Made by a program: the position numbers and the translations under genes. Below, one piece after another: positions 1-39,609 of a DNA stretch of 39,609 bases (position 1 is the first letter of the stretch; every line of letters begins with the position of its first letter). Under the pieces are notes generated by a model. That model was not told where the DNA came from and ran no database searches. It saw only the letters and a list, made by a program, of their open reading frames with translations. Source of the stretch: Rhodobacter viridis (lineage in GTDB: Bacteria > Pseudomonadota > Alphaproteobacteria > Rhodobacterales > Rhodobacteraceae); NCBI RefSeq assembly GCF_003217355.1, contig NZ_QJTK01000022.1, positions 1 through 39,609 of the forward strand, in the 5' to 3' direction.

Positions 1-173
1 AACACCGGAACATCGAGGATCAGGTCCCGCACCGTGCCGCCGCCGATTCCCGTCAAGGTGCCGAGAAAGGTGAAGCCCAGAATGTCGAGCTGCCGACGCG
101 AGGCCGTCAGCGCCCCGGTCGCGGTGAAAAGCGCAACCCCCAGATAGTCGAGAATCGTGACGTATGAGGTCAT
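1..173 (-). CDS. TRIC/UPF0126 (YicG-like) membrane protein, N-terminal part
   Basis: Only the first 57 codons are inside the window; the gene runs off the left edge. The minus-strand translation starts MTSYVTILDYLGVALFTATG and contains the family signature GTLTGIGGGTVRDLIL, typical of the trimeric intracellular cation channel / UPF0126 family of small polytopic inner-membrane proteins. The signature marks the turn after the second predicted membrane helix. The start at 173 is preceded on its own strand by AGGGGAC, a good ribosome binding site. It diverges from the catabolic cluster to its right, so 174-446 holds promoters for both directions. Family assignment is fairly secure; the transported ion is unknown. 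Confidence 0.8.
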   Translation of the reverse strand, partial: MTSYVTILDYLGVALFTATGALTASRRQLDILGFTFLGTLTGIGGGTVRDLILDVPV

Positions 174-217
174 GGTCAGTCCCCTGAATCGATGCGGCCC
201 AGCAGATATTGACTTAA

Positions 218-232
218 GTTGCGAAGTGCAAC
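218..232. promoter_or_regulatory. candidate operator GTTGC-N5-GCAAC
   Basis: GTTGCGAAGTGCAAC is a perfect 5-bp inverted repeat with a 5-bp spacer, and GTTGCGAA recurs directly at 234-241. It lies in the 273-bp gap between the divergent TRIC-like gene and the DapA-family gene, about 215 bp before the latter start. The size suits a LysR-type or other dimeric regulator site, and a LysR gene lies in the cluster, but no binding is shown. I see nothing else clear in 242-446 apart from the ribosome binding site of the next gene. Confidence 0.3.
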
Positions 233-446
233 TGTTGCGAATTTTCGTGACGATCTCCGGCCTTGGAGCATAGGGCAAAGCGGCGCCAAGGGAAGCGGTG
301 GCGCGAGGCGGGCAGATCGACTTTGCAATAGCTTTTCTAATGCGCCAATCCTGAACATTCTCCTTTGCGATGCGCGCGGCCTTGCCCTTAGCTGCATCAA
401 AAGCCGGATCGGGCCGCAACGCCCGACGCCTTCAGGGAGAACCACC

Positions 447-1364
447 ATGCCGCCACGGATGCGCCTCGAGGGCATCTATACGCCTGTCATCACGCCATTT
501 TCAGCCGAAGGCGATATCGACTTCGACGCGCTTGCCGAGCTGGTCGAGCGTCTCGTCGGCGCGGGGGTGCACGGGCTCATTTCCGGTGGGTCCACCGGTG
601 AGAACTATGCCGAAACGATCGAGGAGCGCCTTGCCATCGCCCGGTTCGTGACCGAGCGGGTGAAGGGGCGGCTGCCCGTCATCGTCGGCACCGGCGCGAT
701 GCGCACGCCCGATTCGATCGCGCTGGCCACCGGCGCGCGCGAGATGGGGGCGGATGCGATCCTGCTCGGCTCGCCGCCCTATGCCGTGCCGACCGAACGC
801 GAAAACGCGCTGAACGCGCTTGCCATCGACCGCGCCGCGGATCTGCCGATCATCCTCTACAACTACCCCGGCCGGATGTGCGTCGAGATGGGGCGCGAGT
901 TCCTGGACCGCGTCGGCCGCTCGAAGAATGTCATCGGCATCAAGGAAAGCTCGGGCGATATCAACCGGCTGCACCTGCTCGCCCGCGACTATCCGCATAT
1001 CCAGATCTCCTGCGGCATGGATGATCAGGCGCTCGAATTCTTCGCCTGGGGCGCGACGAGCTGGATCTGCGCCGGGTCGAACTTCCTGCCCGAAGAGCAC
1101 ATCGCGCTTTACGAAACCTGCGTCGTGCAAGGCGATTTCGCCAAGGGCCGCCGGATCATGTCGGCGATGCTGCCCTTGATGCGGGTGCTCGAACAGGGCG
1201 GCAAGTTCATCCAATGCGTCAAGCACGGGGTCGAGACCACCGGGCTGCGCGCCGGCCCGATGCGCCCGCCGCTCAAAGGGCTGAACAAGGACGACAAACG
1301 CGAACTCGAACAGGTGATCCGGGTGCTGAAAACGACCGTCGCCGCGATCCTGAAGGGGAACTGA
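447..1364 (+). CDS. DapA-family lyase/aldolase (dihydrodipicolinate synthase-like)
   Basis: 305 residues, the usual DapA-family length. A class I aldolase barrel is shown by the ISGGSTGE loop (about 46-52), the catalytic tyrosine in LYNYPGR (Tyr138) and the Schiff-base lysine in IGIKES (Lys166). The family covers dihydrodipicolinate synthase, keto-deoxysugar and neuraminate lyases and the pyrroline-hydroxycarboxylate deaminase of hydroxyproline breakdown; the sequence alone does not choose among them. The location with an aldehyde dehydrogenase, an FAD amine oxidase and a betaine-type transporter points to catabolism, not lysine synthesis. ATG 447 is chosen because AGGGAGA lies 6 bases upstream and the protein then starts just before the family N-terminus; the frame is open further upstream without family-like sequence. 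One base separates its stop from the next start. Confidence 0.85.
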   Translation: MPPRMRLEGIYTPVITPFSAEGDIDFDALAELVERLVGAGVHGLISGGSTGENYAETIEERLAIARFVTERVKGRLPVIVGTGAMRTPDSIALATGAREMGADAILLGSPPYAVPTERENALNALAIDRAADLPIILYNYPGRMCVEMGREFLDRVGRSKNVIGIKESSGDINRLHLLARDYPHIQISCGMDDQALEFFAWGATSWICAGSNFLPEEHIALYETCVVQGDFAKGRRIMSAMLPLMRVLEQGGKFIQCVKHGVETTGLRAGPMRPPLKGLNKDDKRELEQVIRVLKTTVAAILKGN

Positions 1365-1365
1365 C

Positions 1366-2874
1366 ATGGCCGATCTTCTGACGCACGAGGACTATCAAGC
1401 GCTCGCCGCCAGCCTCGATCTGCCGCAAAATGCTTTCATCGACGGCACCTCGCGGCCTGCGATCTCGGGCAAGACCTTTGCGACGACGAACCCGGCCACG
1501 GGCCAGGTTCTGGGCACCATCGCCGCCTGCGGTCCCGAGGATGTCGATTTCGCAGTGTCGAAAGCGCGCGAGGCCTTTGACGATGGTCGCTGGTCGAAGC
1601 TGCATCCGGGCGAGCGCAAGGATGTGCTGATCCGTCTGGCCAAGCTGATGACCCGCAATGCCCGCGAGCTGGCGGTGATGGAAAGCCTCGACAGCGGCAA
1701 GACGATCTACGACTGCGAGAACGTCGATGTGCCCGAGGCGATCCATGTGATCAAATGGCATGCCGAGCTGATCGACAAGATCTACGATCAGGTCTCGCCC
1801 GCCTCGGATGATCACATCGCGATGGTGCTGCGCGAGCCGGTGGGCGTCGTCGGCCTTGTGTTGCCGTGGAACTTCCCGCTGCTGATGCTGGCTTGGAAGA
1901 TCGGTCCGGCGCTGGCCGCGGGCTGTTCGGTGGTGGTGAAGCCTGCCGCCGAAACCACGCTCACGGCGCTGCGCATCGCGGAACTCGCCCACGAAGTCGG
2001 TGTGCCGCGCGGGGTCTTCAACGTCGTCACCGGCTCGGGCGCCGAGGTGGGCGAGCCGCTCGGCCGTCACCCCGATGTGGACATGGTCTCCTTCACCGGC
2101 TCGACCGTCACCGGGCGGCGCTTCCTGCACTATTCGGCCGACAGCAACCTCAAGGAAGTTGTGCTGGAGCTTGGCGGCAAGAACCCCTGCATCGTGCTGG
2201 ACGACGCCGAACATCTGGATGCCGTCGCCGCGCATGTGGTCAATGGCGCGTTCTGGAACATGGGCGAGAATTGCTCGGCGGCCTCGCGGTTGATCGTGCA
2301 GACGGGGATCAAGGCGAAGCTTCTGGCGCGGGTGGCCGAGCATCTGCGCGAATGGGTGGTGGGCGATCCTCTCGACCCCGAGGTGCGGGTGGGCGCGCTG
2401 GTGTCGAAGGCGCATTTCGCCAAGGTGTCGAGCTATCTCGACGCCTGCAAGGCCGAGACGATCCATCTGGGCGGCAAGATCGTCGCCGAGGGCTTCGTCG
2501 AGCCGACCGTGGTCGAGGTCTCCTCGCCCGACAGCAAACTCGCCGTCGAGGAAATCTTCGGCCCGGTGCTGACGGTGATCGAAGTGGCGAGTTTCGAGGA
2601 AGCGATCGCGGTGGCGAATGCGACCGAATACGGGCTTTGCGCCTCGATCTTCACCGCCAATGGCAAGCGGGCGCTGCGCGGCGCGCGGATGCTGCGGGCG
2701 GGGACGGTGACGGTCAACAGCTTCGGCGAGGGCGACATCACCACGCCGTTTGGCGGCTACAAGCAATCGGGCTTTGGCGGGCGCGACAACTCCATCCATG
2801 CGCATGACCAATACACCCAGCTGAAGACGATCTGGCTCGACCTGAGCGATCCTGCCGACAGCTCGGTGGATTGA
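1366..2874 (+). CDS. NAD(P)-dependent aldehyde dehydrogenase, PuuC-like
   Basis: 502 residues, full length for the ALDH superfamily. Visible landmarks are LPWNFP (Asn169), VVKPAAE (Lys192), the cofactor loop FTGSTVTG (243-250), the general base in LELGGKN (Glu268) and the nucleophile in GENCSAASR (Cys303). The N-terminus (NAFIDG, TNPATG) resembles gamma-glutamyl-aminobutyraldehyde dehydrogenases and relatives, enzymes that oxidise aminoaldehydes to acids. AAGGGGAA precedes the ATG by 5 bases, and the start comes one base after the lyase stop, so the two are co-translated. With the FAD oxidoreductase downstream it forms a plausible amine to aldehyde to acid pair. Alternative: a ketoglutarate-semialdehyde dehydrogenase of a hydroxyproline-type pathway. 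The true substrate cannot be read from the sequence. Confidence 0.9.
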   Translation: MADLLTHEDYQALAASLDLPQNAFIDGTSRPAISGKTFATTNPATGQVLGTIAACGPEDVDFAVSKAREAFDDGRWSKLHPGERKDVLIRLAKLMTRNARELAVMESLDSGKTIYDCENVDVPEAIHVIKWHAELIDKIYDQVSPASDDHIAMVLREPVGVVGLVLPWNFPLLMLAWKIGPALAAGCSVVVKPAAETTLTALRIAELAHEVGVPRGVFNVVTGSGAEVGEPLGRHPDVDMVSFTGSTVTGRRFLHYSADSNLKEVVLELGGKNPCIVLDDAEHLDAVAAHVVNGAFWNMGENCSAASRLIVQTGIKAKLLARVAEHLREWVVGDPLDPEVRVGALVSKAHFAKVSSYLDACKAETIHLGGKIVAEGFVEPTVVEVSSPDSKLAVEEIFGPVLTVIEVASFEEAIAVANATEYGLCASIFTANGKRALRGARMLRAGTVTVNSFGEGDITTPFGGYKQSGFGGRDNSIHAHDQYTQLKTIWLDLSDPADSSVD

Positions 2875-2882
2875 GGGGCGCG

Positions 2883-4229
2883 ATGACCACGCATGAGGTG
2901 ATCCGGCAACCGCGGTTTACCGGGCCTGCGGGCTGGGCGGCGATCCTGCCGCCCGCTCCCCCGCGGCCGGTTCTGGGCGGCGATCAGGGCTGCGACATTG
3001 CCATCGTCGGCGCGGGCTATGCCGGGCTCTCGGCGGCGCGCAGGCTCTTGCAGATCGATCCGAAGCTTTCGGTGGCGGTGCTCGAGGCCGGGCATCTGGC
3101 CGAGGGCGGAACCGGGCGCAATTCGGGCTTCATGATCGATCTGCCGCATGAACTCACCGCCTCCGACTATGCCGCGGGCGGCGAGAGCCGCGACCGGGTG
3201 CTGACCCGGCTGAACCGCTTCGCGATCGATTTCGCGGCCGAAGCGGTGGCCGAGTATGACATCCCGGCGGGCTGGTTCCGTCGCACCGGCAAGATCAACG
3301 GCGCGGCCTCGGATGTGGGCTTGGCGGCCAACCGCGCCTATGCCGAGCATCTGGCCGCGCTGGGCGAGGCGCATGAGATGCTCGACGCCAGGTCGATGCG
3401 GGCGCTGACCGGCACCGACTATTATCAGGGCGGGCTTTTCACCCCCGGCGCGGCGATGCTGCAGCCGGCGGGCTATGCGATGGGCCTTGCCGCCGGGCTC
3501 GAACGCGCGGGGCTGCGGATCTTTGAGCGCTCCGGCGTGACCCGGATCGAGACGACGGCCACGGGGTGGAAGCTGACGACGGCGGGCGGGTCGATGACGG
3601 CCTCGCGCGTCATTCTGGCGACGAACGGGCATCTGGAAAGCTTCGGCTTTGCCAAGGGGCGGCTGATGCATGTGATGCTGAACGCCTGCATGAGTGCCGA
3701 GATGAGCCCGGCGCAGATCCGCGCCCTTGGTGGCGCCGAGGAATGGGGGCTGACCCCCGCCGATCCGATGGGCGCGACCGTGCGGCGGATCGGACCGGGG
3801 CAGGGCGGCCACAGGATCGTGATCCGGCAGGGCGCCTATTACCGCCCCGGCATGGAAACCACAGCGGCGGAGCTGGCGCGGCTGGTGCGGGCGATGCGGA
3901 GCAAGTTCGACGACCGCTTCCCGATGCTGCGGGACCTGCCCTTCGAACATGCCTGGTCGGGGCATCTGTGCCTGACGAAGAACGCCGTCACGATGATGCG
4001 ACCGCTCGAACCCGGGCTTTTCGCCGCCTGTGTGCAGAACGGTCTTGGCACGGCGCGCGGCACGCTGACCGGCATCGGCGCGGCGGAACTGGCGATGGGG
4101 CGGCGCTCGGACATCACCGCGTATTTCGGCGCCGAGCCCGAACCCGCGAAACTTCCGCCACATCCATTCGACACGATCGGTGCAAACGCGTATCTTCGGT
4201 TTAAGGAATGGCAGGCCCGCCGCGAGTGA
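2883..4229 (+). CDS. FAD-dependent amine/amino-acid oxidoreductase (DAO family, PuuB-like)
   Basis: 448 residues. After about 38 residues comes the Rossmann dinucleotide motif DIAIVGAGYAGLSAA (glycines 43, 45, 48), then LEAGHLAEGGTGRNSGF, the second FAD-contacting stretch of the DAO fold (glycine oxidase, D-amino-acid dehydrogenase, gamma-glutamylputrescine oxidase). The C-terminal part has the expected GLGTARGTLTG helix that closes over FAD. No signal peptide, so cytoplasmic. ATG 2883 sits 8 bases after the ALDH stop with GAGGGGCG just upstream; an upstream TTG at 2871 would overlap the ALDH stop and adds no conserved sequence. It likely deaminates or oxidises the imported amino compound and feeds an aldehyde or imine to its neighbours. 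Substrate unknown. Confidence 0.85.
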   Translation: MTTHEVIRQPRFTGPAGWAAILPPAPPRPVLGGDQGCDIAIVGAGYAGLSAARRLLQIDPKLSVAVLEAGHLAEGGTGRNSGFMIDLPHELTASDYAAGGESRDRVLTRLNRFAIDFAAEAVAEYDIPAGWFRRTGKINGAASDVGLAANRAYAEHLAALGEAHEMLDARSMRALTGTDYYQGGLFTPGAAMLQPAGYAMGLAAGLERAGLRIFERSGVTRIETTATGWKLTTAGGSMTASRVILATNGHLESFGFAKGRLMHVMLNACMSAEMSPAQIRALGGAEEWGLTPADPMGATVRRIGPGQGGHRIVIRQGAYYRPGMETTAAELARLVRAMRSKFDDRFPMLRDLPFEHAWSGHLCLTKNAVTMMRPLEPGLFAACVQNGLGTARGTLTGIGAAELAMGRRSDITAYFGAEPEPAKLPPHPFDTIGANAYLRFKEWQARRE

Positions 4230-4249
4230 CCCCGAGGGAAAGGAGTGCG

Positions 4250-5179
4250 ATGGCCCCCGTCAGACGCCGTCATCTTCCCTCTCTTGGCGCGTTCGCCACT
4301 TTCGAAGTGGCGGCAAAGCATTTGTCCTTCACGCTTGCGGCGAAGGAATTGAACGTCACGCAGGGCGCGGTGAGCCAGCAGATCCGTCTGCTGGAAACCG
4401 CGCTCGAAACGCCCTTGTTCATTCGCAAGCACAACGCGCTCGAGTTGACCGAGCAGGGCAAGGCGCTGTTTGCCTCGGTCACGGTCGGGCTGGATGCGAT
4501 TGCCGATGCGGTGGGCGCGATCTCGGGCGGGACCGAGCCGCAGCACATCACCGTCGCCGCGACCGATGGCATGGCCCGGTTCTGGCTGAAGCCGCTGATG
4601 GACAGTTTCCGCACCCTGCATCCCGAGGTGGGCTTCACCATTCTCGCCTCGGATCACGACGACACCCTGCGCAACTATTCGCAGGTCGATCTGGCGCTGA
4701 TCTGCGGCAACGAGCGCTGCGAAGTCGGCGAGGAACTGCATTTCCTGTTTCCCGAACTGGCGCAACCGGTGTGCTCGCCCGGCTATCTGGCGGCGCAGGG
4801 GCCATTCGAGGCGGTGGACAGCCTCAATGGCGCAAACCTGCTGCATCTGCATGACAGCCATTGGAATGCCGATGCGATCGGCTGGCAGCCGCTGGGCTGG
4901 ACCGAGTGGTTCCGCGCCAATGGCGGCGTCTGGGCGAAGGGGCCATCGAGCCTGATCACCAACAAGGTCGGTCTGCTGATCGAGGCGGCGCTGGCGGGCG
5001 AGGGCGTGATGCTGGGCTGGCATCACATGGTGCGCCATCATATCGAGGCCGGCACACTCGTCTTTGCCCATCCGGGCACCATCGGCGCCGGCCGCGGCAA
5101 CTTTCTCAACTGCCGTCAGGTGGCGCTGCGCCGCCCCGCCGTCGCGCGCTTCGTGGCGCATCTTCTGGCGGCGCTCTGA
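4250..5179 (+). CDS. LysR-family transcriptional regulator, GcvA-like
   Basis: 309 residues. The N-terminus LPSLGAFATFEVAAKHLSFT, followed by a winged helix-turn-helix (about 28-47, AAKELNVTQGAVSQQIRLLE) and LETPLFIRK, is the standard GcvA-type LysR DNA-binding domain. The remainder is a periplasmic-binding-protein-like effector domain. ATG 4250 is chosen for the AAGGAG at 4240-4245; an earlier ATG at 4208 overlaps the upstream gene and adds only a non-conserved stretch. It is on the same strand 20 bases after the FAD oxidoreductase, an arrangement suggesting that it controls the catabolic genes or the transporter genes that follow. The effector is probably the substrate or an intermediate of the pathway (inference). 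Confidence 0.9.
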   Translation: MAPVRRRHLPSLGAFATFEVAAKHLSFTLAAKELNVTQGAVSQQIRLLETALETPLFIRKHNALELTEQGKALFASVTVGLDAIADAVGAISGGTEPQHITVAATDGMARFWLKPLMDSFRTLHPEVGFTILASDHDDTLRNYSQVDLALICGNERCEVGEELHFLFPELAQPVCSPGYLAAQGPFEAVDSLNGANLLHLHDSHWNADAIGWQPLGWTEWFRANGGVWAKGPSSLITNKVGLLIEAALAGEGVMLGWHHMVRHHIEAGTLVFAHPGTIGAGRGNFLNCRQVALRRPAVARFVAHLLAAL

Positions 5180-5255
5180 CCCTTTCTGCCATAGTTTCAC
5201 TTATGCCGCGCCGCACGAAAAACTCGTTTGCGGGCCTGTGTGCGGCTGATTGATA

Positions 5256-5300
5256 CTTCTGGAATTCCGGAGGACCGGAGTGTCGGGGAGACATCAGAAG
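5256..5300 (+). ncRNA. possible three-way-junction leader RNA before the binding-protein gene
   Basis: In the 240-bp gap ahead of the binding-protein gene, CTTCTG (5256-5261) can pair with CAGAAG (5295-5300). It encloses two hairpins: TCCGG-AGGA-CCGGA (5266-5279) and TGTC-GGGGA-GACA (5281-5293). A C-rich then G-rich stretch follows (5300-5316). This is a neat three-helix fold, but only short helices and a GC-rich genome support it. It does not match the glycine or guanidine riboswitch consensus as I know them. I see no other gene in 5180-5419. Confidence 0.3.
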
Positions 5301-5419
5301 CCCCCCGGCAAGGGAGACGAAACAGAGCATATCGACGCCATCGGAACCGCCGCAGCCCTGCGGCGAACGATCCCGCTTGCGCGGTCGACATGTTCGGAAA
5401 CGACCAACAGGAGAGCGAG

Positions 5420-6271
5420 ATGCGGAAGTTTCTGGGTGCGATCTGCGCCGCGGCGATTGTGATGGGCGGGGCCGCTTCGGCCACGGCCGAAGACAAGGTG
5501 ATCCACATGGGCACCATGTCCTGGGAAGACCTGACCCCGATCACCGGCATCACCAAGAAGGTGCTGGAAGACAAGGGCTACACCGTCGAGGTGACCGAGT
5601 TTTCCGAATGGGGCATCGCCTATGCCGCGATGACGCGGGGCGATATCGACGTGCTGGCCTCGCAGACCGATTACGTGGCGCATGACTACTGGACGAAGAA
5701 CATGTCCGCGCTCGAGAAGATTTCGCCGGTCTCGCACGGGCTGTTCCAGGGCCTTGCCGTGCCGAAATATGTCGACATCACCAGCGTCGATCAGCTGAAC
5801 GACAATGCCGACAAGTTCGGCGGCAAGATCGTCGGCATCGAGCCGGGGGCCGGTCTGATGCGCGACACGGCGAATGCGGTGGATGCCTACGGCCTTGATC
5901 TGGAACTGGTCGAAGGCTCGACCGGCGCGATGACCGCGGCGCTGAAATCCGCCACCGACCGCAAGGAATGGATCGTCGCCACGGTCTGGGAACCGTCGTG
6001 GATGATGGTCAAGTACGACCTGAAATTCCTCGCCGATCCGAAGGCCGTCTTCCCGCCGCCGCAAAGCTACTACTGGGTCGGCACCAAGGGCTTCTCGGCC
6101 GCCCACCCGGCCGCGCGCGAGGCGATGGCGTCGGTCTACATCCCGCTGGCCGACATCACCGCGATGAACGCGGCGGTGAACGACGGCAAGACGATGGATC
6201 AGGCCGTCGCCGACTGGCTCGCTGCCCATGCGGATCTGGTGTCCCGCTGGGAAGACATCAAGTCCGAATGA
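5420..6271 (+). CDS. betaine/proline-type ABC transporter substrate-binding protein (OpuAC/ProX family)
   Basis: 283 residues with a classic Sec signal peptide (MRKFLGAICAAAIVMGGAAS), cleaved probably after Ala23 (ATA-ED). The mature part carries the OpuAC/ProX layout: MSWEDLTPITGITKKVLEDKG, then DIDVLASQTDYVA, then VGIEPGAGLM, then VATVWEPSW near the second lobe. Such proteins bind glycine betaine, proline betaine, choline or related compounds through an aromatic cage. Trp35 and the WEPSW tryptophans are candidates, but the ligand is not decidable here. AGGAG at 5409-5413 lies 6 bases before ATG 5420. A strong hairpin follows the gene, which would allow more binding protein than membrane parts to be made. 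It is first in a transporter operon with the next three genes. Confidence 0.88.
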   Translation: MRKFLGAICAAAIVMGGAASATAEDKVIHMGTMSWEDLTPITGITKKVLEDKGYTVEVTEFSEWGIAYAAMTRGDIDVLASQTDYVAHDYWTKNMSALEKISPVSHGLFQGLAVPKYVDITSVDQLNDNADKFGGKIVGIEPGAGLMRDTANAVDAYGLDLELVEGSTGAMTAALKSATDRKEWIVATVWEPSWMMVKYDLKFLADPKAVFPPPQSYYWVGTKGFSAAHPAAREAMASVYIPLADITAMNAAVNDGKTMDQAVADWLAAHADLVSRWEDIKSE

Positions 6272-6277
6272 GGCCAT

Positions 6278-6307
6278 CGGCCCGGGGGTGCCTCTGCCCC
6301 CGGGCCG
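6278..6307 (+). terminator. intercistronic GC hairpin (attenuator/partial terminator)
   Basis: A perfect 11-bp inverted repeat, CGGCCCGGGGG (6278-6288) and CCCCCGGGCCG (6297-6307) with an 8-base loop, is followed by TTTCATTTCT. It lies 6 bases after the binding-protein stop and about 30 before the ATPase start. This position is typical for hairpins that stabilise binding-protein mRNA or partly terminate transcription so that downstream genes are made in smaller amounts. Confidence 0.65.
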
Positions 6308-6337
6308 TTTCATTTCTGCGCGCGAAAGACCATCGGC

Positions 6338-7402
6338 ATGACGCAAGACACTTCTGAAATCCTCATCGACTGCCGCAATGTCTGGAAAGTCTTCGGCGAA
6401 CGCGCGGACGATGCCATCGCGGCGATCCGCACCCGCGGCGCGGGCAAGCGCGAGGTGCTGCGCGATTTCAACTGCGTGGTGGGGGTGGCGGATGCCAGCT
6501 TCCAGATCCGCAAGGGCGAGATCTTCTGCATCATGGGGCTGTCCGGCTCGGGCAAATCCACCCTTGTGCGGTTGCTCAACCGCCTGATCGAGCCGAGCCT
6601 TGGCGAGATTTCCATTCGCGGCCGCAACATCTCGCAGATGAACCGCAAGGATCTGCGGTCGCTGCGCGCCCACGAGATCGGCATGGTGTTCCAGTCGGTG
6701 GCGCTGATCCCCGGCCGGACCGTGCTCGACAACGCGGCCTTCGGGCTGGAAGTGCAGGGCGTGGGCAAGGCTGAACGGCATCGCATCGCGCTGGATGCGC
6801 TCGCCCGCGTCGGGCTGTCGGACTGGGCCAACCACCTGCCGAAGCAACTGTCGGGCGGCATGCAGCAGCGCGTTGGCCTCGCCCGCGCCATTGCCTCGGA
6901 CCCCGGCATCATCCTGATGGACGAACCTTTTTCGGCGCTTGACCCGCTCATTCGTCGGCAGTTGCAGGACGAGTTCCGGCAGCTGACGAAGAGCTTGGGC
7001 AAATCCGCCGTCTTCATCACCCATGACCTCGACGAGGCGATGCGGATCGGCGACCGGATCGCGATCATGAAGGACGGGATGATGATCCAGATCGGCACCG
7101 CCGAAGAGATCGTGCTGCACCCGGCCGATGCCTATGTGGCGGAATTCGTGGCGGGCATTTCGCGGCTGCATCTGGTCAAGGCGCATTCGCTGATGCTGCC
7201 GCTGACCGATTATGCCGGTCCGGTCGAGAAACTGGCCCGCACTTCGCCCGAAGCCGATGTGCAGGCGCTGATCGATCTGGTTCTGGCCGCGCCCGAACAG
7301 GCGGTGGCCATCGCCGAGGGTGAGACGCTGCTCGGTGTCGTGACCGCCCGCACCCTGCTGCAGGGCATCCGCGGCGAAGAAGCCGTCGAAAAGGCGCAGT
7401 AA
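6338..7402 (+). CDS. betaine/proline-type ABC transporter ATP-binding protein (ProV/OpuAA-like)
   Basis: 354 residues. Walker A GLSGSGKST (67-75), Q-loop in GMVFQSVALIPGRTV, ABC signature LSGGMQQR (171-178), Walker B IILMDEPFSALDP (191-203) and the switch histidine in VFITHDLDEAM are all intact, so it should be an active ATPase. The N-terminal VWKVFGERADDAI and the PGRTVLDNAAFGLE stretch fit the glycine betaine/proline subfamily. After about residue 245 comes a shortened CBS-like regulatory tail, which in this family senses ionic strength in OpuA or acts in regulation. It energises the two permeases encoded directly downstream, the first starting one base after its stop. Confidence 0.92.
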   Translation: MTQDTSEILIDCRNVWKVFGERADDAIAAIRTRGAGKREVLRDFNCVVGVADASFQIRKGEIFCIMGLSGSGKSTLVRLLNRLIEPSLGEISIRGRNISQMNRKDLRSLRAHEIGMVFQSVALIPGRTVLDNAAFGLEVQGVGKAERHRIALDALARVGLSDWANHLPKQLSGGMQQRVGLARAIASDPGIILMDEPFSALDPLIRRQLQDEFRQLTKSLGKSAVFITHDLDEAMRIGDRIAIMKDGMMIQIGTAEEIVLHPADAYVAEFVAGISRLHLVKAHSLMLPLTDYAGPVEKLARTSPEADVQALIDLVLAAPEQAVAIAEGETLLGVVTARTLLQGIRGEEAVEKAQ

Positions 7403-7403
7403 G

Positions 7404-8261
7404 ATGGCATGGCGTGACGGCATCAAGGCCTTCGATGCGGCCATTGACGTGGGCATGGTCTGGATTTCCAACCATGGCAACGATGCGTTCGCGCTTTTGC
7501 GCGGACTGCTTGAGGGCGGCTTCGGCGCGATCCTGTGGCTTCTGGCCGAGATCCCGTTCTGGGCGCTTTCGGTGATGGTGGGGGCGCTCGGCTGGCGGCT
7601 GCTGGGCTGGCGCTTCGGGGCTTTCGCCACAGCAAGCCTTGCGCTTTGCGCGGCGCTCGGGCTCTGGACCGAGACGATCGAGACCCTGGCGCTCGTGCTC
7701 TCGGCCACCACGATGGCGGTGCTGATCGGTGGCGGCATCGGCGTCTTTGCCGGGCTCTCGCCGCGACTGGCGCGGCTGCTTGATCCGGTGCTCGATCTGA
7801 TCCAGACCCTGCCGCCCTATCTTTACCTGCTGCCCGCCATCGCCTTTCTGGGCTATGGCCCGGCCACGGCCATTCTGGCCACCTTCATCGTCGCGGTGCC
7901 GCCGACGGTGAAACTGACCGCGCTTGGCATCTCGCGCACGCCGACCGAGTTTCTCGAACTGGGCGCGGCCTCGGGCGCAAGCGGCTGGCAGGTGTTCTCG
8001 AAGATCCGTCTGCCTTTCGCGCTGGCCTCGATCATGGCCGGGGTGAACCAGAGCCTGATGATGGCCTTCGGCATGGTCGTCATCGCCGGCATCGTCGGCT
8101 CGGGCGGGCTGGGGCAGACCATCTATGCCTCGGTGCGGACACTCGACATCGCCCGCTCGGTCGATGCCGCCATCGCCATCGTCGTCCTGACCATCGTGCT
8201 CGACCGCCTGAGCCAGACCGCCGCCCGCCCCCAAAGCTTCAAGACGGAGCCTCGCGCATGA
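7404..8261 (+). CDS. betaine/proline-type ABC transporter permease 1 (ProW/OpuAB-like)
   Basis: 285 residues, with several hydrophobic membrane segments and a typical binding-protein-dependent permease core. The EAA-type coupling loop reads ELGAASGASGWQVFSKIRLP, and the family-conserved stretch before it is LDLIQTLPPYLYLLPAIAFL. An N-terminal amphipathic and hydrophobic region of roughly 90 residues precedes the core, as in ProW. The start is one base after the ATPase stop and the end overlaps the next permease by 4 bases (ATGA), so the transporter genes are translationally coupled. It pairs with the second permease as a heterodimer in the inner membrane. Substrate class is betaine/proline by family only. 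Confidence 0.9.
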   Translation: MAWRDGIKAFDAAIDVGMVWISNHGNDAFALLRGLLEGGFGAILWLLAEIPFWALSVMVGALGWRLLGWRFGAFATASLALCAALGLWTETIETLALVLSATTMAVLIGGGIGVFAGLSPRLARLLDPVLDLIQTLPPYLYLLPAIAFLGYGPATAILATFIVAVPPTVKLTALGISRTPTEFLELGAASGASGWQVFSKIRLPFALASIMAGVNQSLMMAFGMVVIAGIVGSGGLGQTIYASVRTLDIARSVDAAIAIVVLTIVLDRLSQTAARPQSFKTEPRA

Positions 8262-9079
8262 GCGATCCGCTGTTTTCCCCCGGCACCCTGATCGCCGCGG
8301 GTCTCGACTGGCTGAACACCAACGGGCATGGCGTTTTCGCGCTGATCGGCGGCGCGGCCGAGGCGGTGCTGGATGGCGCCGAAACCGCGCTGCGCCTGCC
8401 CCCGGCCTGGGCCTTCATCGGCGGGGTGACCGCGCTGGCGCTTTGGGCGTTCGGCTGGCGCATGGCGCTGCTGGCTGCGCTGTCGCTGGGGCTGTGTCTG
8501 GCCTCGGGGCTGTGGAAGCAGGGGATGCAGACCATCGCGCTTGTCACCGTGTCGGTGCTGGCCTCGGTGATGCTGGCCTTTCCGCTGGGTCTTCTGGCCG
8601 CCCGTCGGCCCCGGCTGGAACGCGCGCTGCGCCCGGTGCTCGACATCATGCAGACCGTGCCGCCATGGGTCTATCTGATCCCCGCGGTGATGATCTTCAG
8701 CCTCGGCAAGGTGCCTGCGCTGATCGCCACCGTCGTCTACGGCATCCCGCCGATGCTGCGGATCACCACGCTCGCCTTCAAGGAAGTCCCGCATGAGCTG
8801 GTGGAGCTGGGGCAAGCCTCGGGTGCGACGCCGATGCAGGTGCTGACCAAGCTCGAGATCCCGGCGGCGCGAAAGACTCTGCTGGTCGGGCTGAACCAGA
8901 CGATCCTTCTGTCGCTCGCCATGGTCGTGCTGGCCGGTCTTGTCGGCGGCGGCGGTCTGGGGGCCGAGGTGACGCGCGGCCTGACCCGGATGGAGATGGG
9001 GCTTGGTCTGCGCGCGGGGCTGTCGATCGTGGCTGTGGCGATTTTCCTTGATCGCATGTCGCGCCGGGTTCTGGAATGA
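8258..9079 (+). CDS. betaine/proline-type ABC transporter permease 2 (ProW/OpuAB-like)
   Basis: 273 residues, a clear paralogue of the preceding permease: LDIMQTVPPWVYLIPAVMIF and the coupling loop ELGQASGATPMQVLTKLEIP occupy the same places. Two separate permease genes, instead of one serving as a homodimer, imply a heterodimeric transport pore. The start ATG at 8258 overlaps the previous stop. Its own stop is only 7 bases before the GTG start of the GlxA-type regulator, so that regulator is probably the last gene of the operon. Confidence 0.9.
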   Translation: MSDPLFSPGTLIAAGLDWLNTNGHGVFALIGGAAEAVLDGAETALRLPPAWAFIGGVTALALWAFGWRMALLAALSLGLCLASGLWKQGMQTIALVTVSVLASVMLAFPLGLLAARRPRLERALRPVLDIMQTVPPWVYLIPAVMIFSLGKVPALIATVVYGIPPMLRITTLAFKEVPHELVELGQASGATPMQVLTKLEIPAARKTLLVGLNQTILLSLAMVVLAGLVGGGGLGAEVTRGLTRMEMGLGLRAGLSIVAVAIFLDRMSRRVLE

Positions 9080-9086
9080 GCGCCAA

Positions 9087-10106
9087 GTGACGGTGCTCGT
9101 CTCTGAACCGCTCGTCCCGCTCGGCGCGGCCTTCTTCCCGGTCGAGCATCCGGGCGAGACCCGCAAATACGCCTTCCTGCTGGTGCCGGGCTTCACGCTG
9201 CTTGCCTTTTCCTCGGCGGTCGAGCCGCTGCGCATCGCCAATCAGCTCTCGCAGCAGCCGCTGTATCAATGGCGGCTGCTGTCGGAGGACGGTCAGGCGG
9301 TGGCCTCGTCCTCGGGGATTTCGGTCTGCACCGATGGCGCGCTTTCGCCGCTGCCCCGCGACACCCGGCTTTTCGTCTGTTCGGGCAACCCGGCCAAGGC
9401 CGCCGCCGCGCCGCAGGTGATGGCGGTGGTGAGCCGCCATGCGCGCTTTGGCGGCACGGTGGGCGGCATCTGCACCGGCGCCGTGGCGCTGGCCGAGGCG
9501 GGTCTTCTGACCGACACGCCCTTCACGCTGCATTGGGAAAACCAGCCCGCCTTTGGCGAGGCCTTCCCCGATCTGGCGCCGAGCCCGGCGATGTTCGAGA
9601 TTGCGCCGCGGGTGATGACCTGCGGTGGCGGCGCGGCCTCGACCGACATGATGATTGCGCTGATCGCCGCCGATCACGGCGCGGAATTCGCCGCGATGGT
9701 CTCGGAGATGTGCCTGCGCAAGGTGATGGTGGGGGTGGATGCGGCGCAGCGCTCGGCGCTGTCGGTGCTGATCCGCTCGCGCAATCCGGGGCTGATCGCG
9801 ATCGTCGCGCGGATGCAGGCGCATCTCGAAGACCCCCTGCCGCTCACGGAACTCGCCCGCGACTCGGGCTATTCGCGCCGCCATGTCGAGCGATTGTTCG
9901 TTTCGGTGCTGGGCGAGACCCCCGGCGACTTCTATCGCGGGCTTCGCCTTGATCACGGCCGCAATCTGCTCTCGACAACCGACATGACCCTGATCGAAGT
10001 GGCCGTGGCCTGCGGTTTCGCAAGCGTCGCGCATTTTTCGAAAAGCTTCCGCGCAAGGTTTGGCCTTGCGCCGACGAAGTTCCACGGCCCGCGGCGGCGG
10101 TCCTGA
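9087..10106 (+). CDS. GlxA-family AraC-type regulator (DJ-1/PfpI-like sensor plus HTH)
   Basis: 339 residues in two parts. Residues about 28-195 form a DJ-1/PfpI glutamine-amidotransferase-like domain with the nucleophile-elbow sequence GGICTGAVALAEAGLL (Cys129); residues about 230-335 form a double AraC helix-turn-helix (LPLTELARDSGYSRRHVERL, then IEVAVACGFASVAHFSKSFR). This is the layout of GlxA, GbdR, CdhR and ArgR-type regulators, many of which respond to betaine, carnitine or arginine and activate their catabolic genes. GTG 9087 is chosen since it comes just after the permease stop and gives a short leader before the conserved domain; GTG 9093 is equally possible. It likely activates this transporter and catabolic cluster. 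It converges with the next gene, 9 bases away. Confidence 0.85.
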   Translation: MTVLVSEPLVPLGAAFFPVEHPGETRKYAFLLVPGFTLLAFSSAVEPLRIANQLSQQPLYQWRLLSEDGQAVASSSGISVCTDGALSPLPRDTRLFVCSGNPAKAAAAPQVMAVVSRHARFGGTVGGICTGAVALAEAGLLTDTPFTLHWENQPAFGEAFPDLAPSPAMFEIAPRVMTCGGGAASTDMMIALIAADHGAEFAAMVSEMCLRKVMVGVDAAQRSALSVLIRSRNPGLIAIVARMQAHLEDPLPLTELARDSGYSRRHVERLFVSVLGETPGDFYRGLRLDHGRNLLSTTDMTLIEVAVACGFASVAHFSKSFRARFGLAPTKFHGPRRRS

Positions 10107-10115
10107 ACGCTTGGC

Positions 10116-11762
10116 TCAGGCGCGTCGCAGCCGCGTTTCCAGCAGCTCGCCGCTTTCGGTCAGGATCGGATAGGCGACCATCACGAAGCAGGTGTTGATC
10201 TGCTTCAACTCCCGCAGCAGCTCCTGATGGATGTTCGAGGTCGCGGCGCTCTCGGGATTGGCTTGCCGCAGCCGGGCCATGTGGGTCTGTTGCAGCGCCT
10301 GCTCCTGCCGCCGCGCCCGTTCTTTCTGCGCGACCAGGTCGCGGGCGGCGGCCGGGTTGCGGGTCATCTGCACCTGCAGCGCCGATTGCGCCGTCGCCAG
10401 CACGCTGTCGTGGAAATCCTCGAGGTCCTGCCGGTCATCGGCGGCGAAGGCCAGCCCCTCGGCCCCGAGTTTGCGGGCAAGGCCGAAGCTCATGCGCGCC
10501 ACCGCATCGCCCGCCGCCTCGAAATGCGCCGCCTGTTCCACAAGGTCGGCGGCCCGGCGCGACAGCTCCGGGTCTTCGGTGGGGGTGTCGAGCCGCGCCA
10601 GATAGGCCTTGGTGGCCGCATGCATCCGGTCGAGCCGCAGCTCGGCCGCGGCGATGGCGGCGGCCTCGGTCCGGTCCCAGCGCGCAAAGAGCGGCAGCAC
10701 CAGACGCAGCATCGCCTCGGCGGTCTCGCCCATGTGCAGCACCTGGCGCGCGGCGCAGGCAAGCGCGCGCTCGGGCTCGGCGAGCGCGGCAGGGTCGAGC
10801 GCGCCGGGCAGATCCTGCGTCAGCGCCGGGTCGGGGCGGTGCGGGATCACGCGCGACAGCACGGCGAGCAGGGCAGGGATCATCGCAAGCCCGATCGCCG
10901 CGACGGCGAGGTTGAAGAGCAGATGCAGGTTGATCACCTGCCGCCCCGGTGTCGCCCCGAGCCAGGACCAGTCATGCGGCACGAGGCTCAGCGCCGCAAG
11001 GCAGGCCGCTGCGCCCCCGCCGCGCACCAGCGCATTCGCCCAGACCATCTGCCGTGCCCCCGCCGAAGCGCCGAGCGTCAGCATCACCGCGATGAAACTG
11101 CCGCCAAGGTTCGCGCCCAGCACCAGCGCCGCCGCGACCGGGATCGTCAGCAGACCCTGTGTCGCGAAGACCATCACCATCAGCACCGCCGCGACCGAGG
11201 AATGGATCACCCAGGCGAGCGCCGCCCCCAGAACGAAGGTCGAGATCGGGTCTTGTTGCAGGAAGCCTGCGACCGAGGGCAGACCGGCCAGATCGCGGAT
11301 CGGCGCGCTGGCATGCGCGATCATGTCGAGCGCGACGAAGGTCAGGGCAAGGCCGATCAGGATGCGCCCGATCTGCCGTCCGGGCTTTTCCTGCGTGCGC
11401 AGGAAGCTTGCGACGCCAATGAGCAGCAGCAGCGGCGCGAGCCACACCGGGCGCAGAACGAGCGCCTGCACCACCAGCGCCGAGCCGATGTCGGCGCCCA
11501 GAAGCATGGCCAGCCCGACCCCCGCCGAGATCGTTCCGGCAGTGACGAAGCCAGCGGCCAGCACCGCGACGGCGGTCGAGCTTTGCATCAGAAGCGCCAC
11601 CGTGGACCCGCTGGCCGCCGCCACCAGCCGATTGCGCGCCGAGGCCCGCAGCCAGTGTCGCAACTGTGGTGCAAAGGCCCGCTCGACGCCGGTGCGGACC
11701 ATCCGCACCGCATAGATGAGCAGCGCCGCCGCCCCCGCCACGTTCAGGAAGAACAACAGCAT
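10116..11762 (-). CDS. Na+/phosphate cotransporter family protein with PhoU-like tail (NptA/YjbB-like)
   Basis: 548 residues. The N-terminal 300 or so residues contain two inverted Na/Pi repeats, the first marked by GSTVALLMQSSTAVAVLAAG and the second by AWVIHSSVAAVLMVMVFATQ, with about eight membrane helices. From about residue 320 a soluble helical region (MGETAEAMLRLVLPLF and following) resembles PhoU. This is the bacterial SLC34-like, YjbB-type architecture, generally linked to phosphate export or uptake. The second repeat has HSS where QSS is common, which may affect substrate handling. Start and stop fit the family. It is on the minus strand after ChrA with a 147-base gap, so its transcriptional link to ChrA is uncertain. 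Confidence 0.88.
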   Translation of the reverse strand: MLLFFLNVAGAAALLIYAVRMVRTGVERAFAPQLRHWLRASARNRLVAAASGSTVALLMQSSTAVAVLAAGFVTAGTISAGVGLAMLLGADIGSALVVQALVLRPVWLAPLLLLIGVASFLRTQEKPGRQIGRILIGLALTFVALDMIAHASAPIRDLAGLPSVAGFLQQDPISTFVLGAALAWVIHSSVAAVLMVMVFATQGLLTIPVAAALVLGANLGGSFIAVMLTLGASAGARQMVWANALVRGGGAAACLAALSLVPHDWSWLGATPGRQVINLHLLFNLAVAAIGLAMIPALLAVLSRVIPHRPDPALTQDLPGALDPAALAEPERALACAARQVLHMGETAEAMLRLVLPLFARWDRTEAAAIAAAELRLDRMHAATKAYLARLDTPTEDPELSRRAADLVEQAAHFEAAGDAVARMSFGLARKLGAEGLAFAADDRQDLEDFHDSVLATAQSALQVQMTRNPAAARDLVAQKERARRQEQALQQTHMARLRQANPESAATSNIHQELLRELKQINTCFVMVAYPILTESGELLETRLRRA

Positions 11763-11909
11763 CGCTTCGCCCTCCGTGCTTGCCCGATCCGACGGCCTGA
11801 CCCGGATCGACGGGACGGGCCTGCCTCTTTGTCTGCCTTTATCAGCTAGATCGGATCTGTCGCCTGCCCAGCGCGCACCCGTGCCGAAAGCCGCGGCGGC
11901 GGGCAGGGA

Positions 11910-13274
11910 TCATGCCAACCCGGCCAGATGCGCCAGAATGCCCAGCCCGGCGGCGGCGCCCAGCACGGTCGTCATGCCCCAGCCGCGCCGGAACAGCGCC
12001 CAGAGCGCAAGGGCGGCAATCCCCGCCGCGGGCAGATCAAGCGTGCCAAGCTGCGGCAGATCGAGGCTCAGCGGGCCAAGGCTGACCCGCGTCACCCCGC
12101 GCCAGATCAGATGCAGCCCGAACCAGAGCGCCAGATTGGCGATCACCCCCACCACCGCCGCCGTCACCGCCGAAAGGGCCGCGCCAAGGGTCCGGTTCGC
12201 CCGCAGCCGCTCGACAAAGGGGGCGCCAAGCAGGATCCAGGCGAAGCAGGGGGCAAAGGTCACCCAGGTCGCCAGAAGCCCGCCGAGGGTTCCGGCAAGC
12301 AGCGGCGCCTCCCATCCCGCGGTGCGAAAGGCCGCCATGAAGCCCACGAATTGCAGCACCATGATCAGTGGCCCGGGCGTTGTTTCCGCCATGCCGAGCC
12401 CGTCGAGCATCTCGCCGGGCGTAAGCCAGCCGTAGCCGCCGACTGCGGCCTGCGCCACCCAGGCCAGCACCGCATAGGCGCCGCCGAAGGTCAGTACCGC
12501 GAGCTTCGAGAAAAAGAGCGCGATCGCCGTGAAGACGCTGTCGGGCGCGAGGAGCCTCAGCGCCGCCACCGGAACGAGCCAGAGGACCAGCGCGATCCCG
12601 CCTGCCTTCAGGGCCGCGCGGCGCTCGGGTCCGGCCGGGTCGCCGTGTTCTGCGCCGAGCAGTGTTTCCGCATCCGTCACGGTGGCGGGGCCCTGCGCGC
12701 CATGGCCGCCCGCGCCAAAGGCCTTCGGCACCAGCACGCCGCCAAGCGCGCCGATCAGCGCCGCGGCGGCGACGATCAGCGGGAAGGGCAGGGCGAAGGC
12801 AAAGAGCCCGATGAAGGCGAAAATCGCCACAAGCCGCTGCGCCCGCGTCGTCAGCGCCCGTTTTGCCACCCGCTGCACGGCCTGCGCCACGATCGCCAGC
12901 ACCCCGGCCTTGAGGCCGAAGAACAGCCCGGACACCGCGCCCACATCGCCCCAGAGCGCATAGATCCAGCTCATCGCCATCAGCACCAGCACCCCGGGCG
13001 TGATGAAGAACAGTCCGGCCAGCAGCGCGCCCCTGACCCCATGCAGCAGCCAGCCGACATAGGTCGCCAGCTGCATCGCCTCGGGCCCGGGCAGGAGCAT
13101 GCAGAAGTTCAGCGCATGCAGGAACCGCGCATCGCCCAGCCAGCGTTTTTCCTCGACCAGAATGCGGTGCATCACCGCGATCTGTCCGGCCGGGCCGCCA
13201 AAGGACAGGCAGGCGATCCGCGCCCAGACAAGGGCGGCGGCCCCGAAGCCGGGGCGTTCGAGTGTCGTGGTCAT
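11910..13274 (-). CDS. chrA: chromate transporter family protein ChrA
   Basis: 454 residues, the long form with two tandem CHR domains. The first begins ARIACLSFGGPAGQIAVMHR and continues with LPGPEAMQLATYVGW; the second has FGGAYAVLAWV and the paired MAETTPGPLIMVLQF motif. These FGG and PGP motifs are the hallmarks of ChrA, an inner-membrane protein that exports chromate in characterised relatives. It lies downstream of the copper-type genes on the same strand with an 82-base gap, so it may share their transcript. No ChrB or other chromate gene is visible in the window, so true chromate resistance is inferred only from family. Confidence 0.92.
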   Translation of the reverse strand: MTTTLERPGFGAAALVWARIACLSFGGPAGQIAVMHRILVEEKRWLGDARFLHALNFCMLLPGPEAMQLATYVGWLLHGVRGALLAGLFFITPGVLVLMAMSWIYALWGDVGAVSGLFFGLKAGVLAIVAQAVQRVAKRALTTRAQRLVAIFAFIGLFAFALPFPLIVAAAALIGALGGVLVPKAFGAGGHGAQGPATVTDAETLLGAEHGDPAGPERRAALKAGGIALVLWLVPVAALRLLAPDSVFTAIALFFSKLAVLTFGGAYAVLAWVAQAAVGGYGWLTPGEMLDGLGMAETTPGPLIMVLQFVGFMAAFRTAGWEAPLLAGTLGGLLATWVTFAPCFAWILLGAPFVERLRANRTLGAALSAVTAAVVGVIANLALWFGLHLIWRGVTRVSLGPLSLDLPQLGTLDLPAAGIAALALWALFRRGWGMTTVLGAAAGLGILAHLAGLA

Positions 13275-13356
13275 GCTGGACCCTCCCGCGGCGAAGATGC
13301 GGTGCGCGGTGCAGGATTGTCAAATCCGCACCGCGCACCGCAAGGGCGGGCCGGGC

Positions 13357-13827
13357 TCAGGCCGCGTCGTAATGGGCGAAGATCGGGGTCTGCCCGTCGG
13401 CCGTGATCAGATGCACGTCATAGGCCTCGCGCTGATCCTCGGGGCCCATGCCGGGGGCACCGAGCGGCATGCCGGGCACCGCCAGCCCCAGCGCCGCGGG
13501 GCGCTCGGCCAGCAGGCGACGGATGTCTGCGGGGGGAACGTGCCCCTCGATCACATAGCCCTCGACGCGCGCGGTGTGGCAGGACCGCATCGGCTCGGGG
13601 ATGCCGCTTTGCACCTTGAGCGCCTGCAGCGCGTCATAGTCGATCACCTGTGTCGTGACGGCAAAGCCGTCGGCGCGCAGAACGTCGATCCAGGCCTCGC
13701 AGCAGCTGCAGTCGGGATCCTTGACGACAAGGATCGCCACCGGCTCGGCGGCGGCAAGGGGCGCGGCGGCAAGAAATCCCGCGGCAAGGGCGAGGATCTG
13801 ACGGCGGGACAGGTCGTGCTTGGTCAT
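13357..13827 (-). CDS. DUF411 metal-binding exported protein
   Basis: 156 residues. A twin-arginine-like or Sec signal is seen at the N-terminus (SRRQILALAAGFLAAAPLAA). The mature protein has the DUF411 cysteine cluster KDPDCSCCEAWID (Cys40, Cys42, Cys43) in a thioredoxin-like setting, then RSCHTARVEGYVIEGHVP (Cys83, His84, His96). DUF411 proteins accompany copper-resistance genes and are thought to bind copper in the periplasm. It starts 12 bases after the multicopper oxidase stop on the same strand, so the pair is almost certainly one operon. The function is inferred from cysteine layout and neighbours. Confidence 0.88.
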   Translation of the reverse strand: MTKHDLSRRQILALAAGFLAAAPLAAAEPVAILVVKDPDCSCCEAWIDVLRADGFAVTTQVIDYDALQALKVQSGIPEPMRSCHTARVEGYVIEGHVPPADIRRLLAERPAALGLAVPGMPLGAPGMGPEDQREAYDVHLITADGQTPIFAHYDAA

Positions 13828-13839
13828 CTCGGGTCTCCC

Positions 13840-15315
13840 TCAGGCACGCACAAGGAATTCGGTCATCATGCCGGTCGCAAGATGGCCCATGTGGTGGCAA
13901 TGCAGCATCCAGGGCGCGGCCTCGCCCGCATCCAGTGCGACCGTCACGCTGCCCATCGGCGGCACCGAAACGGTGTCGCGCACGGCGCCGGCGAAGCGGG
14001 TGCCGTTCACCTCGATCACCTGAAACGTATGGCCGTGCAGGTGCATCGGATGCGCCATCATCGACATGTTGTGAAACATCATCTCGACCCGCTCGCCCGA
14101 TTTCGCCTCGACCGGACGGCGGTTTTCCCAGCTGCGCCCGTCGATCGTCCATTGATAGGGCAGCATCGACCCCATCAGCATCACCATCGGCTGCGCCGTG
14201 GCAGGCCGGGCGGCCAGCGGCGTGACGGCGCGCAAGACGATCTCCTGCGTCATGTCGCCCGAGACCGCCGGATGCGGGTTTTCGGAGAGATCGGCCAGCT
14301 TCGGCACCGCGGCCCCTTTCGGCGCAAGGATCAGCCCGGTGCGCTCGCGCGTGCCTTCGCGCAGGGCAAGGATCGGCACGGCAGTGCCATCGCCCGACAA
14401 GTCGATCTCGATGTCGAGCCGCTGGCCCGGCGAAATCGCAAACCGCGTGCCGGGCAGCGGCACCACCGGGTTGCCATCGACCGCGACGAGCCGCGCCGTG
14501 GCCGCGCCGGTGTCGATCCAGAAGGCGGTCATCGCCGCGCCGTCGATCACCCGCAGCCGCACCCGGCCGCCCTTTTCGACCCTCACCACCTCGGGATCGA
14601 CCAGCGTGCGGTCGTTCGCAAGATAGGCGTCGAACTCGTAATCGTTCAGATCCATCGACATGCCGCCCTCCATCGAGGCGTGCATCTCGGCCATGCCGGG
14701 CATGGACATCATGTCCCCCATGCCCTGCATCCCCGGCATCGGCGCGGCGGAATGATCCATGGCGTCGTGATCCATCGCCGTGCCGCCGGTGACCGTCTCG
14801 AGCACCTCCTGCGGGGTCGCGAAGGCGAAATCATGCAGCAGCATCACCACCTCCTGCCGGTCCTCGGCGACCTCTTCGGGGCGGCGCACGATCAGCGGCG
14901 CGGCCAGAAGACCGATTTCCTGCTCGGGGATATGGCTGTGCATCCAGAACGTGCCGGGGCGGGCGGCAAAGTCGAAGCTGCGGCTTTGCCCCGGTTTCAG
15001 CATCGGGTTGGTGTTCGGCACGCCATCCTGCGCATTGGGCGGGATCTGCCCGTGCCAATGCACGATGGTGTCGATGTCGAGCGCATTCGTCAGATCGGTG
15101 CGGAAGCGCTGGCCCGGATCAAGGCGCAGGCCGGGGCGGCCCTGCGCATCCAGAAGGCCCATCACCGTGGCGGCGCGGCCGTTGACCTCGATCACCCGCG
15201 TCGTGGCGGTGAGCGAAAAGGTGTCGGCAGCGGCCCGGGCACGGGCGGGCACAAGGGGAAGCGCGGCAAAGGCAGCGGTTGCGGCCAGAAAGCCGCGGCG
15301 GGTGAGTGTCGTCAT
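13840..15315 (-). CDS. Tat-exported multicopper oxidase, CopA/CueO-like with Met-rich segment
   Basis: 491 residues from the chosen start. The leader TTLTRRGFLAATAAFAALPL is a twin-arginine signal. The copper ligands are complete: HWHG (His86, His88), WMHSHIP (His126, His128), HPMHLHGH, and the C-terminal HCHHMGHLATGM (His472, Cys473, His474, His478, Met483), so type 1, 2 and 3 sites should form. Between them lies a methionine- and histidine-rich stretch (MDHDAMDHSAAPMPGMQGMG and onward), as in copper-resistance oxidases, where it binds Cu(I). It probably oxidises periplasmic Cu(I). ATG 15315 is used since the open frame further upstream lacks the signal-peptide pattern and overlaps the previous gene. 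Confidence 0.92.
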   Translation of the reverse strand: MTTLTRRGFLAATAAFAALPLVPARARAAADTFSLTATTRVIEVNGRAATVMGLLDAQGRPGLRLDPGQRFRTDLTNALDIDTIVHWHGQIPPNAQDGVPNTNPMLKPGQSRSFDFAARPGTFWMHSHIPEQEIGLLAAPLIVRRPEEVAEDRQEVVMLLHDFAFATPQEVLETVTGGTAMDHDAMDHSAAPMPGMQGMGDMMSMPGMAEMHASMEGGMSMDLNDYEFDAYLANDRTLVDPEVVRVEKGGRVRLRVIDGAAMTAFWIDTGAATARLVAVDGNPVVPLPGTRFAISPGQRLDIEIDLSGDGTAVPILALREGTRERTGLILAPKGAAVPKLADLSENPHPAVSGDMTQEIVLRAVTPLAARPATAQPMVMLMGSMLPYQWTIDGRSWENRRPVEAKSGERVEMMFHNMSMMAHPMHLHGHTFQVIEVNGTRFAGAVRDTVSVPPMGSVTVALDAGEAAPWMLHCHHMGHLATGMMTEFLVRA

Positions 15316-15352
15316 GATGATCTCCGGTTCAAAAAGGGGAACTTGGCAGAGA

Positions 15353-15682
15353 TCAGGCGCGGGGCGGTGGGGCCTCGGGGGCTGGCACGCGCAGGGCGGC
15401 AAGCGGCAAGCGCGCGGGTGGGGTCAGGGTCGACACCCGCTCGGCCCGGGCGGCGGGCAGCACCGGCTCCGGCGTCAGCGAACTCGCCAGACAATGTTCA
15501 AGACAGGCCGCGGCCGCCTTGTGCAGGTCTGGTGCTGCGGAGCCATGCCCGGCATGGGCGGCGCAGGTCTGAGGGGCCGCGGGCATCGCGTGATCTGCGG
15601 CACAGCCAAGGTCGGGCAAAGCCAGTCCCGCCACGAAAATGGCGATCAGGGACAGCCGAAGCAGGGCGAAGAGATACCGCAT
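15353..15682 (-). CDS. small exported His/Cys-containing protein of the copper operon
   Basis: 109 residues, not assignable to a named family by eye. It starts MRYLFALLRLSLIAIFVAGL, a clear export signal, followed by a short mature region with scattered Cys and His (CAADHAMPAAPQTCAAHAGH, then CLEHC) and a Pro/Ala-rich tail. It is the first gene of the minus-strand set and ends 37 bases before the multicopper oxidase start. Similar small exported proteins commonly open copper operons in this group, so a periplasmic copper-binding or sensing role is plausible but inferred. The start at 15682 is picked because the signal begins there; the frame is open a little further upstream. Confidence 0.6.
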   Translation of the reverse strand: MRYLFALLRLSLIAIFVAGLALPDLGCAADHAMPAAPQTCAAHAGHGSAAPDLHKAAAACLEHCLASSLTPEPVLPAARAERVSTLTPPARLPLAALRVPAPEAPPPRA

Positions 15683-15805
15683 AGACCGATCATGGCACGT
15701 CGCGCGCCCGCTGTCAGGTGACAAATGCGGGATGGATCGGCGCCGAGGCCCTCCATTGGCCGGGAGCGTCGTCCGCCGACCGCGGGGCGGCAGTTCCGCA
15801 CGCCC

Positions 15806-16429
15806 TCACGGCTGCGCCAGAAGCTTTCGCAAATTGTCCGCCCGCCAAGGCTTGCCGCCGGGCGTGGTGACACCTTCGGCATTCAGCGCCCGGGCGATCT
15901 CGGCAAAGCTGGTCCCAGCTTCCCGCATCGCCCGGATGCGCGCCGCGATCTCGGCCCTGGCCTTGGGTTTGAGCGCGGTGTGGGTTTCCGTTGCCTGTTC
16001 CCAGGCGCGGAAATGCGACACCGGGTCAAAGATCTGCCCGTCGATCAGCACCGGCACCGGATCAAGCGCCATCACCCGCGGCTCGGTCTGCAAGCGCCCC
16101 CAAAGGCTCGCATGCGGGCGCCAGTGAAAGCTTTCGGCGAAGTTGACCACGGCCAGAGTGGCCTCCATCGCCTCGGCCTTCGCCAAGAGCCGCTCGACCT
16201 CGGGCAGGATGGCGCTGGTGCCACGATCCGCGCGCGTTTCCATGAAGGCGTCCTCGGCTACCACCTGACCGCCTTCATCCTTGGCCCAGCGGTGCACCCG
16301 TTCGCGCTGATAACGGATCGCGCGGCTGGCGGCAGCGGCATCGGCGATGCCTTTGGGCAGGCGGGTGAAGCCCAGCCAGGGCACGGGAAGGGTCCAGTAA
16401 AAACCGATGATGCGAAGGGGGCTGGGCAT
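15806..16429 (-). CDS. serine-recombinase-like protein, degenerate
   Basis: 207 residues. The first half (RAIRYQRERVHRWAKDEGGQ, then LPEVERLLAKAEAMEATLAVVNFAE) resembles the helix and sheet pattern of the resolvase catalytic domain, but the usual catalytic serine near the N-terminus is not visible. The C-terminus (AGTSFAEIARALNAEGVTTP, then KPWRADNLRKLL) is the helix-turn-helix seen at the end of large serine recombinases. It is therefore probably a non-catalytic relative with a DNA-binding or structural role, not an integrase. It diverges from the fusion gene at 16517 with an 87-base gap, so the two share a promoter region. Confidence in the frame is good, in function low. Confidence 0.65.
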   Translation of the reverse strand: MPSPLRIIGFYWTLPVPWLGFTRLPKGIADAAAASRAIRYQRERVHRWAKDEGGQVVAEDAFMETRADRGTSAILPEVERLLAKAEAMEATLAVVNFAESFHWRPHASLWGRLQTEPRVMALDPVPVLIDGQIFDPVSHFRAWEQATETHTALKPKARAEIAARIRAMREAGTSFAEIARALNAEGVTTPGGKPWRADNLRKLLAQP

Positions 16430-16516
16430 GGGGCCTCGACGCGGAATTTTCCGACAAAGAACCGGCGGGGCCGGGTTGGGGGGCAGAAAGGGCCATCAGC
16501 ACAGGAGATAGCAAGA

Positions 16517-18316
16517 ATGACCCGTCATTTCCACCTGCCCAGCCCTGCCGATTTGCTCGACGGCGTTCTGGCTGCGGTGCATCAGGCAGGAACGATGCTC
16601 TGGACCGAGTTTCACCGCCCCGGCGGGCCGCGCGGGCAAGGCGGCCATGCCGAGATTGACACCGAGATCGAGACGTTTCTGAAAGCCCAACTGCTGGCGC
16701 TGCATCGCTGCGACTGGCGGGGCGAGGAACTGCCGCGCGAGGGGACCGGGCATGCCGACGTCTGGGCGGTCGATCCGCAGGACGGCACCTCGGCCTTTTT
16801 GCGCGGCCATCGGGGATCGGCGATTTCGGTGGCGCTCTTGCGCCATGGGCAGCCGGTGCTTGGGGCGATCTATGCGCCGACTGCGCGCGCCGATGCGGGC
16901 GACCTGATCGCTTGGGCCGAGGGGCGGCGCCTGACCCGCAACGGCCAGCCGGTCGGGCCGCTGGCCCCGCGCCGCTATGATGCCGCGACCGTCGTTGCGC
17001 TGAACGAACAGGCGGGCGATTTCGCCGCCGCCAATCATGCCCGCCTTGCCCCGGCCGCGCTGCGGGCGCTCCCCTCGATTGCCTATCGGCTGGCGCTCGC
17101 TGCGGTGGGCGAGGTCGACGCGGCCGTTTCGATCACCCAGGGGCTCGACAGTTACGACATCGCCGCGGGTCATGCGGCGCTGATCGGTGCTGGCGGTGTG
17201 CTGGTGCAGCTGACTGGCGCCCCGGTGGTGCATGGTCGGGGCGGGTTTTCGGGCTGCATCGGTGGGGCGCCCGAGGTGGTGGCTGAGCTTGTGCGCCGGA
17301 AACCGCAGGCCGAGCGGCGGGTGGCCCGTCATCCTGCTCGGACCGCCAAGCCTTGCAACGAAAGCCTGATGCTGGACCGCGCACAGGGCGCGCTTCTGGG
17401 CCTTCTGGCGGGCGACGCTTTGGGCGCGCAGGTGGAATTTCTGAGTGCCGAGGCGATCCGCGCCCGCCATCCCGAAGGGGTGACAGAGCTGCGCCCCGGC
17501 GGCACCTGGAATCTGCTCGCCGGGCAGCCTACCGACGACGGCGAGATGGCGCTGGCGCTGGCGCGCAGCATCGTCGCGGCGCGGGGCTATTCGACCGAGG
17601 CGGCCGGGCAAGCCTATCTCGACTGGGGCCGCTCGCAGCCCTTCGACATCGGCACGACGACGCGGGCGGGGCTGGCGGCACTGGCCGGACGGGGGCGGGC
17701 GAATGCGCAATCGCAAGCCAATGGCGCGCTGATGCGGGCGGCGCCCATCGGCATCGCGGCGAAAGGGGTGCCGAATCGCGCCGCCGCCTGGGCACGGGCG
17801 GATGCGGCGCTGACCCATCCGCACCCGGTTTGTGCCGCGGCCAATGCCGCCTTCTGCGCCGCGATTGCGGTGGGGGTGGCGGGGGGCGACCGCCGCGCGA
17901 TGGTCGAGGCCGCGATGGAATGGGCCGATGTGCTGGGTGATCCGGCGGGCGAGGTGGTGCGGCAGTGCCTCCGCGCGGCGGCCGAAGCTCCGCCCGCGGA
18001 TTTCATGCGCCAACAGGGTTGGGTGCTGATCGCGCTGCAAAACGCCTTTCACCGGCTGATTTCGGGGCAGGGGTTGGTGCAGGCGCTTATCGACACCGTG
18101 GCGCTGGGCGGTGACACCGACACCAACGCGGCGATTTGCGGCGCGCTTCTGGGCGCGGTCGAGGGGCGGTCTGCGCTGCCCACGCGCTGGCAAGGACTGA
18201 TTCTCGGCTGCCGGGCGGTTGCTGCGCCGGATGTCGCCCATCCGCGCCCGCCCAGCTTCTGGGCTGACGACGCGCTTGATCTGGCCGAGGCGCTGCTGAT
18301 GGTCGCGGCCCCCTGA
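16517..18316 (+). CDS. fusion: inositol-monophosphatase-like domain plus ADP-ribosylglycohydrolase domain
   Basis: 599 residues in one frame. Residues 1 to about 260 are an inositol monophosphatase/CysQ-type phosphatase: WRGEELP (Glu70, Glu71), AVDPQDGTSAF (Asp86, Asp89) and the closing metal aspartate in DSYDIAAG (Asp214). A short Arg-rich linker (about 260-285) leads to an ADP-ribosylglycohydrolase (DraG/ARH) domain: RAQGALLGLLAGDALGAQVE, PTDDGEMALALARSI (339-353) and GGDTDTNAAICGALLGA (531-547), the two dimetal motifs. Both halves keep their metal ligands, so both may be active. A plausible role is sequential removal of ADP-ribose or a related nucleotide and its dephosphorylation, but no substrate is visible. 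AGGAG lies 9 bases before ATG 16517. It is the last clear gene before the tRNA-Cys scar. Confidence 0.85.
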   Translation: MTRHFHLPSPADLLDGVLAAVHQAGTMLWTEFHRPGGPRGQGGHAEIDTEIETFLKAQLLALHRCDWRGEELPREGTGHADVWAVDPQDGTSAFLRGHRGSAISVALLRHGQPVLGAIYAPTARADAGDLIAWAEGRRLTRNGQPVGPLAPRRYDAATVVALNEQAGDFAAANHARLAPAALRALPSIAYRLALAAVGEVDAAVSITQGLDSYDIAAGHAALIGAGGVLVQLTGAPVVHGRGGFSGCIGGAPEVVAELVRRKPQAERRVARHPARTAKPCNESLMLDRAQGALLGLLAGDALGAQVEFLSAEAIRARHPEGVTELRPGGTWNLLAGQPTDDGEMALALARSIVAARGYSTEAAGQAYLDWGRSQPFDIGTTTRAGLAALAGRGRANAQSQANGALMRAAPIGIAAKGVPNRAAAWARADAALTHPHPVCAAANAAFCAAIAVGVAGGDRRAMVEAAMEWADVLGDPAGEVVRQCLRAAAEAPPADFMRQQGWVLIALQNAFHRLISGQGLVQALIDTVALGGDTDTNAAICGALLGAVEGRSALPTRWQGLILGCRAVAAPDVAHPRPPSFWADDALDLAEALLMVAAP

Positions 18317-18375
18317 GCGGGTGGAAAGTGCTGGGCAACGCGAGTGTCTATTCGTGACATCAAGGGTTGCTTGAG

Positions 18376-18413
18376 GCCTTGCTTCAAGCAATCCGCCAAG
18401 CCTTGCTTCAAGC
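18376..18413. repeat. two 14-bp direct repeats GCCTTGCTTCAAGC
   Basis: Copies lie at 18376-18389 and 18400-18413, 24 bases apart. The sequence just before the first copy (TTGCTTGAGGC) is a partial inverted version, so TTGCTTGA/TCAAGCAA pairing is also possible. They sit in the gap between the fusion gene and the tRNA-Cys fragment. No gene is convincing in 18317-18631. Confidence 0.6.
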
Positions 18414-18631
18414 GACCCTAGTAACCACCGCGCAAGCGAGGCTGTCAGGGCTGCCAGACCGTCCTCAGTGCTGAGATGTCAATTGGCCACACTCAGGCGC
18501 ACGGTGAGTCTCTGCATGCAATGCGCTGCGATCCGTAGCACCCAAGCGCAAAGAGTATGGCGGGCTGTATGGCGGGTCGGGTTGGTTGGGGGCGAAAAAG
18601 CCGGCCTTTATCATAATGTTATGGAGATTTT

Positions 18632-18678
18632 TGGAGGCGGGTACCGGAATCGAACCGGTCTTCACGGATTTGCAATCC
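18632..18678 (-). pseudogene. tRNA-Cys (GCA) 3' fragment, likely attachment-site scar
   Basis: On the minus strand this reads the anticodon arm GGATTGCAAATCC (anticodon GCA at 18671-18673), the variable region GTGAAG, a T-arm ACCGGTTCGATTCCGGT and the acceptor strand ending in CCA. The D-arm and 5' acceptor strand expected upstream (above 18678) are absent; unrelated sequence starts at 18679. A 3' tRNA fragment of this length is what remains at one end of an element integrated by a tyrosine recombinase into a tRNA gene, the intact tRNA being carried at the far end. The orientation puts the inserted DNA to the right. No intact tRNA-Cys or integrase was found in the window. Confidence 0.8.
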
Positions 18679-18745
18679 ATCGAAGAGCCTTGAACGGCAA
18701 GGGGAAATTCGTAAACGCCCCCCCGAAAGCACCCCCTCGAAAACA

Positions 18746-18941
18746 ATGGGTTACGGGCAACCTGTAAACCCAATTCAGGCCTTCGCCAAGGACGGGCACA
18801 AACGCGCGTCGAAGATGCTGTGCTATGGCTTGATCCTCGACACCGCCGAAGGCTGGCAGGCCGTTGCGAATGTCTGGGCGGTGCGGCTGACCCCAGGAGA
18901 GCGCGCCGCAATTCTTATGGCAGCTCTTCATTCGCTGCATC
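18746..18941 (+). pseudogene. small hypothetical gene truncated by IS66 end
   Basis: The frame begins MGYGQPVNPIQAFAKDGHKR and continues through LDTAEGWQAVANVWAVRLTP to AAILMAALHSL, which looks like a genuine small alphaproteobacterial protein. It then runs into the IS66 terminal repeat at 18942, and the last codons to the stop at 18973 come from the element. The protein has lost its natural C-terminus. No good ribosome binding site is visible before the ATG. Function unknown. Confidence 0.5.
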
Positions 18942-19022
18942 GTAAGCGGTGCATATACCCCATGTTCCAATGAAATAAGGGTTTTGCGATGATCTCCCTC
19001 TCTCTGTTCGAAGGAGGTCGAG

Positions 19023-19457
19023 ATGTTGGACGAGAAGGAAGGCGGCGATGTGGTGGTCTGGGGAATCCCGGTGATCACCGCCGACAATGGGCGTCGAATC
19101 TGGCCCGATGAGATCAAGGCGATGGCGGTGAAGAAGATCGAGGCCGGCACCAAGATCGTCACCGTCGCGAAGGAGATCGGGGCCAACGAATCCCTGGTCG
19201 CGAAATGGGCGCGCGCCGAATTGCCCGAGCTGCCGCGCCGGGGGAGGCCGCAGGGAAAGACTGTCTCGCAGGGCAAGTCTCCGCAGTTCGTCGAGGTGAT
19301 GGCGCCCTCGGAACCGGTGCGCGCCACGAGGCAGACGGGCGCCGCTGACGCGGCCGCCTGTCAGATCCGGATCGGCGACGCCGAGATATCGCTGCGCGGT
19401 GACTTTCCGGCCGAGCAGCTGGCCGAGATCCTGCGTGCGGTGAGGGCCTCGCAATGA
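19023..19457 (+). CDS. tnpA: IS66 accessory protein TnpA
   Basis: 144 residues. A helix-turn-helix region (KIVTVAKEIGANESLVAKWA) lies after an acidic N-terminus, and a C-terminal LRGDFPAEQLAEILRAVRAS matches the first open frame of IS66-type elements, a DNA-binding accessory protein. GAAGGAGG lies 5-6 bases before ATG 19023. It overlaps tnpB by 4 bases (ATGA). The protein looks intact, but without TnpC it cannot support transposition here. Confidence 0.88.
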   Translation: MLDEKEGGDVVVWGIPVITADNGRRIWPDEIKAMAVKKIEAGTKIVTVAKEIGANESLVAKWARAELPELPRRGRPQGKTVSQGKSPQFVEVMAPSEPVRATRQTGAADAAACQIRIGDAEISLRGDFPAEQLAEILRAVRASQ

Positions 19458-19804
19458 GTTACCACACCCCGAGCTACCGCATTTACCTCGCCACCGAGCC
19501 AATCGATTTTCGCAAGGGCATGGACGGGCTGGTGGCGCATGTCGCGAGCCAGTTCCAGCTCGACCCGTTCGACGGCGCGATCTGGGTGTTCCGGTCGCGG
19601 CGCGCCGACAAGCTGAAGATGATCGTCTGGGACGGCACCGGGCTGGTGCTGACGATGAAGCGGCTCGATGGCAAGCGCTTCGTCTGGCCGAAGGCGCAAT
19701 CCGGGCCGATGATGCTGAACCAGGTGCAGTTCGACGCCCTCTTTGCCGGGGTCGATTGGCGCGGCATCGCGGTCAACGCTCCGCGCAAGCCGGTCATCGC
19801 CTGA
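19454..19804 (+). CDS. tnpB: IS66 accessory protein TnpB
   Basis: 116 residues, full length for IS66 TnpB. The N-terminus IYLATEPIDFRKGMDGLVAH and the WVFRSRRADKLKMIVWDGTG segment are diagnostic for the IS66 Orf2 family. It is translationally coupled to tnpA. The end (GVDWRGIAVNAPRKPVIA) fits the family, so the truncation of the element falls after this gene. Confidence 0.92.
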   Translation: MSYHTPSYRIYLATEPIDFRKGMDGLVAHVASQFQLDPFDGAIWVFRSRRADKLKMIVWDGTGLVLTMKRLDGKRFVWPKAQSGPMMLNQVQFDALFAGVDWRGIAVNAPRKPVIA

Positions 19805-19880
19805 GCCCCCCAAAATGCCCTTCTAGGCGGGTCGGGATTTCCCCGGCCCCCGGTAAGGCTTTGCCTGAAAAGGAAATCCC

Positions 19881-21005
19881 ATGCTCCGCCACAAGATATT
19901 GCTGGTCAAATATCCGTCGGACGAGACCCAGAAATCGATCGAACTGCGCCTGTCCGAACACCTCAAGACCCTTCGGCGGGCGATGATCCACGTCGAGTTG
20001 GACGCACTCCTGGCCGAGGATCCGCCCCGCCCTGCGGACCCCAAGGCCGCCGCGGACAATCCCCGGCAAATGGCTCCGATCATCACATTGGCAGACGCGG
20101 ATTGCCGCAAGATCACGCGCCGAGCAAAGCGGTTGATCGAGCGCCGCGAGGCCGCCTCGGGGCTCGCTCACTTGCGCAAAGAAGATCGGGATCGGCTTGC
20201 CGCCCTGCGCGACGGTGTCAATCTGATCCGCATCCCGTCGGAGCACCGTGCGGATGAGATCGCAGCGGAATTGCATGCGGAATATCCTTGGATGGCACCT
20301 GCAACGGAAATCATCTGGCACGCGTTGCGGAAATCCGTTTGCGAAGGCTGGCCGGGCGTTCGCCTGCCGCCGCAGCTGCTTGACGGGCCGCCCGGGATCG
20401 GCAAATCGACTTGGGCACGTCATCTGGCTACCGCGCTGCGCATGCCGTCGATGTCAGTCGAAGCGACGGTCGAGAACGCCAGTTTCGGGGTTCTCGGCTG
20501 CCAGCGCGGCTGGGCCACCGCAGGACCCGGGCGGCTGCTCCAGCTGATCCTTCAGGAGAGGGTTGGCAACCCGATCGTCGTGATCGATGAACTCGAAAAG
20601 GCTGGTCGTGTGACAGGGACGAATGGCGGGTCCTATGATCTGTGCGGCGGACTGTTGCCACTGTTGGAGCCCGCAACCGCAAGTCATTGGACTTGCCCGT
20701 ATTTTCAAGTGCCATTTGACTTGGGACAGGTGTCATGGGTGATGACCGTCAACGCGACGCGCCCCCTTCCAGAGCCGCTGCTGAGCCGCTGTCCACCGAT
20801 CCGACTGCCGCACCTGACGACGTCGGATTTAACCGGCTTTGCCCGCCGCCAAGGCGCGCGGCGTGCTTTGAGCGATGACAGCATCGATGTGATCGTGGAA
20901 GCGATCCAAGCGAGCGCAACTCCTGCCCAGCCGATCTCGCTGCGCACGGTGATGAGGATGATCGCGCGTGCCGAGACGCTTGAGGCGGGACCGCGGCAAC
21001 ACTGA
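19881..21005 (+). CDS. Lon-type AAA+ ATPase without protease domain
   Basis: 374 residues. The first 150 residues form a charged helical region (YPSDETQKSIELRLSEHLKT at the front) with no named domain. The AAA+ core follows: Walker A GPPGIGKST (169-177), Walker B IVVIDELEKAG (232-242), sensor 1 in WVMTVNATRPLPEPLLSRC (Asn291) and an arginine (about Arg303) where a finger is expected. The order and the GLLPLLEPATASHW stretch resemble the Lon ATPase module, but the protein stops about 70 residues after it, with no serine-lysine protease. AAAAGGAAA is 5-8 bases before ATG 19881. Isolated Lon-like ATPases are often found with conflict systems; the role here is unknown. A small protein follows 52 bases later. 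Confidence 0.75.
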   Translation: MLRHKILLVKYPSDETQKSIELRLSEHLKTLRRAMIHVELDALLAEDPPRPADPKAAADNPRQMAPIITLADADCRKITRRAKRLIERREAASGLAHLRKEDRDRLAALRDGVNLIRIPSEHRADEIAAELHAEYPWMAPATEIIWHALRKSVCEGWPGVRLPPQLLDGPPGIGKSTWARHLATALRMPSMSVEATVENASFGVLGCQRGWATAGPGRLLQLILQERVGNPIVVIDELEKAGRVTGTNGGSYDLCGGLLPLLEPATASHWTCPYFQVPFDLGQVSWVMTVNATRPLPEPLLSRCPPIRLPHLTTSDLTGFARRQGARRALSDDSIDVIVEAIQASATPAQPISLRTVMRMIARAETLEAGPRQH

Positions 21006-21057
21006 CAGGCGCCTCAACGCATTGGAGAGATTATGATAAACACACAAGGAGGATGGC

Positions 21058-21297
21058 ATGGCATTTTCATTTGAGGACCGCGCAAGGCAAAAAGCCGAGG
21101 CGCGAGCGCGAGATGAAGACCGCCTTGCCAGAGGCGAGATATCAGCCGCGGATCTGCAGAAAGAGAATGCGCATTTCGCACGGGCGCTTGATGGACAGAT
21201 TGGGCCGTTCCGGGTCGGATTTCCGGTCAAGGGCAAGCCTGGCAAACTGCGGTATATGGAGTTTCCTCCGAACAAGGCCCCAAAGGATGACAGTTGA
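21058..21297 (+). CDS. small charged protein paired with the AAA+ ATPase
   Basis: 79 residues, unrecognised. The first two thirds are a highly charged helix (FEDRARQKAEARARDEDRLA, then SAADLQKENAHFARALDG); the rest (GPFRVGFPVKGKPGKLRYME) looks like a small beta hairpin. The strong ribosome binding site AAGGAGG, 6 bases before ATG 21058, supports a real gene. It follows the AAA+ gene on the same strand, so a two-gene unit is likely. Confidence 0.65.
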   Translation: MAFSFEDRARQKAEARARDEDRLARGEISAADLQKENAHFARALDGQIGPFRVGFPVKGKPGKLRYMEFPPNKAPKDDS

Positions 21298-21488
21298 TCG
21301 ATCACGATCACCATCTATTCCCGCATGACCGCTTCGGGCGGAGCGGCTTAGTCCCTCCACCCGATCAGGCTACTTCGACCAGCCGACGCCCAAAGCGGCA
21401 GCTGCATAACAAAGGCGGAAAACTACTTGGAAAACGCCCTGACCCTGTTCAGATCAACAGAGCCACCTCTCACGTCAGGGAAGCCTGA

Positions 21489-21516
21489 TTGACTGCTAGA
21501 CTTGATACTTTAGTAT
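21489..21516 (+). promoter_or_regulatory. candidate sigma70-type promoter for the ABC-3C operon
   Basis: TTGACT (21489-21494) and TAGTAT (21511-21516) are separated by 16 bases, about 50 bases before the first ABC-3C start codon. The region from 21488 is AT-rich compared with its surroundings. The -10 overlaps an imperfect palindrome, GATACTTTAGTATATC, which could be an operator. The stretch 21298-21488 has no convincing gene. Confidence 0.45.
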
Positions 21517-21565
21517 ATCCATAGTTACAAAGAGGCTAGGCTTCTGCACGTTCGATAGGTGGATT

Positions 21566-22789
21566 ATGAATGAGAGGTCGCGCGTCGACAAGACAAGCGC
21601 AGAAGACAAGTCAATCGGATTCGACTACCAGTATTACTATTTTTTGAATGAACTCTTGAACCTGAAGAGCGGCCAAACTGCGGGCTACGAAGTTCTAGAT
21701 GATGTTCACATCGAGCGTGCGGACGGCAAAAAATTGCTCATCCAATTGAAACATACCGTCCAGAAAAATGCACAAGGAAATCCTATAAACCTTACCGCGC
21801 TCGACCCTGATCTCTGGAAGTCGATTTCTAACTGGTGCAAAGTGATTGTCGATCCGGCAGACGGACGGACGGCCACGGCTGATCAACTGGCATTTCTGAA
21901 GAATACCTCATTTTTGCTTGCATCCAACAAATCCGAAAACGCTCGAAACACTGTCTTGTCTTCGATCGATGAGTTCTGGAACGGCGCAAAACCGCACGCT
22001 GGTTTCATAGCGGATATCCAAGCGCTTAAGGCCGAGACCAAAGATGAGACCATCCAAGGATATATAGACGAGCTCCTAAACCTTGACTCTCGTGTATCGG
22101 AGGCGTTCCTTCGGAATCTATCGTTCGGACTGGGCCTCGATGAGATCATCGCTCGGTGCAAAGCATCGATTTTGGAAAAGCAAATCCACCCTACCAGGGT
22201 CGAAGACGTGTTTCACGCCGTGGACTCCAAGCTCCGAGCGAACTCCTTTGCGACGGTGAAGGCGGGAAGAAAAATCAGCTTAAGCTTTGAGCAATTCAAC
22301 TTGGAATACCGGAGAGACTTTGACAAGGCGAGAAGTGCGGGGTTCGTGATTCGAGATCTTACCTCCGCCCTTCCTGCAAATCTTTCAGACCAGACCTTCA
22401 TCAAGCAACTTTTGGACATCGGCGATATTGAGACCGATGACGTCGAAATTCTAACAAAGTTCACCATCATGCGACTGAATTTCCGCGGCAATATTGAGAA
22501 GTGGATTCAAGACGGTGATATTACGCAGTCTGATGTCTATGCCCTTGAGCAAGAGGCCGACACTTACTGGGACAACTCTTTTCTCGCCGGTTACCCTGGC
22601 CGCAGACCGCCGCCGAACGAGTCGGCGGCAGTGGCAGCGGCGCGGGGTATCGTTCAAGAGCTACGCAAAATCAAACTGCCCCTCGCCTCTCAGGATCTAC
22701 CCATCAGAATGAGCAACGGCGGCTTCTACGAATTGTCCGATCGGCCCGTCATGGGTTGGCAGCACAACTGGAAAGATCTGTATAATTGA
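21566..22789 (+). CDS. ABC-3C system effector, DUF4297-like restriction-fold nuclease
   Basis: 407 residues. The N-terminal 65 residues hold the pattern of DUF4297/Cap4-type dsDNA endonucleases: a GFDYQYYYFLNELLNL helix, then YEVLDDVHIE (Glu42, Asp45, Asp46) and LLIQLKHT (Gln60, Lys62), giving the E, D, QxK catalytic set of the PD-(D/E)XK fold. The remainder is mostly helical with no other named domain and may sense or bind the partner ATPase. It is the first gene of a three-gene set with a middle component and a DUF3732 ATPase, the arrangement called a three-component ABC (ABC-3C) conflict system. AGGTGG lies 3 bases before ATG 21566. The AT-richer codon use differs from the chromosomal genes to the left, suggesting transfer. 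Confidence 0.8.
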   Translation: MNERSRVDKTSAEDKSIGFDYQYYYFLNELLNLKSGQTAGYEVLDDVHIERADGKKLLIQLKHTVQKNAQGNPINLTALDPDLWKSISNWCKVIVDPADGRTATADQLAFLKNTSFLLASNKSENARNTVLSSIDEFWNGAKPHAGFIADIQALKAETKDETIQGYIDELLNLDSRVSEAFLRNLSFGLGLDEIIARCKASILEKQIHPTRVEDVFHAVDSKLRANSFATVKAGRKISLSFEQFNLEYRRDFDKARSAGFVIRDLTSALPANLSDQTFIKQLLDIGDIETDDVEILTKFTIMRLNFRGNIEKWIQDGDITQSDVYALEQEADTYWDNSFLAGYPGRRPPPNESAAVAAARGIVQELRKIKLPLASQDLPIRMSNGGFYELSDRPVMGWQHNWKDLYN

Positions 22790-23232
22790 AACTGAGCAGC
22801 TTCTATAACAATCTGGGAATTGATGCTTTCGCGATCTCAGCTGTTTTGGAGAAGGCGGAGTTTCTGACGTTCCCGCGCTTGATGTTAATCCTTCCGATTA
22901 TCGCGCACCGCGAAATGGTAAGGCAATTCGCACGTGCTCAGTTCCAAATCGTTAGTTTTGAGCAGTATTTTATCGAGAACACGCAGAATTTTTACAACTT
23001 CTCCGAACGCTATCACGCCTGTCTGGCACCCACTGTCAATGCGCTTCAGTTGCTAAACGAGATTGGCTCCCTTGAATTTCGCACTGAAGGCGCTGCTATT
23101 GTCTCTCCGATCCCGATCACCGCGGCCCTAGGCAGCCGGGCTGATCGGATTCATCGCGCTTCGTCCAATGTCGCTGCAATCATCTCGGGTAGTGTCGACG
23201 TTTTCTACCTCAATGCGAGGATTGAACTGTGA
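22786..23232 (+). CDS. ABC-3C system middle component
   Basis: 148 residues, an all-helical small protein. The N-terminus (FYNNLGIDAFAISAVLEKAE, then FPRLMLILPIIAHREMVRQF) and the FSERYHACLAPTVNALQLLNEIG stretch resemble the ABC-three-component middle-component families, which bridge effector and ATPase. The start is TTG 22786 inside the TTGA overlap with the preceding stop; no ATG lies near the conserved N-terminus, and coupling by overlap explains the weak start. It ends in a GTGA overlap with the ATPase gene, so all three proteins should be made in fixed ratio. The family call rests on size, position and pattern. Confidence 0.75.
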   Translation: MKLSSFYNNLGIDAFAISAVLEKAEFLTFPRLMLILPIIAHREMVRQFARAQFQIVSFEQYFIENTQNFYNFSERYHACLAPTVNALQLLNEIGSLEFRTEGAAIVSPIPITAALGSRADRIHRASSNVAAIISGSVDVFYLNARIEL

Positions 23233-25106
23233 AATTTCATATCGAAAGCCTTAATCTCTGGCTAACCAACGGCAAAATCCGGACTCTGCCATTCCGTCCC
23301 AACAAGGTGAACGTGATCACTGGCGCCAGCCACACGGGTAAGACCGCAATCCTCGATATCTTCGATTATTGTTTCTTCGCCAGTCGGCACCGCATTTCGG
23401 AAAGCGTCATCAACGAAAGTACCCTTTGGTATGGCCTAAAAATCCACGTAAACGACAAAGTCTATACACTGGCAAGAAGGGCACCAACTGGCCCAGCGGT
23501 CTCAAATGAGTATTATTTCTCCTCCATCGGTGAGATCCCCGAAGGAGCTCCAGAGGCAAACATTCGGGAATCGGCTCTGAAGGTGCTGCTCAGCGCTGAT
23601 TTCGGTATCGACCAAGATGTGAAAATCCCATTCGGTGGGCAATATCTGCAGGCAGGTTCGCGTATATCGCTTCGCTATTTCCTGCTGTTCAACACAATCT
23701 CACAGGACATCATCACCCACAGTGAGCAGTTTTTCGACAAGCAGGATCAGCCGCGTTACCGAGAAGCATTGCCTCGCATATTCGACATCGCAGTAGGGAT
23801 CGATACTGTCGAAAACATCCTCAAACGCGATAAGCTCACGCAGCTCGAAAAGCGATTGGCGCGCCTGCAGAAGCAATCGGCAAAAGCAGCCACAAATCGT
23901 GAAGCGTTTCACGCAGAGCTTGCCGAGACGACTGCTCGGGCAATGTCCTACGGACTTATATCCGACAATTCTGATGCCGAGCAAGCGGTGGCGGATTTAC
24001 AGCGGATGGTTTCTGAAAGAGAGACGGGCTCGGAATCGTTCGTCTCAGGGAGGCACGCGGAAATCTCTGCCGAACTCTATCGGGTTTCCCGAAAAATAAA
24101 CGGACTTCGAAAATTCCTCAGCGAATATAGCGCGCACAAGGGTGTGCTGTCAGTAACCGCCGACAGCCTAAAGCCGATCGCCTATCTCCGAGACAACCAC
24201 GCGGATACCGTTCGCACTTCCGTCTTTTTCGAAATCCTTGAGCGGCTGGAAAAGGGTTTGATAGAGATCAAGAAAGAAGTCTCTAAAAAAAACCCTCTGG
24301 ACAGCAATGTCGGAGAGTTAATCAAAGAACTGGAAGGCCGACGCGAGCAACTAAAGCGCGAACTTCAAGCCTTGCCTTCGGACAGCTCGGTCTTCGAGAA
24401 CGAGAAAGAGAAATATATTTTCATCGGCGAGACGAAGGCCAAACTTGAATTAGTCGCGGGAACGGAGCGAAACAGTACGCGCAATTTCGAAGCTGACGTT
24501 GAAGATCTGGAGAGGCAAATTGGCGAAATCAATGTCCTGTCAGCGGAGGAGCGCCAGAAGCATTTCACCAGCGTTCTCGATGAGATAATCCAAGAATATA
24601 TTGCTTTGTGCAATGTGGCTCTTGGCAATTACGGAGAATATCGCTCAGCCTTCGACAATAAGGAAAAGAAGCTTCATTTAAGAAAGCCAAAAACTGCGTT
24701 CATAGAAAACGTTGGCAGCAGCTCAAATCATATGTTCCTCCACCTGTTTCTTTTCCTTGGATTGCACGAGGTCATCATGGCGAATGGAGGGCAGCATGTC
24801 GCGCCATTTCTCATTATCGATCAGTTTTCCAGGCCATATTGGGGCGATGACGAGAACGGCAGCGCGAAGAGTGAGCAACCCGATGAGTGGGATCGAGACG
24901 TTAACGAGAGCGACGTCGCCAAAGTTCATTCCGCCCTCAAACTGCTCGACCATTTCATTTCCCAGGCGAACAGCATGGGCAAGGAATTTCAAATCATCCT
25001 GTTCGAGCACATCAAACCGAAATATTGGGAAAGTTTAGAGAATTTCCATCTCGTCGAGATATTCCGGGACGGCAATGCCCTAATTCAAGGCGCACAAGCA
25101 CGCTAG
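23229..25106 (+). CDS. ABC-3C system SMC-like ATPase, DUF3732 family
   Basis: 625 residues. Near the N-terminus FRPNKVNVITGASHTGKTAI holds a Walker A (Gly32 to Thr39). Long coiled-coil stretches occupy about 195-250 and 355-440 (LTQLEKRLARLQKQ, LIKELEGRREQLKRELQ). The C-terminal lobe has the family Walker B region PFLIIDQFSRPYW (Asp531) and ends with ILFEHIKPKYW, as in DUF3732 proteins. This is a RecN/SMC-like ABC ATPase, thought to sense DNA or nucleoprotein state and license the nuclease. The last residues match the family end, so the gene is intact although IS481 sequence begins within a few bases of the stop. GTG 23229 is the start, in a GTGA overlap. Confidence 0.85.
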   Translation: MKFHIESLNLWLTNGKIRTLPFRPNKVNVITGASHTGKTAILDIFDYCFFASRHRISESVINESTLWYGLKIHVNDKVYTLARRAPTGPAVSNEYYFSSIGEIPEGAPEANIRESALKVLLSADFGIDQDVKIPFGGQYLQAGSRISLRYFLLFNTISQDIITHSEQFFDKQDQPRYREALPRIFDIAVGIDTVENILKRDKLTQLEKRLARLQKQSAKAATNREAFHAELAETTARAMSYGLISDNSDAEQAVADLQRMVSERETGSESFVSGRHAEISAELYRVSRKINGLRKFLSEYSAHKGVLSVTADSLKPIAYLRDNHADTVRTSVFFEILERLEKGLIEIKKEVSKKNPLDSNVGELIKELEGRREQLKRELQALPSDSSVFENEKEKYIFIGETKAKLELVAGTERNSTRNFEADVEDLERQIGEINVLSAEERQKHFTSVLDEIIQEYIALCNVALGNYGEYRSAFDNKEKKLHLRKPKTAFIENVGSSSNHMFLHLFLFLGLHEVIMANGGQHVAPFLIIDQFSRPYWGDDENGSAKSEQPDEWDRDVNESDVAKVHSALKLLDHFISQANSMGKEFQIILFEHIKPKYWESLENFHLVEIFRDGNALIQGAQAR

Positions 25107-25107
25107 G

Positions 25108-25259
25108 TGTTTGATCCCACGGTTTGATGGTGCGATCCTTTCGAAGGAATGGAAGGAAGCACTATGGGACAAGTTCGTCACGGGAGCGCCACGACCACGC
25201 ACGCCGTCAGAGCTGCAATACAGCGATCGCAAGCTTCGCTCGCGCAGCTGAGCCGGGAT
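25108..25259 (+). pseudogene. IS481-family transposase fragment 1 (N-terminus)
   Basis: From 25164 the frame reads MGQVRHGSATTTHAVRAAIQ followed by RSQASLAQLSRD, the N-terminus of an IS481-type transposase. It then breaks abruptly at about 25259, and the continuation is found inverted at 26157-26265. The element end is probably at the TGTTTGATCC just after the ATPase stop. Dead remnant. Confidence 0.7.
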
Positions 25260-26052
25260 GCAATCGACCTCGGGCTCATGCAGGGCATAGATCTTGTCAC
25301 GTCCTTTCGGTTCTTGGCTCAGCAGGCGTGAGACCAGAACCAGCCGGTCGAGGATACGTTCGCGCAAGTCCCGCAGCACCCGGCCAGTGTAACCTTTCAA
25401 CGTTCTCAGCGCCTTGCGCATGCGCTTGAACTGTTTGGCATGGGCGTAACGGCCAACGCGCACCGCCAGACGCGGGGCAAGGCGGGCGTAGCTCTGGCGT
25501 AATTCCACCCCGGCCTCGACCGCCAGCGCCACCAGCTGCGCCCGTGCCCGTTCATAAAGCCGGGCGTCGGTCGGGTGGGCGATGGTCTTCTCCATGATGG
25601 TGGTGTCGACCGCCACCCGCTTCAGGCTGCCCGCATCGAGCGCCCCGGCCTTCTGCCCGGCGAGGATCGTCTGCGTCAGCATCCATTCCACACCTTCCTC
25701 GCCAATCCTCTGCCGCCAGCGGGTCAGCGACGGGGGGGTCGATCGGCGGCCGATGCTGAAAGAACGTCTCGCCGGTGAAGTGCTGGTAGTAGGGATTTTC
25801 GACCCAACGCGCGACGACTGCCTCGTCCGAGAGCCGAAACGCGTGCTGCAGATAAAGCAGCCCGGCGACCAACCGGGGCGGCGTGGCCGGGCGGCCGGTG
25901 CCCGAGGGGAAGAACCCGGACCATTGCTCCTCGAACACCTCCCAGTCGATCAGCGCGGCGAGTTTCACCAATTCGTGGCGCGGGTCGATCATGTCGACCA
26001 GACGCGGGCGCAGCAGGTCGTCTTGTTCCGGCGGGCGGGAGCGATGCTTCAT
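25260..26052 (-). pseudogene. IS5-family transposase fragment 1 (N-terminal two thirds, frameshifted)
   Basis: On the minus strand from 26052 the protein runs MKHRSRPPEQDDLLRPRLVD to FQHRPPIDPP, then changes frame at a run of seven G on the plus strand (25732-25738). One base fewer would continue the family sequence SLTRWRQRIGEEGVEWMLTQ in frame. It proceeds through VAVDTTIMEKTIAHPTDA, which includes the first catalytic Asp of the DDE set, to YALHEPEVDCI, where it is cut at about 25260. The C-terminal third lies on the opposite strand at 26266-26689. So this copy is both frameshifted and split. Confidence 0.8.
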
Positions 26053-26156
26053 GCGGCGAACCGAAATTGCAGGGTTTCGAGCGGAATAATAGGAAACCCT
26101 GCAGGACATGACGAGAAAAACCGACAGTTCTGCGCAGGAAATCAGAGGCTTCGCAG

Positions 26157-26265
26157 TTGTTCAGGGCGAACTCAGTACGGTGGACCGCGGTTCCGACGGC
26201 CCGGTCTTCATGTCCTCGACTGTCGCCCGCTTGCGCCACTTTTCCACCGTCTTGGGGTTGATGCA
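26157..26265 (-). pseudogene. IS481-family transposase fragment 2 (continuation of fragment 1, inverted)
   Basis: The minus strand from 26265 reads INPKTVEKWRKRATVEDMKT then GPSEPRSTVLS, exactly what should follow the LSRD at the end of fragment 1 in IS481 transposases (helix-turn-helix and linker). It is then lost at the border of the IS5 element. The remaining catalytic part of IS481 is not in the window. Confidence 0.7.
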
Positions 26266-26689
26266 CAGTTCTCCAAGGGCAAGGCGCGGGTGCGGTATGA
26301 ATTCGGCTGCAAGGTCAGCATAGCCACGACGCTCGACGAGAGCTTGTCGTCGGCATGCGCAGCTTTGCGGGCAACCCTTACGACGGTCACACGCTGGGCG
26401 CCGCGCTTGAGCAGGCGGAAATCCTGACCGAGCGCCTCCCCCCCGAACTGGTGGTGGTCGACCGCGGCTATCGCGGCCACGGCGTTGACAAAACTCAGGT
26501 TCTGATCAGCGGCACGAGGCGCGGTCTGACGCCTGCCCTGGCCGCCGATCTGCGGAGGCGGGCGGCGATCGAGTTCGAAATCGGCCACATAAAGACCGAC
26601 GGTCGGCTTGCCCGAAGCCCGCTGAAGGGCGTGATCGGCGACGCGCTCTTCGCGGTGTTGTGCGGCTGCGGCAACCGCTGGGAACGCTG
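26266..26689 (+). pseudogene. IS5-family transposase fragment 2 (C-terminal third)
   Basis: The plus strand reads SKGKARVRYEFGCKVSIATT, then GNPYDGHTLGAALEQAEILT, VVVDRGYRGHG (second catalytic Asp) and GHIKTDGRL (catalytic Glu region), ending near LFAVLCGCG. It continues the protein broken off at 25260. The last few codons to the stop at 26690 come from the next IS remnant. There is a small frame disturbance around 26340. Confidence 0.75.
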
Positions 26690-27241
26690 AAGCGACAACG
26701 GGGTCTTCGCCCGGATCATGATTGGCTTGGCCTCCGAGAGCGCCGAACACAAGACGATCATGATCGACGCGACCTATCTCAAGGCGCACCGCACGGCGTC
26801 AAGCCTTGGGGTGAAAAAGGGGGGCGCGGGCGCCAGATTGGCCGAACCAAAGGTGGCATGAACACCAAGCTGCACGCCGTTGCCGATGCGAGGGAACGGC
26901 CGATCGGGTTCTTCATGTCGGCCGGCCAGGTCAGCGATTACACCGGCCCTGCGGCGCTTCTGGGCGACCTTCCGAAAGCGGGCTGGCTGCTCGCCGATCG
27001 AGGTTATGATGCCGATTGGTTCAGAGACGCGTTGAAAGACAAGGGGATAAAGATCTGCATCCCCGACCGGAAGTCTCGCAAGAAGGCAGTGAAATACGAC
27101 AAGCGCCGCAACAAACGGCGCAACCGCATCGAGATCATGTTTGGGCGCCTGAAGGATTGGCGGCGCGTTGCAACCCGATACGACCGCTGTCCAGAGACCT
27201 TCTTCTCCGCCATCCTGCTCGCCGCAATCGTCCTGTTCTGA
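26684..27241 (+). pseudogene. IS5 family, IS427-like transposase, 5'-truncated
   Basis: The first frame starts inside the protein (SDNGVFARIMIGLASESAEH, then MIDATYLKAHRTASSL) and ends at 26861. The second frame, entered by a -1 shift, reads GRTKGGMNTKLHAVADARER, LLADRGYDADWF and RRNRIEIMFGRLKDWRRVAT to the stop at 27241, the normal C-terminus. The shift coincides with A5G6 at 26814-26824; two overlapping frames with -1 slippage at such a run are normal in this subgroup. The 5' end and start codon are missing, fused to the IS5 fragment on the left, so it is inactive. Confidence 0.8.
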
Positions 27242-27451
27242 ACCTAGGCTTTGCGGCCCGATGAAGGTGGTCCACACTGAATAGGAAGAACGCGAGGGAA
27301 CCACTTCACGACAGCACCGCACTACTATATGGTTGACGTAGGATCAGTGATGCAATGCACACTTTCCGTTCTTGAGTGGAGTCAATGCGGATTTTGCATC
27401 CTTTATGGTTTCGCTATCTGCTGGGCGCAGAGGCAGTAGGAGTTGTGCAAC

Positions 27452-28198
27452 GTGGATTTGAATGCCGATATCGTAAATGAAGAAATATCTCGTATTGCAA
27501 GGGAGAAATGGGGGAGAGATAATAGAGTTTTGCTTGTATCTCAGCTTGGATCGCGCATTTCCGCGGATGTCAAGAAATTTATAACAGAAAGTGGTGGCGG
27601 CTTAAAGCGCTATATCGCGAATCAGAATGGCGCGAAATTTAGATATATTGACTTTCCTTCAAAGGGTGGAGCAATAGCTCCAAGGGATCTGACCAGCCAC
27701 CTCAGTGACGATGATCTGGAAGCGTCATTCAGATCTGGTGGCGCTATATCTTCATCTTCTGATCTCAGGGCGCCTGTTTATCGGAGGGAAATATGGATGG
27801 CTTTTCAATCCGCGATAGCTGAGGGTTCTCGACGCTACATACGTTTCGATAGCCACGGGAGGCCAGAGGCGATTGACTTGGATCGTGAAATTGAAAATCC
27901 AAGTGAAGCCTTTGAGGTTTTGGGGAAAGATATTGTTTTAGGCGCGGTGGGAATTGAGGGGAAATTATCCGTTGGCGCATCAATCAAGGCGTGGGCTGAA
28001 AGAAATTCCATTGAATTAACGCGCATTGAATTTAAGCCAGGGCATCCAGTCAAAAACAACAAAACCGCAAGTGCTGAGAGCAAACGGAAGCCATATCTTG
28101 CGGATGCCTTGAATCTTCTCAGCGATGAAGAACTTCGCAGAATAAGCATTCCTGCGGATCTTGTGATGGCCATGATGCGACGGTTGACTTTGAATTGA
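27452..28198 (+). CDS. unrecognised protein, first gene of an AT-rich pair
   Basis: 248 residues, no confident family. The N-terminal 60 residues (RVLLVSQLGSRISADVKKFI, then GLKRYIANQNGAKFRYIDFP) have the helix-helix-strand look of small OST-HTH/LOTUS-type nucleic-acid-binding domains, but this is a weak resemblance. A serine-rich linker and a second module (RREIWMAFQSAIAEGSRRYI to WAERNSIELTRIEF) follow, then a basic segment and a helical C-terminus. GTG 27452 is chosen because AGGAG (27438-27442) lies 9 bases upstream. AT-rich codons (AAA, ATA, TTT) contrast sharply with the chromosome. Its stop overlaps the TTG start of the next gene. Confidence 0.65.
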   Translation: MDLNADIVNEEISRIAREKWGRDNRVLLVSQLGSRISADVKKFITESGGGLKRYIANQNGAKFRYIDFPSKGGAIAPRDLTSHLSDDDLEASFRSGGAISSSSDLRAPVYRREIWMAFQSAIAEGSRRYIRFDSHGRPEAIDLDREIENPSEAFEVLGKDIVLGAVGIEGKLSVGASIKAWAERNSIELTRIEFKPGHPVKNNKTASAESKRKPYLADALNLLSDEELRRISIPADLVMAMMRRLTLN

Positions 28199-29031
28199 TC
28201 GACAAAAGAATCGCAGTCTTCAGCGGATTTAATACTTCGATTGTTGATTTGATGCGGCCCCACTTGAAGGGGCGGAATATAGATGTTGTCTGCGTGAGGC
28301 TGTGCGGAAACGGCTATTTTGAGGCGCTCGCAAAGCAACTTCTGTTCGAGATTGATCGCTTAAAAGGGGCGCGCAGCGATGTCAGATTTTTTGTAATTTT
28401 AGTCAGCGCAATCGCCGAGGATAAGCTTGACGACGAGTATGTTTCTTTTTTTCCTGCACTCATTCGCCTAGGTATTCAAAAAGATCAAGCAAATAATAAA
28501 TCCGCCACGAAGAAAATTGTGGAACGAATAGATGCACTATTTAGGGATGAATCTTTTGTGGATTTGATTAAGACAGTATCGGCCAGGAAAAAATCGCACT
28601 TGCTTCTCCCTGTGCGGAATGCTGCCGAGACTAGCTTGCGGAAAATGTTTGATGAAATATATGCCGGAGGAGAGCTTCGGTCGAAGGAGGGGCGATTTTC
28701 TGCAGAGCTTGAAATTTTTGAAAAAACGGTTTTGAAAAAGATTACGGTTATACGTCGATCCAAGGCATTAAAAATGGGCGCGATTAGTTTTGCTCCTGTA
28801 TTAAATGGTCCTGCGCACCCAATCAGGAGGTGTACGGACACTGCTGTGTGCGATGTGAAGGCAAAATTGCGTTTTGGCGCACTTGTCGCTGAACGGTTTG
28901 AATTTGACGTGACGTGCGACCGAAAGTTGTCAGCGAAATCCTTCTATTTGTGCGGTGGGGGCGACATCAAACCAAGCCAAGAGGATACGCATCTCAACAT
29001 GCGGATTAATGATGACTTTAAAGGAGGATGA
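28195..29031 (+). CDS. unrecognised protein, second gene of an AT-rich pair
   Basis: 278 residues, no recognised family. The N-terminus IDKRIAVFSGFNTSIVDLMR then IDVVCVRLCGNGYFEALAKQ suggests an alpha/beta nucleotide- or metal-binding fold; RFFVILVSAIAEDKLDDEYV could be a second strand-turn with acidic residues. A helical middle part precedes a C-terminal beta-rich region (CDVKAKLRFGALVAERFEFD). No signal peptide or membrane helix. TTG 28195 overlaps the previous stop (TTGA), so translation is coupled, and a hairpin follows the stop. The pair is flanked by IS remnants in a region with other defence genes; a defence or toxin-antitoxin role is speculation. Confidence 0.65.
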   Translation: MIDKRIAVFSGFNTSIVDLMRPHLKGRNIDVVCVRLCGNGYFEALAKQLLFEIDRLKGARSDVRFFVILVSAIAEDKLDDEYVSFFPALIRLGIQKDQANNKSATKKIVERIDALFRDESFVDLIKTVSARKKSHLLLPVRNAAETSLRKMFDEIYAGGELRSKEGRFSAELEIFEKTVLKKITVIRRSKALKMGAISFAPVLNGPAHPIRRCTDTAVCDVKAKLRFGALVAERFEFDVTCDRKLSAKSFYLCGGGDIKPSQEDTHLNMRINDDFKGG

Positions 29032-29058
29032 GAAGCGGGAACAAACGTTCCCACTTCT
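29031..29058 (+). terminator. hairpin terminator after the AT-rich gene pair
   Basis: AGAAG-c-GGGAAC (29031-29042) pairs with GTTCCC-a-CTTCT (29047-29058) around an AAAC loop, an 11-bp stem with one mismatch. It overlaps the stop codon and is followed by CTAAAAGTTTT. The T-run is not immediate, so efficiency is uncertain. Confidence 0.6.
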
Positions 29059-29394
29059 CTAAAAGTTTTGGTTACCAGCCTAACATGATCTCAACGAGCC
29101 AGCCTTGAAAGGCTGATTACCCTCGCGATCTCTGCCGCTCAAAACCCAGTAGCTAACTGAGGCCAAAACCACCCAATATAACCCTTTCGGGATTACACAG
29201 TAGCTTTTGGCGGCACGAGCTGGGACTAAAGTTTGGTACATACACTTCAGCTTGCCCAGCAGAGCATGATCACGTCGAGCATTTTGCGGCCAGTCGCTCG
29301 GCTTGTCAAGGCGACTCGCGCAAGTTTTTTTCATATTTTCGCGCCAAGCCACGCCTAACATTTTGAAAATTTGTTAGTATTCACCCCAAACGGT

Positions 29395-29451
29395 GCTGTG
29401 TTGCACAAATCTGTGGAGGCCTGCCCATCCCCCAGATTCATGCAACACAGC
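29395..29451. repeat. 57-bp inverted-repeat unit, MITE-like or fused IS ends
   Basis: GCTGTGTTGCACAAATCTGTGG (29395-29416) and CCCCAGATTCATGCAACACAGC (29430-29451) are complementary at 19 of 22 positions and enclose only 13 bases. The GCTGTGTTGCA termini look like ends of IS5-group elements, so this is either a collapsed IS with nothing inside or a miniature element. Apart from this unit, 29059-29663 shows no convincing gene; its last part is the leader of the IS110 copy. Confidence 0.55.
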
Positions 29452-29663
29452 CCACGCCACGGCGATCACCGCGCCATAGCGCGACAATCCTCAGATACTG
29501 AACGACTGCCAAGGTCTGAGTTTTGACACATGGGGTAATCGCGGGAGCGAGTCACCCCGAACCGTAGTGCCTTGCGGATTTTGGGCCGGTGGTTGTTCCC
29601 CGATAGGATGCAGATACGGGCTCACGATGGACATCGGGCCCAGACATCGACAGGAGAACAACC

Positions 29664-29928
29664 ATGTGTGACTATATCGGCCTGGACATATCCCTGAAAG
29701 AGACGGCGATTTCCCTGCGCCGGGGCGGCCAACGGGTCTGGCGCGGCAAATGCACCTCGGATCCAAGCGCAATTGCAGCGCTTCTTCGGCGGCGCGCACC
29801 CGATGCAACGCGGGTCGTATTTGAGACTGGTCCGCTGTCGGTTTGGTTCTTTCATGCCCTGAGTGCCGAAAGGGTTCCGGCGATCTGCATCGACGCGAGA
29901 CATGCAAAGGCCGCGCTCGACCACCCTC
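29664..29928 (+). pseudogene. IS110-family transposase fragment 1 (N-terminus)
   Basis: 88 codons beginning MCDYIGLDISLKETAISLRR, with the first DEDD catalytic Asp in GLDIS, and FETGPLSVWFFHALS, ending at HAKAALD. ACAGGAG lies just before the ATG. The frame is cut by the left end of an IS3-family element at 29929. In an intact IS110 the RuvC-like domain would continue; about 100 or more residues are missing before the next fragment. Confidence 0.85.
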
Positions 29929-29997
29929 TGTCAGGAAAGTTGTCGCGGTCCCACGATCTGAAATTGTATGCTTTGCGGGGCGAGATGGGATGGAGAC

Positions 29998-30498
29998 GTG
30001 GCGTATTCAGCTGAGAGGAAGGCGGCGGTTCTGACGAAGATGCTGCCGCCGAACAACGTGCCGCTCGCACGGCTGGCGAAAGAGGAAGGGATCAGCCCGG
30101 GCACGCTTGCGAAGTGGCGAGCCGAGGCGCGGGCGAAGGGGCAGTTTCTGCCCGATGCCAATGCGGGGCCTGAGGGCTGGACCTCGGAAGACAAACTGGC
30201 GGCGGTCATTGAGACGGCCAGCTATAACGCGGTCGAGCTCGGCGAATACTGCCGGAGGCGGGACATTTATCCCGAGCAGCTTGCGGTCTGGCGCGAGGCC
30301 TGCGCGCGGGCGAATGACTGGGAACGGGCGGCCACGACGCGGATCGCGCGCGAGGCGAAGGATGACAAGAAGCGGATTCAGCAGCTTGAACGCGAACTGG
30401 CGCGCAAGGAGAAAGCGCTGGCCGAGGCCGCCGCGCTGATGATCTTGCGAAAAAAGGTGGATGCGATCTGGGGCCGCAAGGAGGGCGAGGACGAATGA
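29998..30498 (+). CDS. IS3-family transposase orfA
   Basis: 166 residues. Begins (V)AYSAERKAAVLTKMLPPNN and contains a helix-turn-helix (VPLARLAKEEGISPGTLAKW) and a second one (AVELGEYCRRRDIYPEQLAV). It ends with a leucine-zipper-like coiled coil (DDKKRIQQLERELARKEKAL), as usual for OrfA. GTG 29998 is taken as start because family members begin with (M)AYS; an ATG at 29968 lacks a ribosome binding site. The gene overlaps orfB by 4 bases (ATGA). It appears intact. Confidence 0.75.
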   Translation: MAYSAERKAAVLTKMLPPNNVPLARLAKEEGISPGTLAKWRAEARAKGQFLPDANAGPEGWTSEDKLAAVIETASYNAVELGEYCRRRDIYPEQLAVWREACARANDWERAATTRIAREAKDDKKRIQQLERELARKEKALAEAAALMILRKKVDAIWGRKEGEDE

Positions 30499-31533
30499 CC
30501 TCAGCCTCGGATCGCGCGGAAATTTCTGCCCTTGTGGAGGAGGCGAGGCAGGCGGGGGCGGGCCGCGGCACCGCCTGTGCCGAAATCGGCCTGCACCCGC
30601 GCACGCTCTCGCGCTCGACCAGATCGTGGAGATCTGCGCGAGCCCCGAATTTGCCAGCCTGCCGCCAAGCCAGATCGTGCCGCAGCTGGCCGACCAGGGC
30701 TGCTATATCGCCTCGGAATCGAGCTTTTACAGGGTGTTGCGCGCGTGCGACCAGAACCACCGCCGCGGCCGGGCGCGACCGGCAACACGCCACAAAGCCC
30801 CGACGAGCTTCGAGGCGAAAGGCCCGTGCCAGGTCTGGTCGTGGGACATAACATGGCTGCCGGGGCCGATCGCGGGCGCCTTTTTCTACCTCTATCTCAT
30901 CGTCGACATTTACAGCCGCAAAATCGTCGGCTGGGAGGTGCATGACCGGGAAACGGCCGACTTCGCGGCCGCGCTGTTGCGCCGCGCGGTCTGGGCCGAG
31001 CACTGCCTGACCCACCCGCTGGTGCTGCACGCCGACAATGGCAGCCCGATGAAAGGTGCTACGATGAAGGTGACGATGGAGCGGCTCGGCGTCATCGCCT
31101 CGTTCAGCCGGCCGCGGGTCTCGAACGACAACCCCTTTTCCGAGGCGCTGTTCCGGACCTGCAAACATGTGCCGGGCTGGCCGCCCCGCGGATTTGTCTC
31201 GATCGCCGCGGCGCGCGACTGGGTGCAGGGTTTTGTGAGATGGTACAACACCGAGCATCGCCACAGCGCGATCCGCTTCGTCACGCCGATCAGCGCCATC
31301 GGGGCGCGGAGGCGGCGGTGCTGAGCAACCGCCACCGGATCTACGAGGCAGCGCGCGCGGCGCATCCGGAACGCTGGTCAGGCAAGACGCGGCAATGGAC
31401 GCCGATCGGCTCGGTCTGGCTGAACCCGGAGCGGCCGGAAGCCGGGCGCAAAGGCCATGGGGGCGACGACGCGCTCTCCCACAAAGCTGGCGGCGACGCC
31501 CCCATGGACGGGCCCGCCGAACGCGCAGCCTGA
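30495..31533 (+). pseudogene. IS3-family transposase orfB, broken by two frame lesions
   Basis: The start region (MTSASDRAEISALVEEARQA to GLHPRTLSR) is in one frame. At about 30610 the sequence jumps to LDQIVEICASPEFASLPPSQ in another frame, with some 30 expected residues missing, so a small deletion occurred. The DDE core follows: WSWDITWLPGP, VLHADNGSPMKG, and the Glu region DNPFSEALFRT. Near 31285 a second shift moves the C-terminus (AVLSNRHRIYEAARAAHPER) to the third frame. No active transposase can be made from this copy. Confidence 0.8.
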
Positions 31534-31563
31534 AAACTGGGGATCGTGACAACTTCTTTGACA

Positions 31564-31723
31564 AATACCGTTCGCGGCCGCGCCGCTGAACTTGGCAGCC
31601 AGCTGCTGCAGCTCTCCCGGCGCAGCGAGGCCTGCCAGCGGCTGATGTCCATCCCCGGCATCGGCGCGACCCCCGCGATGTCTTTCACCACGGCTATCGA
31701 AGACCCCGAGAACTTCCGGAACT
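31564..31723 (+). pseudogene. IS110-family transposase fragment 2 (middle)
   Basis: The frame reads RAAELGSQLLQLSRRSEACQ, RLMSIPGIGATPAMSF and EDPENFRN, the start of the Tnp_20 domain (the MSIPGIG helix-hairpin-helix-like motif). It is bounded left by the IS3 end and right by the IS256 element, which splits it at 31723; the frame resumes exactly at 33136. Confidence 0.85.
31715..31723. repeat. target-site duplication TCCGGAACT, left copy
   Basis: The 9-base sequence TCCGGAACT directly precedes the IS256 left end and is repeated exactly at 33136-33144 after the right end. Nine bases is within the usual 8-9 for this family. Removal of the element and one copy restores the IS110 frame. Confidence 0.9.
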
Positions 31724-33135
31724 GAGATATGGCCGAAAGTTGGTGACGCCGGATCAGGCGGCGGTTTGAAGTTGGCGCAGGCCGTCTCGAAACTCAACCC
31801 CTTGGATGATCTCGGGCAGGCGGTTCCGTCCGTCGAGCTTGCGCCATTTGCCCTGCGCGGCGATCATCAGCTTGAAGGCCATGGCCAAGCCGGTCTGGCG
31901 GCTCAGGCACCCCTTGGTGCGTTTCGTCCGGTGGCGGACCGTGGCGAAGGTGCTTTCGATCGGGTTTGACGTTCGGATGTGTTTCCAGTGTTCGGCCGGG
32001 TAGTCGTAGAAGGTCAGCAGCGCGCTGCGATCCTTGACCAGCTTGTCGACTGCCTTGTCCCATTTCACGCCGTAGGTTGCGACGAAGAAATCGAAGGCGG
32101 CCTCAGCTTCAGCGCGGGTCCCGGCCTGCCAGATGTCGTGCAGATGGCCCTTTGCCTTGGGCTGCACCGATTGCGGCAACGCATTGAGAACGTTCATCGT
32201 CTTGTGGACCCAGCAGCGCTGCTCCCGCGTCGTGGCGAAGACCTCCCGCAGGGCGGTCCAAAACCCCAGGGCGCCGTCGCCGATGGCCAGTTTCGGATCC
32301 TGTGTCAGACCACGCCGCCTCAGATCCAGCAGCACCTCGCGCCAGCTTTGGGTGCTTTCGCGAAAGCCGTCGGTCATCGCCAGCAACTCCTTGCGGCCAT
32401 ATTCATCGGCGCCCACGATCACCAGAACGCATTGTTTTTCCTCAGCCATGCGCGGTTTGAAGTAAACGCCGTCGGCCCAAATGTAGAGGAAACGACGCGC
32501 GCCGAGGTCGCGTTTCTGCCAGGCCTCGTAGTCGTGCCACCAATCGGCCTTCAGCCGCGTGATCGTCGTGGCCGAGAGCCCCTTCGCGTTCGGCCCCAAG
32601 AGCGCCGCCAGCGCCTCGGTGAAATCGCCCGTGGACACGCCCTTGAGGTAAAGCCACGGCGTTCGGCATTTCCTTCGAACCGATGGCAGTCAATGCCTCA
32701 CTTCCTCGACCGATTTCGCTTTGCGAAGGTAGCGCGGCAGGATGCTCGGCGTGAAGCTGATCTTCTCCTCGCCGGTTCCCCGGTCGCGCAGGCGCGGCAC
32801 CTTCACGGCAACCGGCCCGATCCCGGTCAGCACCTCGCGCTCCGGCAAGGTTCCGTGGCGCACCAGCCGCGCCCGGCCATCGGCGAGTTTTTCCGCCGAA
32901 AAGGCGGCCAGAAGTGCCGCCAGCTCCGCCTCGATCGCCTGCTCGATGAGCTTGCGCGCGCCAGCCCGGATCACCTCGGTCAACGCATCGGGAGCGAAAC
33001 CCGATGGATCGGGCAGTCGGGTGATGGTATCGTCGTTCATGTGGCATATCCCTTTCTCGGCTGAGAATTGACGGCGTCTAGACACCGCCATGATATGCCG
33101 CCCCTCCGGGCATCACCAACTTTCGCGCGTTGCTC
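31724..33135 (-). mobile_element. IS256-family element (1412 bp) inserted in IS110
   Basis: Ends are imperfect inverted repeats: left GAGATATGGCCGAAAGTTGG, and right (minus strand from 33135) GAGCAACGCGCGAAAGTTGG, both continuing TGA-GCC. A perfect 9-base target duplication flanks it. It carries one minus-strand mutator-type transposase frame interrupted by a stop. The perfect duplication indicates a relatively recent insertion, later than the IS110 copy. Confidence 0.9.
31754..33040 (-). pseudogene. IS256 (mutator-type) transposase with internal stop
   Basis: From ATG 33040 the protein reads MNDDTITRLPDPSGFAPDAL and includes VPRLRDRGTGEEKISFTPSI and RKAKSVEEV, then meets TGA at 32690-32692. 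The same frame continues after about ten further codons with WLYLKGVSTGDFTEALAALL, the catalytic region IWADGVYFKPR, VIVGADEYG, AIGDGALGFW and the end RTSNPIESTFATVRHRTKRT. The stop lies in a short stretch (about 32653-32693) that looks like an in-frame insertion of roughly 12 codons compared with relatives. Without readthrough the protein is split and probably inactive. Confidence 0.8.
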
Positions 33136-33449
33136 TCCGGAACTCCCGATCAGTCGCTGCCTGGATAGGGCTGACCACGCGCCGCTATCAGTCCGGCGAG
33201 GTCGACTACGACGGCCATATCTCGCGACGCGGGGACGCCCATCTGCGGGGCTTGCTTTACGAGGCGGCCACCGTGGTGCTGACCAGAACAACTGCCGACA
33301 GTGCGCTGAGAACCTGGGGCCTGAAGCTACGGGAGCGGATCGGCTTCAAGCGCGCCGCCGTCGCAGTGGCGCGCAAGCTGGCGGTGATCATGCACGCGAT
33401 GCTGAAATCCGGTCAGACTTTCCAACGACACGCCGAACCCGTGGTCTGA
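33136..33449 (+). pseudogene. IS110-family transposase fragment 3 (C-terminus)
   Basis: Starting in the right copy of the target duplication the frame continues NSRSVAAWIGLTTRRYQSGE, VDYDGHISRRGDAHLRGLLY and ERIGFKRAAVAVARKLAVIM, the conserved C-terminus with the catalytic-serine-like region of IS110 transposases, to the stop at 33449. The first 9 bases are the duplicated target TCCGGAACT. Confidence 0.85.
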
Positions 33450-33892
33450 GCCGCAACCGATACGCGTCGACCTTCGACGCGACCCGGACGTCCTTGCCGG
33501 GACGTAGCCAGAACCATTCCGCCGAGGCTGTTGCACCATCCGATCCGTCCAAGTCGATGCGTGCGCTTCACACATTGGAAGGTTCTCCGCGAAGCCCCAC
33601 CATGCGGCGGCACATGCCGACCGCGAAGATGACACTGCTCCCGGCACACGATGTCCCCACCACGCAGAAAGGTCTTGCAGTATGACATGCGATTAGATGA
33701 CAGCCTCGGCCCATTGCTGACGGTTGGCGCCTAAAAATGCCGCGATGCGGCGCTAGCCAAAGCCGCCGCCCGGCTGGTGCTGCAGCTAACTCTTGTCTCC
33801 ATGCTCATGTAACTCGTATTCACGTTGCGGCGATGGTAAAAGCTGATGACGTCGCTCGCCTCCGTGCTCGCCCTATTTGAAAGTCCTCTCCC
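33450..33892. other. intergenic, probable IS110 tail, no gene seen
   Basis: 443 bases without a convincing gene. The first 200 or so are GC-rich and probably the right flank of the IS110 copy; the part after about 33690 is the upstream region of the SIR2 gene. I see no clear promoter pair; an in-frame stop at 33878-33880 limits the SIR2 start. Confidence 0.5.
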
Positions 33893-36800
33893 TTGTCCTT
33901 GCGCTTCTCGCATCATGGCCCGGAATTCCCCTCTGCACTTATCGACGCGCTGATGGCCGGGGACGTCGTGTTCCTCTGCGGCACAGGTATCAGCGCGCCG
34001 CAGCTCCCCGACTTCAAGTCCCTGGTCGACCAAACATATGCGCGACTCGGCGTAGAGATGAATGCGTCGGAGCAGCGGTCTTATGATAGTCAGCGTTTCG
34101 AAGAAGTGCTTGGCGCCCTAGGTCGCCGGCTCGCAGATCCCGAGGCGATGGTGCGCACGGCCTCCGAACTGCTTGCGGTGCCCGCCGGTCCGCGGCTTGA
34201 TCACCACCGCACCGTGCTTCGACTTTCGCGCGATCTCAGCAATCGCGTCCTCACCGTCACCACCAATTTCGACACGCTGCTTGAGCGAGCGCTAGGACTA
34301 CCTGCGCCGCTGGTCCGATCGCAGAGCTTTGCGGGCCAGTCACTCCCCGCGCCGGGCGGCGCCGGCTTTTCGGGCGTCATCCATATCCATGGCAGGCTGG
34401 TGGACCCGACCCTCGACCTCGATCCGACGCCGTTGGTCCTCACCAGCGCTGACTATGGCGACGCTTATATGCGCTCGGGCTGGGCCTCACGATTCCTGTT
34501 CGATCTCGCCCGCTGCAAGACCATCGTCCTCATCGGCTACAGTGCCAACGATGCGCCGGTCCGCTATTTCCTCAATGTGCTGGAGGCCGACCGCGCCCGT
34601 TTTCCGGACCTTCGCCCGGTTTATGCCTTTGACGCCTATGGAAATGATCCTGTCGAGGCAGAGGCGGGTTGGGGCACGCTTGCGGTCACGCCGCTCACTT
34701 ATTGCAAGCTCAACCCCGTAACCGGTGTCCCAGATCATTCGCCGCTCTGGGACGACCTCCACCGGCTTGCCAACATCATCGAGCGTCCCAAGCGATCACG
34801 GGAAGAGCGCGCGCGGCAGATCCTCATCGGCGACAGCCGCGCGCTCACCTATCAGCGACTGCGCGAGCTTTCTTGGCTATTCACCGATCGCAGCGATCTC
34901 TGGCCAGTCGCGCTTGACGCCATCACCGATCCGGGCTGGTTCCGCGTCCTTCATGACAACAATCTCTGGTCGGCTCGAGACGCCACTTGGGTGATTTCCA
35001 ACTGGATCTCGCGCGATTTCGAGGCCCCCCAGTGTTTTACGATTGCCGTCGAGTGGCACGCGATCCTCGGATGCGAATTCCTCGCTCGTCTCGACCAACG
35101 ACTACGGCAAGCCCCGCCTGCATCGCCCTTCTGGCTCAAGGCCTGGCGCATACTGCTTTCGGCCGGGCCGGCCGAGCGTGCCGACGACTTCGAGGAGAAT
35201 GCCTTCGCCATCAAGCAAAGGCTCGCTTCAGGCGTGATCCTTGACTGCGAACTCGCGCAATCGGTGACGCTGCTTGCGCCGGTACTCGTGGCCCGTCGAC
35301 CTTGGCAGCTCCACGAGAATGTCGGGGAGGAGGTGGCGGAAGCGGCCGAACTGCGACTGTCGAGACTGGTCGCGCTCGATTTCCAGGTCATCGACGAATA
35401 CGAGGCGACCGAGATTATCGAAGCCTTGGATTCAATCGACGACTATGCGGTGCGGATCCTCGAACTTGGCAGCGAAGTTCTGCGCTCTTCGCTTCATCAG
35501 GCGGTCGATCTCGGAATGATTATCGAGGATTACGACACGAGCGACTATAGCGTTCCCTCAGTCGAGGATCATGGCCAGAACGCGCATCACAGCGGCGTGA
35601 TCTTCCTTGTTCGCGCGACCGTGAACGCTTTCTCCAAAGCGGTCGCCGTTGATAGTGATCGCGCCCGTGCGCAGGCGGCGCAATGGCGGACCTTGCCTGG
35701 GCGGATGGGTACTCGGCTAATGCTCCATGCGGCGCGTGACGCAGCTGTCTACTCGGCGGACGAGGCGCTGCAGTTGCTTCTTGAGCTGGAGGACACCGAT
35801 TTCTGGATCATCCGCCGTGAGTTTGCCCTAGCACTGCGCGACAGGGCGGCACATGCCACACCTTCGCACCTCGCTGCCGTCGAGGCCCGGATCCGGACAA
35901 GTGGCGACGCCTATTATGCCCGCTACCTACTGAAAGAAGGCCAGGTCGACTGGCGCGCACATGCTCGCGACAGCGCGGTCTGGCTCCGCCTGAAGATGCT
36001 CGATGCAGCAGGCGTGCTCTCGGAGGTGGGCCGCGCCGAACTCCACGCAATCGTGGCGCGAAGGCCTCATCTCGATCGTGCGGTCGAGGACAGCGACTTT
36101 TTCAGCTCATATATCTACAGCGGGCGGGCCGTGGTGGGAGACAGCGAGCCGATCGCCGAGCCCGATACCGACGATCACCTGAAGGTCGCCGCGGAACTCA
36201 GCGTGAGCCCCGACATCGATCGGCAGATGGGGTGGCGCAGCTATTGTCGCCTCGACCCGAGAGGCGCGTTCGAGGCACTCGCGGCCGCCGACCTGACCGC
36301 GCCCAATGTCGCCTTGTGGGATGATCTGTTGGCGGCGCTAGCGTTCCGCAATGACGAAAAGGATGCGCCGCTGCGCAACAAAATCGCTATCGATGCCCTG
36401 GCGCACCTTGAGGAGCTCGACATGCAAGCCCTCCAGCCGATCGCTGCGAGCGCGGTCGATCTGCTGATGTTCGGTCCGCGTCGACTCATCAGAAATCTTG
36501 AGGACTGGTGCGACCGGCTCTGGCATGCGGTAAAGCTTGCCGACCATGAGATCAACTTCGAGAAGAACCTCTACGAAACCGCCATTAACCGCGCCGCCGG
36601 CAGGCTGACGCAGATCCTCCTCGAAGAGCTCAATCACACACGTATGACCAAAGGACCACATGAGGTACGCCAGCGCGCGCGGCTAGCCGTGGTCGCGAGC
36701 GACGACAGTGAGGCGGGAATCACCGGGCGCGCGGTGCTCATCCACGACTTTGCCTTCATACTCCTTGCCGACGCTGTGCTGGTTGAGGCGCATCTTCTGT

Positions 36801-37513
36801 CACGTTTGTTGGCGGACACGGATGAGGCGCGTGGACTGCGCGCGGTGCTTGTGTCGCACAGCAGCATCAGTCCTGAAGTCACCATGGTGGCGCCCGGAGC
36901 TGTGTTGCGCGGTGTCGTCGAGACCCGCGCCGATTGTGGTTTTGCTGCGCAGATCGCATCTGGCATTTTGCGACCAGCGCTCGCGTCGGTAAGCGGCGAC
37001 GAAGCCGACCGATGGGGAATTGGCGAAGCCGATGTCGGCCGCGCATTACGCGAAGCGCCGCTCAAGATCCGCACCGGCACGCTCAATGTCTTGGTCAGCT
37101 GGATGCACAATGACAAGCGCGGCGCTGAAGAGGCCTGGGAAAAGATGGTTGCACCCTTCTTCGACCGGGTCTGGCCAAAGGAACGCCGCTTCGTCGACGA
37201 TGCGCACAACCGTGACCTAATGGCAATCGCGGTAGGCTCGGGAAGGTTTTTCCCGGAGGCGGTGGCCAAGCTGCGGCCTTTTTTCAGCCCCTATGCGCGC
37301 GCGCGTGCCAGCGTTCACCCAATCAAGCAAAGCGAAGCGCCCGAGGCGTATCCGCATCAGGTGCTCGATCTTCTATGGCTGATTTTCGGCCCGACCGGCA
37401 GCAGCAGTTACGACATGGCTGACATTCTGGATCGCCTAGTCGCCGCAGATCCTTCAATAGAGATCGACCGTCGATATCAGTCTCTCGAACAGCGAACTAT
37501 TCGTCTTCGCTAA
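33893..37513 (+). CDS. large SIR2-domain protein, defence-associated sirtuin type
   Basis: 1206 residues. Residues about 12-290 form a SIR2-like NAD-binding domain: GDVVFLCGTGISAPQLPDF (GTG at 30-32), VLTVTTNFDTLLERAL (Asn125, Asp127), the candidate catalytic histidine in VIHIHGRL (His166) and TIVLIGYSANDAPVRYFL. The remaining 900 residues are mainly helical, without another named domain by eye, the layout of DSR1/DSR2-type anti-phage NADases, where the C-terminal part senses phage proteins and the SIR2 domain depletes NAD. TTG 33893 is the first start after an in-frame stop; TTG 33899 is an alternative, and ATG 33954 would remove the first strand. It is a single-gene unit between IS110 remnants and the dGTPase gene. 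The defence role is inferred from architecture. Confidence 0.8.
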   Translation: MSLRFSHHGPEFPSALIDALMAGDVVFLCGTGISAPQLPDFKSLVDQTYARLGVEMNASEQRSYDSQRFEEVLGALGRRLADPEAMVRTASELLAVPAGPRLDHHRTVLRLSRDLSNRVLTVTTNFDTLLERALGLPAPLVRSQSFAGQSLPAPGGAGFSGVIHIHGRLVDPTLDLDPTPLVLTSADYGDAYMRSGWASRFLFDLARCKTIVLIGYSANDAPVRYFLNVLEADRARFPDLRPVYAFDAYGNDPVEAEAGWGTLAVTPLTYCKLNPVTGVPDHSPLWDDLHRLANIIERPKRSREERARQILIGDSRALTYQRLRELSWLFTDRSDLWPVALDAITDPGWFRVLHDNNLWSARDATWVISNWISRDFEAPQCFTIAVEWHAILGCEFLARLDQRLRQAPPASPFWLKAWRILLSAGPAERADDFEENAFAIKQRLASGVILDCELAQSVTLLAPVLVARRPWQLHENVGEEVAEAAELRLSRLVALDFQVIDEYEATEIIEALDSIDDYAVRILELGSEVLRSSLHQAVDLGMIIEDYDTSDYSVPSVEDHGQNAHHSGVIFLVRATVNAFSKAVAVDSDRARAQAAQWRTLPGRMGTRLMLHAARDAAVYSADEALQLLLELEDTDFWIIRREFALALRDRAAHATPSHLAAVEARIRTSGDAYYARYLLKEGQVDWRAHARDSAVWLRLKMLDAAGVLSEVGRAELHAIVARRPHLDRAVEDSDFFSSYIYSGRAVVGDSEPIAEPDTDDHLKVAAELSVSPDIDRQMGWRSYCRLDPRGAFEALAAADLTAPNVALWDDLLAALAFRNDEKDAPLRNKIAIDALAHLEELDMQALQPIAASAVDLLMFGPRRLIRNLEDWCDRLWHAVKLADHEINFEKNLYETAINRAAGRLTQILLEELNHTRMTKGPHEVRQRARLAVVASDDSEAGITGRAVLIHDFAFILLADAVLVEAHLLSRLLADTDEARGLRAVLVSHSSISPEVTMVAPGAVLRGVVETRADCGFAAQIASGILRPALASVSGDEADRWGIGEADVGRALREAPLKIRTGTLNVLVSWMHNDKRGAEEAWEKMVAPFFDRVWPKERRFVDDAHNRDLMAIAVGSGRFFPEAVAKLRPFFSPYARARASVHPIKQSEAPEAYPHQVLDLLWLIFGPTGSSSYDMADILDRLVAADPSIEIDRRYQSLEQRTIRLR

Positions 37514-37712
37514 GCCTGCCGTAGGCACTGTGCTTATCAAGCCGAAGTAACCAAGTTCGACCAGAGGAACTATGAGATTTCCAGACCACTTTTACGCAAA
37601 GCTGCTCACGACCACTTAATTTCCGGGTTGGTTGCGGCACGAACTACCGGGTTCGACAACCGCAGTGCTTTCCGATAATGGCGGCTATGGACGAAGCTGC
37701 CCCCGGTTCTCC

Positions 37713-39053
37713 TCACAGACTGTCGAACACGGACCCCATCCGTGGCGCGAACAGCCGCTCATAGGTCTTCAGCAGATAGGTGTCCGTCATCCCGGCCACG
37801 AAATCGCTGATGATGCGCAAGTCGCCGCCCGCGGCCTGCAATCGCGCATGCGCATCGCGCGGAAGAAGTCGCTCCGGGTCCGATTGCAGCGCTTCGAACA
37901 CCGACACCACCATGGATTGACCCTTGAATTCCAGGTGCTGCACGCCGGGGCTGCGGATCACCTCCGCCATGATGAAATCCTTCAGCGCCTTCAGAAATCT
38001 GGCTTGTCCCTCCGACACAGCCACACGCCAGCGCAGCAGGGGCTCGCGAAATTCCGGTTTTTCTTCGAAGGCGACGGCGGTGACCAGATGGCCCACCAAC
38101 CGGCCGATCCAGCGCTTTCGGCTATCGCTGCCGCCGAACAGTCCGGCGACCATCGCCTCATAGGGATCATTGCTCTCGGCCGGGGCCTTTTGGCGCCGGG
38201 CCTCGAGGAAGCTGTCGCATGCCTCTGGCGGAACCTGATCCCGGAACTGCCCGGGCGTGACCAGGCGCAGGGCAATGGCGTCCTCGAGGTCGTGAACGCC
38301 GTAGGCGATGTCGTCGGCCAGATCCATGATGCTGCAATCGAGCGATTTGTGCAGGGTACGGGCGTGCTTGCCCTCGCGGGTCTCGATCCGCGTGAATTCT
38401 GCCCGGTCGGGTGCCGTCAGCGGGGCGAGGATCCAGTCCACCACATCCGTCTCGCAGGTCAGATAGCCCTTGGGCGGGGTCGAGGCTGGCAGGTCGATGG
38501 TCCGCAGCACCGAAAGCCCGCTCTGCAACTGCGGTCGGATCGCGGGGGTCAGCAGCGCCGAGAGCGGGGCCGGGTATTTCAGCACGCCAAGCATCGAACG
38601 CCGGGACAGGTTCGCCCCGGCCTGCGCTGAAAAATTCTCCAGCCGTGCCAGCAGGCGCAGGGTCTGACCGTTGCCTTCGAACCCGCCCGCCTCGCGCATG
38701 CAATAGTTCAGCGCCACCTCGCCTCCATGACCGAAGGGCGGATGGCCAAGATCATGCGCGCAGGCGATGGCGTGGATCTGGCTGCGATCCGGAAGAACGG
38801 CGGTGGCGGTATGATCCGGAAAGCTTTTCGCAAGCTGGCGCACAAGGCCACCGGCGATCTGTGCCACCTCCAGCGAATGGGTCAGCCGGGTACGGTAGAA
38901 ATCGCTGTCGCCGAGGTTCAGGATCTGGGTCTTGCCCTGCAGCCGCCGGAAGGAGGCCGAATGGATCACCCGCGCGTAATCGACATCCCCGATGTCGCGG
39001 GCATCTTCCGCTTGCGGCGTCCAGCCCTCGCGCCGCGCATTCCAGTCCGTCAT
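37713..39053 (-). CDS. dGTP triphosphohydrolase, HD domain, anti-phage dGTPase type
   Basis: 446 residues. HD-domain metal ligands are seen in TRLTHSLEVAQIA (His59) and ACAHDLGHPPFGHGGE (His100, Asp101), followed later by the conserved DLADDIAYGVHDLEDA segment. The DYARVIHSASFRRLQGKTQI N-terminus is the dGTPase signature. It hydrolyses dGTP to deoxyguanosine and triphosphate; the longer form, about 440-490 residues, is the one known to limit phage by depleting dGTP, while shorter housekeeping relatives are under 400. ATG 39053 is chosen since GAGGAGAGG precedes it; open frame continues upstream without family sequence. It converges with the SIR2 gene across a 199-base gap, consistent with a defence cluster, but a core metabolic role remains possible. 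Confidence 0.85.
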   Translation of the reverse strand: MTDWNARREGWTPQAEDARDIGDVDYARVIHSASFRRLQGKTQILNLGDSDFYRTRLTHSLEVAQIAGGLVRQLAKSFPDHTATAVLPDRSQIHAIACAHDLGHPPFGHGGEVALNYCMREAGGFEGNGQTLRLLARLENFSAQAGANLSRRSMLGVLKYPAPLSALLTPAIRPQLQSGLSVLRTIDLPASTPPKGYLTCETDVVDWILAPLTAPDRAEFTRIETREGKHARTLHKSLDCSIMDLADDIAYGVHDLEDAIALRLVTPGQFRDQVPPEACDSFLEARRQKAPAESNDPYEAMVAGLFGGSDSRKRWIGRLVGHLVTAVAFEEKPEFREPLLRWRVAVSEGQARFLKALKDFIMAEVIRSPGVQHLEFKGQSMVVSVFEALQSDPERLLPRDAHARLQAAGGDLRIISDFVAGMTDTYLLKTYERLFAPRMGSVFDSL

Positions 39054-39609
39054 GTCAGCCTCTCCTCGCATCGCTGATGAACGCCGCATCGCAGGCAGGA
39101 CCATAATACCATCGGTATCGCGCCTGAACCCTGACCGCCATGGCGAGCCAAGAGGAGCATAAGAGACAGACGTCCATTCGGGGCGCGGATTTTCGGCATC
39201 GACATAAGCCCGGCCCATGCAGGCGGCTTCACCGCGCAGGCGCGAAAGGGAAAAAGCGCACCCGGAAAAAAATGGCCGTCCGAATTCCGATCGCGAAGTT
39301 GTGATTGAGGTGAGGTCAGAACGGTCGACGGCGTCACATCTGCAGCTCGGCGACGTCGTCCCGGATTTGAATGAAATGAAAAGCCGGGCCCGCCTTGTCA
39401 AGCCCCCGGAGCCGCGGGAATTGACAAGAAAATCCGGCCGTTGCGGTTAGCCCACACCGGTTTGGCCGACGAAAATAGGCTTGATCGCCCCAGAATTTGG
39501 GCCTTATCTCATCTCCATGATGACCCAGAACACGCATATCACCCCCGCCGCCTCCCGGCTCATACGCTGATCCCTCCGGATCGGACGTGGGGTTTCGTGT
39601 CTCGCATCG
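39054..39609. other. intergenic upstream of dGTPase, no gene seen
   Basis: 556 bases to the window edge. I find no open frame with recognisable protein features, no intact tRNA and no clear repeat. It contains the promoter region of the minus-strand dGTPase gene. A gene beyond the edge may start here. Confidence 0.4.

Follow-up and report, generated by a model that had tools for sequence, protein, structure and literature searches.

Do three overlapping genes on a contig of Rhodobacter viridis form an intact defence operon, and if so of which kind? Lamassu, a defence complex of bacteria, probably detects DNA that is foreign or damaged and then unleashes a DNA-cutting enzyme. Our analysis of the window, which is the whole contig of 39,609 bases, shows that the three genes are an intact Lamassu type II operon, a good further instance of a kind already known rather than a new one. 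It is very probably one of the anti-phage and anti-plasmid operons of this type (ABC-3C, or DdmABC) that work by a sensor-release-nuclease mechanism. The initial annotation had proposed a three-component ABC defence class, a reading that our results support and make more specific: the operon is a type II Lamassu, and its effector is Cap4-like. Its remark that few such systems have been characterised is outdated: the PDB holds several Lamassu complexes, and a 2023 review files ABC-3C in the Lamassu superfamily (PMC10586767).

Operon layout and its conservation

The three open reading frames had been described as overlapping by TTGA and GTGA, with non-ATG starts for the second and third, and both coordinates and letters agree with this:

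21489..21516, + strand: candidate sigma-70-type promoter, weak, 9/12 matches (consensus match only)
21557..21562, + strand: AGGTGG, Shine-Dalgarno-like, before lmuA (read in the sequence)
21566..22789, + strand: lmuA, effector subunit, 407 aa, ATG start (ORF list)
22786..22789, + strand: TTGA overlap of lmuA stop and lmuC start (read in the sequence)
22786..23232, + strand: lmuC, middle component, 148 aa, TTG start (ORF list)
23217..23221, + strand: GAGGA, Shine-Dalgarno-like, before lmuB (read in the sequence)
23229..23232, + strand: GTGA overlap of lmuC stop and lmuB start (read in the sequence)
23229..25106, + strand: lmuB, Rad50/SMC-like ABC ATPase, 625 aa, GTG start (ORF list)

Promoter-like sites of the kind listed occur 7 times in the region, against 2.9 expected. 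All three genes are free of stops and frameshifts in the window. When the region was resampled 500 times under a first-order Markov model, the longest stop-free run per resample had a median of 154, a 95th percentile of 228 and a maximum of 328 codons. The frames of lmuA and lmuB thus exceed chance. That of lmuC does not if length is the sole criterion; it is, however, conserved and under purifying selection.

The loci compared most closely with the window were the following (LmuB identities by tblastn for the first four):

L002: Sphingobium soli, Sphingomonadales; LmuB 84% identity; lmuA and lmuC in order
L003: Cereibacter ovatus, Rhodobacterales; LmuB 86%; lmuA and lmuC in order; in-frame stop in lmuB
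L005: Roseibium limicola, Hyphomicrobiales; LmuB 63%; lmuA and lmuC in order
L004: Mesonia hippocampi, Bacteroidota; LmuB 45%; lmuA and lmuC in order
L029: Comamonas endophytica, plasmid
L030: Methylomonas sp. DH-1, plasmid; an IS5 transposase gene interrupts lmuB
L031: Agrobacterium tumefaciens Ti plasmid NC_002377.1; LmuB 23.9% identical
L032: a genome from the window's family

The order lmuA-lmuC-lmuB is the same in the 8 relative loci fetched. Overlaps and motifs were counted over nine loci (the window, L002-L005 and L029-L032), with the distant L034-L037, which are the same genes as L011-L014, left out. The lmuC/lmuB overlap measures 4 nt in eight of the nine and 1 nt in L031; that of lmuA and lmuC measures 4 nt in six loci and 8 nt in two (L029 and L032), and L031 has none. 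Start codons vary more freely among the seven loci compared, with TTG (three), GTG (two) and ATG (two) for lmuC, and GTG (three), ATG (three) and TTG (one) for lmuB. The non-ATG starts are therefore real in the window and not conserved; conservation is better for the overlaps. Because these are kept while start codons change, the overlap, and hence a probable translational coupling that it suggests, is the constrained trait. The tight stoichiometry that the initial annotation read from the overlaps may follow from such coupling.

Protein families and motifs

The functional motifs of the two larger proteins lie at these positions:

21689..21751, + strand: LmuA nuclease motif E42, D45-D46, Q60-x-K62 (homologue alignment and pattern scan)
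23322..23345, + strand: LmuB Walker A GASHTGKT, residues 32-39, intact (motif scan)
24714..24728, + strand: LmuB GSSSN, residues 496-500, taken as the equivalent of the ABC signature (role inferred from position)
24807..24830, + strand: LmuB Walker B FLIIDQFS, residues 527-534, with Gln532 in place of the catalytic Glu (motif scan)

LmuA matches the PADLOC LmuA profile over residues 9-396 (9.2e-44) and, by profile, the solved LmuA chains 9hqu_C (3.9e-13, over 9-401) and 9nxx_A (6.5e-9). Its E, D and QxK residues are presumably the PD-(D/E)xK nuclease motif: E42, D45, D46, Q60 and K62 are invariant in the five aligned homologues, and the E-DD-QxK pattern is present in all nine LmuA scanned. The residue of 9hqu_C aligned with K62 is also Lys; 9hqx_A, which we take for an active-site mutant, has Ala there. 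The assignment as a nuclease comes from these three lines and not from the Pfam model Cap4_nuclease/DUF4297 (PF14130), which scores 12.6 bits (E 0.16), under its gathering cut-off of 26.2; the CTD7 model is likewise under gathering (0.043). The earlier label of a DUF4297-like nuclease thus holds through PADLOC, the solved chains and the motif, and fails if judged by PF14130 alone. LmuA most plausibly combines an N-terminal PD-(D/E)xK (Cap4-like) nuclease with a probable C-terminal ABC-3C docking region. Its predicted model, with a mean pLDDT of 43.4, is too poor for comparison with the restriction-endonuclease fold.

The small second protein sits between LmuA and LmuB, as in Lamassu type II and ABC-3C. 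The initial annotation had set its placement beforehand, along with that of the third protein in DUF3732, as the points on which the class assignment could fail, and both placements hold. LmuC matches the middle-component family MC3 (PF20131; 26.8 bits, cut-off 23.2), and the three best matches to its fold are LmuC chains of solved structures, at 11-15% identity. Its match to the PADLOC LmuC profile is weak (0.0041), and searches of the PDB by sequence or profile gave nothing beyond chance-level rows of the unrelated Nse6/KRE29 (best E 0.54).

LmuB is the most readily recognised of the three, with matches to PADLOC LmuB (9.6e-89), to DUF3732 (1.4e-37), which bears out the earlier description as a DUF3732 SMC-like ATPase, and by profile to the solved chains 9ny5_D and 9uxl_A (both 2.7e-47) and 9hqu_A (1.7e-44). 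GSSSN is present in all seven LmuB loci compared (the window, L002, L003, L005, L004, L029 and L030). The catalytic motifs had been thought intact throughout. This is correct for the E, D and QxK residues, for Walker A and for the Walker B Asp, and incorrect for the Walker B Glu, which is Gln. The substitution is not peculiar to the window: DQ is found at all 12 related LmuB loci (the nine above and, for LmuB motifs only, L007, L039 and L006, the last being identical with L008), and the 2023 review calls it general for LmuB (PMC10586767). In the distant LmuB-like proteins of L034-L037 the Walker B Asp is followed by Ser, Asn or Thr, and a CxxC is present; none of the three scanned out of these four matches DUF3732 at 0.01.

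The zinc hook CxxC is absent from the window LmuB and, with the window included, from 9 of the 12 related loci; L007, L032 and L039 have it. Since the hook is described for many LmuB and not for all (PMC10586767), it is not a defining trait. A D-S-L-x-P stretch lies midway along the coiled coil in all five LmuB compared, L003 among them.

One further candidate was rejected, a second LmuB in the same genome (G000:C5:216705-218177; profile PDLC03859, E 7.5e-16). It is an AAA_13 protein (9.6e-153) that has no DUF3732 match at 0.01 and runs into the contig end. The same profile matches 12 of 14 control genomes, so its counts (76/295 genomes) were not taken as Lamassu counts.

Probable transfer, selection and distribution

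Several observations bear on the origin of the operon. DNA similarity to L003 spans 21358-25106 (87.7%) and ends at the last base of lmuB, and that to L002 spans 21544-25099 (84.1%). The G+C content is 50% in the operon genes, lower than in the DNA on their left (68%, 219-18316) and on their right (63%, 29100-39609). Upstream, at 19023-19804, are accessory genes of IS66, of which tnpB passes its cut-off and tnpA does not. Downstream, at 25080-26109, are pieces of IS5-family transposases; both score under the cut-off for a whole protein, as fragments would. All three genes show low dN/dS against L002 and L003 (0.10-0.18 over the six comparisons; 0.154 and 0.101 for lmuC); against L005 the synonymous sites are saturated. 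Taken with the sporadic presence described below, the similarity limits, the G+C contrast, the flanking transposases and the low dN/dS make the cassette look transferred and kept under selection. The genes around it are scarce in the genus (a dgt-like gene and an 863-aa gene in 3/18 genomes each, own genome included and some matches partial), so neither an empty site nor island borders can be defined by synteny. No RepC-like protein (PF03428, of RepABC plasmid origins) was found in the genome.

The distribution of LmuB is patchy. A match is present in 3 of 61 relatives, namely its own genome and two others (25-30% identity), and in 2 of 385 genomes drawn from the class, namely its own and one with a partial, distant match (E 1.9e-23). 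Genome contigs were also scanned with patterns made from LmuB, an approach limited to close relatives, and four loci turned up: L002, L003, L004 and L005. The loci L015-L028, taken through the motif script only, match the window LmuB at or near chance, with two exceptions: L022 (9.9e-6), whose frame is broken, and L017 (8.5e-4). Matches occur in 79 of 72,556 plasmid records, of which 34 are typed conjugative. Phage records yielded a single match among 50,697, at 22.5% identity, and PHROGs gave short matches in the N-terminal P-loop region and one coiled-coil row, nothing else. The stop within lmuB of L003 and the split in L030 imply that the system is lost in some hosts. The operon is an intact and divergent Lamassu whose relatives span three orders of Alphaproteobacteria, with a remoter one in Bacteroidota.

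Probable mode of action and comparison with known systems

By analogy with characterised relatives, from which complex formation, sensing, release, tetramer assembly and killing are carried over, LmuB and LmuC would form a DNA sensor that keeps LmuA inactive in the complex. The trigger would be DNA ends or hairpins arising in phage or plasmid replication, which Lamassu is reported to sense (PMC12904381). ATP-bound LmuB would then change shape and release LmuA, which would assemble, probably as a tetramer, and cut DNA indiscriminately, so stopping the infected cell. Homo-tetramerisation of the freed effector is stated in an addendum that cites preprints (PMC12409362), and indiscriminate cutting by the Cap4 domain of LmuA, with arrest of the cell by abortive infection, is described in reviews (PMC10586767, PMC12409362). 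The PDB entry titles "Salmonella enterica Lamassu LmuACB in nuclease sequestration state" and "type II Lamassu, LmuACB with DNA" agree with this mechanism. The Walker B Gln in place of Glu leads us to expect slow or absent hydrolysis of an ATP that is probably bound, in which case activation would be a one-way switch. Phage protection by a type II Lamassu was reported in 2021 in the PADLOC paper (PMC8565338), and membership of this type predicts that the window operon protects against phages or plasmids through abortive infection. Its trigger and oligomer state may differ, because LmuC shares only 11-15% of its residues with the solved proteins and LmuA and LmuB are also distant from theirs.

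Other readings have to be weighed against the sensor-release mechanism. The cassette might be an acquired passenger whose genes are intact through recent arrival and neither expressed nor functional in this host. Transposase genes on both sides, the breakage of close copies in L003 and L030 and the presence in its own genome plus one distant partial match among 385 of the class would all fit, yet the motifs are intact, stops and frameshifts are absent, and the dN/dS values of all three genes argue for selection; we consider this reading unlikely. It is somewhat less improbable, if still doubtful, that the operon is mainly an anti-plasmid device, recognising plasmid replication intermediates and imposing plasmid loss, with phage defence incidental. 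The DdmABC system of Vibrio acts against plasmids as well as phages (PMC12409362), but relatives are themselves carried by plasmids, as the 79 records show, which speaks against a general plasmid incompatibility.

The nuclease might also cut while bound to the LmuB-LmuC scaffold, attacking only DNA held by the sensor and sparing the cell. Operon anatomy fits this and release alike, and an LmuB without the CxxC hook could have a different dimer geometry. Yet the effector of characterised relatives is reported to be liberated and tetramerised (addendum, PMC12409362) and abortive infection is reported for them (PMC10586767, PMC12409362), making cutting on the scaffold very unlikely. Equally speculative is the idea that the window, L002, L003, L005, L004, L029 and L030 make up a distinct, widely transferred hookless branch of Lamassu, with GSSSN and, in the five compared, the D-S-L-x-P stretch as common traits, whose sensor may dimerise differently at the tip and answer to another DNA trigger. 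The missing hook alone does not mark such a branch, because L031 and L006 also lack it. The operon leaves the picture of the Lamassu system unchanged and offers a usable comparison point for hookless LmuB sensors and for which DNA structures trigger nuclease release.

Wadjet (JetABCD), like Lamassu, combines a nuclease effector and an SMC-like ATPase in one complex (PMC10586767), but its subunits differ from those of the window. We rejected Wadjet or another SMC system as an identification, JetC matching LmuB weakly (1.9e-5, against 9.6e-89 for the LmuB profile) and over residues 201-456 only. The ABC-3C operon of the Ti plasmid (L031) is closer: it has the same three annotated product kinds, DUF3732, the Walker B DQ and no CxxC, and differs in its LmuB (23.9% identical) and in having lmuA and lmuC without overlap. 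DdmABC of Vibrio cholerae likewise joins a Cap4 nuclease, a small middle component and an SMC-like ATPase; by description, its middle component is a DUF6521 protein (PMC12409362); that of the window matches MC3 (PF20131), which may or may not be the same Pfam entry. The closest parallel is with the solved Lamassu type II complexes (9hqu of Salmonella enterica, 9uxh and 9ny5). They are distant in sequence, most clearly in LmuC, and differ among themselves in the hook, with CPMC in 9hqu_A and no CxxC in the alignment of 9ny5_D, as in the window. They likewise consist of three subunits, resemble the window in LmuA and LmuB by sequence and in LmuC by fold, and in the alignments of 9ny5_D and 9hqu_A share the Walker B DQ of the window LmuB.

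A SIR2-domain gene and an overlapping ORF pair

Two further loci lie downstream of the Lamassu operon:

27443-28198, +, ORF of 251 aa, overlapping the next ORF by 4 nt
28195-29031, +, ORF of 278 aa, overlapping the preceding ORF by 4 nt
33893-37513, +, SIR2-domain protein of 1206 aa (PF13289; PADLOC Dsr1)

The 1206-aa protein matched PF13289 in Pfam (3.8e-16) and the PADLOC Dsr1 profile (2.2e-85), the latter with its best stretch at residues 4-296; when 17 congeneric genomes besides its own were searched at a cut-off of E 1e-10, none gave a match. Judged from its sequence, the gene is likely to be a second anti-phage gene of the window, resembling Dsr1.

The ORF pair, a short way past the transposase fragments, has a G+C content of 45-46%. 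Neither product matched Pfam (0.01), PADLOC (0.01), NCBIfam (0.1) or PHROGs (0.1), and the 251-aa ORF had a single weak relative (25%) among 61 genomes, its own included. We regard the pair as a candidate for an uncharacterised two-gene module.

Other genes of the window

15725-18316, +, single-frame ORF of 863 aa with inositol monophosphatase and ADP-ribosylglycohydrolase domains
19881-21005, +, AAA protein with a Lon-like ATPase region, directly following IS66 tnpA/tnpB
37713-39401, -, dGTPase-like protein, so named from reading of the sequence

The AAA gene has a second copy, 95% identical, on another contig of the same genome (C41) and a 92% identical copy in a congener, and may thus perhaps be a mobile-element passenger. 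Since, of 18 genomes from this genus, 3 (its own included) gave a match to the dGTPase-like gene at E 1e-50, it is probably accessory.

Lamassu relatives on plasmids

On an Agrobacterium tumefaciens Ti plasmid (L031, NC_002377.1), TIR-domain and trypsin-like genes adjoin a three-gene ABC-3C/Lamassu-like operon. In the copy on the Methylomonas sp. DH-1 plasmid (L030, 5001-8213), lmuB, the Rad50/SMC-like ATPase gene, is split by an IS5 transposase gene.
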